From contig FN648365.1 of the NCBI GenBank assembly GCA_000310025.1, forward strand, positions 128,935 through 192,934: a DNA stretch of 64,000 nt. Direction: 5' to 3'. This DNA is from Ectocarpus siliculosus. Its lineage: Eukaryota; Sar; Phaeophyceae; Ectocarpales; Ectocarpaceae. A model generated the notes under the pieces. It was not told the origin of the DNA. It made no database searches and saw only the letters and a program-made list of their open reading frames with translations. The position numbers and the translations under genes are program-made. Shown piece by piece: positions 1 through 64,000 of this stretch (positions are counted from its first letter, which is position 1; the number at the start of each line of letters is the position of its first letter).

Positions 1-81
1 CCCCCCCCCCCCCCCCCCCCCCCCCCCGGCGCCATCTCTCCGACCGGTGCCATCTCTCCGGCCGGTGCCAACTCTCCGACT
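1..81. repeat. poly-C run and 18-bp tandem repeat at window edge
   Basis: Bases 1-27 are an uninterrupted C run. It is followed by three 18-bp units (28-45, 46-63, 64-81) of the form GGYGCCAWCTCTCCGRCY. The array probably extends beyond the window. No coding capacity is seen. Confidence 0.7.
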
Positions 82-143
82 ATTACGGTAATCGCCAAAC
101 GCCTAGCAGGTTCACCCCATGTCTGGACGACATATTCTTTTTT

Positions 144-1430
144 GGAAAATGGACAAAAGTTGGTACACCCACGCCTTTCTCGGACAAAACTGGGTACTCG
201 AAAATCCAGCGCGCGAGCCCTCCATACAAGTAGGCGACCCCCAAACGACTAAAAACCCCATTCTGACACATGGGCGACACAGCCAGGGACTATACATAGC
301 ACGGGCATCGATATTTTCCCACTTTCAGGCACACCTTCGGCCCAATACCGCCGAGGCGCGCAAGGCGTCACCAGAGTGCCCACTTCTGTCCGACATCGCG
401 GTGGGTATACCCAGCGGCGTCAACTAATTTTGTCATGTACACACTTTGTTTTGTCCACTTACGGACGGCGGAAATCGAGCGGAAATCGACGTCCACGTCA
501 CCGCACGGCAGAACATCGAATAGCCTCGGAACGTCTCCGAAGATCCCAACACCGTATCAATGGCATCTTTCCTATCCATCGCTGCCGACTGCGGACCGAC
601 CACGAAGGAACATGTCAGAAACATGCCAGACCGCTCCGGTACCGGCACGGAAAGGTACCCGCGGCAAGCCCGGTAAGAAGCGCACTAACGACACGCCATA
701 AACATATGCGTGACACACAACGGACAACAAAACCAACGGGCGCGCGCATACAGAACAAAAGGACGTGCATACAGCAACACAGACACACACACGCGCCACA
801 AACACGAAAAACACCAACCACCATGACAAGTGCACACCGACTCGTGAGGGCAGCAACACAGCATGTCGAGGCCGTTTACCACGCAACTAGGTGATGTTTA
901 AAAAGAGGGGGTTTATATGCACTACATGTATATACGAAGTGAACATCCGACCCGATATCCCGCGGTCGGTCCCCAGTCAGCCGCCATGGATAGGAAAGAT
1001 GCCGTGGATACGGCGTTGGGAGGTTCGGAGACGTTCCGAGGCTATTCGATGTTCTGCCGTGCGGTGACGTGGAGGTCGATTTCCGCTCGATTTCCGCCGT
1101 CCGTAAGTGGACAAAACAAGTGGGTACAATTTGGACATTAAAAATCAGACCTTAAAATTAGTTGACGCCGCTGGGTATACCCACCGCGATGTCGTACAGA
1201 GGTGGGCTTGGGCGCCTCGGCGGTATTAGGGCCGAAGGTATGCCTGAAAGTGGGAAAGAATCGATGCCCGTGCTGTGTATGGTCCCTGGCTGTGTCGCCC
1301 AGGTGTCAGAATGGGGGTTTTAGTCGTTTGGGGGTCGCCTACTTGTGTGGAGGGCGCGCGCGCTGGATTTTCGAGTACCCACTTTTGTCCGAGAATGGCG
1401 TGGGTATACCCACTTTTTTTGTCCATTTCC
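144..1430. mobile_element. foldback / long-TIR DNA element
   Basis: Two arms of about 460 bp are inverted copies of each other: 144-605 on the left and about 962-1430 on the right. The unmatched centre, about 606-961, is low-complexity and AC-rich. The arms differ by scattered substitutions, so this is not an assembly palindrome. Inside the arms a short motif (GGACAAAA with GGGTA, or its complement) recurs near 151, 181, 373, 440, 1105 and 1385-1425. It is associated with the palindrome GTGGGTATACCCAC, seen in full near 1399-1412 and in near-perfect form near 400 and 1175. Arrays of short subterminal motifs are typical of transposase-binding regions of foldback and Mutator-like elements. No transposase ORF is present, so the element is non-autonomous. 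Exact ends and target duplication are not clear. Confidence 0.65.
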
Positions 1431-1534
1431 CTTCATTTTTCATTTTTCATTGTTTCCAGGGCGTATCGTGCGTTGTCCTGGAAGGCAACGGCTCCTCCAA
1501 TGCCTCACCAGCTGGTCTAGATTCAGATAGGAAA

Positions 1535-1585
1535 TGTTGTTGTTGTCGTTGTCGTCGCTGTTGTTGTTGTTGCTGTTGTTGTTGG
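1535..1585. repeat. (TTG/TCG/CTG)n microsatellite
   Basis: Trinucleotide tract of TTG with TCG and CTG variants. It would encode Leu or Cys runs, but there is no supporting gene. Confidence 0.85.
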
Positions 1586-2143
1586 TTTATTCACAGTCTA
1601 AACCGTTTCGGCAATCCGATCATTATGTGACAATGAGGCCGAAAACCACCGAGAGGGTAGTAAGACGGTGTTTGGCCCTTGGCGAAAATGGCAGCCTGTG
1701 CTCTTATTCAATCCACTGGTTACGTCGTGTCATCTTCATTACCTCGTTGAAGCCATCGCTACGTTGGACTCATGCCGCGTTGTGCTTGTTGCAGTCCGTT
1801 TCGTGTTGCATACACGCTCGATGTCATTTGCTGGACTGGAAACCGAAATGTGTTTTTTTTTTGCTGGGACAGCCCAGGTGAGCCTTGCGTGCAGCTGCAA
1901 ACGGCCCGATTGGAGGCAACGCCCAACCGGAAGAGCGGTTATCATTCTTGGGGCGTTTGGAGACTTGATGTCTACCATGGAGTAGAAGTTCTCTCCCCGC
2001 TCACTGCTAGCGTGTATAGCGAAAGTACAGGTCGTACATTGGCAATTATTTGTTTCATTTACATGCTACAGGAGTGGCACCCTTTATGCAAGCGGTGACC
2101 GTGTTTGCTTTGGATGGCCACTCCTGAGATCGATGGCATCCAG

Positions 2144-2236
2144 TTGAAGGAAGAGGAAGAGGAGGAGGAGGAGGAGGAGGAGGACCAGGCGGAAGAGGGG
2201 GAGCAGGAGGGTGAGCAAGAGTAAGAGGAGGGGCAC
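2144..2236. repeat. GAG-rich purine tract
   Basis: Almost pure purine on the plus strand, mostly (GAG)n and GGGGAGCAGGAGG-like units. Low-complexity DNA. Confidence 0.8.
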
Positions 2237-2435
2237 CAAGAGGGGGTGAAGGCTAGGGGTTAACGTCAGAGGCACGCTATTTCCGAAATATAATTGATTC
2301 CCGTCGCACCAAACTGGTAGGGGTGCAGAGGGCGTTAAGTTTGCTCAACTGTGGACCCATGATGATGTTTGCAGCATCGTCAGCTCGGCAAGCGTTGAAG
2401 GTGGCCACGCTTCTCGATGCAACCAAGGCCGACGG

Positions 2436-2493
2436 TGTGCACAGGGTTAATCCATTCCGTTCAATGTGCACAGGGTGAATCCATTCTGTTCAA
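2436..2493. repeat. 29-bp tandem duplication (2 copies)
   Basis: Units 2436-2464 and 2465-2493 both begin TGTGCACAGGGT and differ at two positions. Confidence 0.85.
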
Positions 2494-5109
2494 GCCAACA
2501 CACGACATGGCAAAGCCTCCTTCCATTGCTTGGATCACCTTACTTGGCAATTGCCGTTTCCGCGCCAATAAGCAGTGATGGTTTCCCGTCTTGTCGTAGT
2601 CAGATACTGATGATTGTTCTCGATTTTCATGTGCGTTGACCTCTGTGTATAACCCCAGCATTGCCTTTTGGAGATGGTGCTTGCGGAAATTATCCAGACC
2701 CATTCGTGCGTTTGGCGGATGACCCGATCCAGGCGAGGCCGGGCAAGCGCAAGCTCGGGCGTATGGCCAACGCACTCTGCCGGTACAGCGTCTGGACATC
2801 CAGGGCCGGCAATCCAACCACGTTGAAAGATAACGCGAGATAAAGGTATTCGAGTGTACCTACCGCACCAGACGCGGGGATCAACCTCGTGTAGATATGA
2901 TGCTTCAGAGTTTCAGGATCTCTTTTGGCTATACTTTCAAAGCGATAAGGGCCTTTTTCCCGAGGTCTTCTACCCGAGATCTGCAGCCCCGTTCGTGGGC
3001 GAGGTCTCCGCGCAGAGTTCAATTGAACTTTTTATATTGACCATTCGTAACGACCTAGAGGGTGCACAGGGGGCCACGCCCATCTAGTGTCTAGACTACG
3101 GCGGGTCCAAATTAGATCAGAGGGAACGGTTGGATCTCTCTCAGGCGGCCATAAGCTGCCGACATCTCGGGACACGATGTGTAACACGCTCCATCGCATC
3201 TGCCAACACTGCGAATGGTCGCTGATAGCTCCCACACACAAACGTTTTTCCTGCCGCTCTTTGTTGGTTACCCTCTGGTTGACAGATGTACATGGTGCTC
3301 GAACTCATGTGCGTGTTACACACGCCGTCAGGTAAGCGTTCGCTCTAGATAACGCCCTATTGTTTGTCTATCATTGGGGATGGGATGGTGATGACATCAA
3401 CACTAGAGCACCCAAAAGCAACAGCCCGGGCAGTTGTTTTTATACACACGCACAAATATACTAGTAAGTTTCAAGGAGTGGCCCCCCGCCCCCCAGCCCT
3501 AACCAGACGGATGGGTTTGAGTTTTTGGGAGGACGTGAAGTTAAGAAGAACTAAGACGATCGTACTCCATTAGTCTCTATATTCTGAAGCTGTACTCCGA
3601 GCCTAAATTTAGTTTTGTCGCAGACAGACGTTCCTATTCCGATTCCCCCACCCTAGCCCGACGGTGAATCTAAAGTCGATCTCCACCTGTGGCGCACGGC
3701 TCGCGACACGTCGACTATGCGTTGATGGGGCATCCCAAATCATGACCAGTCGCAAAGTTTGATGGACTTCCGCGTGGAGTACGTCGCGGACGTAACAAGT
3801 GCGCGCTGTTTTGTCTCGTCTTCACTGGTTTGCCGTTTTGCTGTCCTCGTTGCTCTGTTTGGAAGACTCGGATCTTCGGTCAGCTTGTGTGGCTGCAATT
3901 AACAGATCGATGTCGACCTACAGCAGTACGGCACGCGTTTCCCGATATCTCGAGTATGCACCTGGCCGCGCCAAGTTTTGTCGACTTCCGCGCGCAGTAG
4001 CATAGGCCACAAGATTTCGGCCATACGCGACCATGCGCGCTGTGAAGTCTCTCGTCTTAACGCCGACCGGTTTGCCATCTTCCTGTCTTCGTCGCTCTTC
4101 TTTGTCTTCGGAAAATCGAATCTAAGAGAGGGTGGTTGACGTCGACCAACAGACCGATATCGCCCTACGGCGCTCTCCTCGCGATATCTTGAGGATGCGT
4201 CGGTAGGAATCATGATTCGTGGTCCCTCGCCAAGTTTCATCACTCTCCGATTGCAGTGACATACGATGCAAAAGTGCTCGACGATGTGCGACGAGTTACC
4301 CTGTTTCTCTCCTCTTAACCTGTTCGCTTCGCCGCCTTCGTTTCTTGTCAACTCATTTCGGGGATAATTGGAATTTCAGTGTCCGCCCAGCATAGCATCA
4401 TGCCCGTTCATTGCGTGGCGGTTGAATGCTTGAAAAGGTGTGTTGGCTAAGTGAGTTGTCAACGCGATCTATTACCTACAAGTCATGATACGACCTAAGC
4501 ACGCACGGTGTGCCGATGGGCAAGCATTCTGCGTAGGCCAGCAGTGTATGACCATGTGCGTTCGTTCATGCTCGCTCTGCATGGCTTGTTCTTGTGTAGA
4601 TCATGGGGGAAAATTGAACCTCAAGGGTCCTGTATCATCAGCAGAGACATTTCCGGTGTACATACGTAAACAAAGTACAGCACGGGCAATGCTGCAGAGA
4701 TCAGATGAGATTCATTCGCATTCATTCCAGGTGTGGTCTACGCAGAATGCGATATCACACCCCATACACAAACGAACACTTGTGTGGCAACTTTTGAACC
4801 AAATTGTCATCACGCGGGGTGTGATATCTTGTGGAACCCATGTACGCTCACAATATTCCAAAATTCAAATTGTTGCGGGCAGGTGTCTTTGTCCAAGGCG
4901 CCGCAATCGTGCACGTATACAGCAGCGCAGCAGCAGCCAGAGAAGCTCGCCATCATCTCCAAAACGAGGGTCTCGCTCGCCGATGCATCTTCTCGCTGTG
5001 TACATTCATTGCTTCATTCCAAGTATCGATTGCTCGCGCGTGAAGGTGGTCTGGTTTGAGCCGGGGGCCTCCATTTAAAAGCCCTGTTGTTCCCTGCTTT
5101 TTTCGTCTC

Positions 5110-5176
5110 CTGTTTGTGTCCTCACGCGCGTTCTGTTTGTGTCCTCACGCGCGTTCTGTTTGTGTCTTCACGCGCC
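5110..5176. repeat. 23-bp tandem repeat, 3 copies
   Basis: Copies at 5110-5132, 5133-5155 and 5156-5176 share the core TTTGTGTCCTCACGCGC. The third copy is slightly diverged and truncated. Confidence 0.85.
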
Positions 5177-5904
5177 GCTGCTGATGCTACATACATGCGG
5201 CTGATGTATAAGTAACTCCATACTCTAAACCCCTGCTGTGTACAGCCGTTGGGTTTCAGGCAAGAGGAAATGAAAATGTGTGCGGGCTGAGTGAGTTACA
5301 AGCGCGACCTACAGCAGTAGTGCCAAATGGACATACGGTGCCCCGATGTGCAAAACTGCCTACGACAGGATTGCGCGGCCATGTGCGATCATGCGCGCTG
5401 GTTCTCTCGTCTGCACCGGCTCGCCGTCCTCCTTTTGTCTCCTCCAAGATTTGTTTTTGCTCGGGCGTAGTTCGGACCACATGTATATTTGAAACTTGGG
5501 GTCCACTGGCAGCAGCCGCACCAGCCGATGTGACCGACTCGAGAACGTCCATCGACGTCTGCATTTCAACACTCACGTGCACTACGCGTAAATGCATGCA
5601 GCACGGGCAATCCATTCAGAGCTCCTGCGTTGGGTTTCACCAGCTGTCCATGCGGAAAAAATACCGCGAACTACTTCTAGACTTACTGAATAAAAATAGT
5701 TTCAGTAAGGCAACACCGACGATACTCGTCGCGTTGATATATCCAAATACTGTAGGTGGCAACAGGTGGCAATCAAAAATAGAAAGTGTACGTGTAAACA
5801 TAAAAGAAAGAGCCGGATTACGTTTACCTTATGTGACTGCTTGCGGAAGACCGGACTGTCGCTCACTGACCTTATTTTGGACTATTTTCAGAAGTATTTG
5901 TCTA

Positions 5905-6490
5905 CAGTTGTATTGTTGTGTTCTTTCGAATTGCTCCATTATTTATTTGGTTTCTAGGCTACGTGTTCGGGAGAGAGACGCACGGAACGCTCATCGTCTC
6001 TTCGGCGACGTTGGCTGCGAAGGACGGCGTTAACTCTTACAAATCCATCTCTCTGCCCACAAATACTAGCCGGGGGACTACGACTGCAAGCGCAGGAGTC
6101 CCGAAAACCGAAAAAAAATCCTCCAATGGTACACACCACTCTACAACACCCGACGTTATCTCCCGAACTTATTCCCCCACCTTCGAAAGAAAAGGGATGG
6201 GAGGGCGGGATTCCTTAAACTGCCGCCGCTACGTTGGGCGGCTGCTGCTGTCTTTCGGTTTCTTCACGCGCTCTGTAGCTCCCACACGTTACCCGACTTC
6301 CTACAACCGCTGCGTGTTCTCGAGCACGAAATGACAGCAACAGCTATAGACTGTTTCAAAACACCGTGACCCCGGGTTTCCGACAAACAATGAAACCAGA
6401 TTCTAAGTCAACCGTTACAAAAAAAAAGGGCAGGTTTGTTTAAGGCGTAGACAAAGGCGTAGACGAAACAAACCGAGGTTTATTGCAACA
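5905..6490 (+). repeat. dispersed repeat R1, copy 1
   Basis: This segment begins near TTCTTTCGAATTGC and ends near GGTTTATTGCAAC. It recurs as partial copies at 28876-29137 (+), 29205-29660 (-) and about 32420-32830 (+). Words shared by the copies include CACCTTCGAAAGAAAAGG, ACGTTGGGCGGCTGCTGCTG and TTAACCCGGGTTTCCGAC-like stretches. No protein domain is found in any frame. It behaves like a non-autonomous element or a fragment of a larger one. Orientation is arbitrary and ends are approximate. Confidence 0.6.
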
Positions 6491-7015
6491 GCTCGAGTTG
6501 CCATACTTTTTATACTGGGGTACCCGGAACGTATTGCGTACTGCGGGGCTCCCTAGGTCGAGAGGAGGAGTCGCATGTGTTACCATTCTGTTCAAGCCTT
6601 GTGTCCACAGAGTCTTAGCGTGGCAGAGAGAGAGTATTGCAGAGACAACTAGCGAGGTGGTCACATAGAAGGCTTCAAGTGGTGTGCCAGCCTCAGGAGC
6701 TGACAGGAAGTCGAGTATATTCTTGCCTACTCTTCCAGTTGAGAAATCGGGCTACACCAGCTACAGCAGCCGTTATTGAGACTCCGGGGCCCCGAGCTGA
6801 CGAGAGCGGAGAGGAGAGCAACGACGCCAAGTGCCGGCAGGCGTGTCATCTAGGGCACAACGCTGAGCGGTAAGTGTGGTGACGCTATGACGATGTGGGA
6901 GAAAGATGATGTGGGAAGAGAGCAAACCCCAAAATGTGTGTTGGTGTGTCAAGGAGAGACACAACCCCAACGGAGTGTTCTGCACGTTTGCATGGGGAGA
7001 GAGACCCCACTGCTA

Positions 7016-7565
7016 CTGACGGTAGCGTACACAATCACCAATGTTGCACGTGATTCCATGACAAAACACATCAACCGGGTTCGGTGGCCGGGGTTGATGG
7101 GCCTGATTCGACAGCAATGGCTGTCTTGGTTGTTGCCACCGGACGAAATTTACGCAGTCATCTGGATCATTTTCGCGTACTGATGTACAATCTGAAAATA
7201 CAGCAGTTGTTCCGCATCGATGCGGGCGAGAGAAGAATAACCCACTGATGGGTTCTGTGGCGTACACATTCACCATGTCCAACGTGATTTCAATAACTGC
7301 TCCGCATTTAACGAGTGTGTGGTGGCCACAGCCAAGCAAGACAAGTCTTAATACCCAAAAAACTTTTTTTGTTTGGTGTCGATACGCGATGGAAGTACGT
7401 ACACGAATGCTGGATCAAATGGTGTGCTGTACACGAGTGTATCACATGGACTATGCAATCTGGCCTCAAATCTACGCTGGAGTTGTTTTGGATCACATGG
7501 TGTGCTGTACACGAGTGTGTATCACATGGGATGGTCTGGCTTCAGATTTACGCTGCAGTCGTTAA
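7016..7565. repeat. direct repeats upstream of the piggyBac gene
   Basis: A 77-78-bp unit is tandemly duplicated at 7411-7488 and 7489-7565, sharing TGGTGTGCTGTACACGAGTG. A more diverged pair lies at about 7016-7090 and 7252-7330, sharing GCGTACACA...ACGTGATT...GGTGGCC. No gene is supported here. TTAA followed by CCC at 7562-7568 would fit a piggyBac end, but no inverted partner was found. Confidence 0.6.
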
Positions 7566-7943
7566 CCCTTGGAGTCTTCGGCCGGTCTGAGAGATCATTG
7601 ATTGATCATTTTATCCATTTTTTTATTTTTTATCGGGCTGAACAGACGGTCTTGTCGTGTAGGGGAGGATAGGAAAAAAACCCGAACCCGCACGCAGAGG
7701 AGTTGTACAGCACAGCATGCTAAACGAGGGCACGCCACACACACGCCACGCACAAACCACAAAAGGGTGCGCCGAGAGCTCATGGGGAGGCATCTACGCC
7801 CCGCGTGGTCTGCCCTGTCTATCTGGGCGGCGTTGTTGGTAGTGCTTGCGGTTGCACTACCAGCAGCGCCAGTTGGTATTCCTGCTTCTACATTGGCGCC
7901 CGTCTCCCGCGTGCAGCAGTCCACACTCGCTTTGTACGCTGGC

Positions 7944-10900
7944 ATGGAGGACGGCGCGGCTGACATCGACCCATATGAGCCTAGCGATGATGGGGATTCA
8001 GACGACGAGTTTGATCTAGTCCCCAAGTCCCGAGCGCGGTATGCTGCAAACTCGCACAACGCTGGTCTCAACACGAGGGGGGCAGCTCGGCACCATCAAC
8101 GACAGCGGCAGCAGCATCCCACCCCGGCATCACCGGTCACGCCGCCGGCTCGGACGGCCGCGCGTGAGCCGCGACAACCGATGCATCTGCGGATAGCGGA
8201 GTCGAAGCGGCAAGCGCGGGAGGCAGCAGAGCGGGGGCAGCAGCAGTGGGAGCAGCAGCAGCAGCAACCATCACCGGAGCCTGCTCCAGCCAACAGCTCA
8301 AACTCGCAACAACAACAGACCCCGGCACGACCGTTGACGGAGCTGCTCCGGACAACGTCGCGTGAGCCGCAACAGCAGCAGCAGCAACAGCAACCGTCCC
8401 CACCGGATCCTTCTCCGGCCACGAAGTCCGCATGCGGCGCTATCATTAGCCGCGGCTCACGGACCGGGCAAAAGTGCGGCAACAAGGTTGGAGGTAGAAC
8501 AGCAGGGTTTTGCAAGCACCATGATGGACAACAAAAGCGCCGCAAAACGGCCTCAGGTGCAGCTGTTGGAGTGGGGGACAGCGTCCAGGCAGGGAATTAT
8601 GACTCGGAGTCGGAGTTGGGTGGTGGCGTGGACGAATTGCAGACTCCTGGTGCGCATCCTGTCATAGCGAAGTCCAGGGAACTGCACTACGCGCAGGCCG
8701 GGAAAATCCAGGATGAGGGCTTCAGGGCAGCGCAGGAGAGTGTGTGGCACCTCAAGCACCACAAACTCCCAAAACCAAAGGTGCGCCACATAGTGCTTCG
8801 CCTACCTTTGAGCGCTGGTGTGTTTCCATGAAATTGTACGTCTGCGTGAGAAAAAACCGTGAAGCACACAACAGTGTGCTTTGATTAGGTACAATAAACA
8901 CAGTCTACACACGTTTCTTGTTCACTGTTTTTGGAGTATCACCGACCCCGCACAATGTAGACGGCTGACTAACGACAAATGTGTGTGTCGCTCATTGCCG
9001 TAGGCGATACTGCTATGTGTCTGTCGTACTGTGACCAATCGTAGTGTATGTTTGTACCATTGCGCCGTGTGTTGTTCGGTGCTGCTGTACGACTCTATTT
9101 TTCTTTCGGGTTTATTTATGAGTTGCCCTCTACCGATACCCGTCCCTGGTGTTTTTTGTTGGCCTTTTCCAGGCTGGTGACCCACCTCCCCCTCCCATGC
9201 CGGACGATCCCAAAGGGTGGGTGTTGGAGGGACTACCCCGGGACGAGTCATCCGATCCGTACAAGCGACGGAACAAACACCCCGGCGGCAACAACTTCAG
9301 CCTATCGGACCAGCTGAAGACGAGTCTACCGAACGTCGACAAGCAAGGGCTAGCTGCTTTGCGTTCTTTCGTCAACGGGAAGGGTGGGGGTCTCCCATTC
9401 ATGTTCTTCGAGATGAGTTTCCCGAAGGAGGCGCAGGACGTCGTCCTCGAGGAGGTGAGGAAAACCAAGGTCGTGCTTTGTGTCTTTCAAAAATATTCTG
9501 CGAGTTAGGGCATACCCCCCCCCGACAAACAACAAAAAAGTGGTGTTCAAGTCGTGGAATGGTGTTCATTATGCCACGCGGCAGGAGGACGAGTATACCG
9601 GCCACCACGCGCACTATAGCATAAGCACGTACTGTGTAACGGTCGACAGTGTCCACGAAGCAGTTTTCACTTCGAATTTCACTTCGAACTGTTTGTGAGG
9701 GCATGGGTTATCGTTACATGTTGAGACGTGCAGGAGCTTTGCTTAGACGGTCGGGGGGGGGGAAGGGGGCATTCGTGAAACACGATGGGGCTAGGATCCA
9801 CCAGGTATCAGAGTTGACAAGAAAAATCATGCATACGTCAAAGGTAGGCAGCGACGACGCGTGAAAGTAGTTCTAGCATCGCAGTCGCCAAAACAATTAC
9901 CATCATCAGCGACACTGTAAATAACACCAGTCACATTGCACGGAACCCGCAGGAGTCATGTATGCCTTCATGGCTACCTTAAACCAGGGGCTATGTTTTC
10001 GAAGGGACGCTGTGCACCACCAACTATCTTCGAGATGTTGTGCTACGCTTCCTCCAGGCTGGAAAACTTTTCGTTGTGCCAATTTGTTTTTCACAGATCC
10101 CTCTTGTGTCCCGCCCCTTCCCGCCTTTATATCCCGTCCTCTTACCAGACGAACGGGTACGTCAACTTCTGCGCCGACGAGTCTGACCCGCCCCTTGAAC
10201 ACCAAGAAGATCGGCACCGGGCGAAGAAGGTGACGCGTGGCTTTCAGACGGTGCCGTACAAGGACCTGGCGGATGGATCTCGAGAGTACGGTTTCGAGCG
10301 CAAGCACCTGTATGGCGTGATGGGTATCCTGATCACCGCGGGAATCACCCAGAAGCGGCGGATCACCATTCACTGGGGAGTGGAAGCCCATGACAACTAC
10401 CCCCTGGTCCGTGCCTGTATGCCTCGAGACCTGTTTGTCCTGTTCTACGGCCGCTTCTTCCACTTGGCCCCGGCCACCGGCAAGCTGAACAAGGACGATC
10501 CCCAGTACGACTGCAAACACCACATCAGGTATGCCCGATAACGTGTATGTTTCGTTTCCCTCGGATGTGTTGCCTGCTCCGCCCCTTCAGCGCAACGGCC
10601 TAGGATATGTATTCCCCAAACGTGAAAAATAACGAAGTATGTACTAGAAGAAACGTCTCAATAAAAAAACAGAGGAGTGACCCCTAAAAAAGAATACTCT
10701 ACTGTTCGTAAGACACGAGGGGTGGCGGGGGGGGGGGGAGTGTTTGTGTCGAATAATAAAACTCAGAAATATACACCAAGCAAACAGCTTTTGTCTCTCT
10801 CTTCCCTCTCTCCAATGTGCTACCCATCCCCTCATATGAAGTTCATGAAAACGGACCCCTCAGGCCCGCGGGCAGCTGCGTTGGCATAAAGTGTATGTCG

Positions 10901-13330
10901 TTGTCGGAGCGCGAAGCGCCCAGAACGAGGCCCGGCCCAAAAATACGCCGGGTAGCTCGGCAGATGCTGTGTTTCGACGGTATAATGTTTCCCGACGAAA
11001 CAAGTGTGCCCTCCGTCAGACCGCGTACGATGACTTGTTCGAATGTGACCACAAAAAATATCTGCTACTCTTGGCAGGAAGCTGGAGGACGTGTTGAACA
11101 AGTGCTGGAGCGAGCTTGTGGAACCGGGCGCATGGCTATCGTACGACGAGCAGATGGTTGAGAGCACGGCGAGAGTGATGTTCGCGCTCATGAGGTTCAA
11201 CAAGGCGAAGCCTATCAAGCACGGTGAGGTTGAAATTGAATACCCGAGTAGATCGTGGGGGGGGGGGGGCTTATCCCTTGTGTCTGATGTCGGTTGCATC
11301 ATCGGTTCCCAGACCGTTGCATGTAAACATTGCGTTTTCGCCTTTTTTTTTTTTTTTTGGTGTACAACCATGAGGGTGGTCTTGTAGAACATATCGTACT
11401 GAGTCGAGAACCCTTTGCACTCCGAACCCTCACTCCCTGCAAAGGGTTTGATCACACCACGTTGTATTGAAATTAGTCAAGCACCCTCGATGTAGTTACA
11501 CAGTGCTGTTGTCTCTGGGAGTTGAAGTACTAGAAAAAATAATTGCCCATTCCCAGCCTTCCTCCGAACGGACGTCAGCAAGCACAGTACGCCAAACACT
11601 AAATGGTAATATTGAATGAACTATTTACAGATTCCTGCGGGTGTGCCAAACAAAAGTTGAAGTGCATCGCTTGTGTCAACTTTGACATACTGTACAGTGA
11701 GGGAGCAATGGCGACAACTCACGTGCCCGTTTTCTTTTTTTTGTTGTTCTTCGTCGGCTCCCGCCCAGGAATCAAATGCTGGGCTATTTGCTGCCCTTCC
11801 GGCTACTGCTTCGTCCAGAGCATCGACGGCGGGTTCAGCGGCGACATCAAGCTGAGGCCGTATGCGAGTTGCCCCCTTGGGCGGTCGGCACGCACGGTCA
11901 TGTACGTCCTACTCGAGGCGTGCGAGACTTTCTCCAACAAAATCATCGGCAAGGGTATTACGGTAGCCATGGACAACTTCTTCACAGGAGCCCCCCTGCT
12001 GCGATGCCTCGCTACGCGCGACATTTTCGCCGTCGGGACTCTACGCGGTAACCGCATTGGAGTGGAGCTCGCCAACCACCTCTGGGCCAAGGAGGGCATG
12101 ACGGCGACGGAGCGTGGGCAAATGCTGACGGCCCGCTCGGACGAGCTCGTGATAGTCAAGTGGATAGACTCCCAGGAGGTGTACCTGATGTCGACGAAAC
12201 ATGTATTTGCGGACGAGTGGGAACCTCTCGCTTACGAGTGAGTACAACCGCAAAATTACGCCGCGATGATAGGTTCTCCCGGATCTGCACCCAATCGTTG
12301 TGTACCGTTCGTGTCGCCCCAACAAAGTGATGAGTAGATTAATTGTTTCATGGTTTTCTCCCAAACAAGTTGGCGGTGTGTTGTACGGCATGATCAATGG
12401 GGGAAATATAGTGCGGTTTGGGAGGGCATGCTTCTCTGCTGGAGGTGAAAGACTCCCATCGTGAGATTGAAAGTTTGTTTTGCCTGCGGCACGGGCTAAG
12501 GTTACATGTGCATCACCCACCGTAGTATTTTTTCCGATCAACTTGACACTTCTGCCGATCTTCTTTTTTCATATCTTCACAGGAAGCGAGCTGCGAACAA
12601 CAACGGCGAGAAAGTGTCGAGCAGGCAGCCAATAGCTCGCAAGGACTACGTGAAGAACATCGGTGGCGTCGACGTCGCGGACCAGCGGCTAGGCGCCCAC
12701 GCCCATTCGCACAGGCCGATGACGTTCTTCTGGAGGCGTGTCTTCGACCAAAAGTTCGCTCAAGCTGTCAGCAACGCGTGGCTCCTGTTTTACGGGTGGG
12801 CTGGGGTGCTAGCCACGCAGTGTACGGCGGCGTTGGAGGCAGCGACCCAAGACGGGGGGGTGGGTGACGCCGGGGAGGCCGCACAGGGAGGGGCGGCGGC
12901 GGACAGTTGCGACAATACGGTGGCAGAGCTTCGCGAGTTTCAAACCCTCGTCAAGAAGGCCATGAAGATGGAGCGTGTTGACTGGGACCGTAGGCTCGCG
13001 AATCACCTCATGTCCTTGTGCAATGTAGGACACACCGAGAATGGGGCGAGGCGCGCGACGAAACTTGTCGAGTCGTACCTCGTGAACGGCGCACGTTCAC
13101 CCCGTGTTTGTCGTGGGGGGGCTTGCAAAAAGACGGCCGGTCCGTACACTGGGACTAGAACTTGTGGAGTATGCTGGTGTGATACTTGCACGGGTGGGGA
13201 GGGGAAGGACCGGGCGTTGATCCTGTGCACGAAGTGTCACAAAATACCGGAAGCGCATGTTGCCGCTAGGGAATGGGCCGCCGGGAGAAAGTACAAGCCA
13301 ATCTCTTGGTTGGGAGCGACGCCAGCATAG
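7944..13330 (+). CDS. piggyBac-type DDE transposase, six exons
   Basis: Proposed exons are 7944-8780, 9173-9454, 10149-10528, 11078-11223, 11769-12237 and 12583-13330. All junctions are GT-AG, the phases agree, and the joined frame is open for 953 codons. Exon 1 encodes an acidic N-terminus, poly-Gln stretches and a small Cys/His cluster (about C164, C178, C190, H193). Exon 3 carries the piggyBac N-terminal region, with a PRDLF...FHL helix. Exons 4-6 give the RNase H-like DDE_Tnp_1_7 catalytic core: D523 in SYDEQMV, D617 in AMDNFFTG, D735 in GGVDVADQ. A C-terminal Cys-rich zinc domain follows (about residues 880-935). All three catalytic Asp are present, so activity is possible. The start could instead be 7782, but that adds an odd hydrophobic leader; the acidic start at 7944 resembles known piggyBac N-termini. 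No convincing terminal inverted repeats were found, so it may be either a mobile element or a domesticated gene. Confidence 0.85.
11358..11600 (+). repeat. dispersed repeat R3, copy in piggyBac intron 4
   Basis: This part of intron 4 is homologous to about 44648-44872, which lies inside the copia element. Shared words include GAGAACCCT, AACCCTCACTCC, GTTACACAGTGCT and TGTCTCTGG. It is about 240 bp with no ORF. It could be a solo LTR or a MITE. It includes a poly-T just upstream (11342-11357). Confidence 0.6.
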
Positions 13331-15646
13331 TTTTTGTTTTTCCGTGTGCTCTAGGCACGTGCAGCAGAGTACCAGTAAGGAAGGCGTCGCCGCCGTCAGA
13401 ATACGATCAAGGGGGGGGCGGGGGGGGGGCGTGTTTCCTTGTGGCAGTGTGTGGGCAAACGCAGCCCTGTTGTAACGATATATAATTGAACCAGGCATAG
13501 GGCGGCCAATTGTGCTTATTTACATGGATAGGGATGTCGACCGGTACGGGGGTTCGTATTTTCTGATGCCTCCCAGAGCAACAAAATGAATTACCACGAC
13601 TTATCGCGAGGCTGGTGTGTGCAATGATGAACCAGTTTTTTTGTGCTTCTCGGCTGCCACGGCAGAAATGTTCCGGCTTGGGTTTGTAGTTTGCTGCCTG
13701 TGATGTTCGTAGGTCAATTTTGATAATCAACGTTTCGGCGCTCGAAGTGTGACGAACGCAGTGAATGGTAATTGGGTGAGGTATCGTTCGCTGCTAGATC
13801 GATGGGGCGAATGGTCAAGCGCCAACTGTAAAACTATCTTACTGTGTAAAACATGTGTAACAACACACAACAGGAATGTTATGCTTTCATGGTTCTGTAC
13901 CTACCCTCTGTTTTGCATGTGTGTGCAACGCATGAACGCCCAAAGTTTGCTGTGCGCTGGTGCCGTTCGTAGCGGTGGATATGGCCAGATTTAACGTGCA
14001 TGCACGTTTCATGTCTCTTCAATGTTTGCGCAAACACTCCTAACCCTACGACTTTTTGTGCGAGAGCTCGAGTGGTTGCCGCGCTTTTGCTTGTTACAAT
14101 ATTGTTGTTCTTCAGAAAAAAAAAAAAGACGCTGCAGCATATGCTGCAGCCTCCGCTCAGTAGCGGCTAACATCCGTCTGGCTCGTGCGCCTGTCGTGGT
14201 CACAAGCCATTTACCCCACCAAGGGTGTGCGCATCCCGAATGAGGTAGATTATACCGTGAACAACACAAAAAAAAAGCCCCACCCCACCAGACATCGCTG
14301 ACGTCATGTCGGGCTAAGACAACCCCCAAAAGAGCCGATCGCTCCCGCTCGCACGAGCTCCCAAACAAAGCCCAACACAACGAATCACAAACAACCAAGA
14401 CATCGAAACCGTGTTTCGGTCTTTGTACCCTACTTCAGACCGGGGTGTAGTCACCAGGGACTTTTGCAACCTTCACATCATTGCCGACGGGTACCACCTA
14501 TTGCGGAGGGAGGGAAGACAACCACACGAGTGCCGGCGTGTTCCAACACATCACACAGGCTACAAGTAGGCAAATTTCCCTTGAACATGCTGTTCTCCAA
14601 TCCAAACACTTTGACCGGACGGGGCAATTCAAGCACAAATCAAGGCAGGGCGGTATTTCTCGGCACCCCCTAACCCTGCAGTACGTCCATTATTTGGGGC
14701 AACACCACAGGAACACGGCACGGCCGAGACCGTTGTTGAGGCGATCAAAACAACAAGCCAAATTGAAAGCATGACCAACGAAAACATCCGGCTTTTACCC
14801 TGACAAAACAGCATTGTGCCTTCAGCCACGACAACGAACGTCGAACACACCTACAGCTACATGCACTTGTTTGCAACACGCCAACATGTCCAAGTAGTAG
14901 GTCTTGCGAAGGACGACTGGCGCCTCTAGCACGAGAACGCCTCAACTACGGAGGCTTCCAATTCCTCGTTTCCAGGCCACAACGCACGGCAAGCGTGCGT
15001 GAAACACTCCGCCCTCTTGAGCTGCACTCCCCTACCTCGGGCATTCATGGCCATCGCCCCGTCGAAGCAAGCCTGTGGCATTGCATGCGTTGACGAGGAT
15101 ACACACATCAGTCACCGGAGCCTTACTTTCATACACATTCATATGGACGGAGAAGGCGAAGGAGTGTGCCCATCAGCCACGCTGCAGTGGGCATATCGGC
15201 GTTTCAAGGCGGCATGCAACTTCCAACTCAATTCCTAGCGTCGTGACGGGTGCATCAGCGATATTCGCCGACACCGGCACAGACAGTCATTTTCGAAGAG
15301 CAGGGCATAGATAAGAGAGGAGGCCAACAACATGGAACACACAGAACATCGTACAGCAGTACATGGCACCGCCGCCGACACATCGCCCAGCAGGCGCTTA
15401 CTCTAACAGCGACTCGCGGGCAGCAGCAGAAAGGAAGGAGTTTCTCTACCTACATGCATACAACACGTGACTCTAGTCTACTTGCTGGCGTGTTTGTTGC
15501 ACGGCTGAATAGATAAACAGGTGGCATTATTTCACTAACATGTCAGTGTATAACCTGCAGCACAGCAGGGGCTGCTGAAACGTATCTACATGCATATCTA
15601 CGACGGCCAGCAAAGCTCTCCTTTCTCTCTTCGCTTCGTGCTCCTC
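13331..15646. other. intergenic, no supported gene
   Basis: Downstream of the transposase gene I see no domain-bearing ORF. The stretch has G-runs at about 13410-13430, an A-run near 14116-14127, and a perfect 20-bp palindrome (listed separately). Confidence 0.45.
14131..14150. repeat. perfect 20-bp palindrome
   Basis: GCTGCAGCATATGCTGCAGC is its own reverse complement. It follows an A-run of 12, so it resembles a small cruciform or hairpin site. Function unknown. Confidence 0.8.
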
Positions 15647-17489
15647 ATAGACTACTAATTTTTCGGCCTGAAACATTCCGAGAACGACCCAGTCGCAGGC
15701 TATTTCAGCGGTCCCCAGCGATGCCGGTTAGCAAAACAAAATTTTCCTCTTTTATAAAATCTCCAAATTTCAAAAAATACATACTACTTGTACAGTACAC
15801 AGAGCTCTAGTCTACATCGACTAGTCACCGGTACCTACTTACATACATATGCCACCGGTAAAGCCTGTGTACAACACAACCAACCTCCTCCGATGGCAAA
15901 GAAACGTGTATATGCTCAAGTAGAGCCTGTCGGGAAGCTGGTGGCATGGCCAGCCTTACCCTACCGTCGGATGACCGGAGGGCGAGATGGCTGAGATGCT
16001 TACTTTGGCGGCCGAACAGAACTACACGAAGCTTGGCGGGCGGGCGTCTCTCGATCATGTCTCCCCAAGACCACCAATTGAAAAGCAACAAGCCGAATCA
16101 GGGCAGTGGCGGTTGCCCTCCGTTTGTTCGCGGACGCAAGGAAGGGTGCTGTCCCAGATCAGACGGACGGGCAGACAAGGGAGGCGACAGCAGGAGGAGC
16201 CTTGGACGGCCGAAGCACGGTGTGCTGCCTGGGAAAACGAAGCCTCGAGGCAAGGAACTGGGGCATCNNNNNNNNNNNNNNNNNNNNNNNNNNNNNNNNN
16301 NNNNNNNNNNNNNNNNNNNNNNNNNNNNNNNNNNNNNNNNNNNNNNNNNNNNNNNNNNNNNNNNNNNNNNNNNNNNNNNNNNNNNNNNNNNNNNNNNNNN
16401 NNNNNNNNNNNNNNNNNNNNNNNNNNNNNNNNNNNNNNNNNNNNNNNNNNNNNNNNNNNNNNNNNNNNNNNNNNNNNNNNNNNNNNNNNNNNNNNNNNNN
16501 NNNNNNNNNNNNNNNNNNNNNNNNNNNNNNNNNNNNCCCAGATTCGGGGGGGGGGGGCAGGCGGGAGGGGGGATTCAACCACATGATCCTGAAGCGGTTG
16601 CAGCCAAGCGCAGAGCGCGTAGTATCTGTGGTCCCGTAAGAGCACCGTCGCTTTTGGAGCGTGTTCGTGCGTAACCTAGAGGGGCTCGCGGCGTCCGGGA
16701 GTGTGTTCGACAACGCTACCGTCGCTTGTGATGTGGGTGGCGACCATTATTGAAGCGAAACAAGTAACATCACTTCGGAGTGAGGAGATGACATCGTCGT
16801 TGCTTCGTCCCTCAGCCGCAATTTATCAAGCAAGTCCGATGCCCCAGCTCCTTGCCTTGAGGCTTCGTTTTCCCAGGCAGCACACCGAGCTTCGGCCGGA
16901 GCTTCGGCCTTCCGAAACTTCTCCGAGGCTCCTCCTGCTGTCGCCTCCCTTGTCTGCCCGTCCGTCTGATCTGGGACAGCACCCTTCCTTGCGTCCGCGA
17001 ACAATCGGAGGGCAACCGCCACTGCCCTGATTCGGCTTGTTGCTTTTCAATTGGTGGTCTTGGGGAAACATAATCGAGAGACGCCCGCCCGCCAACCTTC
17101 GTGTAGTTCTGTTCGGCCGCCAAAGTAAGCATCTCAGCCATCTCGCCCTCCGGCCATCCGACGGTAGGGTAAGGCTGGCCATGCCACCAGCTTCCCGACA
17201 GGCTCTACTTGAGCATATACACGTTTCTTTGCCATCGGAGGAGGTTGGTTGTGCTGTACACAGGGTATACCGGTGTGTATGCAGATGTATGTATGTAGGT
17301 ACCGGTGACTAGTCGATGTAGACTAGAGCTGTGTGTACTGTAGTACAAGTAATATGTATTTTTTGAAATTTGGAGATTTTATAAAAGAGGAAAATTTTGT
17401 TTTGCGAACCGGCATCGCTGGGGACCGCTGAAATAGCCTGCGACTGGGTCGTTCTCAGAATGTTTCAGGCCGAAAAATTAGTAGTCTAT
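15647..17489. mobile_element. large inverted-repeat element around an assembly gap
   Basis: Left arm 15647-16267 and right arm about 16838-17489 are reverse complements with a few percent divergence and small indels. They include the matched words ATAGACTACTAATTTTTCGG, GGTGGCATGGCCAGCCTTAC and TGGTGGTCTTGGGG or complement. The right arm has an extra GGAGCTTCGGCC duplication near 16900. The left arm runs directly into the N-gap, so it probably continues inside it. Each arm contains the same open stretch (for example codons from 15987, and from 17141 on the minus strand), but I recognise no domain in it. It may be a foldback element or a palindromic duplication that hampered assembly. Confidence 0.7.
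16268..16536. other. assembly gap (269 N)
   Basis: Run of undetermined bases located between the arms of the inverted repeat. Open frames crossing it are artefacts. Confidence 0.98.
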
Positions 17490-17559
17490 ACTTGTACAAC
17501 AACAACAAAACAACACACAACAACAACACACCCGCCCCTCCTCATACGCAAGCACTCAC

Positions 17560-17922
17560 TTGGTTGCGGTATTTGTTCCCCGTGGTTGAGCCCGATCGTG
17601 GTTGCACGTCCTGAGTCTTCACGGCAGCTATGATTTGGGCGTGGTACACGCCGCACAGACCCGGGTGATCGGCAGCAGCTACCTTGGCTGCTGCAGGAGC
17701 CATGCTGGGCATGGGCTCGGGCTCGGTCACGTGATGGCAATACTCCCCTCCCACGGCGGCGGCAATTTCGAAGGCGAAAGCACGCGCCAGATTGTTGCTT
17801 GTTCCATCGTCCGATGGTGGGTTGTCGGCGATCAAAGACACCAATTGATCGTGGCAGGCCGTTGCGTTGCCTGCCTTGTACGCCTCGACGTCTGGTGCTG
17901 GCAATTCCATAGCTTGCTGCAT
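17560..17922 (-). CDS. candidate first exon of an unknown gene
   Basis: The frame opens at an ATG (17922) preceded by an in-frame TAG and encodes 121 residues. It is Ala-rich and soluble-looking, with no low-complexity bias and no recognised domain. It ends at a canonical splice donor, CAA followed by GTGAGT (donor bases 17554-17559). The following intron would start in a CAA/TTG-rich microsatellite at 17496-17530. No downstream exon was found, because the inverted-repeat element begins at 17489. It may therefore be a truncated gene or a chance ORF. Confidence 0.35.
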
Positions 17923-18449
17923 AACTTGGGGCGGTGTAACGTGCTACTGCTGCTGTAGCTCGTGTGCTCTGTGTTTACAGGAGCTCTAGAGAGCTGGCAG
18001 GGCTCACATTGGGTGGGGACAGAGAAGTACAGAAGTACATATACCAGCTATGGGTCTTCACTGATCATTTTGCCCCCTTTTGACTGATGATTTACAACAT
18101 GTTGGAAACAGAGTTGTTTTGGCACCTTGACGACTGATCATTGCAAAGTCTACAAGGCTAACCTGCCCTACCCGCCGCACCCCGACCACGCACCAACCCT
18201 TCTATGACCCTATCTTCGGCCAGCACCCTGTCGCGGGCTACCCTCATCGCCTACAGGTGGAGATAGCTGTTGCTTGTGGAGAAGTACATCGGGCTGTTTT
18301 GCTGTACTTCTCGCTGTCGCCGCACTCTCTCCGCCCCGTTTTTGTTTTTTGGTTCCAATACTAAAAAAAAAAAGCATCGAAACGGAACATGCGGCTTGCG
18401 GACCACCCTTTCAGCCGGCGAGTAGCCTAGACCGAAAGGGGTTAAAGGC
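17923..18449. other. intergenic, nothing recognised
   Basis: No domain-bearing ORF is seen. An A-run lies at 18363-18373. Confidence 0.4.
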
Positions 18450-18680
18450 TGTTGGGCGAAGTGGCTTACGCTGTGCAGCGAGGGACGCTGTCCTCTCGAG
18501 CTGCTGGCGTTGTTCATGCGAGGTGTTGGTAGGGTAAACACAGAGTGATTTATTATCCACACTCAGACGCCCAAGCTGTCTTCACCTGACGGTTACAGAC
18601 TTGGAAACACGCCTTCACAATAATACTGCACAGAACCCATGCAGTAGAACCAGTCGTTCTTGTACACAAATACTCCAACA
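18450..18680 (-). repeat. 3' LTR of the short copia-like element
   Basis: Nearly identical to 20391-20616. The inner boundary (18681) is followed by TGTCCTCTCGAG, the complement of a purine-rich priming tract. Confidence 0.7.
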
Positions 18681-19784
18681 TGTCCTCTCGAGAACTACCT
18701 CGTTCTACAGCTCTGATGCAGAAGACTAAATAAACTCTCTTCAGTGTCCTCTCAAAACCATATCAATGTCCTCTCGACGAAGTAACATTAGTACTTGCAT
18801 ATTCAACTCAAATCAAATTATCACTTCTTCACTAACTGCCAATCAATATTCATACAGCAGCGAATTTCTGTCCTTCAACACAGATCTCCCGATCCTCCAA
18901 CACAAATTTTCTATTTCCATCCTTCCTCCGGCAACGTCTTGACAACTTCACGCAGTCTTGTTCTTCTTGAGCTTCGAATACTATTACCACACATCTACAG
19001 TACCATTCAACTTCTATTTTCATGACTCCGTCGTCTCCTTCGTCTTGGTCACCTGCTTTGATGTGGTCCAATTTTCGCTCAAAGGGAAGTGTTCGGGTAA
19101 GTTGATTGCTGTTAACTATTGTTTCGTTTAAGCTCGCTCCTTCCGGCGGCAGTCGGCTCCTCTTTCGGTGAAGTTGCCGCGCCAGTTGTATTGTATCCTT
19201 CTTCACCTGGCCACATGTGACAACCCGCTCCTCAAGTGGCGTGGCTGCGACAGACAGTTAACCATATTTTCTCTCTTTCGTTTCAAGCATGCATGGCGCA
19301 TCCACTCGTTCATCATCTGCATTCGCTCGTTGTATCTTCTAGGCCTTCTCCTTTCGTTGCAATCAGCCCGTTCCTTTTGTAATGGCACAGCCCGCTCCTC
19401 CTCCTCAAGTGGCGTGGCTGCGGCAGTTCAATTATAATTAAACCTGCATCTATCTTTCTAGGCGTTCTCCTTTCGTTGCAATCAGCCCTTTTCTCTTGGT
19501 GTCGGAAATTGCATCATCATCATCATCACAGGTATCATTCCACCTGCAGTGCACGTATATAACAGCCCGTTCTCTGGTGGCGGTACTGCGTCAGGTATCA
19601 TTCCACCTGACCTGCACGTGTTTAGCAGTTCGTTCCTCCGTTTTGAAACAGCCAGCTCTTCTCTGGGTACCCTTCTCTGGTGGCTAGACTGTGGGGGGCA
19701 GGTATTATTCCACCTGCACGCTGGTGCCTGTCTGTAGCGCAGCTCGCTCCTCCGGTGGCGTTGCTGCAGCATCGTTATCTTTCT

Positions 19785-20371
19785 CTACCATGCCTGGGTA
19801 GTTGTTTCTTGTCCGACAGCAGTGTTCGCCTGCTCGGTTCTTTCTTCCTTGTCTTCTTCTATGTGCGTCGCGCGCAGTGGGCAGTCGTACCACCCATGTC
19901 CTTTTGAGTTTCTGCAGTACCGACAACGTCCTCTACGGTTCTTACCATTGTCCTGCCCTGACACTTCGTTTCCTTGTTGTGTACTACCTCCCACACTTGC
20001 TGCACCGTTTCCGCCGTCCGACGGTCCGCGTGTCCCATGGTTGCGGTTCGACGCAAAGTTGTTCCCGCTCGACGAGCCGTTCGACGAGTTGTTGTCACCG
20101 CCTCGTCCGCGACCACCGTGCTTGCGGAATCCACGCGCTCCTCCGTGCATGACTGATGAGCCGATCTCTCGGCCGGGGATGGATTTCCAGTCAGTGCCGC
20201 AGGCTCTTTCTCCGCCCCAGTCGTGATCTCTCCCAGGCCTGCTTCGAACATGAGGGCTCGCTGGAGAGAAATCCAGCTATTGTAGTGCGCCGGCTTTCCG
20301 CTGAACGGTGCATATCCCTTCAGGATAGGATTGGCGGAGGACATTGTGACTCGCTGAGGTTTACCTACCAC
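19785..20371 (-). pseudogene. gag: copia-like gag remnant with zinc knuckle
   Basis: The frame starting at 20371 has the N-terminal copia Gag feel (an FSGKPAHYNSW-like segment). After a shift near 20150 the adjacent frame continues with a Gly/Asn/Arg-rich region and a zinc knuckle CRYCRNSKGHGWYDC. This knuckle has spacing CX2CX5HX4C, one residue longer than the canonical CX2CX4HX4C. The frameshift and missing pol indicate a decayed or non-autonomous Gag. It would form particles and bind RNA if functional. Confidence 0.6.
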
Positions 20372-20390
20372 GTTGGCTCATAACCAATTA

Positions 20391-20616
20391 GGCGAAGTGG
20401 CTTACGCTGTGCAGCGAGGGACGCTGTCCTCTCGAGCTGCTGGCGTTGTTCATGCGAGGTGTAGGTAGGGTAAACACAGAGTGATTTATTATCCACACTC
20501 AGACGCCCAAGCTGTCTTCACCTGACGGTTACAGACTTGGAAACACGCCTTCACAATAATACTGCACAGAACCCATGCAGTAGAACCAGTCGTTCTTGTA
20601 CACAAATACTCCAACA
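20391..20616 (-). repeat. 5' LTR of the short copia-like element
   Basis: Direct copy of 18450-18680. The first four to five bases at its inner end differ (CCTAAT instead of CCCAACA on the minus strand). Confidence 0.7.
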
Positions 20617-20880
20617 AAAGCCAGATATTTTGCAATTGTCAGTGCAGTACGTATTTTGTGGACGACGATACTTACAATATACACAATTGTTGGAGACTTG
20701 CCGTGGAATCGAGGCCCGATTCGACGGAATACGTGAAAGGTTTCCCAGAGTACACACACCTGTACTAAACAAATTGCTGGACAGCATCAAGCATACCTGA
20801 TGCCAGCACGTCGTTGATTTAATGGCGATCAGTCGATCGTGGTATGATGATGAGTATGCATACAACAAGTATAAAAAGCT

Positions 20881-21369
20881 GGAACCACACACATAAATAG
20901 TGTGTGGCGGCCGTGGTTGTAGGCTTATTTTCGCAACAACACTACTTACTAGAGTTGTTACCGTGGGGCGATTCCCGCATAAATACAGAGAGAGAGAATG
21001 CCGGAACCACACACATCAATAGTGTGTGGCGGCCGTGGTTGGTAGGCTTGTTTTCGCAATAGCGCTACTTACCAGGGTTGTTGCCTGTGGGGCAATTCAC
21101 GCATGACAGAAAAGTATGAATGCCGGAACCACATACATGAATTGTGTGTGGCGCCCGTGGTCGGTGGGCTTGTTTTCGCAACACCGCTGCTTACCAGGGT
21201 TGTTGCCTGTGGGGCAATTCACGCATGAATGCAGAGAGTGAAAATGCTAGAACCACACACATGAATAGTGTGTAGAGGCCGTGGTTGGTGGGCTTGTTTT
21301 GTTTTGAACAAGCGCTACCTGCGAGAATTGTCGCCGGGGGCGATTCACGCACAGATACAGAGAGTGCAA
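20881..21369. repeat. tandem array of ~122-bp units (4 copies)
   Basis: Units begin at about 20881, 21003, 21125 and 21249. Each starts with a hairpin of the form CCACACACAT...GTGTGTGG and contains GGCCGTGGTTG, TTTTCGCAA, TTGTTRCC and a YGATTCMCGCA-like end. The last unit abuts the broken edge of Gypsy copy A. It may be a minisatellite or the residue of another element's regulatory region. Confidence 0.8.
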
Positions 21370-23932
21370 CTAGTTACCATCTGTGGAAGACAAATCGTGA
21401 GCAAATGCGGCGGCACCGCATGGCTGAGCCAGAGTAAGCTCACCAAAAATTACGGTCACCACGGCGTTTCGCAAGCAGAGTGCGGTAAGAGCGGTCGCTA
21501 AACCGCATCCAACTGTCTCTCCCGAGGAGCACGTCATGATGCATGACACCATCAGGGACAACGTACGCCCAAACAGCGAGAGAGGAAGTAGGAAGGCCCT
21601 TGAGAAGAAACTGCACGCTCAACGGACAATAGTCGAAGTTTGAAGTGGAGCAAATCCGCCGAAACCTCCCCAACAGCGAGGTTGGGTTTGTTTCTCAGAT
21701 AACGACGAAGCGGCCGAAGCGGCTTTCATGGATTCCCACGCAGATACACAAATAAAAGACTGCGGGGAACCCGTGTCCAAAAGGGCAACACATCCAAACC
21801 GAACAGAAGCCGAACCACTGTGAGTGAGGATTTGGGTGGGGAAAGAGTCATCATCGATGGTAACAACACCATCAACCAAATCCGGACCTTGTTCAGGAAG
21901 CAAAGGAGAGGAAGAGGATGGCGGGGTGCAGACACGGCCCAAACAGCGGTGTCAGGATCCGATGGAACATTCGCAGCGTATTGCGAAAACGAAGCGAATC
22001 GTTCAGTCGACGGAGGGCGTGAGGCCGTCCGGAGACGCTGGTGCGTGGAAGGGCTAACTTCATAGACCGCGTTGTGTTGAAATGACGCCGAAACGTGATC
22101 GCTGGGAGGCAGCAAACGAGAGCTGCGCTCGGGTGGCGGGGCATTGCATCGCAAAAGACTGCGTACTCGTTGAAGGGCGTTGCCCAACAAATTGAGGCCA
22201 CGCCATCGAGAGGTGCATTGAGCGTCAGGATCATCGGTTTAAAGGCCAATGTCCCAAATACAGTCGTAGGGACTGGCTCCGGCAAGGATTTTGTCGCCAA
22301 ATCCGAGAAGATGATCGCGCAACTCGGAGTTTTGACTAAATTTTGCGTAAGAGCCAGTGAGCACAATATTTTCGCGCTCGCGTTCCCAAAGAGGTAGATC
22401 GAAACCACGGACACCGCGGCCAAACTTCTTGTGCAAGGCAGGATCAGACACGCGCATGATGTGCTGTACAGCGCTATAGTCGTCGAAAAGGCCAACTTTT
22501 TCCGCAGCGAAAAGCTGCTCAGCACACGAGTATACCACTCCATCGACCACAAAAGTCGACGGTGTCCATTGGGAAAAGGGAGAGGGGGGCTGCCAAAAGA
22601 AGACCATGTCAGGAGTACAATACTCGTTAGACGGGTCGAAGACAGCGGGAACTGCAGGAGCCGAAACACCTGGAGTGTGGTCAGCCGAAGCTGAGGTTGC
22701 AGCTGAAGCTGGTGTACCCGAAGCGGAGGCAGCCGAAACGTCCGCATCGTAATTGACGGCACGGACGTCCATGGGGACAGTCTCGGGTATGTCAGAGACC
22801 GGCGAAGAATCGACCGGAGCCAGATTGTTCGCAATGATTGGGCCAGCGACATCACGCCGGGTGCGCCACAATTCGAAACCTGAAGAAACGCCTAGTAAGG
22901 TGTCATTCAACAGGCTGCTTTCGCTAGGAACGACCGCCAAGGCCGGGTCGGTTAAAAAACCAAACCGGGCGTGGTGCTCCTGGCCATCCCTCCGTGACAA
23001 GGTACGCGAGACCGCCGGCTGTTCGGAGGTCACTCCGGGAGGGTCCTTCCGAAGCGGTGGTGTCAACACTGTCGAAGTCGGCCGCGGCGGCCTGGTATTG
23101 GGCGCCGTGGGGCGAACGTGCGTCGGAAGGGATGGAGGGCTCGAAGACGATCCATGGTCGAAATATCTTGTGGCGGAATCTGATGGTGTTCGGCGGTCAG
23201 GACCAAGAGAACAATGTGATTCGAAGCCAGGCGAATTCGACCCTGCAACTTGCCGGTCGGAACCATTGAAATTAGCTACCGGTGCAACAATCGAGGGCGA
23301 ACCCTCAACGCAAGCAAGCACAGACGAGTTGAGCGTATCCGAAGATTCACCCGAGGTAAACAATTCAGGCGATTCTTCCTCAATCGTCCAAAGCGCATGG
23401 CTACGGCCGGTCTGATCTGCAGACGACGGGGGGAGCGAACGAGCGGTGCCCGACAAAAGAGCGGTACTCAATGGCCCCGAAGGTCCTACGGTTCTGTTCC
23501 CGCACCTCAAGACAGCACTCGCGCCAGACTGGTTAGTTTCTGACGGAGCGCCAGCCCGAAGAGGCAGAGACGCAGAGGTGGCAGACGATAAGTGCGATGA
23601 AGAAGGTGGGACGAGAGCATATGTCTGGATACCGACCTGATCAACACTGGGAGAAACAACGGATACCGAAGTATGGTTGTTATTGTTCGGCACCGAAGTA
23701 CCAGAAGGGATAACATTCACCGAAGTGCGGTTATCGTTGCGTAGGACCAAAGTGCTAGAGGCAACAGTGTGTGACGGCGCGACAGATACCGAAGTATTGT
23801 CGATTGTTGCATAAGACCGAAGTATTAGGGGCAACAGAGCGTGACACACGAGCGTCTTGTGGTGAACGAGACGAAGTCCCCGAAGATGCTGAAGGCGGAA
23901 AGGAGGGAAGAAGGCGAACCACCACCGATGAG
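21370..23932 (-). pseudogene. pol: pol remnant: linker, broken NADAR, protease (copy A)
   Basis: Starting just after the gag UGA, the frame encodes the Ser/Thr/Pro-rich linker and then the NADAR segment at about 22160-22607. Compared with copy B this NADAR has AEASP changed to AGASP, DRIWGIG changed to DCIWDIG, and the next CAA codon changed to TAA (ORF end 22239). A one-base length difference from copy B near 23900-23910 also throws the start of pol out of frame. The retropepsin part persists in broken frames at about 21620-21940. The product cannot be a functional polyprotein. Confidence 0.85.
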
Positions 23933-26469
23933 TCATCCGCTGCGAGAACGACCACCATTTTGGAAGTTGCCGGGATGACGGGCATTGTGATTGGTCGAAA
24001 CCATGATGCCAGACGAAGGACCGGTGTGTACATGTGTTTGTGGTTGATAGAGGGACAGAGCACCAGTGTGGTGGGTGTTGACCGAAGGGTGTTGCTGAGA
24101 GTGAGGGTTACCCACAGAATTCCCTGGGGCATGCCCACTGTTGTGCGATTGTGTCTGATGAGTGTGAGGGGAACTACCACCGTCGGAACGGCGATTCCCA
24201 GCGTGGTTTCGACGCTGAGAGGACGAAGAGGAAGAGCGCTGGTGACGTCTACCCTGATTGGTTTGGCGGTTGTCCGCACTTTTTCGGCGAAAAGACCGCA
24301 TACGGCCTTGCCAACGTCTAAAAACAGCAGAATGGTCATTAAGGAGACCCAACTCGGGGTTCAACAACCCACTAGAATTCGTGAACGGTGCAACGCATTG
24401 CTTCATGGAATGATCTTCACCCGAGCAGTTCAGACAGCGATTCCTGTTTTCGCGGAAGGCTTGCGAGCGAGCCTCTTGTGTCAACAAAGGAGTCCACACA
24501 CAAGGATCCTCCGTGTTACGAAAGCTAGAAGTGAGAGCGTATACATTAGACCAATCGGCTTGCGAGGCAGGCCAAGAATTTTAGTTGCGTGTGAAAGGGT
24601 CGGCATCGTGCGATTGTACCGGCAAAACTACAGGGTTCTGAGCAGAACCTGGTGCCCACTGGCCCGAAGGCGCGGGGGCGCGGTGTTGGGACCGCGGAGG
24701 CTGCAAGGAGCCACGCGTCGAAGACAACGAAAAAAAGGATGAAGCGCCGATAGCCGGGGTTTTAATTGTCGCTACAGGCGCGAACGCCTCCCACATATCC
24801 CCAATCGACGCAAAGGGAGTGACAGCCGTGGCCAGAGCATCCGGGTACAAAATCGGAGACAAACTCGGAAACTGCTTGCAGACCGAATGCCGCACTATTT
24901 CTAGAACCATGGATACACTAGGAGCCAGAGTACGCTCAGAGCCAGTCACAGACGTAATCACCCAACGGAAAGCACGAAGGTAATCTGCGAAAGAAAAAAT
25001 CTGCTACGCCAAATTGTTGTAGCCGCAAAAATGACTCTTGACGGTCGCCGACATCAGATTGCTCTGCAAGATGACGCAACAGCAATTGAAAAGCTTCTGG
25101 CCCAGTGGCGCCGCCGTCCAAGCTTCTCTTCACCTACTGAAAGTAATCGGTGATGGAGAGGACGAGATCGGCAGTGGAGGGCTTGTCAAGGGTGATCGCA
25201 CTCAAAAGTTTCTTTTCGAGGGGTCGTTCCCACCCACGCACGAAATCGGTACCGTGCAACCCATCACTCTGCTCATCACAGAACAACAAAATATCGGATA
25301 AAGCCGTACGTGTTGTGCGAAGAAGCTGTTGATACTGTAGCCATCTCCCGGCAAAAGAGTTGCAGGAAAGGGCATGGTAGCGACACTCTCGACTTTTTTC
25401 AAGTTGAGGGTGATGTACGCGCGTTTCACTGTAGTGACATGAGCCGCACGTGCATTAGCATCGGTCGCATCAATCGTGTCTTGACAAGCATGTGCGATAT
25501 TCGAAGAAAGTGGCGAAACACGATCATCACTAACAACGGGGGGTGTGACAGTAGCTACCGAAGCAGCAGGGGGAGCATGGTCCGAGGGCAACACAACATG
25601 CGGAACACCCGGCACAGGTGGTACAAACGCCGAGGGGGGGATTGGGTGCAAAAACCCAGGGTTCTGCACGATTCCTGAATCTACAGCATGGTGAGCGGTA
25701 GAAAAAACAGGGGGTGCAGCAGTAATCAAAGAAACGGGGAGGGCCGAAGCCGGAAGGTTCGAAAACGCACCCGTGTAGTCGAAACTACTGGAACAGACGG
25801 ATGTGATGCGGCGGAATCTGCAAGCAGTGATGTCACTGAAGCAGATGCACAGCGGTCACGAAGCCGTTGAGCGCGAGCCGCTGCTAGTGCACGATCGCTA
25901 CGAGAAGAAAGAGGGGGAATCGCCGGCACTGCATAGTCAAATTGCAACGTGCTGCAAGAAGCCGAGCGACTGGACAAGCGCGGTACTACAGGGCCAGCAT
26001 CACGGTCGAAACCGATGTATGTCCCAAGAGCAGAGTGCTCAACGGTGGATGGAGCGAGAAGAAAATTCCAGTCGACATGTGGTTCACGCGGGAATTCAGA
26101 AAGCTCATCACCAGTAGCCGGCGAGACGGACTGCTGTTGTACACCCAAAGGCAGAGAGGCGGAAACCGAAGTTCCAGCTGTGGGTGTTGGCGGTTTGAGG
26201 ACAGCACCCACGGGGTTAGCGTCGGCCGAAGTCGGCGAAGCGAACCTCTCCCGTGTGCGTTGAGCGCGAAGCTCTGACAAACGAGCGGCTTCGGCAACAG
26301 GGTCAGCGGCGCACTGTCCGAAGACAGCAGCAGTTGTGTGGTCTGATGACCAGCTGCTGGGGACCCAAAGGTCGCTACGCGGGGCGATGACACTGGCGAA
26401 CGCGAACGTTCCGAATGCTCAGGACTCGCCGAGGCGGAGTCCGAAGAGCCGACGCTAGGTTTAGACATA
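23933..26469 (-). pseudogene. gag: gag remnant (copy A)
   Basis: Gag begins at an ATG (26469) with a Ser-rich N-terminus that matches copy C (63816) residue for residue over most of 60 positions. It is broken by several frameshifts (near 26300, 25740, 25000, 24580). It ends in an intact frame with the zinc knuckle CLNCSGEDHSMKQC and a His/Ser/Asn-rich tail, stopped by TGA at the same place as in copy B. Confidence 0.8.
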
Positions 26470-26603
26470 CCGATAAGCGAGGCGAAGCTAAGCTGTGGTT
26501 GGGACGAGAGCGCAAAAAACTGCAGCAGCAGCCCAAAGCACCAAACCGTGCCAAGACACAACCATCCCAGACAACACCGTACGAATAAGCCGACAACGCC
26601 AAG

Positions 26604-26868
26604 TGTGGTGGTATGCACGCGTGATGAAGTCTGGTTGACCCGTGAAGAAGAACTAACTTGTTATTACTCTTGCAGAACAGCAACAGCAGTAGCTGTTGCC
26701 TTGGGTATCGGTAGGAATGACACCAAGGGGCGGAGGATCCTCAGTACGACCAGGGGCTACTAATCCTGTCCCCTGTTTTATCCTTCCGCGGGGAGTTACA
26801 TCTCTCCGCGCCTTCTAGAAGGAACCATTCTCTTCTATGTTCAATCTACACATCTGAATCCTATAACA
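26604..26868 (-). repeat. 5' LTR of Gypsy copy A
   Basis: 265 bp, starting TGTTATAGGATTC and ending CACCACA on the minus strand. It aligns to the 268-bp LTRs of copies B and C with visible divergence. It contains the same TATA-like GGATAAAA and the CGCGGAGAG/CTCTCCGCG hairpin in slightly altered form. Confidence 0.9.
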
Positions 26869-28875
26869 GCGTCCCTCCCCCAGCTGTATTGCCTCAACAC
26901 TGTGGGTGGATACTAGCGATGGGCGCCTACCTGGAGTGCAAAATTGAAGCCGTTGCCCACGAGCTCATGTCAAGCGGAGAAACCAAATTGTTCCATTGCT
27001 GTCCAACTGACAAGAAAGTGCATCAACCCGAGGCCGATGACGCCCATGCACTTATCTCACTATATAGCAGGCGTACCGAGGTCAAACCTCCGGCGCTGTC
27101 ATCTGCACCCACGGATTTGGCTCGGGTGCAAACGGGTTGGGTGTGGGGTGATTCGATGAAGAGATAGAAGCGTCGCACACGACAGAGCAGTGTTGGCAAA
27201 ACGTTCCTCCTGCTCTATTTTTCTACTTCAAAATAAAGTACTCTTTGAACGGTCCCTCGACAGACTGGTGATAACGCACGTGGAACGAGCCAGGGCAAAT
27301 ACGCATTTTTTTCGATCGCTTGGTTGTTTTCGTTCGCCGTCCGCGCCCGTGGTGCCGACACAGTGACGCCAGGGTGCGTTAGAGACCCTTGCGTGTGTGC
27401 CACATGCAGATTTCATGGCGTTATGAACGATTAGGTTGGCTGACCTTCGGTGATCGCGCCTCACCCAGGCAAGATTAGTTACTCCGCCTCAAGATTTGTC
27501 GGAAGGCTCGTTTCGACAGATCTTGGGTCAAGACTTGTTCGAAAGGGCAGATTTCGGGCCTCGAGAAATCTTGGGCAAGATATATCGGAAGATTTCGCTC
27601 CCTTAAATCGTGAAACTGGCAGATCTTGGCCAAGATCAAGATTTATCGACAAGATTTTGTTCCCATAAATCGGGGTCTCAGCATTTGCGTCGATGTATAC
27701 GAGGCAAAGCCACCCGAGACTCTTTGCGTATTTATCCCAGTACAATTCCGTCCGTGGAAACTCGACGGCGCCAAATCTCGGCCGACGAACCACAATCAAT
27801 CTTGGGCATGACTTGCTTCCACGATGACCGTTTTCTATTTTGTTTTTTTGTTCAGGTCCCCTAGAGTATGGGGATTTATCTTTTTGTAAAACTACGTAAG
27901 AAAGAGGTAGGAGGTTGCATGCATTATTAGTTTATATCGCATTTGAGGCTTCTGATTAGCCGAGACACATTTATGCCCATTGCATTGTGGCCACGGCTCT
28001 GGTTGAAATTCCGGCCACGGTGATTTGTTCCCTTGCTCATGGGGGTCACTTTGATACAAGATATGTCAATTTTGTGTACATACTTCGTCTGGCAGCGGTG
28101 GTTGAATAAATTTGTGTTCATTTCCGTGAACCAGCTTGTATTGTTTGTTCTCCTATTTTTTATTCTTTTATTTATATTTTCTTCCGACCTGCTTTCACAT
28201 ACATGCTGCTGTACGCACCGGCCGACCTGCAGTTAACTGTTTTGAGTGTAGGACTTGTCAGCGCCATCAGTGGAGACGACATAAATACGTGGGCATATTA
28301 TAGCCCGGCGATGCGCAGCGCAGACCGGATGCCCGTGATAGGTTCGAGTGCACAAGTGGGCAGCAGAACCGAAAGGATCTGCGCCATATGCACACGGTTA
28401 ATAACACGCCCGTCCTGCCACGAATTCGCAGGTCGTTGGTTATTTCCGATTCCTCAAGATTGCGCAACTCCATACAGTACGGTAACCTGGCCGACTGCTC
28501 AGCGCGCCGCCATACATGCGCGGACGGATACCCGCTATCGACATCCGCTGTGTCATCCCTTTTCTCGTTCGTTGTGGTACAAGCGAAATACGTCGATTGG
28601 GAGGAACATCTCAAACGCGCCGCGACGAGAGAATACTGTACGCCGCTTATCTTGCTGTTTTCTGAGTCTCCCCCCCCCCCCCCCTGTGCTAGTTCATGCG
28701 TCGGTGAGTAACAGGGCAGACGCGTCACATGAGTAGCGGAATGCGGGAAGGAAGCAGCCACGAGCCATCATGATGCGCAATATTGAGGACGCACACACAC
28801 CTTTTGGGGGGATAGGAACGCCCGGCTGGTCTCTTCTCCAGCGCTTCACCGTGTCCCGTCCCGTCCATATTTTCT
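26869..28875. other. intergenic, no supported gene
   Basis: No recognised domain. 27479-27800 contains several copies of an AAGATCTTGG/CCAAGAT-like inverted motif. A C-run of about 17 lies at 28671-28687. ORFs on both strands at 28203-28761 lack family resemblance. Confidence 0.4.
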
Positions 28876-29660
28876 AAACTGCCGCCCCTACGTTGGGCGG
28901 CTGCTGCTGTCCTTCCGTTTATTCACGCGGTCTGTAGCTCCCATACCCGACTTGCTGCAACAGCTGCGTGTTCTCGAGCACAGAATGACGGCAAGAGCCG
29001 TAGACTAATTCCAAACACCGTTAACCCGGGTTTCCGACAAATACTGAAGCCAGATTCTCTTTCGACCCTTACAACAATAAATGGAAAGTTTATTCGTCGA
29101 ACAAACAGACAAAATAAACTGCGGTTTATTGAGGTGACGGTTTCGGATTGTAGTTTCATTAACTGTTCGGAAAGTTGGGGTCACCAGGGGATGAAAGTAG
29201 AACCCCCTCCTGCCATTCCGTTGACAAGAAAGCACGCAGCGGCGTAGCAAGTTGAGTGACGAACGGCAGCTACAGAGCGCGTGGAGAGAAGGAAGGACAG
29301 CAGTGGCCGCCCAAGGTAGACGGCGGCAGCATAATAGCGAAAATCCCGCCCTCCCATCCCTTTTTGTTCGAAGGTGGGGGGATAAGCTCGGGAGCATTCG
29401 GTTTCTAGTGGGGTGTTGTAGAATGGTGTGTACAATTTGGGGCCTTGGTCAGTTTCGGGACTCCTACGTTTGCAGTCGCATGAAGTCCCCCGGCTGGTAC
29501 TATTTGCGGGGAGAGCGACGGGTTTGTAGGAGCCAACGCCGCGCCTCGTAGTCAACGTGACTAGCGAGATGATATGTGTTCCGTGTGTCTCTCTGCCCAG
29601 TGTGTGGCCTAGAAACCGAAGAAAAACAATGAAACAATTCGAAAGAAAACAACAATAAAC
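28876..29660. repeat. dispersed repeat R1, copies 2 (+) and 3 (-), head to head
   Basis: 28876-29137 matches the right half of R1 copy 1 in plus orientation. 29205-29660 matches R1 in minus orientation, including the complement of TTCTTTCGAATTG at its end. The two halves form an inverted pair (for example 28880-28970 against 29220-29330). This suggests rearrangement or insertion of two fragments. Confidence 0.6.
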
Positions 29661-30584
29661 CCCAGTTAATTCGTTCTGCTCGACGATAAAACCTTCCTGT
29701 GACGTCACGCGCGTGACCGTTTGCCCCTTCTCATGTCTGCTCAGGCAATTTAAACGTGTAGGCACTCACATGTCGCCCCGTGCAGTTCCACCAAGCCGCT
29801 CGGCCAAACAGCCTCTTCTACACTGATCATGATCCATCGAACCGAGGATAGCTCTCTATTGCAACCTCGGTACAACTTGGCTCGTTCGTCTGTCGCGTCC
29901 GAAGAACAGGAATGAGGAGGCACACCACATTTTTACTGCTCTGGCTCCTGTGACATTTTTTCTGGACACACGCCACATCGATCACCCTCTCACACTCAGA
30001 TCACGCGGTTGTCGACAGGGGGTTCTCCCCTCTGATTCGAGCATCGGAACAATTCTGTCACGGCAGTGGAGTGCGTATTGCCGTGTCAATAGCTACGTTT
30101 CGGTTTCCTTGCAGTAGTGCCAGGTAGGAGATATTCCCCAGGAGTCCCTTTCCACGGCGACAAAAATATGGTGACACCTAGACTAATGTGGATCTGTTGG
30201 TCGGCGGCATCATGTGACAGGTTCACGACACGCGTAAGGTTGTTCGCTTCGCATTGAAGTATTGAAACGAGTCGTTCGTCTATGTCAGTGAAGGTCTAAT
30301 GTGTGGAATCATCAAGCACATACAGCTCCCGTTCATGGCACCGTCTTTTGGCCCGTGAACGGGAATTACTCCTCATGAGAGGCATTCTAACCTCTCTACA
30401 GCGATGTGCACACACTGACCTCTCTTTGTGCAATCGAACGACTGTACCGAGTGCGATGAGTAGTTCTGAAGCTTTAGCTTCAGTCTCATCTTTCAATATT
30501 CGGTGGTGGGTGGAACTTTTATTTGCATGGCCCACCCCTTGCCCGACCCTGTCTCAAATGCCGATCTCGAGCTACAGTGTAAAT
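29661..30584. other. intergenic, nothing recognised
   Basis: No domain-bearing ORF or clear repeat was seen. Confidence 0.35.
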
Positions 30585-31235
30585 CTCGTGGCGCCCGAAG
30601 TATGGTTCGGTAGGCATTCGTAAACCATTACCCCTCCCCGAGTTTCAGCAGCTTCCACCTGCTGTGGCCGTCATGACTCGGCCTGGACTGTTCCTTGCCT
30701 GTGTCGCCATGGGAACGGCCGGTTGAACAGCGAAAGAGGGTCCTGCGTGTTGCGTGCCACAATCTTTTCTTTTTTTTTTGTGATTTTCTTCGTGAGTGAC
30801 CATGCGGCTGTTGCTGAATTGCTTCAGTCTCTGTCCCTTTGGGCTGCACGCGTTGCTCGCGTAGGCGTTGCTCGCATAGTAGGCGATGCGCGTTACTTAC
30901 TTTTCGCCTGTTGCAACAACAGTACAACAGTTGAAGAGACAGACAACAGCAGGCCTCTTTGTTTCTGTTGCTACATATGCATGGGTGGTATGCATCGCAC
31001 AGTATAAGCGGCATGTGCATATGGTGTGGAATACATTGTATAAGCGTGTTGCCTTTTTGGAGTCACTGCGTAGTCAGTCGTAACTTGAGCCATAAGTTAG
31101 ATGACAGCACAATCTTATTTACAAAAAGTGAGGCGTGTGGCAACGGACAGTTCCCTCCTTCGTGCAGCGGTGCACATCTATCGCGGACGGACGTGATACT
31201 ACTGTAGTTCGTCCGTGTACAGCAGTGGTCATGTT
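30585..31235. repeat. dispersed repeat R2, copy 1
   Basis: About 650 bp, homologous in the same orientation to 31763-32420. Shared words include CGCCATGGGAACGGCCGG, TTGAACAGCGAAAGAGGGTC and GATGRCAGCACAATC. No protein domain in any frame. Copies have many substitutions and small indels, so the duplication is old. Confidence 0.65.
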
Positions 31236-31762
31236 TTTTTTTCTCACTTCGTCACAGGAGATGAAAGTCCATACTGTTCTTTGGTTGTGTTGCTGAGCCC
31301 ACATCGGATACCGCCGTCCGTTACTCATGTCTGACAGCCTGCGGTGGGCCAAAGGGACGAGAGTGAGCGGGTGTCTTTTCGATTGTCTGCTCTCCGCTCT
31401 CTTCTTTGTTGTCTACCTACAGTACCTGTCTCTCGCCTTTCGCCGGTTGGTGGGGTCCCAAAAACATCGAACTACTTTACGTCAACCGCAGGTGGTTTCG
31501 CTTCTTGCTCAGTAATAGCCTACCCGTGCACCGGGCTGCTGCATGTGGGCGATTTTCGCTACCTGTTTAAGTCAAGCGATGGATTTGGGCCCTACCTAAT
31601 ACTGGCCATGCAGTGCTAAGTGACATCTTCCAACGACCCAGAGCGAGCAACGAACAGGTTGTGTTTTGTATGCTTTATTGACTCCTCCCCCAACCCTGTC
31701 GCGCCTGGCTCACTTGTTGTCTTGATCTTTTTCGTTTTTCATGCTTTGTTTTTGGGGGGCTA

Positions 31763-32420
31763 CGGTGCAAACCTCGTGGCGCCTCAAGTATGGTTCAGTA
31801 GGGCATCACAAACCATGACCCCTCCCCGAGTTTGAGCAGCTTGCTCCTCCTGTGCCGACACGACTCGGCCTTGACTGTTCCTTGTCTGTTTCGCCATGGG
31901 AACGGCCGGTTGAACAGCGAAAGAGGGTCCTGCGTGCTGCGCGCCACAACGTTTTTTTTTGCGTTCGTTTGTGATTTTCTTCCTGAGTGAACGTTGTACA
32001 CATGCGGTTGCTGCTGTTATTCTCGGAATATGCTGCAAAGGTCGTAAGGTTATCGTCTCTGCGCTTGGGCTGCACGCTGTGCTCGCGTAGGAGATGCGCT
32101 TTCCTTAATTTTTTCTCTGTGCCAATCAATATCCATGAAGAAGAACAACGGCAGCACGGTTGACGATACAGACAACAACCGACGGTCCGCCTTCGTTTTT
32201 TTTTGTTTTCTTGCTGCAATGCATGGGTGATAATGCATCGTAAGCGTGTTGCTGCCTTACCTTGAGTGTGCTGCGTACTCATAATTTGAGCGATAAGGGG
32301 TAGATGGCAGCACAATCGTTTTTGCGTAGTGAGGTTTGACAACTGGTCGTTCGTGTAGCGGTGCGCGTCTATCGCGACGGCAAGCGTGTTCTATGTAGTC
32401 GTCAGCATGTTCTTTTTTGT
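31763..32420. repeat. dispersed repeat R2, copy 2
   Basis: Second copy of R2. The 31236-31762 interval between the copies is unrelated and shows no gene. Two copies about 1.18 kb apart in direct orientation could be LTR-like ends of a small element, but no typical retroelement interior is present. Confidence 0.6.
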
Positions 32421-32830
32421 TGTAACTTCATACTTCATACCTTTATTGTTTTCTTTCGAATTGCCTTGATTAATATTTCTGTGCCCTACGGAGGGAGACA
32501 TCCCCCGTACCACACGTTCCGCACGGCACAAAGCCTCTGCGGTATCCTAACGTGTCTCTGCTTCTAAACACAAAATCTCCCTCCGAATACTACCAGACGG
32601 GACGAAACTGTTGCACAGTACCAGTCTCGGACGATTGAGCCTCCCAATGGTACGCACTACCATTCAGAAAACACCCCAATGCTACGCCATACTTCTACGT
32701 GGCAAACGGTTGCACCAATTCCGAGTCACAGAAATATTTAGATGCCTCTCCTAGGTGAGTCCTCACTCGTAACATCTCCTATCCCCCACCTTCGAAAGAA
32801 AAGGGGTGGGTGGGCGGGAGAAAAGCTACG
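32420..32830 (+). repeat. dispersed repeat R1, copy 4 (diverged)
   Basis: Shares TTTCTTTCGAATTGC, CAATGGTACGCAC and CACCTTCGAAAGAAAAGG with R1 copy 1. Its right edge abuts the broken 3' end of the second Gypsy element. Confidence 0.5.
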
Positions 32831-33979
32831 AATTTCTGCTAGAGATCCTCAAAATAGCTGCGTTCGTCTTAGCCCTGGTAGGTACCCGCAGGTCGTGGCG
32901 CTTCTCGAGTGCCAGCCTGACCTCTCGAATGTTCTGCTTCCGCCGTTCTACAAAGTTGTCCAAACCCTCCGCCTGCTCCTGTTTTCCATCCTCGGTGGGC
33001 GGTATCAATGAGTCCAGCGAGGTGCGGGGTTTGCTGCCAAAAGCAGTTCAAACAGAGTCATGCGTGGGTGAACAGAAGTGTCTGGCAGCGTGCGTTTGAT
33101 CCAGATAGCAGGCGAGACGTATTCACCCCAACGGTCATCCAGCATTTGCACAGCTCTGCTAACAACTCTTGCAACCATCCTCCTGATCTCTCTACTGCGC
33201 CATGCCCACGGGCATGATGTGCTACTCCAACAGTGATGTCTGCCTCTGTAACCAACGGCACAGGTGAGATACCACTTCTCCGCCGAAACGAAAGTCAAAC
33301 ACAGTTCCAACAACGATCGCGCTACGCCGATAGCTTCCTTGGTGGGAAGAGGGAAACCGGGAATTTGGATGCACGGTCTACCACAAGCAAGGTGTACTTG
33401 TTACCAGAAAGCGATATTGTATCGATTTTCAGTAGGTCAATGTCAAGCTCATCCCACGGTTCTAGCGGTCTTCACGGTAGCATCGGTACACGTCTACTGT
33501 ACTACTTGGTCTTTTCGTCGTCGGCACCTACACGACAAAACGTACTGGCGAACATCTCGTGCGAGTTTGGGCCAATGAAAGTGATCCCGAATTAGTGCCG
33601 AGGTTGCTCCGACTCCTGCGTGTCCATGCAATGTGTGAACTAGAGCTAGAATGTCGGCCACCATGCATTTCGGGGTTGCTATCAATGGCTTGCCACTCTC
33701 GACCTCAAAACGCAGCACTCCCTTACTATTCACACTGTACCCTGTACTACCATCCCCCCCAAGATCCCGCTGAACTTGGCCCAAAAGGGCATCCTCTTGC
33801 TGGTGTCGAATGAGGGTGTCTGGGTTCTTCAGCACGCCCAACGCCCTGTGGATCGCTGTCGATCCAGTATCCACTGCCGACCTAAGGGGCAACTCCCCCC
33901 CTGCTGAAAGCCCCTCCCCTTCGTCGGTCGACCTCGTGCACTTGGGCTGAACCGTCTCCGTTCGAGGCTCTGGGGCCAT
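32826..33979 (-). pseudogene. pol: degenerate integrase (second Gypsy element)
   Basis: An H-H-C-C zinc-binding segment (HTLHGHAG...CRCRRRK) lies at about 33650-33510. Further down are the core motif HHARGHGAVERSGGWL, which contains the catalytic Glu (about 33200), and an integrase-like YVSPAIWIKR segment. The tail is FVERRKQNIREVRLALEKRH (about 32940). Frames are broken and the first Asp motifs are not clearly readable. Confidence 0.7.
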
Positions 33980-34013
33980 CTCGATGGGTCCTGGTACGAA
34001 TGCAGGTTGTAGC

Positions 34014-35640
34014 TTACGACAACACCTGCGCCACGGTAGGCAGCTGAGAGTCGTTGAGGGGTTGTAGGGGTACTGAGGGTGTGCGTTCCTTTCCGGAGCG
34101 GCGTGGTGGCACAGGTTCGTCTAGCGAGGCGCAGTCGGACAACGGAAAGCCAGCAAGCAGCGGTGCTATTACTGTGGGACTCTTGTCATGTACAGCAGTA
34201 CTCCCTAGCTCGGATTCCTCCTCCTTTGTAAAGTCAACAAGGTGCACACCATCCCGTACAGGGCCCCGGTAGCCTACAAACGCGGCGGAGTCCGGGGGTG
34301 TGACATCCCCCTGGAATGAATCATCTATGTCTACGGGGGAGCTACTGGCTATTGGGAGCCGAGAGAGCGCGTCGGGCAACACGTGGTGCACCCCAGCCTT
34401 CCATTCTAACACTATGTCGTACTCCACTTTGAACTGTCTACCCGCTAGATACGGCTTGAAATGGTCGACGCCCTATAGTACTCCCATACACTCCCTCTCC
34501 GTGGGTCCTCGTCGAGCGTCGGTGCGGGAGAGCTTGTGGCTAGCGAAGGCGATGCTCCGAGGTGTACCGTCGATGGTCTGAACCAAGGTGGCACCTGCTC
34601 CTACTGAGCTTGCATCGCAGTGCAGCTCGAAAGGCACATTAGGGTCCGGAAAGGCTAGCACCGTAGACGAGGCTAGGGACAGTTTAAGTTAATGGAAGGC
34701 GTATTCCTCCGCTTCCCCCCGCTGAATAGGGAGCTTTCGTGCACGCTTGGATGCAAAGTCCTCATTGCGAAGATTGTCAGTAAGGGGAACCGCAACTAAA
34801 CGTAATGAGGGACAAATTGTCGAAGGTATCCCGTCAGGCCTAGAAACGTGCGCAGTTCTACCGTTCGAGGACGGTTCATATTAGCAATCGCTTCGAGTTT
34901 GGATGGGACTGGTGGCATGCCGGTAGCATCTAATGTAATTCCGAGAAACGCTTGGAACGACGCCCCGAAGATGCACTTAGGAAAGCTAACAGACAAGCCG
35001 GCATCGCGAAGAAGTTATTTAGGACGAGCACGAGGGAGGCTAAACGTTCCTATCATGTTTCGCTTGCGACGAGGATATCTTCCAACCAGCTAAACACACC
35101 ATCCAGAATTCCCAAGGCAGACTTCACTCTACCCGTGAACGCGGAAGGTAGAACAGTTAGTCCAAGACCCGCCCGTGCAAACTCGTATAACAGGCCGTCA
35201 ACGTCGCGGAAGGCTGTTTTATGATGAGCTTTCTCAGCGATTTCGATTTGATCAAGGCCGAACGCTAAGTCGATCTGAGTGAAATACCGCTTGCCTTTAA
35301 GCCCATCGAACATCGTTTGCATATCACCTAGCCCTTCACTATCGAATACCAGAAGCTTGTCCAACACTCGCCAGTCAATACACAATCACGTGGTACCGTC
35401 TTTCTTCTTGACACACAAGCATTGAGCAGCCCAAGGTGACATTGAAGGCCGAATATTGCCACGATCGAGAAACTGTTGAATCTCAGCCCTAATCATGCGT
35501 CGTTTTTCAGGCGAAAGCCGTCATTGTGTGGCGGCATACAGATTACAGAACTCGTCAATCAAAGGCAGTGCCAACTCACTGCCACCATATGTTGCCACCC
35601 TCTCGGGGTCGATCGGGAACAGGCTTCCTCAACGAACGTG
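34014..35640 (-). pseudogene. pol: degenerate reverse transcriptase and RNase H
   Basis: RT motifs run in order. CVKKKDGTT is followed by a stop where Arg is expected (near 35390), then CIDWRVLDKL, the catalytic box as WLEDIL instead of YxDD (about 35085), and FLGLTGYLRQFVPHYV. RNase H follows with FELHCDASSVGAGATL (34661-34473) and the tail VLPDALSRLP (34427 on). Frameshifts separate the pieces. The altered YxDD and the stops make it inactive. Confidence 0.85.
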
Positions 35641-35641
35641 G

Positions 35642-36633
35642 CTAGAACCTCGACCAACTCCTGCTTCTGCAACGCACCAAGTTGACCCATGTTTGCGTCA
35701 ATCGCTCGCACGGAGGGCGGCGAGGCGGCTGAGATGTCGTCGCTCGTGATGGGGGCGGGTACGACGACCGGGTCAGGTCAACAGTAGACGGGGTGTCATT
35801 TGACAAAGAGTCAAAACGGGCACGGTCACGGACGTTGAGATCGATCATCCTGGCGCAAATTCCACCTTTCGCTACTTCGTCGACGAAAGAATAGCGGTTC
35901 ACCAACTTGCAGTACACCGGTGTTCCCGGCGTCCACCACATCACTGCACGTGCAATCCCCATAGTGGCTACTTTCCCTAGATGAAACCGCTCCGTAGGCA
36001 ACACCATAACCAACTGCTTGTCCTGTGGTTGGGGACCAATTGCGACTGTCTGCACCGCTATGAACCCGGACGACGTTCGCGAGCCTACCACCAGGTCCCA
36101 TTCCAGAGTGCTGTCATCTTCCCACGGGACCTCACGATAACTGGGCAGCTCGGGCAGTTATCTATGCCGGACAGGTTAGCGTCGCGTTGGGAGTCGCAGG
36201 TCAAGAGTGCAAAACGGTCTCGTGCAGCTGAGGGCGGTGACGGCTGGGCGGGGTGATCTACCGGGCGCGAAAGGAACGGCATGTAAGGTGCAGAGGGCGT
36301 GGGTTGGAAACCCTTGCCTTCTCCAATATCTAGCGTACTCTTGTTGCGTCGTAGGAATTCAGCACGGACAATAAATCCGTGCGGGAGGTCCGGTACTACT
36401 CTGGCCGTGACGCATCTTACTCGCGAGTCGGAGTCCAACAGGGTCGGAATCGTGACATGACCTAGAATGCGCATCGGGGGTACCCCACTCTCAGACGGAT
36501 TTGCCGCTTTTAAAGCTCCTGCTGAGCGTCTGTCCAAGCAGCACCGCGCTATGGTACGCAGGCGAAACCACGACCCTAATGAGACATAGCTACCCCCATC
36601 AGCCCCGGTTCTGGCAATATCTCTACGGGCCAC
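35642..36633 (-). pseudogene. pol: protease-like and linker remnant (second Gypsy element)
   Basis: The segment at 36633-36085 resembles the second half of a retropepsin (VVPDLPHGFIVRAEFLRRN, then an LDIG-like strand). The expected catalytic DTG appears degraded (CLDRRSAG). The next frame, 36091-35642, links to RT. Confidence 0.5.
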
Positions 36634-37054
36634 GTTTTACACCTACACCCGACTCGTCCGATCTCACCATGCATCCACAACTGATCGCCTGCGTACTGCT
36701 CCGCCCTCGCGAACGCAAGGTGCCCCGGGTTGGCAAGACCTGGGTCCTCGTCTCATAAGCTGGCGTCCTCCCGAGGTCCCAATGGGATGTCCCCCGCCGT
36801 CATCGCCACCTCATGCTCTCCCGCCACTTGGAGGCCAATGCCCATCGCGACGGCCGTGTCAATTTGGGCCAACGTCAACGCGGCCACTATGCTACGCGGG
36901 GAAGCCCCGGCACGTGGAACGTCCTTGTAGCATGACTCTGGCAGGGTGTCGGGCTTCTACCGGCACCTGCCCGGTTGACGACAGGCTGAAAAGGCGTGTG
37001 CGAAGCAGATCTCCTGTTGCCAAAGGTGGTCGAGGATCACGGTCGGCGGTGCGG

Positions 37055-38801
37055 TCACCGGCGGGTGTTCCACAGGGGAAGCTGCAGCGGCGGCCGTAGG
37101 TGACGTCGTACTAGGTGCTGCAGTCGGTGACGGTGGCTTGGCCCTAAAGGAGCGCCGTGCTGGCCAGGGATGCTGGGCTTGTGATTCTGGAACGCTGCGA
37201 CGGCAACCGACGAAGGGAGCTCTGGGGCAGTAACGGGCGGCGCTACGGTGGCAACAGAGGTTAGCCCAACGGATGACGTCGGCAGTCGATGCGCGCCGCC
37301 TTCCGACGAGGTGTGTTGTGACATCGCATGTTTGAGCGTCGCTAAACCTTCTGTGGTGAACAGCTGCCAGAATTCCGGCATCGACAGGTGTCGAGCTGTG
37401 ATGTTAGCTGCACAGAGGCGATCCTGTCCTCCCGCGCGGGCCGGTTTGCGTGGCGTGGGCGGGGTCATGTACGGCGTGGAACGGGCGCTCAAGACGGCTA
37501 CGAAAACGCGTTACAGACCCTCAGCTACTCTCCCTCTGTGGCGCATGTGGTCTCCCATTGGGTTGTGAGATTCTTGACGCACCTTCTGTAGGGTGATGCT
37601 GACGGAATGTATGTGTTCATGCAGCAGCCGATTGACCCCTGCCCTGTCGAGCGGGTTTGGTAGGAGTACCAAGGTAATGCGTTCAAAGAGGGCTACCATC
37701 TGCACTGCCGAGAGTACCGCCAGAAAAACAGCTGTTCGGCTACGTGGGCCCGATCAGGGTCTACCAGTGTGGCGCGGAAAGCGGCTAGAACACGGGCTGC
37801 GGTAGTGGGCATGGCTTCGGGGTTACCAAGCACGAGAGACTGCAACGCTGAATTGGCAAACCCAGTCGTTCCTCCCGTTAAGGCGTATTCACGCACACAG
37901 AGATGCAACCAGTCTGTAGCAGTCACACATTCACGCGGCGTGTCTACGACTTCTCCGGTTACGCGATACACTTATACGGTGTCGGTCGAAGTGATCTGGT
38001 TATGCGTCAACAGGTGTTCGTGCAGTAGATCGGTCAGCAACTCCCTACGCCTGGCGGTGTGTTCGTCCGTTTGCGTAGCCCGGAAACCGTCGACGAATAC
38101 ATCGGGTTCGAGAGCAATCACCACCGAATCGAGGGTGCGAAGGACGCTCGTGATTTTCTGCTGAAGTATCACTGCGCAGTTGCTGATCGACAACTCTCCC
38201 GGACCTGGCCCTGCACACACGGGACCCGATACCTTGTCCGCAAGTTTCGTACGGGCTCTCTCAATCACCTTTGACATGTGGTTGGCTTCTGAACCAAAGG
38301 TCTTACCCGAGGGACGCGCGACCCCCTAGGTAGGTGCGCATGACGAGATCCGTGGATCCGGGAGCGGAGCCGCAGGTGCAGCTCCCCGGTAGTACATGGC
38401 CGCCGGTGTGGCCCATGCAGCATCTCGAGTGCCTCGATTGTTGAGACGACCCCTGCAGCGCCTTGGCGGTCCGTGCGATGGAAGGCGACGGGGGTGGCTG
38501 AACGGCGTGGTTCCCGGTCACGCTCGTTGCCGGTGCCGCGGTGGCCTCGCGCGGGGCCACGCGGCGGGTTGGACTCCACGGAGTACTCACGGCGACGGCT
38601 CTGCTACGGCGGCGGCGAGACGGAGCGGTACCGTGCGTACGAGCGCGAGGGAGAGCGACCCCTACGGCTAGAGCGGCCCCGACTGCGAGAGCGCGAGGGG
38701 CGGCGGTGTTGACAGCTTGCCTCCTTCTCCCTCCACGACTGCTCCAGGGAGCGCGAGCGATCGTGGTGGCGGCGGTTGTTGGAGCGAACGGGAGAAGGCA
38801 T
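37055..38801 (-). pseudogene. gag: degenerate gag (second Gypsy element)
   Basis: The frame starts at an ATG (38801) with an Arg/Ser-dipeptide-rich N-terminus. It has an in-frame TAG at 38604-38606, a frameshift near 38310, then helical Gag-like stretches (about 38277-37512) interrupted by a TAA at 37972-37974. A Pro-rich tail follows to 37055. No zinc knuckle is visible. Assignment rests on position upstream of pol. Confidence 0.55.
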
Positions 38802-39024
38802 CTGTGCAGAAAACGGGAAGAGAGGAAAATTGAAAGAAGAAAAAAGAAGCGAGTAAGGACAAATACTCGCGGAATGCAAGGACCAGCGCTGCAATGGATA
38901 TGTTTGCAGCAACCATGGCGCACGAGAGTTGTCGCACTACGAATAATCACAAAAAAAAATAAAAACAAGACACGTGATGTGAACCCACGACGAGACAAGG
39001 CTTGTCAGGATTGAGAGGCTTGGA

Positions 39025-40146
39025 ACTAGGGTTGGGGACTGGCGCGCAGCGCCAGTCTCAGGAATACTGGCTGCGTGCCGTAGCTAGTTTACTGGACATT
39101 ACCAGTACACTGGCCACGAGGCTTCGCCGCGTGGTCGCGGCGCATCCGCAACCACCGCTCCCCCCGGCTGGTGAGGGTGCCCCGCCGAAGGCGCCCCCGG
39201 AGGGTCCCGCTGGAGGCGCCCCGCCGGAGGCGCGTTTTTACGCGAAGTGGCTTCACTAGAACATATTTTTGGGTGATTTTGGGTCACTTCGACGACGCCA
39301 GAGTCAGGGATTAAATCCTTGAAATCTTTCAAAAGTGATCAATATGTTGGCAATTTTTCTGAAAGGGTTGGTTGGGTGTGACAACACGCATCGGATTTAG
39401 CATGTAGCTTTGGTTGGGTGTGACACACGCATCGAATCTACCATGTTCACCAGGAAGCTGCTTCCAAACCATCTTCAACTCGAAAGCTTTCACAAGATGG
39501 TTCTTAATTTTCATCAAGATGGTGCTCATTTTTCTTGAACAAAGTTGTGGGCTTCGTTTTTTGTTTTTGGTTTGGTTATTTCAGCAATATTGGGAAGGCC
39601 TTTAGTGAAGATCACGCTGGTGGCCAGCCTGCATTTTGCTGGGAGAAAAAAACGTGTTAACTCTTACTACATATGCCACCAAATTATGGCCGTTCTAAAT
39701 TGATGAGTCTAAAAGGCCCGGCTGTTTTTTTTTCGAGGCCGCGGCGGGTTCTGGATTCTGAGGGGCGCCGCCCGGGTCTGCGGCAGGCACATCGCTGCTA
39801 CTGACAAATTCGTCCGTCGATCGCAGGTTGCACCTTCCCTCGAGTGCGGGCGTGTGTGCGTTGTGCTTGTGCTCCACTCTCACCCTCTCATGCGGCGCAA
39901 TTGTCGTGCAATAAGTCAACCCTAGTTTTAGTCAGTGTAAGAAGACTTGGCGTAGTTTAATCGCAGTAAATATGTTAAGGCGTGATGGAATGGACTTGCG
40001 AATGATGGCTCTGGGAGCAGGGTTGGAATTAGTTCTTGTTGAGATATCGTCAAATAAGGTCATGAAAAGTGTATGAGATGGAGACTAGAAGTGAGAAAGC
40101 GTTGGTTTATGGTTGGAATGATGAGCTTGTGAGGGAATTGCAGGCA

Positions 40147-40196
<50 letters not shown>

Positions 40197-40595
40197 AGAG
40201 AGAGTTGGAGAGAAAGTGAAGCGGCGCAATTGGATAGATACAGGGAAGCGGCGCAATTAGCTCGTGTCAGCTGATGTTACGTGCCCCCCTTTTCAGTGTT
40301 CGAATTCCCAGCTGTTCCCGGCCCACGAAGGCCTAACAAACACATTTTGATCCCACGCATCTTCGAGACGCGTTCACACACGACCCCACCGGCACATTTA
40401 CACAAATATCTAGGCGCGAATAAGCCACCGCCGGCCGATTGCACGTCACAAATTGGTGGGTTTTCATGTGGTTTAGGAGGCATAATGTTGGATGCACATA
40501 ACATGCGGAAGTACTGGCTGTACTGGCACCCCTCTGAGCCAGTCCTATTAATAGGAAACTGTCGAGTACCTACTGGTCCAGTCCCCAACCCTAGT
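39025..40595. other. interval bounded by an 18-bp inverted repeat
   Basis: ACTAGGGTTGGGGACTGG at 39025-39042 is matched exactly by its complement at 40578-40595. Between them are a GC-rich palindromic segment (39120-39240), a diverged tandem pair of GGTTGGGTGTGAC...CGCATCG (39368-39443) and a GA microsatellite. There is no transposase ORF and no clear target duplication. It may be a small non-autonomous DNA element; chance is less likely for a perfect 18-mer, but the family is unknown. Confidence 0.4.
40149..40192. repeat. (GA)n microsatellite
   Basis: Uninterrupted GA dinucleotides over about 44 bases, followed by an impure GAGA tail to 40216. Confidence 0.95.
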
Positions 40596-40724
40596 TGCAA
40601 CAGAAAGCAAAGTTGCATACCACCGAGCGGTGGGAAAATAGAATAGAAGAATAGAAGAAACAACAGTGACTCCGTTGAAAAACCGTGACGGTATTGCCGT
40701 TTTTCCCGTTACTTTGTGATGGAG

Positions 40725-40860
40725 TAAGTCAAACCGCTCCGTGAATAAACGTTTGTACGGATTTTTGGGAAGTCCCACGGAGCGCAGCGGTTTATCCGAG
40801 GGCAAAATTCTCACGGAGCGGAGCGGAGCCGCTCCGTGGAAAACAAAAGCTCCGTGAACT
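40725..40860. repeat. cluster of CGGAGCGG / CCGCTCCG hairpins
   Basis: Complementary words AAACCGCTCCGTG (about 40730) and CACGGAGCGCAGCGGTTT (about 40777) can pair. CACGGAGCGGAGCGGAGCC and CCGCTCCGTG (about 40812-40838) form a second hairpin. No gene is nearby. Confidence 0.6.
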
Positions 40861-41308
40861 ACTCTGGTTTTCTGTTATTCCTTGTAGTCGTATGCATTCA
40901 AGTGCACGTCGAACTGTTGAACCGGTGTTACAAAGCTGTGAGAGACGAAAATACGCCTTACATGCCGGCGTTTCAGAAACGTGCCGAAAAAACACGCACA
41001 CAACAACCATCATCGTGCACATCATCCACACCCACATCCTCCACCGAAATTTCAGCCAAACTACAGAAAAGCCCAGAGTATGTAGCACCATCACGCCTCT
41101 GCGTGCGTGAACGAAGAACCCCCAATGCTGGACGGAAGCCGCGGAACATGTTTTTTCTCATGTAGGAGCTCGCAATTATGCTGAGAGTGTTCGCCTACCG
41201 TTCTGCCCTGCATTCTTTGCCGACATTCTCGCACGCAAATCTGGCAACCCCAACCCTAACCCTGCGGCAACAACCCGAAGAGAACGCCGTTTCGGGGTGT
41301 GTTGACAA

Positions 41309-41553
41309 TGTTTGCGGCCTACGCCACGTATTTGTCGAGTGAGACTGTTTCGGTGATGTATTAACTTCAGGAGAGGTAGATGACCGTCCTCCACACGGAC
41401 GAAAGAGGGGGTGTCCCGCAGAGCAGCCCCCACAGCAAGGAGGAGCGCCTTGAACGCGGTGACCCCTACCAAACGGCAATCTTACCAATCTGCGTGACAC
41501 CAAGTCATACAGCACATGTGTATCCGACAACAATGTTCGCAGACCCACGAACA
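41309..41553 (-). repeat. 3' LTR of copia element
   Basis: 245 bp, matching 46901-47152 with scattered differences (for example GAGTGAGACTGTTTCGGTGA is shared). On the minus strand it begins TGTTCGTGGGTC. Confidence 0.85.
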
Positions 41554-41982
41554 CCCTCCCTGGTTCTTCACGCAAGTCACTAGCCACCAATGGGGCAAGA
41601 ACGCCCCCGGATACATCAAAAATACCAATACGGTAATATATGGAGGGGAAACCCGGCGTCGGGGCAAAACCCCTCGAAAAAAAAACTACCACCACAAAAA
41701 CCGTCGCAATCACAGCGGATCACAACGGCCGCACTCTTATTAGAAAGGCCAAGGCGAAGACAAGAACGCGAGGGACTACGTTCCCCCGGACGATGGTTTC
41801 CCAACGCCCCCTACTCCTGCCATAGGTACACAGACCGCGACGACAGTAATGCGTCTTTCCCCGCATGGTATACATGACCTCTCCCAAGTGCTAAAAACAG
41901 CTACAGCTACTCCGGCCAATTCATCAACTTGCGCCGGTGGTACTGCAGACTGGCTAAGGGCTTTGGTTAGGAGGTCCGCGTG

Positions 41983-42688
41983 TTACTCCGTTGTCGGAAC
42001 AAACTTGACCGTAATATCTCCCGATCTAAACAATCCGCGGATGAAGTGGAACCTCACGTCGATGTGTTGCGTGCGACCTGAGCTGAGGGGGTTCTGTACC
42101 AACGCCATGCCCCCCTGGTTGTCCCCAAGGACCTGGATGCTGCTACCACTGGTCTCTGGGGCATCAAACGAAGGCACAGCACGCACAAACAACGTCTCCT
42201 TGACGCCATCCCCGGCAGCAATGTATTCGGCTTCCTTCCGTGGAAGACAAAGACACGATGCTGTGTGTCTTGCTACCATGGCTGACTACGGTACCTCAGA
42301 CCGTCGTCGCCAACCCTGACACCGAACGCCTATCCTCCGTGTCGGCGTAGCTGGCGTCTACGTACACGGCCAGCCCTAACCCCGATCCCCATTGATAGGT
42401 AAAGCCGAGGTCCATCGCCTCCTTCAAGTACCCGAGGATCTTCTGGATGGCATCCCAGTGCCTCTTCGCCAGGGCCAGGGCGTGGCGCGCTACCGCACGC
42501 ACGGCGAACGAGACGTCTGGGTGCGAGAACGTCGACACCCACATCATGCTGCCGATGGCCTCCCTCACCGCCCGCTCCCCTCCTTCCTCGTCATCTCGCT
42601 TCGGTCCTATTTGGGATTCACTTAGCTCGTGGGACGCCAGAGCCGTCTGGAAAGGCGCCTTGCGAGCTGAGCATGAGGTCCACCGCAC
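41983..42688 (-). pseudogene. pol: copia RNase H remnant
   Basis: Motifs read in order: MMWVSTFSHPDVSFAV, YVDASYADTEDRRSVSG (catalytic Asp, 42400 region), RKEAEYIAAGDGVKE, LGDNQGGMALVQNP and TQHIDVRFHFIR. A frame break lies at about 42285. The upstream RT palm is missing, so this is the C-terminal end of a deleted RT-RNase H. Confidence 0.85.
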
Positions 42689-44753
42689 CCAGCAGGAAGT
42701 CCTCCGCCTCTTGGCGCGCAGCGTGCGCCTCCTCCGTGCGCTCCAACAGCAACTCTCGCACCACCCTCGACTCTAGCCCTTCCGCCAGGTGAAGTACCGC
42801 CGAGAGCATCCAGCGGGTGAACTCCCCCGTGCTGCTGACGGGCAGGCTTGCCACCAAGGCGAGCAGGGCTTCGGCACTTGTCGGCGACAGGGGCGACTCG
42901 TACCTCGGGTTTCGGCGAGGGTTCTCCCTGGTGCGGCGGCTGGTGAGTTCCGCCGGCTTGTCGAAGCGGGCGAGCCGCCGGGCCTCTGGCCCGCGGAGCG
43001 CCGGGACATCCGTCTCGCTGTCGCTGTCAAGACCGCTGCCGCTGCCGCTGCCGCTGCCGTCACTACCGCGGCCGCTACTGCTGCGGCGGTCGTCCTCGCC
43101 GCCGCCCACATCGGCCATGCCGGCCGACGTGGTAGATGGGGCGACGCTCGCGCCCTCCCTGCTCGAGGGGGCGCCATCGCCAGCGTCGCCCGCGCCCCGA
43201 CTCCTGGGGCGCGGCCGGCGCCACCGCCGGCGCTACGCACGCGGGTCAGACCCGCGGGCCCCGGGGCTGCCGTCGTGCCAAGGTTGAAACCTGGTCCTCC
43301 CTCCACTGGTTCTCCCTCCATCCTCCCTTCACCTTGGCTCGACGCGCCCTCCCCGACCTCGTCCTCCTCAGTCGTGAACTCTTCGTCCTGCTCTGCGACG
43401 GAAGGGAGCGACTGGGGCAGGGCAGTGGGGCCGGCGGGTACGGGTTGCCAGGTGAAGTTGCGAGTTGTGATCGGTTGGCGTTTTTCGTTCAGGATGCGCA
43501 CGCAATCACGGTTGGTGTTGATTCCCGGGCCGAGGTAGAAGCGTTTTTGGGCTTTCGGCTTGGATTTGTGTGTGCGCTTGACCTTGTATAAGGCAGATGT
43601 GAGGAACGGGTACGTCGCCCCCGGCCGGGGCAGGTGCCCGTGCCACATCTCGTACGCTGATTTCTTCTCTGGGTTGGATCTGGTTGAGGTGCAGTTCAGG
43701 GCGTTGCATGCCCAAGCTATGGCCTCGGCCCAAAGGGAGGGGTAGTTCGGTGCTCCGGGGTAGAGAGTTGGTGCTTGGATACGGGCGGCTAGTGCTGCAT
43801 CCTTGATCAGACCCAGTGCTCTCTCAGCTACACCGTTGTATGCTGGGCTGCGTGCGGGGGTGAACTCCTGTTTGATGCTGAACTTCCGGCACACCCTGAC
43901 GAACTCTCCCTCAAAAAACTCTCCTCCGTTGTCAGATCTCACGACCATGATATCGGACTGGGCACCGTCTGCCCGGTTTTCTGCAAGGTACCTCTCGAAT
44001 GCCTCGGCAGCGTCTGACTTGTTTTTCAAGAAGTAGACGCGGTTGCATATCGTGCAGGCATCCCTTACAATGAGAGTGTACCACTTCGCCCCCAAGCTCT
44101 TCACCCTTTGCCTTCCCACTCAAATCCAAAAAAACTCTCTGCAGCTTCTTAACTGCTCGGGTTGACGTCCTGTTGGGGATCGATTTGGATAGCCCCTTTG
44201 CCGTCGAGCACCCCATGCACTCCCGGAGCTCGCCCACCAGCGTCGTCCCCTGCTGCTTCGCCGTGGTCCTCAGCAGCACCTCGTGGGAGTGGCCGTGCGC
44301 GCAGGGGAAGTCGTTGATGTCAGCAGGGGTACTGGGCGCTTTTGCGTTGCCAGGAGCAATTGCGGCATAGGCTTGTTCGGAGTGTGTGCGGAAACCGTTC
44401 CCGATCACCGCATCGGGGGGAGTACACCGACTCCCCCCCCTCCATCGCCCCCCCCCGGTGTTTGCCATCGGGGTTGGGTTTTCGTCGCTTGGCAACGACG
44501 TTGTAAAACAAGCCCCCCCCTCAGTGTTTGCCATCGGGATTGGGTTTTCGTCGCTTGGCAACGACGTTGTAAAACAAGCCAATTCACTTCGTGAACTCGG
44601 CAACCAGGTTACCGTTTTTGTTTTTTTACCTCGGGTTAGTTTTTGGCGGTAACCATAATGGTGGTCGAGTAGATCATGTTGTGCGGGGTGGAGAACCCTC
44701 ACTCCGCGCAACGGGGGATGATCGCACCATGTTGTGTTAAAATGGTCAAGCAT
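42618..44753 (-). pseudogene. pol: copia pre-integrase, integrase and linker
   Basis: A zinc-binding GAG-pre-integrase segment (HGHSHEV...CMGC) lies at about 44320-44190. It is followed by VFLDLSGK (first Asp) and, after a frameshift near 44100, the core in 44119-42773 with VRSDNGGEF (second Asp) and YNGVAERALG (catalytic Glu). The later part of that frame and the overlapping frame 43118-42618 form an Ala/Ser/Gly-rich linker that should lead into RT. A direct duplication of about 60 bp (44458-44516, 44525-44580) interrupts the front of this section. Confidence 0.85.
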
Positions 44754-44872
44754 CCTCGAGGCAGTTACACAGTGCTTACAACTGTCTCTGGAAGTGAAAG
44801 CACCAGAAAATAAATTAAGTCATACGTAGCTGTCATCCGTACGCAAGGAAGTAAGCACAAGATGCCGAACAC
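44648..44872 (+). repeat. dispersed repeat R3 nested in copia element
   Basis: Homologous to 11358-11600 in piggyBac intron 4. It sits between the protease and pre-integrase parts, separating them, so it inserted after the copia element did. Confidence 0.6.
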
Positions 44873-45032
44873 CCTTAGCAGGATGCAGCTCACCCTTCAT
44901 GCGACTCGCCAAATACCTCACGGCGCTTCCCTCTTGGTGATGTGAGAGCCTGGTCCGGTGAGAACCCGGCGTGCTCCGTCCCGGCTTTGTAGGGATGCGA
45001 GGTCAATGGCCTAACGACTACGGCATGCACGA

Positions 45033-45464
45033 CTATGAGTATGAGTACACCCCCCCCCTTCTCCATCTCCAACTCGAACTCGTGTTTGTTGAGGTTTTCG
45101 CTTCGAACCCGTCATCGAAGAGGGAAGTGAGAGATACTAGGTTGTAGTCTAGCTGGGGTACGTGTGCAACCCGTTTCAACAACAGGTCGGTTGTCTCGTC
45201 GCGCGAGCTAAGGGTTGCAGTTACGTCGCCGTACCCTACAATAGGGAAGGTTTCTCCGGCGGCGACGCGCACACGTCGATCACACTCTTCGTAACGGACG
45301 AACCCGTCAGAGTTCGCAAACATGCGGGAGGTAGCGCCGATATCGGCAACATACCTCCCCCCGCCTAACCTGCTCCATACCCCCTCGACCAACGACTCTG
45401 TTAAACTCGCCTGAGATGTCACCGACCACCAGCGCTTCTTGTGCCACGTCCAGTGCTGTGGCAT
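45033..45464 (-). pseudogene. pol: copia protease remnant
   Basis: The frame contains YVADIGATSRMF, matching the copia retropepsin pattern in which D-S-G-A is usual; here Ser is replaced by Ile at about 45341. Downstream VPQLDYNLVSLTSL is the typical end of a copia protease. It overlaps the end of the gag frame. Confidence 0.8.
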
Positions 45465-46864
45465 CCGCGGACGTCCCCCTCAACGGCACTTCCATCACAA
45501 GCACCGCGTTCTCGGTCGGGCACTTGGTCTTGTCGTGTCCGTAGCCCTTCCATTGTTCACATCGCACGGGCTTGCTCTCGGTGCTGTCGGCCACCTGGTG
45601 ACCCTTCTTGCCGCCGCCAGCCTTTGCGCCACCCCCTCTCCTCTTCTGGTTGCCGCCGCCGCCGCCGCCGCCCATCCGGCGGCCGCTGTTGCCGCGGCCC
45701 GCCGCTCCTCCCGCCGCAACCGTCTCTCGCGAGGAGAGCATACTCCGCCCTCTGCTGGCCCTTCGAGGCCTTCCTGCCCTCGGGTAGGCTGCGTGCACCG
45801 TGCTCACGATCCTGACGATCTCGGCCCTATCCAGTGCCGTTGCTGTCACCAACAGGAACTTCGCTTGATGGTACTCGGGTGTCAGCGAACCAACGAAGTG
45901 GGCGAGTACAAATGGTGCGTCAGCGTTGAGCGCTTTTTCGCGCAGGCGTGAGTACAGCAGCTCGAGCGAGTATAAGTGCTCGATGGGGGGTTTCTGCTGC
46001 TGTGAGCGGTTATCGTGAAGTCGAACATTTGCTTCATCAGGGCTTGTTTCGAGCCCAGCGATGCCAGATCGTAGATTTTGTCGAGTTCCGCAAGGATCTC
46101 TTTTGCGGTCTCGCATTTGTTCACGATCGCCTTGTCGGCTTCTCTGACGACGGCAGTGGCCGCAAAATGGAACGCTTGGAGGCCCCTCTGGACCTCGTCG
46201 CTCGTGTATTCGAAGCGGCACAGCTCCGAGCTTGGCACGTTTTGGTTGCCGACGGGTGCATGTCTCTCGTTGTTGCCGACCAATTGCCCTTTCAGTCCTA
46301 CAGTGTTGGCCGCTTGGGTAAGCGACTTTCTCCACGAGCCACACCCATGGCTGCGACTCTCCCCTTCGAGACGCGGGGCATTGACTGTGACTCTCTTCAT
46401 GTGGCTACTGCTGTAGCCATCGAGGAATTCTCCATTGCCTCGAATCACGGGTATCTCGCCTGGGGGGTTTAACCCCCTCCCTTCCCCGTTTTCCGGTCCT
46501 ACGCCCGGGCCCACTCCGGCTAGTCTCGCAGGATTCGCTCCCGATCTGCTGACCCAGCCGCCTTCCAGCAGCTGACGTGGTCCTTGCCCACCATCTCTCG
46601 CTCGCTGGAGAAATCCCTTGCCTCCGCCGAGCGGCTGCGTGGGTTGATCTTGGCCTCCAGGGCGGCAACCCAGCCGCCCCTTCTGGCTGCATCCGCCACG
46701 ACGCTGCCAGGCTCCTTCTTCTTCATCGACTCCTCCACCAGGGCCGCCAATCGCAAAACCTGAAGTTTCAAACTTGAAAGCTCCGCGTCGCGGCCCTCTT
46801 GCGCCGCCGTGCGAGTCTGTTCCTCGTTGCCGACGGTGCGATCATTGTCTCCGGCAGAGCTCAT
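45307..46864 (-). pseudogene. gag: copia gag remnant
   Basis: ATG at 46864 starts a charged N-terminus. After a frame change the helical UBN2-like Gag body follows (about 46400-45950, with a LAELDKIYDLASLGSKQALM-like helix), then a Gly-rich basic stretch. The zinc knuckle reads CEQWKGYGHDKTKC, with its second Cys changed to Trp. Frameshifts at about 46500 and 45950 break it. Confidence 0.75.
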
Positions 46865-46900
46865 CCCAATGTGCCTTCCCTCGAGGGGCAAACTCTAGAG

Positions 46901-47152
46901 TGTTAGCGGCCTACTCCATGTATTTATCGAGTGAGACTGTTTCGGTGATGTATTAACTTCACGAGAGGTAGACGACCGTCCTTCACACTGACGAAAGGGG
47001 GAGTGAGTGCCCCACAGAGCAGCCCCAACAGCAAGGACGGGTCCGGTGAATCATCGCGGTGCCCTCTACCAAATGGAAATCTTACTAAATCTGCGTGATA
47101 CCAAATCATACAACACATGTACCCGAAGCCAATGTTCGCAGACCCACGAACA
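46901..47152 (-). repeat. 5' LTR of copia element
   Basis: 252 bp, partner of 41309-41553. On the minus strand the element interior begins CTCTAGAGTTTGCCCC right after it (possible primer-binding site, tRNA not identified). Confidence 0.85.
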
Positions 47153-50100
47153 TACAACCCCTCGAGCTTCCGCCCGACTCCTCTCCCTCTCCTTGTTCCC
47201 CTCCTCCTCTTTGTCCCCTCCTTCCTCATCTTCTTCCCCCTCCCCCCCTCCCTTTTCCTCACTGCCCTGTCCCTCTCCGGGTTTACTGTTGTATTCTTGT
47301 CCCTTACCTAGATCATTCAATGTAAGTATTGGATTGGGTTGGGTGAGGCCTCCTGCACCGACAGGAGGGCCTCGCCGTGAAGTAACTCTTCGGGCTGGGC
47401 ATACAGATCGCAATATGCCCAGACCCGAAGCGTTTGAATGATCAGCAAGTTCATGAATAGAAATAGTATTCGTAGGGCGGGTGGGATGGTCTCAAATATT
47501 TCTTCTTTCTCCTCTGCCCCGGCGTATTTCGGGAGAGAGAAAGGGGACTGAACAAGGTAGAGTCATTTTCCAACATGCTTCATGGGATATCTGACTCTTC
47601 CCGATTTCGTTCCGAAATCCGGATTCGTCTCAAATCCGAGATTACTGTTGTATTCTTGTCCCTTACCTAGATCATTCAATGTAAGTATTGGATTGGGTTG
47701 GGTGAGGCCTCCTGCACCGGCCTGTGGTCCCGCCCATTACTTTCCTCTTGATTGTCTGATCTGCCATATATTGCTTTTGACCACACAAGCCTCTAAGGTA
47801 GGTCTCTCCCCACCCAAAATTTCTTATTTCCGCGGCACGCACACGTAAAAAATCGAATGTATGCGTGGCCGGCCGACAATCGGCAACGTGTTTTAGTCAG
47901 GGTAGTACTCGCTACGCCTCGTCTTGGAACCCGCCGTTCCTACACTAGTAGGCGCCAAGTGCGACGCTATCGGTACGCCGCCCGGCAATTTTTCATGATA
48001 ACAGCGATTGCAGGTCCATCCAGCAACTGTGCCACACATCCCCCGTCCCGAGAGGAAGGCATCGTGTAGCAGTGTGGCAGCCCGTAACGTCCGCGCCCGC
48101 CACCACGGCGTCTACGGAGTCATGGGGGGTCTTACCAAACTGGAAATTGAAGATAAGATCCTCCCCCGCTGGCAGCCGCAGAATCTGCGATTCCATCGTG
48201 AAGGAGAGGTCGTCGTGGCCGCGAACGCCAGCGAGAACAAAGCGACATCCCTGGTATGCTCAATGCCTACCACCAAAGGCGATGCAGTTTGTGCCCGGAA
48301 GCGCATGTCCCTCAACAAATCGAAGAGAACATGCGGTAACATAGCCTCTGGTGGTTGACAAAGCTTCTGTTCCTTCCTCGTAAAGATGACGTAGGGTTCT
48401 ACGAGAGGACTACGACACGGGTCGCCCGACCGCGTAACAGGGTCCCAGCTGCCGTCTTGCCCCAACTACTTTTGGATCGCCATCTTCAACTTGGACACGA
48501 TCCCTTTCTGCATCGACGCGGCTGTGTACTGTTAGCGCATTGCGAAACTAGAAGGCATGCGCGAAATTGTATCATACCTAGTCTATGCGCCAAAGCATGG
48601 CTCTGTCGTACACCCACTTGGTGCCTCTACGTTATGTGCCCAAGAATCTGAGGCATTCGAACGCGTCTTGGTCCGAGGCCTGCGTTCAGCAACAACGTTG
48701 TTCGGTCGCCGAAGCCATGAGAACAACGGCGACCAGCCGCACATTCTCCCACAGAATACGGAAAACCCTCGGGGTTTAGACGAACGATGCTTTCGCGCCA
48801 GGGCAGAGAGATACCATCAGCGACGGCATTAGCAGCCACTGGGTACTCGATCTGTAGTTCCAACAAACGCGACGTCGATGAACCCTTGAGCCCGCTGCAA
48901 GTTAGTCGGAAAGCGCACACGGAAAGAGTCGCGACAACTGGTACAACGCAAAGATCTCCTTGTTGATGTGCTTGTGCAGCCAATCAGTTGGGATCACACC
49001 ACCAGCGCGTTACTGGGCTCCCCCGATGTTGACAAAACGCCACCCCAGCCTAGGGAAGACGCGTCCGATGATGCGTCAAGTTTGACGATGAGGGTGGCTT
49101 GCTCGCTGTCAGGGCCTTTCGTGCGAGGAAACCGTCAGAGAAAGCCGCTTTTGGAACTTTTCCCGCAGATGCGTTGTTAGCGTTACATGCTAGATCGACC
49201 CGACTTTGGATGGTTTTGACCATCTGGGAAGGACGGCAACGTCGCATGCGCCCAAAGTAACGCCGGTCGGATCACCACAGTCATGGTCATTCACTTGCCC
49301 GCAACGCGTTGCGGCGTTCGACAAGCATCGATCGGCGAGAGCAGTTCGTAGTATGGCACGTGGCTTGTCCAGCTTTTTTTTTTTTTTTTCTAGAGAATCC
49401 GGAACGTCATCGTGTCCGAATCGCAGATGATATCGAAGCATTGAAAGGCCGTGACTGGCCCAAAACTCGCACTTCTTGAATGACAGGAACTGTCGAGATC
49501 ACCCCCCTCCCCTCCCTTTTTTTTTTTTTTTTTTTGAAGAGGAAACCTGTGCGCTGAGAACTGACAGCACGGGTTCCCGTCAACATAGAAAGGCACACAG
49601 CATATATATATATTTCCTTTTCGGGGCCCAATTTGTATGGCCGCGTGTGAAATTACGTTACGAAGCAAACGTCGATTCGATGCTGTGTATCCAGGCGTAC
49701 CGTCGAGAAAACATGACAGCGCACGGACCAACTAACACAACGTCTCGCCGGGCTTATCCAAGTGTAAGTCTACCTACTCACAGACGGGATTGCTAGCTAC
49801 GGCGGAGTTGGTGTGCATATGGGTTGTTGGTGTTAGTTGGGCGTGCGCCACGAGCTGCAACAGTGTACTGCTGCCGCTGGGTATGGGCGTGCGGTTTTTT
49901 TTCTCGCTTACGATGCTGGTAGCGGGCAACACCCTCTAACATCGTTCCTGACGCCGTCTACGATGTGTGTACTTGGCCGCCGTTGGGCTATAATGCTACT
50001 GCGAGAGATTCCGAAGCAAACGCTTCCCGCAGGACTTCACTCACCAAGTACAGGGTGGAGGGAGGTATAACAGCGGGAGCGCAGCAGTGACTCGTCCTCG

Positions 50101-50814
50101 ATCCGTCGAGACTACCTCGCTGCACAGCTCTTCTTGTTGCGTGTGTGAGGCGGTTCGGGGACATTTTTGTTGCACGGTGATGGTGATGGTGTTCACCGTG
50201 TCAAAACCCATCCGTTTTGGCCCCTCTTTCTTTACAGTAGATGGTGGGCTGCTGTGAGTGGTAGCCCACGGTATACCCTGTATCATCTTCTGAGGCAGAG
50301 AGCAGAGAGCCGAGCAAAGGGCAGAGAGCAGCAGGTGTACGTGACATGGTGACATCCGCATGCATGCTTCCCTTCATTTTTTGTCCGGGCGGCCGGACTG
50401 CTGACTTCCGCCAATCAACACTCCGCACTCCGCGCCTAGATTCTCGTTCTTTCGGTACGGAAGACAACAACTACCAACAACGACAACGACAACAACAACA
50501 ACAACAGCAGCAGCAGCAACAACAACAACAGTATCTATTTTCTAGGAAATACAAGTACATTCTATCCTCCGGCTGCTGGGGGAGGCTATCGGTCCCTACG
50601 GCCTCAGTCCCCAGTCACGCGTTATTTATTTATTTTTGTGTCGTAGTTGCATCCAGCGGATGGTTCGGTGGGTTCTACAGCAGCAGCAATCAATCGGGAA
50701 GGGTTGCACCTGAACGGTCGAAAGTTCGTCTACAGTGCTACTGTCGGGGATTGCTGACAGAACCAATCTCACAACGTCATTTTCAACCAACAAGACGAAC
50801 TTCGCTAAGTGAGA
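47153..50814. other. gene-poor stretch with short repeats
   Basis: There is a 78-bp direct repeat at 47283-47360 and 47642-47719 (sharing TTACCTAGATCATTCAATGT). T-runs lie at 49373-49390 and 49518-49535, a TATATATATA tract near 49602, and a (CAA/CAG)n microsatellite at 50466-50532. Minus-strand open stretches between 48980 and 48110 look mildly protein-like but belong to no family I recognise. Confidence 0.45.
50466..50532. repeat. (CAA/CAG)n microsatellite
   Basis: CAA and CAG triplets with a few CGA or CTA interruptions. Confidence 0.9.
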
Positions 50815-51069
50815 GGACAGGACTGCACAGGTGGAGGTCAACCCCCCTTCCCCAAAATGTCGGATGCCCTCGCCCCCTTGTGGAGACCTTGACAACGTCG
50901 AACACCTTAGAGAAGACAACCAAGGCCTCAAACATACCTCGATTTCTCCCCCTTCGAGGCCTTGGTTGTCTTCTCCAAGGTGTTCGACCTTGTCAAGGTC
51001 TCCACAAGGGGGCGAGGGCATCCGACCCTTTGGGTAAGGGGGTTGGACGTCCACCTGTGCATGCTGTCC
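50815..51069. repeat. 255-bp near-perfect hairpin
   Basis: Left arm 50815-50937 and right arm about 50956-51069 are reverse complements with a handful of mismatches and a loop of under 25 bases. Paired words include GTCGGATGCCCTCGCCCCC, TTGTGGAGACCTTGACAA and AGAAGACAACCAAGGCCTC. Transcribed on either strand it would fold into one long stem. It may be a MITE or a small-RNA precursor. No terminal duplication is clear. Confidence 0.8.
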
Positions 51070-51668
51070 AATTATTGTAAAGACCGACTTTTGAACCAAA
51101 TTGTGTGAGCGGAGAAAGCACACCACTCCATCCCACGAAACCATCTTCCTGTTGTAGTACCTAACGCAGGAGGAACGAAGAGAGCCGACCCCGTGGGAAA
51201 GTAAAAAACTAACGTCTCCGAATACGACGAAATGCTCACAAGTAGGGCAGATGAAGACGGAGGGAGTGATTCATTACACTCACGTACGTACCAGGCGCGG
51301 CCGCCGGAGGCGTTGGAAGCGCCGGAGGTGGCCGCCGTTCAATCTTGTACTTCGACCACAAAGGACTGTCGGGTTGTTGGCAATGCTGCGGCCGCGCCGG
51401 GTTGCCGGTAGCAGTATCGCGGGGCTTCGGAGCGGCCGACGGGGCTGAAGAAGCGGTGCGTCAGAGAGCGTGGACTTCTAAAGGTAATCTCTGAGACTCT
51501 AAGGTGGGTGGTTGGGGACTTGTGTGTGAAGTTCACCGAGATATAACAGCAGCAGCATTATCAAATGTATTTCCCAGCTGATTTCAATTCAGGTCGGCTA
51601 ATTGATTCCCGAGATCGGGGTATGGAGGAATTGTCGGGGAATTTATTTTTTATTTCCTGGAGTTCAAT

Positions 51669-51936
51669 TGTAGTGGTATGCACGCGTGATGAAGTCTGGT
51701 TGACCCGTGAAGAAGAACTCACTTGTTGTTACTCTTGTAGAACAGCAGCAGCAGTAGCTGTTGCCTTGGGTATCGGTAGGAATGACACCAAGGGGCACAG
51801 GATCCTCTGCACAAGCAGGGGCTACTAGATCCTGTCCCCTGCTTTTTATCCTTCCGCGGAGAGTTACATCTCTCCGCGTCTTCTAGAAGGAACCAAGCTC
51901 TTCTATGTTCCGTCTACACATCTGAATCCTATAACA
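51669..51936 (-). repeat. 3' LTR of Gypsy copy B
   Basis: Minus strand starts TGTTATAGGATTC and ends CACTACA. It contains the stem CGCGGAGAG / CTCTCCGCG with a 6-base loop, a TATA-like GGATAAAAAG, and a second stem GGGGCACAGGATC / GATCCTGTCCCC. Identical by eye to 62343-62610. Confidence 0.95.
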
Positions 51937-52512
51937 CTAGCCCACCCTGGAGGTTCTCATACGCAGATACTGTAAAACCTCGGAGTCTTGACAAGCAATT
52001 GTCGAGTCTCTAAATGAAAGTATCGAGGATGTGGAGCTCCAAAACAGCACAATTCACCCTCCCACACCTCTCACTCGATGAGTCGCAAGACCATCGTTTG
52101 ACTTCTAAAACGACAAAAAGACACAGACAGGAAGGAGCTGACGGGGCTAAGAAAAGCCTACGACGACCGGAAGAAGATCGGAACCAAAGAAAGGAAGACA
52201 CAAAGAAAGGAAGAAAAACAGAAAAGAAAAACAGAAAAGAAAAACAAAGGTCGTCAAAACGACAAAAAGAAAGGGTCACTGCAGAAACCACAACAAGACC
52301 GGTATCGTAAGAAAACGATAAGATACGCCATTCACGCAGTCGCCACGGCAGTGTAGAAGGGGCATCAATGGGCGCGAAACACCTACATGTCGTGACCAAA
52401 CGCTAAAGGCACAAAATAAAGCGCGGAGAAAGCGAAAACCAACCAAGGCTAAAAAAAAACAACCCAAACAACGCTGAAAACAACAGAAAGCCAAGACAAC
52501 TAGCACGTCGTC
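51937..52512 (-). other. 3' untranslated interior of Gypsy copy B
   Basis: Lies between the end of the integrase frame and the 3' LTR. A pyrimidine-rich block (minus strand; A/G-rich on plus) spans about 52090-52270. CCAGGGTGGGCTAG next to the LTR is the likely priming tract. No domain found. Confidence 0.6.
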
Positions 52513-54215
52513 TTAATGGGGGCGCGCAACGTTATCAGGCAACGAATCAGTCCCGGGGTCACCACGCGACATGTCGACGTTGCGAAGGATCCCCTTAAAA
52601 AGGGCACTGCCGCTGTGAACTTGAAGGCACCAAGATCCGGAGACGGCGGTTTCAGCGGTGGAGTAGCGAACATCAGGAAGGGCGAGCTTGACAGGGCCAG
52701 GATCGTCCAAGAAGCGGACGACGTAGAAGTCGGACGGTAGAGGCGGTCCAGTAATCTTGCCCAACCACCAGAATCCATCACGAGCTTTGTACCAGAAGAA
52801 GGCGCCGGCAGGTAGCGGAGTATTGGCGAAGCGACGGTCCCAAGTTGAACGAGAGACGAGCGAATAACCCGAAGGCAAAGCTCGCTCCCCTTTAGCGCGG
52901 GCCATCTCGCGGGTGGCCGCACCAATACGCATCGCCCGATAGCGACGATTCGTTTGGCGATGTTGATCAGGCGAACCCGTCCAGTACCGGAGAATGTGGG
53001 GCTTGGAATGCTGGAGGTCCATCTCACGTTCCCAAGAAGGACGAAGAAGACCTTTCCAATGCGTTTGGTATAAAACAGCGATGGTGCCACCACGGCCACG
53101 AACAGACTGATGGCCACTAATGCGGTCAACCTCGAGACGTTCGACCGGAGTCGACACGTCGTCTTCCGTAACATGGTAGGGAGGAGATATATTCGCATAG
53201 GAGTTTAGCACATACGGTGTAAGGCCGGCAGGCAGGAACCGAGGCAAGTCTTCAGTGTCATGCGGATTAGCGCAAGGCTTGCAACGCGCAACTGACACAC
53301 GGTTTTTCGAGTCCGGACCCGGCAGATCCGATGGAAGGTCCAAATACAGTAATTTGGAAGCCAGAGGACAACCGTCGGGAGCGTCAGGACACGGACCCAC
53401 GGCCAAGATCTTGAACGGACCAGTCCACAGGAAAGACAACTTAGCCTTGAGGACCTTGTCATCCGTGCCTGAACGAACACCTTGGCGAATGGTAGATTCG
53501 GTGTTGTACACCCAAACCCATCCACCGACGGTGTATGAGGGGACCTTGCGCAAAGCATCCGATAGGGCGGAGTTACGCCGCTCAATCCTCGAAACGGACA
53601 GGTTGTGCTGTTCGCGAACTAAATCGTAAGAACGACGTTGGCGATCAGCAGCCAGATCGCAATACTCAAGTTGATCGCGATGCAAGCTTTGGTGGCCTCG
53701 AGCATATGGATGCTCAAAAACCGTCATCGGCATGCGTGGTAGTCGGTTCATATGCACCTCGTTGGGCGCCAAACCAGTAGCGGCACTAACCGAATTGTTG
53801 TAGGCAAACTCAACGTGCGGCAAATGAATGTCCCAATCATCTTGCCTCTCATTGACGACATAGCCAACATCTGAGCCATAGTGTGATTGACGCGCTCCAC
53901 ACCCCCATTGCCGTTGGGATGGTAAGAGCTGGTAGCCACTTTGCGTATAGCCAGACGGGCGTATACAGCCTGCGACAGTTTGGGAACAAAACTGAAAGCC
54001 ATTATCAGACAAGAGACTCAAAGGGCAACCCCACAAAGGGATATACCGATTGACAAGTACGTCAGCGGTGCCTTCGGCGGTGAATTCTGCAGCCGTAACC
54101 GCGTACATGTCAGCACGGCGGCTGAAACGGTCAGTGAAAAGCAGAATATATGTGTTTCCGCGCGGTGTCAACGGGAGGGGACCGAAATAATCGACGCTCA
54201 CCGATAACACCAGGG
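52513..54215 (-). pseudogene. pol: integrase core, chromodomain and Tudor-like end (copy B)
   Basis: This frame lies one base off the main pol frame, with the join near 54200-54215. It opens with SVDYFGPLPL (first catalytic Asp, 54190-54192) and LLSDNGFQF (second Asp, 54004-54006). The stretch to about 53859 is out of frame; the correct core, GVERVNHTMAQML with the catalytic Glu at 53895-53897, lies in the adjacent frame from about 53980 to 53859. The frame then resumes with FAYNNSVSAATGLAPNE and the C-terminal barrel. A chromodomain follows (about 53151-52981; YQTHWKGLLRPSWEREMDL), then a Tudor/Agenet-like segment (about 52809-52657; DGFWWLGKI, YVVRFLDD). As read, integrase is inactive; sequencing error cannot be excluded. 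Confidence 0.85.
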
Positions 54216-57200
54216 CCCGAAGGCAGCGGAAGGCACAAAGTAGGCCATCGAGGCGTTTGACGAGATGACTTGCGAGCTTGGCATCGCAAACAATGCCGTA
54301 CCCACCACTTCGTGCAAACACTCATGCCAACCCACCAATAGAAACGTTCCAGCATGCTAAGCGTGCGAGCGGCACCGAGGTGGCAGGAGGCATCAGCGTG
54401 ACAGGCTTGCATGATCCACGGACGCATGAGCATGGGAACATAAATCCGAATGGGTTCGTCGTTGAGAAGGCGAGCAGCACGCCCGCCAGGACGTGTGGTC
54501 GTAGACGACGGGGGCGCTGTTTGCTTGCGAACAAGCAAGACCAAACCATCATCGTCAACATGTAACCGGCCTTTGTTAGACAGGTCACGAATCTCCGACA
54601 GAGGGGGTCGACGAGCGGACGGAAGATGATCCAGGAAATCCGGAGGGAGAGCCGAAGGCCGACCCAGAAGGATGAAACGAATAGCTGCATCACAAACAGG
54701 TTCGTTACGTTGCTCGCGAGCCCAATCAGCATGCGAGAAACGTTCGACAGACGCCCGGAAGGCTAAATCTGCAGAGGAATGTAAAGCCGCCTCGATAGAA
54801 GAGGGGGCCGATTCCTGAGGCTCCGGCTGCAATCCACCCGAAGGCAGAGTAGCAGCGGAAACCGAAGACGAAGGCGTATAAGTGGTCGAAACCAAATGCG
54901 TCGAAGATTCCGAAGAATCGGGAGCAGCAGAAGACTGCTGGGCAGGAGCAACCGAAGTCGCAGGATGCGTCGAAGACGCAAGATCCCTTCCACGAGCCAG
55001 AGGCGTATGGAGGTCTGGGATCGAAGTGTCAGCACCAGGAGCCGAAACCAACCTGGTCAAAACGGGGGGCGTAGTCGATGTTGATTGCGCTGGCGGGGAA
55101 CGTCGAAACGATCGGGGCGAAGCGGAAATCCGAGTAGGAGTAGGCAGATCCTCGGAGAAACCATAATCCACGGGCGGGAGGGGCGTGCCTGCCACAACCG
55201 CCGTGCGACGGCGAGTTCGCGTGGAAATCAGTTGAGTAGGGTCGAGAGTCCGTCGTGATGCTGCAGGCGGCGAGACGGTCGACGAAGACTCGGGCTCGAG
55301 AGCCAAAATGTCCTCCACCGAAGAATGTAAGGAGCCAGACCAATCGAGGGTCCTGTCACTCAGGCGTCGTAGCGAAGGAGACAACCCGCGGGAGTTGTTA
55401 GACGGCCAGAGTGCGATGTTCCAGACGCCATGCGGAGACGAAAGGCCTGACGGCGAGAGACGTGGACCATGCCGACGGAAGTCGACAAAATCATCTGTAG
55501 AGGGGGCCAGCCCACCCAAGACCGAAGTCGGGGAAGTCGGGACGAGCCCACCCAAGCCAACACCCACGGCGCGATGGCCAGAAGGCGTAAGGCCACAAGA
55601 ACGGATGAAGAATACGCTCTCCTCATCGTCATCCGGTGTCAAACGACTGCGACCAGATCGGTCACATTCCGCCGCATCGATCGGAAGGCGAGAGAGGAAA
55701 TCAGCGTTGCCATTTGCTGAACCCTTGCGGTACTCGAGAGTGTAATTGTAGGCGGTAAGAAATTCAAGCCAACGCTGAACGCGGGCATTGTTCTCCCCCA
55801 CCTTGGCAAAATGCTCAAGAGATTTGTGGTCGGTAAAAATGCGAAATTTCGTGCCCCACAAATAACCGCGGAGTCGTTTGATGCACCATACGATGCTACC
55901 CGCCTCGAGGTCGAGGGGAGTCCAATGACGTTCGGAGTCCAAAGTAGCTCGGCTGATGAAAACGATGGGCCGGATGGAGCCATCCGGCTGTTCTTGTTCG
56001 AGAGTCCCGCCGAACCCATCGCGACTAGCATCACAGTAGAGGCGAAAAGGTCGCGAGCCGTCCGTAACGGCATCCCAATCTGGATAAACCAAGACAGGAG
56101 GGTTGGCCAACTCAGACAGCAAGACGCGAACAGCTTGCTCCATGGCAGAGGTGAAAGCGAACGTCGCCTGCTTTTTGAGAAGAGTGGTCAGAGGTCGAAT
56201 TCGCGTGGCCATGTTGGGAAGGAACTTGCGGTAGTAGCTGAGGCCGCCGAGAAGAGAGCGAAGTTGTTTAACATCCTTAGGCATGGGCATTTTGGTGAGG
56301 GCCGCAACCTTGGCCCCGTTAGGCCGAACACCGTCAGGGGAGATGGTGTGGCCGAGGAAATCCGCTTCGGTAGCGCCAATGGTGGCCTTCGGTGGGGTGA
56401 GTTTCAAGTTGTGTGTGCGCAAGCGTTCAAACAGAGCGCGCATGGTATCAACATGAGAAGCCGGGTTGTCGTCGAAAACGATCAAATCATCCAAGTACGA
56501 TGCAACACCGTGGAGATTTTTGATGACTTCGTTGACCACCTTGCAAAACCACCCAGGGGCAGCAGAACTGCCCTGAGGCATCTTCAACCACTCAAAAAGC
56601 CCGGAAGACGTCACGAATGCCGTCAAAGGGATTGTATCACGGTGAACCGTGATTTGGTGGAATGAAGACTTCATGTCGAAAAGGGAATAAATTCGCCCTT
56701 TCAACAACTTGTCCAAAGTATCATCAACTCGAGGAATCGGGAGCTGGCTCAAAGCACAGAGCTTGTTGAGCTTGCGATAGTTGACAGTGATGCGAATACC
56801 ACCAGATTTCTTCGGTATGACTACCAAAGGACTCGAGTAGGGCGAGGTCGAATGTTGGATCAGACCAGCCGCAAGATATTGATCAAGGATCGCGTCAACT
56901 TGTTTCGCCACCGGGGGGTTAACGCGGTATGGACGAGACGTGACGGGTGCACTGCCCGGAGGAACTGTAAACTTGAAAGGAAAAAGCGAACAAGATCCAA
57001 AGTCGGTGGGGGAACTCGAGAAGACATCATGATAGTCGCACAGGACGTTACCAAGCTGAGTGATGACATCCGGAGTCCAACCCGGACCATGGAGATCAAA
57101 AGAAATCTCACGGAGATGGCAGGGGAGCTTATCCCATACGTGGGAAAAACTCTGACGTTGTTCAGACGTCAACCGCTCGAGAAGAGCAGGCGGAGGCGAC

Positions 57201-60200
57201 GAAAGAGAAGCACTGGCAGAACCAGGGTCCTCTTTGCCGCTTTGCGACGGCGTGGGTCGCTCATGCAAATTATACACGAAGGGGTCCTCAATGCGATGCG
57301 TGGCAGACGAATCAATGCCATCTGTCGAAACAGGACCCGGAACCCAGCTGCCCGAAGCAGTGGTGGGATCTTGAGCCGCAGATTGAAGACCATCGCTCAA
57401 ACTGTGGCGAGACACAGCACTGAGAGGCACGCGAAGAAGGGGAGCCGAAGCTGTACCCAGAACGTCGCCTGGTTCGAGTGAAGAGATACCCGCGAGCGGG
57501 AGTCGTTGGCAACCATTTTGCACAAAGTGTTCCTCGGAAGAAAACATAGCACATTGTGGAAGCATATCCACGAGATAGTTACCCACGAGGGCTGGAGAGC
57601 CATCGCTGCGTACCAAATTAACCGGAACAAGGCTATGTTCAGGGTGAAGTTGGACGGAATGTTTTCCAGCATAGCGAAGCTGGTAGTTACCATCTGTGGA
57701 AGACAAATCGTGAGCAAATGCGGTGGCACCGCAACTGCTATGCTGAGCCAGGGTAAGCTCACCAAAAACACGGTCACCAGGGCGTTTGGCACGCAAAGTG
57801 CGGTAAGAGCGGTCGCTAAACTGCATCCAACTGTCTCTCCCAAGGAGCACGTCATGATGCATAACACCATCGGGAACAACGTACGCCCAAACAGCGAGAG
57901 AGGAAGTAGGAAGGCGCTTGCGAAGAAACTGCACGCTCAAACGGACAATAGTCGAAGTTTGAAGTGGAGCAGATTCGCCGAAACCTCCCCAACAGCGAGG
58001 TTGGGTTTGTTTCTCAGACAACGACGAAGCGGCCGAAGCGGCTTTCATGGATTCCCACTCAGATGCACTAATAAAAGACTGCGGGGAACCCGTGTCTAAA
58101 AGAGCAACACATCCAAACTGAACAGAAGCTGAACCACTGTGAGTGAGGATTTGGATGGTGAAAGAGTCATCATCGATGGTAACAACACCATCAACCAAAT
58201 CCGGACCTTGCTCAGGAAGCAAAGAAGAGGAAGAGGATGGCTGAGGGCACCCGGAAGACACGGCCCAAACAGCGGTGTCATGATCCGATGGAACATTCGC
58301 AGCGTATTGTGAAAACGACGCGAATCGTTCAGTCGACGGAGGGGTTGAGGCCATCCGAAGACGCTGGTGTGTAGAAGGGCTAACTTCATAAACCGCGTTA
58401 TGTTGAGACGACGTCGAAACGTGGTCGTTGGGGGGCAGCAAACGAGAGCTGCGCTCGGGCGGCGGGGCATTGCATCGCAAAAGACTGCGTACTCGTTGAA
58501 GGGCATTGCCCAACAAATTGAGGCCACGCCATCGAGAGGTGGATAGAGCGTCGGGATCATCGGCTTGAAGGCCAATGCCCCAAATACGGTCGTAAGGACT
58601 AGCTTCGGCAAGGATTTTGTCGCCAGATCCGAGAAGATGCTCGCGCAACTCGGAGTTTTGACTAAATTTTGCGTAAGAGCCAGTGAGCACACTATTTTCG
58701 CGCTCCTGTTCCCAAAGTGATGGGTCGAAACCACGGACACCTCGGCCAAACTTCTTGTGTAAGGCAGGATCGGACACGCGCATGATGTTTTGTAAAGCGC
58801 AATGGTCTTCGAAAAGACGAGCTTTTTCCGCAGCGAAAAACTGCTCAGCACACGAGTATACCACTCCATCGACCACAAAAGTCGACGGGGTCCATTGGGA
58901 AAAGGGAGAGGGGGGCTGCCAAAAGAAGACCATATCAGGAGTACAATACTCGTTAGATGGGTCGAAGACAGCGGGAACTGCAGGAGTCGAAACACCTGGA
59001 GTGCGGTCAGCCGAAGCTGAGGTTGCAGCCGAAGCTGATGTAGTCGAAGCGGAGGCAGCCGAAACGCCCGCATTGTAATTTACGGCGTGAACGTCCATGG
59101 GGACGGTCTCGGACATGCCAGAGACCGGCGAAGAATCGGCCGGAGCCGGATTGGTCGCAATAATTGGGCCAGCGACATGACGTTGGGTGCGCCCCAATTC
59201 TAAACCTGAAGAAACGCCTCGTAAGGTGTCATTCAACAGGTTGCTTTCGCTAGAAACGGCCGCCAAGGCCGGGTCGGTTAAAGAACCAAACCGGGCGTGG
59301 TGCTCCTGGCCATTCCTCCGTGACAAGGTACGCGAGACCGCCGGCTGTTCGGAGGTCACTCCGGGAGGGTCCTCCCGAAGCGGTGGTGTCAACACTGTCG
59401 ACGTCGGTCGCGGCGGCCTGGTATCGGGCGCCGTGGGGCGAGCGTGCGTCGGAAGGGATGGAACGTCCGAAGACGATCCATGGTCGAAATATCTCGTGGC
59501 GGAATCTGATGATGTTCGGCGGTCAGGACCAAGAGAACAACGCGATTCGAAGCCAGGCGAATTTGACCCTGTAACTTGCCGGTCGGAACCAGTCAAGTTA
59601 GCTACCGGTGCAACAATCGAGGGCGAACCCTCAACGGAAGCGAGCACAGACGAGTTGAGCGTATCCGAAGATTCACCCGAGGTAACCAATTCAGGCGATT
59701 CCTCTTCAATCGTCCAAAGCGCATGGCTACGGCCGGTCTGATCTGCAGACGACGGGGGGAGCGAACGAGCGGTGCCCGACAAACGAGCGGTACTCGATGG
59801 CCCCGAAGGTCCTACGGTTCTGTTCCCGCACCTCAAGACAGCACTCGCACCAGACTGGTTAATTTCTGACGGAGAGCCAGCCCGAAGAGGCAGAGACGCA
59901 GAGGTGCCAGATGATGAGTGCGATGTAGAAGGTGGGACGAGAGCATTTGTCTGGATACCGACCTGATCGACACTGGGGAAAACAACGGGTACCGAAGTAT
60001 GGTTGTTATTGTACGGCACCGAAGTACCAGAAGGGATAACATTCACCGAAGTGCGGTTATCGTTGCGTAGGACCGAAGTGCTAGAGGCAACAGTGTGTGA
60101 CGGCGCGACAGATACCGTAGTATTGTCGTTGTTGCATAAAACCGAAGTATTAGAGGCAACAGAGCGTGACACACGAGCGTCTTGTGATGAACGAGATGAG

Positions 60201-60256
60201 GTCCCCGAAGATGCTGAAGGCGGTCCGGGGGAAGTAGGCGAACCACCACCGATGAG
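54131..60256 (-). CDS. pol: Pol polyprotein: NADAR, protease, RT, RNase H, integrase N-end
   Basis: One open frame continues directly from the gag UGA (60257-60259). Numbering residues from the codon at 60172: a Ser/Thr/Pro-rich linker covers 1-420. NADAR covers 426-573, with SPFSQW, VVYSCAEQFFAAEKA, GRGVRGFD, AKFSQNSEL, LAEASPYDRIWGIGL and WRGLNLLGNALQRVR. Retropepsin follows with DTG at 703-705 and LLGRDSW. RT is at about 1080-1290, with catalytic YLDDL at 1236-1240. RNase H is at about 1375-1500 (YCDASRDGFGG, FTDHKSLEHF, GNADFLSRLP). After a Ser/Pro-rich spacer of about 330 residues comes the integrase zinc finger (HADASCH...CLRC, about 1925-1966). The frame then runs off at a shift and stops at 54131. 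The NADAR module is the family's unusual cargo. Expression probably needs UGA readthrough, since no separate ATG-led start is evident. Confidence 0.9.
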   Translation of the reverse strand, partial: LIGGGSPTSPGPPSASSGTSSRSSQDARVSRSVASNTSVLCNNDNTTVSVAPSHTVASSTSVLRNDNRTSVNVIPSGTSVPYNNNHTSVPVVFPSVDQVGIQTNALVPPSTSHSSSGTSASLPLRAGSPSEINQSGASAVLRCGNRTVGPSGPSSTARLSGTARSLPPSSADQTGRSHALWTIEEESPELVTSGESSDTLNSSVLASVEGSPSIVAPVANLTGSDRQVTGSNSPGFESRCSLGPDRRTSSDSATRYFDHGSSSDVPSLPTHARPTAPDTRPPRPTSTVLTPPLREDPPGVTSEQPAVSRTLSRRNGQEHHARFGSLTDPALAAVSSESNLLNDTLRGVSSGLELGRTQRHVAGPIIATNPAPADSSPVSGMSETVPMDVHAVNYNAGVSAASASTTSASAATSASADRTPGVSTPAVPAVFDPSNEYCTPDMVFFWQPPSPFSQWTPSTFVVDGVVYSCAEQFFAAEKARLFEDHCALQNIMRVSDPALHKKFGRGVRGFDPSLWEQERENSVLTGSYAKFSQNSELREHLLGSGDKILAEASPYDRIWGIGLQADDPDALSTSRWRGLNLLGNALQRVRSLLRCNAPPPERSSRLLPPNDHVSTSSQHNAVYEVSPSTHQRLRMASTPPSTERFASFSQYAANVPSDHDTAVWAVSSGCPQPSSSSSLLPEQGPDLVDGVVTIDDDSFTIQILTHSGSASVQFGCVALLDTGSPQSFISASEWESMKAASAASSLSEKQTQPRCWGGFGESAPLQTSTIVRLSVQFLRKRLPTSSLAVWAYVVPDGVMHHDVLLGRDSWMQFSDRSYRTLRAKRPGDRVFGELTLAQHSSCGATAFAHDLSSTDGNYQLRYAGKHSVQLHPEHSLVPVNLVRSDGSPALVGNYLVDMLPQCAMFSSEEHFVQNGCQRLPLAGISSLEPGDVLGTASAPLLRVPLSAVSRHSLSDGLQSAAQDPTTASGSWVPGPVSTDGIDSSATHRIEDPFVYNLHERPTPSQSGKEDPGSASASLSSPPPALLERLTSEQRQSFSHVWDKLPCHLREISFDLHGPGWTPDVITQLGNVLCDYHDVFSSSPTDFGSCSLFPFKFTVPPGSAPVTSRPYRVNPPVAKQVDAILDQYLAAGLIQHSTSPYSSPLVVIPKKSGGIRITVNYRKLNKLCALSQLPIPRVDDTLDKLLKGRIYSLFDMKSSFHQITVHRDTIPLTAFVTSSGLFEWLKMPQGSSAAPGWFCKVVNEVIKNLHGVASYLDDLIVFDDNPASHVDTMRALFERLRTHNLKLTPPKATIGATEADFLGHTISPDGVRPNGAKVAALTKMPMPKDVKQLRSLLGGLSYYRKFLPNMATRIRPLTTLLKKQATFAFTSAMEQAVRVLLSELANPPVLVYPDWDAVTDGSRPFRLYCDASRDGFGGTLEQEQPDGSIRPIVFISRATLDSERHWTPLDLEAGSIVWCIKRLRGYLWGTKFRIFTDHKSLEHFAKVGENNARVQRWLEFLTAYNYTLEYRKGSANGNADFLSRLPIDAAECDRSGRSRLTPDDDEESVFFIRSCGLTPSGHRAVGVGLGGLVPTSPTSVLGGLAPSTDDFVDFRRHGPRLSPSGLSSPHGVWNIALWPSNNSRGLSPSLRRLSDRTLDWSGSLHSSVEDILALEPESSSTVSPPAASRRTLDPTQLISTRTRRRTAVVAGTPLPPVDYGFSEDLPTPTRISASPRSFRRSPPAQSTSTTPPVLTRLVSAPGADTSIPDLHTPLARGRDLASSTHPATSVAPAQQSSAAPDSSESSTHLVSTTYTPSSSVSAATLPSGGLQPEPQESAPSSIEAALHSSADLAFRASVERFSHADWAREQRNEPVCDAAIRFILLGRPSALPPDFLDHLPSARRPPLSEIRDLSNKGRLHVDDDGLVLLVRKQTAPPSSTTTRPGGRAARLLNDEPIRIYVPMLMRPWIMQACHADASCHLGAARTLSMLERFYWWVGMSVCTKWWVRHCLRCQARKSSRQTPRWPTLCLPLPSGPGVIGERRLFRSPPVDTARKHIYSAFH
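58454..58897 (-). other. NADAR (YbiA/DUF1768) domain inside Gypsy pol
   Basis: About 148 residues cover the whole fold: the Phe-Ser-x-Trp entry motif, the AEQ...KA helix with the active-site Glu, GR.V..FD, KFSQN..L...LL, the EASP.DRIWG active-site loop and the closing WRG.NLLG.AL..VR. All of these hallmark positions are intact in copy B. Known NADAR proteins cleave N-glycosidic bonds: YbiA acts on riboflavin intermediates, and other members remove ADP-ribose from guanine. Action on the element's own nucleic acids is inferred only. Confidence 0.9.
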
Positions 60257-60259
60257 TCA
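60257..60259 (-). promoter_or_regulatory. in-frame UGA between gag and pol (readthrough candidate)
   Basis: Gag and Pol of copy B share one frame and are separated only by this TGA, followed by CTC ATC GGT GGT GGT. The same TGA with the same following bases is kept in the older copy A (near 23933). A stop positioned like this resembles gammaretroviral gag-pol suppression sites. No recoding has been shown. Confidence 0.6.
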
Positions 60260-62290
60260 TCCGCTGCGAGAACGACCACCATTTTGGAAGTTGCCAGGTT
60301 GACGGGCATTGTGATTGGTCGAAACCATGATGCCAGACGAAGGACCGGTGTGTGCATGTGTTTGTGGTTGATAGAGGGACAGAGCACCAGTGTGGTTGGT
60401 GTTGATCGAAGGGTGTTGCTGAGGGTGAGAGTTACCCGCAGAATTTCCTGGGGCATACCCACCGTTGTGCGAGTGTGTCTGATGAGTGTGAGGGGAACTA
60501 CCACCGTCGGAACGGCGATTCCCAGCGTGGTTTCGACGCTGAGAGGACGAAGAGGAAGAGCGCTGGTGGCGTCTACCCTGATTGTTTTGGCGGTTGTCCG
60601 CACTTTTTCGTCGAAAAGACCGCATACGGCCTTGCCAACGTCTAAAAGCAGCAGAATCGTCATTGAGGAGACCCAACTCGGGGTTCAGCAACCCACTAGA
60701 ATTCGTGAACGGTGCAACGCATTGCTTCATGGAATGGTCTTCACCCGAGCAGTTCAGACAGCGATTCCTGTTTTCGCGGAAGGCTTGCGAGCGAGCCTCT
60801 TGTGTCAACAAAGGAGTCCACAAAAAAGGATCCTCCGTGTTACGAAAACTAGAAGTGAGAGCGTATACATCAGACCAATCGGCTTGCGAAGCAGGCCAAG
60901 AATTATAGTTGCGTGTGAAAGGGTCAGCATCGTGCGAGTGTACCGGCAAAACTACAGGGTTCTGAGCGGAACCTGGTGCCCACTGGCCCGAAGGCGCGGG
61001 GGCGCGGTGTTGGGACCGCCGAGGCTGGGAGGAGCCACGCGTCGAAGACAACGAAAAATAAGATGAACCGCCGATAGCCGGGGTTTTATTTGTCGCTAGA
61101 GGCGCGAACGCCTCCCACATATCCGCAATCGACGCAAAGGGGGTGACGGCCGTGGCCAGAGCACCCGGGTACAAAATCGGAGACAAACTCGGAAATTGCT
61201 TGCAGACCGAATGCCGCACTATTTCTAGGACCATGGATACGCTAGGGGCCAAAGTACGCTCAGAACCAGTCACAGACGAAACCAACAGACGAAAAGCACG
61301 AAGGTAATCCGCGAAAGAAGTACCATCTGCTACTCCAAATTGTTGAAGCCTCAAAAACGACTCTTGACGGTCGCCGACATCAAATTGCTCCGCAAGATGA
61401 CGCAATAGCAACTGAAAAGCTTCTGGTCCGGTGGCGCCGCTGTCCAAGCTCCTCTTCACCTGCTGAAAGTAATCAGCAATGGAAAGGACAAGATCGGCAG
61501 TGGAGGGCTTGTCAGGGGTGATCGCACCCGAAAGTTTCTTTTCGAGAGGCCGTTCCCATCCAGGCACGTAATCAGTACTGTCCAACCCTTCGCTTTGGTC
61601 ATCACACAGCAACAATATGTCGGACAAGGCCGTTCGTGTTGTGCGGATGAGCTGTTGGTAGCCGTCCCCAGGCAACAAAGTTGAAGGGAAGGGCATGGTA
61701 GCGACATTTCCAACTTTTTTCAAGTTCAGAGTGATGTACGCCCGTTGGACAGTAACTACGTGAGCCTTGCGAACTGCCGAAGCAGCCGCATCTACGGTGG
61801 CTTGACGAGCATGTGCAATGTTGGAAGAAAGTGGCAAGACACTATCATCCGAAACGACAGGGGGTGCAGCAGCTGCAACCGAAGGAGCAGCAGGCGGAAC
61901 ACGATCCCAAGACGGTACAACATGGTGAACATCTTGTACGGGCACAAAAGTCGAAGGGGGGGTGGGGTTTGAGAACCCGGGGTTGTGTGCGATTCCTGAG
62001 TCTACAGCATAATCAGCGGTAGAAAAAACAGGAGGTGGAACAGTTTCCGAAGAAACGAGGGGGGCCGAAGCTTGTGCCATGTTCGAAAACGCAACACGAG
62101 TTTCCGAAGAAACGGGGGGGGCCGAAGCCGGAAGGTTCGAAAACGCAACACGAGTTTCCGAAGAAACGGGGGGGGCCGAAGCCGGAAGGTTCGAAAACGC
62201 AACACGAGTTTCCGAAGAAACGGGGGGGGCCGAAGCCGGAGGGACAAAATCATCACGCAACAAAAAACGAGCATCCGAAGTTGCGTCCAT
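60257..62290 (-). CDS. gag: Gag of Gypsy copy B (N-terminally shortened)
   Basis: 677 residues from the first ATG (62290); the frame is open back to 62341 at the LTR edge but without another ATG. Near the N-terminus a segment of 18 residues (54 bp, SAPPVSSETRVAFSN core) is repeated three to four times (about 62080-62245). A helical Gag body follows (about 61700-61200, with FLRLQQFGVADGTSFADYL). A canonical CX2CX4HX4C zinc knuckle, CLNCSGEDHSMKQC, lies at 60719-60760, and the tail is rich in Arg, Ser, His and Asn. Copies A and C carry about 130 bp of leader and a longer Ser-rich Gag start that are missing here, so this copy has a deletion next to its primer site. Confidence 0.9.
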   Translation of the reverse strand: MDATSDARFLLRDDFVPPASAPPVSSETRVAFSNLPASAPPVSSETRVAFSNLPASAPPVSSETRVAFSNMAQASAPLVSSETVPPPVFSTADYAVDSGIAHNPGFSNPTPPSTFVPVQDVHHVVPSWDRVPPAAPSVAAAAPPVVSDDSVLPLSSNIAHARQATVDAAASAVRKAHVVTVQRAYITLNLKKVGNVATMPFPSTLLPGDGYQQLIRTTRTALSDILLLCDDQSEGLDSTDYVPGWERPLEKKLSGAITPDKPSTADLVLSIADYFQQVKRSLDSGATGPEAFQLLLRHLAEQFDVGDRQESFLRLQQFGVADGTSFADYLRAFRLLVSSVTGSERTLAPSVSMVLEIVRHSVCKQFPSLSPILYPGALATAVTPFASIADMWEAFAPLATNKTPAIGGSSYFSLSSTRGSSQPRRSQHRAPAPSGQWAPGSAQNPVVLPVHSHDADPFTRNYNSWPASQADWSDVYALTSSFRNTEDPFLWTPLLTQEARSQAFRENRNRCLNCSGEDHSMKQCVAPFTNSSGLLNPELGLLNDDSAAFRRWQGRMRSFRRKSADNRQNNQGRRHQRSSSSSSQRRNHAGNRRSDGGSSPHTHQTHSHNGGYAPGNSAGNSHPQQHPSINTNHTGALSLYQPQTHAHTGPSSGIMVSTNHNARQPGNFQNGGRSRSG

Positions 62291-62342
62291 GAGGGACGGA
62301 ACTACTTGCCTTTGACGACCTGGTTCTGCCGACGACGCCAAG

Positions 62343-62610
62343 TGTAGTGGTATGCACGCGTGATGAAGTCTGGTTGACCCGTGAAGAAGAACTCACTTGT
62401 TGTTACTCTTGTAGAACAGCAGCAGCAGTAGCTGTTGCCTTGGGTATCGGTAGGAATGACACCAAGGGGCACAGGATCCTCTGCACAAGCAGGGGCTACT
62501 AGATCCTGTCCCCTGCTTTTTATCCTTCCGCGGAGAGTTACATCTCTCCGCGTCTTCTAGAAGGAACCAAGCTCTTCTATGTTCCGTCTACACATCTGAA
62601 TCCTATAACA
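62343..62610 (-). repeat. 5' LTR of Gypsy copy B
   Basis: 268 bp, matching 51669-51936. On the minus strand it is followed at once by CTTGGCGTCGTCGGC, the presumed primer-binding site (CTTGGCGTTGTCGGC in copy A; tRNA not identified). Confidence 0.95.
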
Positions 62611-63408
62611 CAATGGGATGATGATGGTAAATTTGAAAGCAGTAGGAGATTTTGGGTCCCATCGCCAAATGTACCATCCCATCGGATAATCGTACCATCC
62701 CTTCCCATCTATAACTTCTCACGTCGCTCCTATCCCACCCACACTCCCACAAAGCGTGTCCTCATCTCACAGCCACTGCTTCCGACAACATGACACCCAC
62801 CATCCCATCTAAAGACCAGCCAGCCGGATATGATGTACAGTAGGTCTCACTGCCCCCCCCCCCCACTGCCGTCCGTAGCTATTCTGAAACATCAACATAC
62901 CCACCCCCCGTTGCACCAGTTGGCACCCCCCCCAGCCGCCTCCGACTCGGCGTACTGCGGTGCTGCTGCTGCTGCTGCTGCGTGTGTGGCGGACGCGAAG
63001 CCACACAGCGGTGCTAACGTGATGTATTGGCATGACTGTCGCTCTGTATTCACATAGTCGGGTAGCATTCCAGGTAGTAGGTTCATCTCCCTGTCCTTGT
63101 TGTACGAAACATCGATGATGGGAATGATCAATGTCTTCTTTGGGTCGTCGCCGTCCAGCAGCTGTTGTTGGGATGGTAAGTACAGGGAACTCGACCTGGA
63201 TAATGTTCGTGTGAGTGCGCATGTAGTCGGATCTGTAGACGAGATGATGCCCTGCACATGGGTATGCGTTGGGTAGTACGACCAGAGAATGGTTGTGCGG
63301 AGCCCCCACGCCAGCTGTTGTCAGCTGTCGTGCGCGTGGCACTCCCTGCTCTTTCCCCCCAACCAGGTGTCAGAGACAATAAGCATCTAAACATCAAGCA
63401 CTGCATTC
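62611..63408. other. spacer between inverted Gypsy copies B and C
   Basis: Begins with the CAAT duplication and a degenerate array of ACCATCCCATC-like words (about 62620-62820), then C-runs and a (CTG)n tract at 62961-62981. Confidence 0.6.
62892..63227 (-). CDS. possible exon of unknown gene
   Basis: The frame includes LLDGDDPKKTLIIPIIDVSY and NLLPGMLPDYVN. It has a natural residue composition, then a poly-Ala stretch coded by the CTG microsatellite. A second frame on the same strand is also open across the segment, so selection is uncertain. I recognise no family and cannot define splice sites. It sits in a small island between two retroelement insertions, so it may be a relic of the pre-insertion locus. 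Confidence 0.25.
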   Translation of the reverse strand, partial: TTCALTRTLSRSSSLYLPSQQQLLDGDDPKKTLIIPIIDVSYNKDREMNLLPGMLPDYVNTERQSCQYITLAPLCGFASATHAAAAAAAPQYAESEAAGGGANWCNGGWVC

Positions 63409-63676
63409 TGTTATAGGATTCAGATGTGTAGACGGAACATAGAAGAGCTTGGTTCCTTCTAGAAGGCGCGGAGAGATGTAACTCTCCGCGGAAGGATAAA
63501 AAGCAGGGGACAGGATCTAGTAGCCCCTGCTTGTGCAGAGGATCCTGTGCCCCTTGGTGTCATTCCTACCGATACCCAAGGCAACAGCTACTGCTGCTGC
63601 TGTTCTGCAAGAGTAATCACAAGTGATTTCTTCAACACGGGTCAACCAGACTTCATCACGCGTGCATACCACTACA
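63409..63676 (+). repeat. 5' LTR of Gypsy copy C
   Basis: 268 bp, TGTTATAGGATTC to CACTACA, close to copy B LTRs with several substitutions near 63610-63645. It is followed by CTTACTTGGCGTTGTCGG, which has four more bases before TTGGCG than A or B. Confidence 0.95.
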
Positions 63677-63815
63677 CTTACTTGGCGTTGTCGGCTTATT
63701 CGTACGGTGTTGTCTGGGTTGGTTGTGTCTTGGCGCGGTTTGGTGCTTTAGGCTGCTCCTGCCGTTTTTTGCACCCTCGTCCCAACCACAGCTTAGCTTT
63801 GCCTCGCTTATCGGT

Positions 63816-64000
63816 ATGTCTCAATCTAGCGTCGGCTCAGATGACTCCGCTTCGGCGAGCCCTGAGCATTCTGAACGTTCGCGTTCGCCGGTGTCACCGC
63901 CTCGCGTAGCGACCTTCGGGTCCCCGGCAGCTGGTCGTCAGGCCACACAGCTGCTGCTGTCTTCGGACGGTGCTCGTGCCGCTGACCCTGTTGCCGATGC
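63816..64000 (+). CDS. gag: Gag N-terminus of Gypsy copy C (partial)
   Basis: ATG at 63816 opens a frame that stays open to the window end (61 full codons). It is Ser-rich with an SPEHSERSRSPVS core, and matches copy A gag from 26469. This confirms the family's true Gag start. The rest lies outside the window. Confidence 0.85.
   Translation, partial: MSQSSVGSDDSASASPEHSERSRSPVSPPRVATFGSPAAGRQATQLLLSSDGARAADPVAD

Follow-up and report, generated by a model that had tools for sequence, protein, structure and literature searches.

Background

Ty3/Gypsy retrotransposons that carry a NADAR domain within Pol are already known. Dinatale et al. (2025, PMC12477816) report that one of four Gypsy lineages of Ectocarpus, including for example Gypsy-12_Ec32, has NADAR in Pol, and in the available text every family of that lineage bears it. 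NADAR is also noted there in the ORF1 proteins of oyster Tx1 LINEs. RNA processing is proposed as the role of the domain, and horizontal transfer is suggested, blastp matches outside Ectocarpus being almost all bacterial. The accessible sections name the domain and hold no active-site description or functional test, and a search of the main text for readthrough, stop codon, frameshift or catalytic finds nothing. The original prediction for the element studied here, that no retrotransposon family with this cargo had been described, is wrong in view of that publication. What we add is the state of the active site across copies, a UGA-C junction between gag and pol, kinship of the domain to NADARs of brown-algal hosts, and a distant Gypsy-type protein, P0160.

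Several NADAR subfamilies act on guanine-ADP-ribose in vitro, according to the accessible parts of PMC11543638 and PMC11125620, as does the NADAR of Phytophthora nicotianae (PDB 8bau; PMC11543638). The counterparts of residues E125 and K50 are important for the catalytic activity of one NADAR that has been studied (PMC11543638, text available). Cells poisoned with DarT1 are not rescued by Escherichia coli YbiA or by a phage NADAR (PMC11125620, section 2.1). In the available text of PMC9503650 it is argued that phage NADARs act mostly on soluble ADP-ribose derivatives, and macromolecular targets are favoured for the NADARs of eukaryotic RNA viruses. Macro-domain ORFs have been reported from fish endogenous retroviruses (PMC4977317, available text); a Gypsy element with both Macro and NADAR was not found in literature searches of accessible text.

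Results

The window, the whole 64,000-nucleotide stretch analysed (C50:128935-192934 of the 189 Mb genome), contains two copies of the element, A and B, with these features:

51669..62610, minus strand: whole LTR element, copy B, with a 4-base target duplication (CAAT) on each side
62343..62610, minus strand: 5' LTR, TG...CA, 268 bases
51669..51936, minus strand: 3' LTR, TG...CA, 268 bases
60257..62341, minus strand: gag frame, 694 aa as listed from TTG (nominal start)
60257..60259, minus strand: in-frame UGA followed by C at the gag/pol boundary, probable readthrough site
54131..60172, minus strand: pol frame, first part, 2013 aa as listed, open as far as the gag stop
58475..58927, minus strand: NADAR (PF08719), YbiA-type, from profile, sequence and fold comparisons
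57824..58093, minus strand: aspartic (retropepsin-like) protease core, from a DTG motif and a modest fold match, weak by Pfam
56342..56818, minus strand: reverse transcriptase (PF00078), Pfam E 1.6e-26
55748..56056, minus strand: RNase H (PF17917), Pfam E 8.7e-32
54263..54439, minus strand: integrase zinc-binding domain (PF17921), Pfam E 1.7e-13
53968..54198, minus strand: integrase core (PF00665), second frame, E 1.8e-6, 28.6 bits, below the curated cut-off of 32.6
52981..53133, minus strand: chromodomain-like (PF00385), E 7.4e-4, 19.8 bits against a cut-off of 25.1
52513..52899, minus strand: Trp/Tyr-rich C-terminal tail, conserved in the family, perhaps Tudor-like, five short strands
22149..22601, minus strand: NADAR of copy A, decayed, with one stop and Gly at the E125 position

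Copy B is a frame-broken Ty3/Gypsy copy of a brown-algal lineage with NADAR in Pol. Its TG...CA LTRs and short target duplication are those expected of the group, as is the Pol order of protease, reverse transcriptase (RT), RNase H and integrase; the pol frame is broken within the integrase, placing the integrase core in the second frame. The LTRs have 0 mismatches and lie between the flanks TTCAAT and CAATGG, and their identity makes a recent insertion probable. Among named Pol sequences, the best matches are those of Ectocarpus sp. CCAP 1310/34. The gag frame contains a zinc-knuckle-like CX2CX4HX4C, seen by eye, and has no Pfam match at E 0.01. No Rfam family was found within the element. 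The C-terminal tail gave no Pfam match and no significant PDB match; with these searches empty and a poor model (pLDDT 36), we do not claim a Tudor-like second reader there.

Other mobile elements lie in the window. A partial transposase at 11606-12241 belongs to DDE_Tnp_1_7 (PF13843, E 5.6e-10), which we take to be PiggyBac-like. A Copia-like element was recognized by eye at 42776-46344, with an integrase core in 42776-44119 (E 3.4e-4, below its cut-off), and a retroelement remnant at 33497-33979 has an integrase zinc-binding domain (PF17921, E 3.6e-13).

The domain in copy B had been predicted from the letters alone as a complete NADAR fold, in frame, within a Ty3/Gypsy Pol. Comparison with PF08719 bears this out: it scores 157 bits against a curated cut-off of 35.1 and spans profile positions 1-163, and structural comparison gives the YbiA fold. 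The TIGR02464 match also exceeds its cut-off, and the NCBIfam name for the domain is riboflavin-intermediate N-glycosidase. The residue at the E125 position is Glu, as in the YbiA subfamily, not Asp or His. As judged from the sequence and the model, the active site is intact. The ADP-ribose contact residues are present, and removal of ADP-ribose from guanine is a candidate activity.

Is the domain a one-off insertion? It occurs in many copies across the genome: of 230 candidate places 150 were scored, and all 150 exceed the family cut-off. Fifty-two copies were examined, being the 30 best-scoring loci, which are biased to intact copies, 20 from the middle and low ranks, and the two in the window. 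All eight active-site residues are found in 41 of the 52 (30/30 best-scoring, 10/20 further, and copy B); among the other 11, L066 and L069 are only partly covered, and copy A lacks the E125 equivalent. That residue is Glu in 50/52 copies, the exceptions being Gly in copy A and one copy not covered, and the K50 equivalent is kept in 47/52, one copy not being covered there. A stop falls inside the matched stretch in six of the 52, four of which are among the 41 with all eight residues. The lineage protease adjoins NADAR in 30/30 of the best loci, and a piece of RT lies in the fetched flank in 29/30. The linker N-terminal to NADAR is variable.

Selection was assessed on 39 of the 52 copies, chosen for being unbroken (single alignment, no stop, near full length), which fall into six subfamilies. 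Between subfamilies pN is 0.16-0.37 and pS 0.72-0.87. Of the 15 subfamily pairs, 13 have a saturated dS; the two finite pairs have, roughly, dS of about 2.5 and 2.7, with dN/dS of about 0.17 and 0.07. Inside subfamilies dN/dS is 0.17-0.6. Selection on the domain can be claimed for the active lineages but not for each single copy.

In copy B gag and pol share one frame with a single UGA between them. UGA-C is a leaky stop context. The junction was followed in 32 copies (the 30 best loci and the two in the window). UGA-C is the first in-frame stop upstream of NADAR in 15 of the 32, from five subfamilies, at distances to NADAR of 846, 876, 1005 or 1119, 1041 and 1302 bases per subfamily; past this stop the gag frame is open over the stretch checked, up to 180 bases. 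In three further copies this UGA comes second among the stops. It is not among the stops printed (at most four each) for the other 14, many of whose frames are broken earlier. One shared frame with a single conserved stop is the arrangement of a readthrough-type element, and Gag-Pol is probably made by UGA readthrough. The RNA fold after the UGA in copy B is not unusual (z +0.99).

Relatives were sought among short and long proteins. Short proteins gave 3982 NADAR relatives, the best 120 of the 3982 being listed. The searches of long proteins gave 45 (P0121-P0165), of which 38 join NADAR to the protease or RT of the lineage; the seven without either are P0153-P0157, P0165 and P0160.

Among these seven, P0160, known from a single contig, is a Gypsy-type Pol with the order RT, RNase H, integrase, Macro (E 7.3e-19) and NADAR (E 4.9e-52), followed by a chromodomain-like end seen by eye. 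Its RT is 30% identical to that of the window, as against 55-96% for database members of the lineage with an RT match. P0160 looks like an independent NADAR capture by a distant Gypsy lineage, a reading based on domain order and RT distance and not on the NADAR tree, since its placement there was unsafe and it was left out. A scan of viral contigs for a second contig with the Macro-NADAR pair gave two loci in which the NADAR part only was matched. P0165 (1609 aa) has RNA-dependent RNA polymerase domains and NADAR in precomputed annotation and is apparently from an RNA virus. P0157 (1883 aa), labelled as a Bacteroidota MAG, has an N-terminal NADAR; inspection by eye suggests a stretch resembling RT and, at the end, a motif like that of tyrosine recombinases (R..HxxR..Y), and the protein is perhaps from a eukaryotic retroelement rather than bacterial. 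Pfam gives NADAR only and a PDB sequence search returned neither recombinase nor RT, and with these motifs seen by eye alone we did not retain P0157 as a tyrosine-recombinase retroelement.

A first quick tree (172 rows, thinned to 123 at 80% likeness) did not place the Gypsy-labelled rows in one group (9 changes). P0154, first labelled Gypsy, has no match to the window protease or RT and groups with the sponge protein P0156. P0162, a lineage member by its RT (66%) with a NADAR lacking its start, stood beside P0165 (88), both far from the window clade. The second tree omitted P0165, P0157, P0085, P0162, P0154, P0116, P0119, P0101 and P0102, and from the other unnamed rows it included a random 26; there P0160 paired with P0156, on long branches flagged by the program as unsafe. 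The final tree additionally omitted P0156, P0074 and P0160. It places the Gypsy NADARs and stand-alone brown-algal NADARs on one side (40 against 36 rows, 99/88), that side having been chosen after the first tree was seen, with 12 of its rows short pieces of unknown kind and the brown-algal label resting on the named rows, from Ectocarpus, Scytosiphon and Pylaiella. Because the Gypsy domains group with the brown-algal NADARs, direct transfer from bacteria to the element is not favoured.

Did the element take the domain from its host, or the host from the element? A Gypsy-only clade without host genes is not rejected (AU p 0.234), so capture from the host and domestication by the host are both possible. 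The stand-alone NADARs of the same clade, P0006, P0015, P0020 and P0022 from named brown algae together with P0029, are 209-252 aa long and have no Pol; the N-terminus is Cys-rich, by eye, in four of these five. In the genome itself a host NADAR gene of at least two exons lies at C24:2125206-2127066, its exons 81% and 92% identical to a NADAR of Ectocarpus sp. 13 AM-2016, and it is possibly the source or an offshoot of the element domain. By these identities the genome probably belongs to another Ectocarpus-like species. A separate NADAR fragment (L066, C24:331134-331391) is 49-54% identical to several NADARs, including one from the stramenopile Chrysoparadoxa, and could be one exon of another host gene.

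Searched at exon level, where intron-split genes can escape notice, the genome gave 0 hits for DarT and 0 for KptA/TRPT1, four PARP-domain stretches and one Macro stretch; the DarT, KptA and PARP searches revealed no host ADP-ribosyltransferase acting on nucleic acid. PARPs mostly modify proteins.

Discussion

What might a retroelement gain from a NADAR? The reading we tentatively prefer, at a little short of an even chance, is that the domain is made at the dose of Pol, packaged, and used to remove ADP-ribose from nucleic acid or protein of the element. Ribosomes would pass the gag UGA to make a Gag-Pol that includes NADAR, and readthrough would thereby set its output at Pol dose. Packaged in the particle with RT, the enzyme would hydrolyse ADP-ribose on a macromolecule needed for replication, the candidate target being guanine-ADP-ribose in the RNA or single-stranded cDNA of the element, or alternatively one of its proteins in ADP-ribosylated form. 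A host ADP-ribosyltransferase response would be countered, as has been proposed for the Macro and NADAR domains of RNA viruses. The earlier suggestion that the element may erase host ADP-ribosylation is a reasonable guess and fits the apparently intact contacts, the selection and the Macro pairing of P0160. Its companion, that nucleotide pools in the particle are tuned, gained no evidence here. Against ADP-ribose removal stand the lack of any DarT or KptA match in a host whose PARP exons would encode enzymes that mostly modify proteins, the failure of YbiA and a phage NADAR to relieve DarT1 poisoning (PMC11125620) and the name given to the domain by NCBIfam. Its weak points are that the copies used for selection were pre-chosen as unbroken, that a stop interrupts the domain in 4 of the 41 copies that keep all eight residues, that no unusual fold follows the UGA, and that P0160 is a single contig.

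A metabolic role is rather unlikely, and has more in its favour than the readings that follow. Here the domain would keep the ancestral YbiA cleavage of N-glycosidic bonds in small molecules and not act on nucleic acid; its substrates would be riboflavin intermediates or ADP-ribose derivatives in free form, perhaps a soluble signal derived from NAD. The TIGR02464 match and the soluble substrates argued for phage NADARs agree with this, and since the host keeps a stand-alone NADAR gene of its own the ancestral job may be metabolic. It would leave unexplained the tie to Pol dose and particle and the added Macro domain of P0160, and macromolecular targets are the ones favoured for eukaryotic RNA-virus NADARs. 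We prefer ADP-ribose removal because of the location of the domain in Pol, the in vitro activity of several NADAR subfamilies on guanine-ADP-ribose, and the NADAR-Macro pairing in a distant Gypsy protein.

Still less probable is a binding module that would serve packaging or targeting by recognising a base or ADP-ribose carried by RNA, by chromatin or by a PARP target, with catalysis not selected; the chromodomain-like reader in the same Pol implies that targeting modules are in use in the lineage, whereas retention of the E125 and K50 equivalents in nearly all copies speaks against a domain that only binds. That NADAR is a passenger, captured by chance long ago and persisting as a folded spacer between Gag and protease, is very improbable and already disfavoured: the adjoining variable linker shows that the region tolerates change, but synonymous change is saturated and non-synonymous change low, the active-site residues are kept, and P0160 is an apparent second capture.

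Should NADAR act on ADP-ribosylated nucleic acid in the particle, base ADP-ribosylation would be implicated as a eukaryotic defence against retroelements. We know of no direct case of such a defence. More broadly, and this we consider doubtful, retroelements may have acquired ADP-ribose hydrolases repeatedly for replication or counter-defence, in the brown-algal Gypsy lineage, in that of P0160 and perhaps, from motifs seen by eye, in P0157. In that case eukaryotic hosts would restrict retroelements, in a real and unrecognised way, by ADP-ribosylating their nucleic acid. With the findings on active site, selection, gag/pol junction and kinship to host genes, the function could be tested in a brown-alga model; P0160 offers an apparently independent second case with NADAR beside Macro.

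How does copy B compare with known systems? The Gypsy-12_Ec32 lineage has a C-terminal chromodomain (PMC12477816, available text); here a chromodomain is putative, the PF00385 match being below its cut-off and the region poorly modelled. P0160 shares with copy B a Ty3/Gypsy-type Pol with NADAR, placed behind the integrase and beside Macro in P0160 and between gag and protease in copy B. The Phytophthora nicotianae enzyme (8bau) is an oomycete protein outside any Pol polyprotein. The NADAR and Macro domains of positive-strand RNA viruses (PMC9503650, available text) are likewise ADP-ribose hydrolase-type domains inside a replication polyprotein; theirs accompany an RNA-dependent RNA polymerase, whereas that of the element accompanies RT and integrase.
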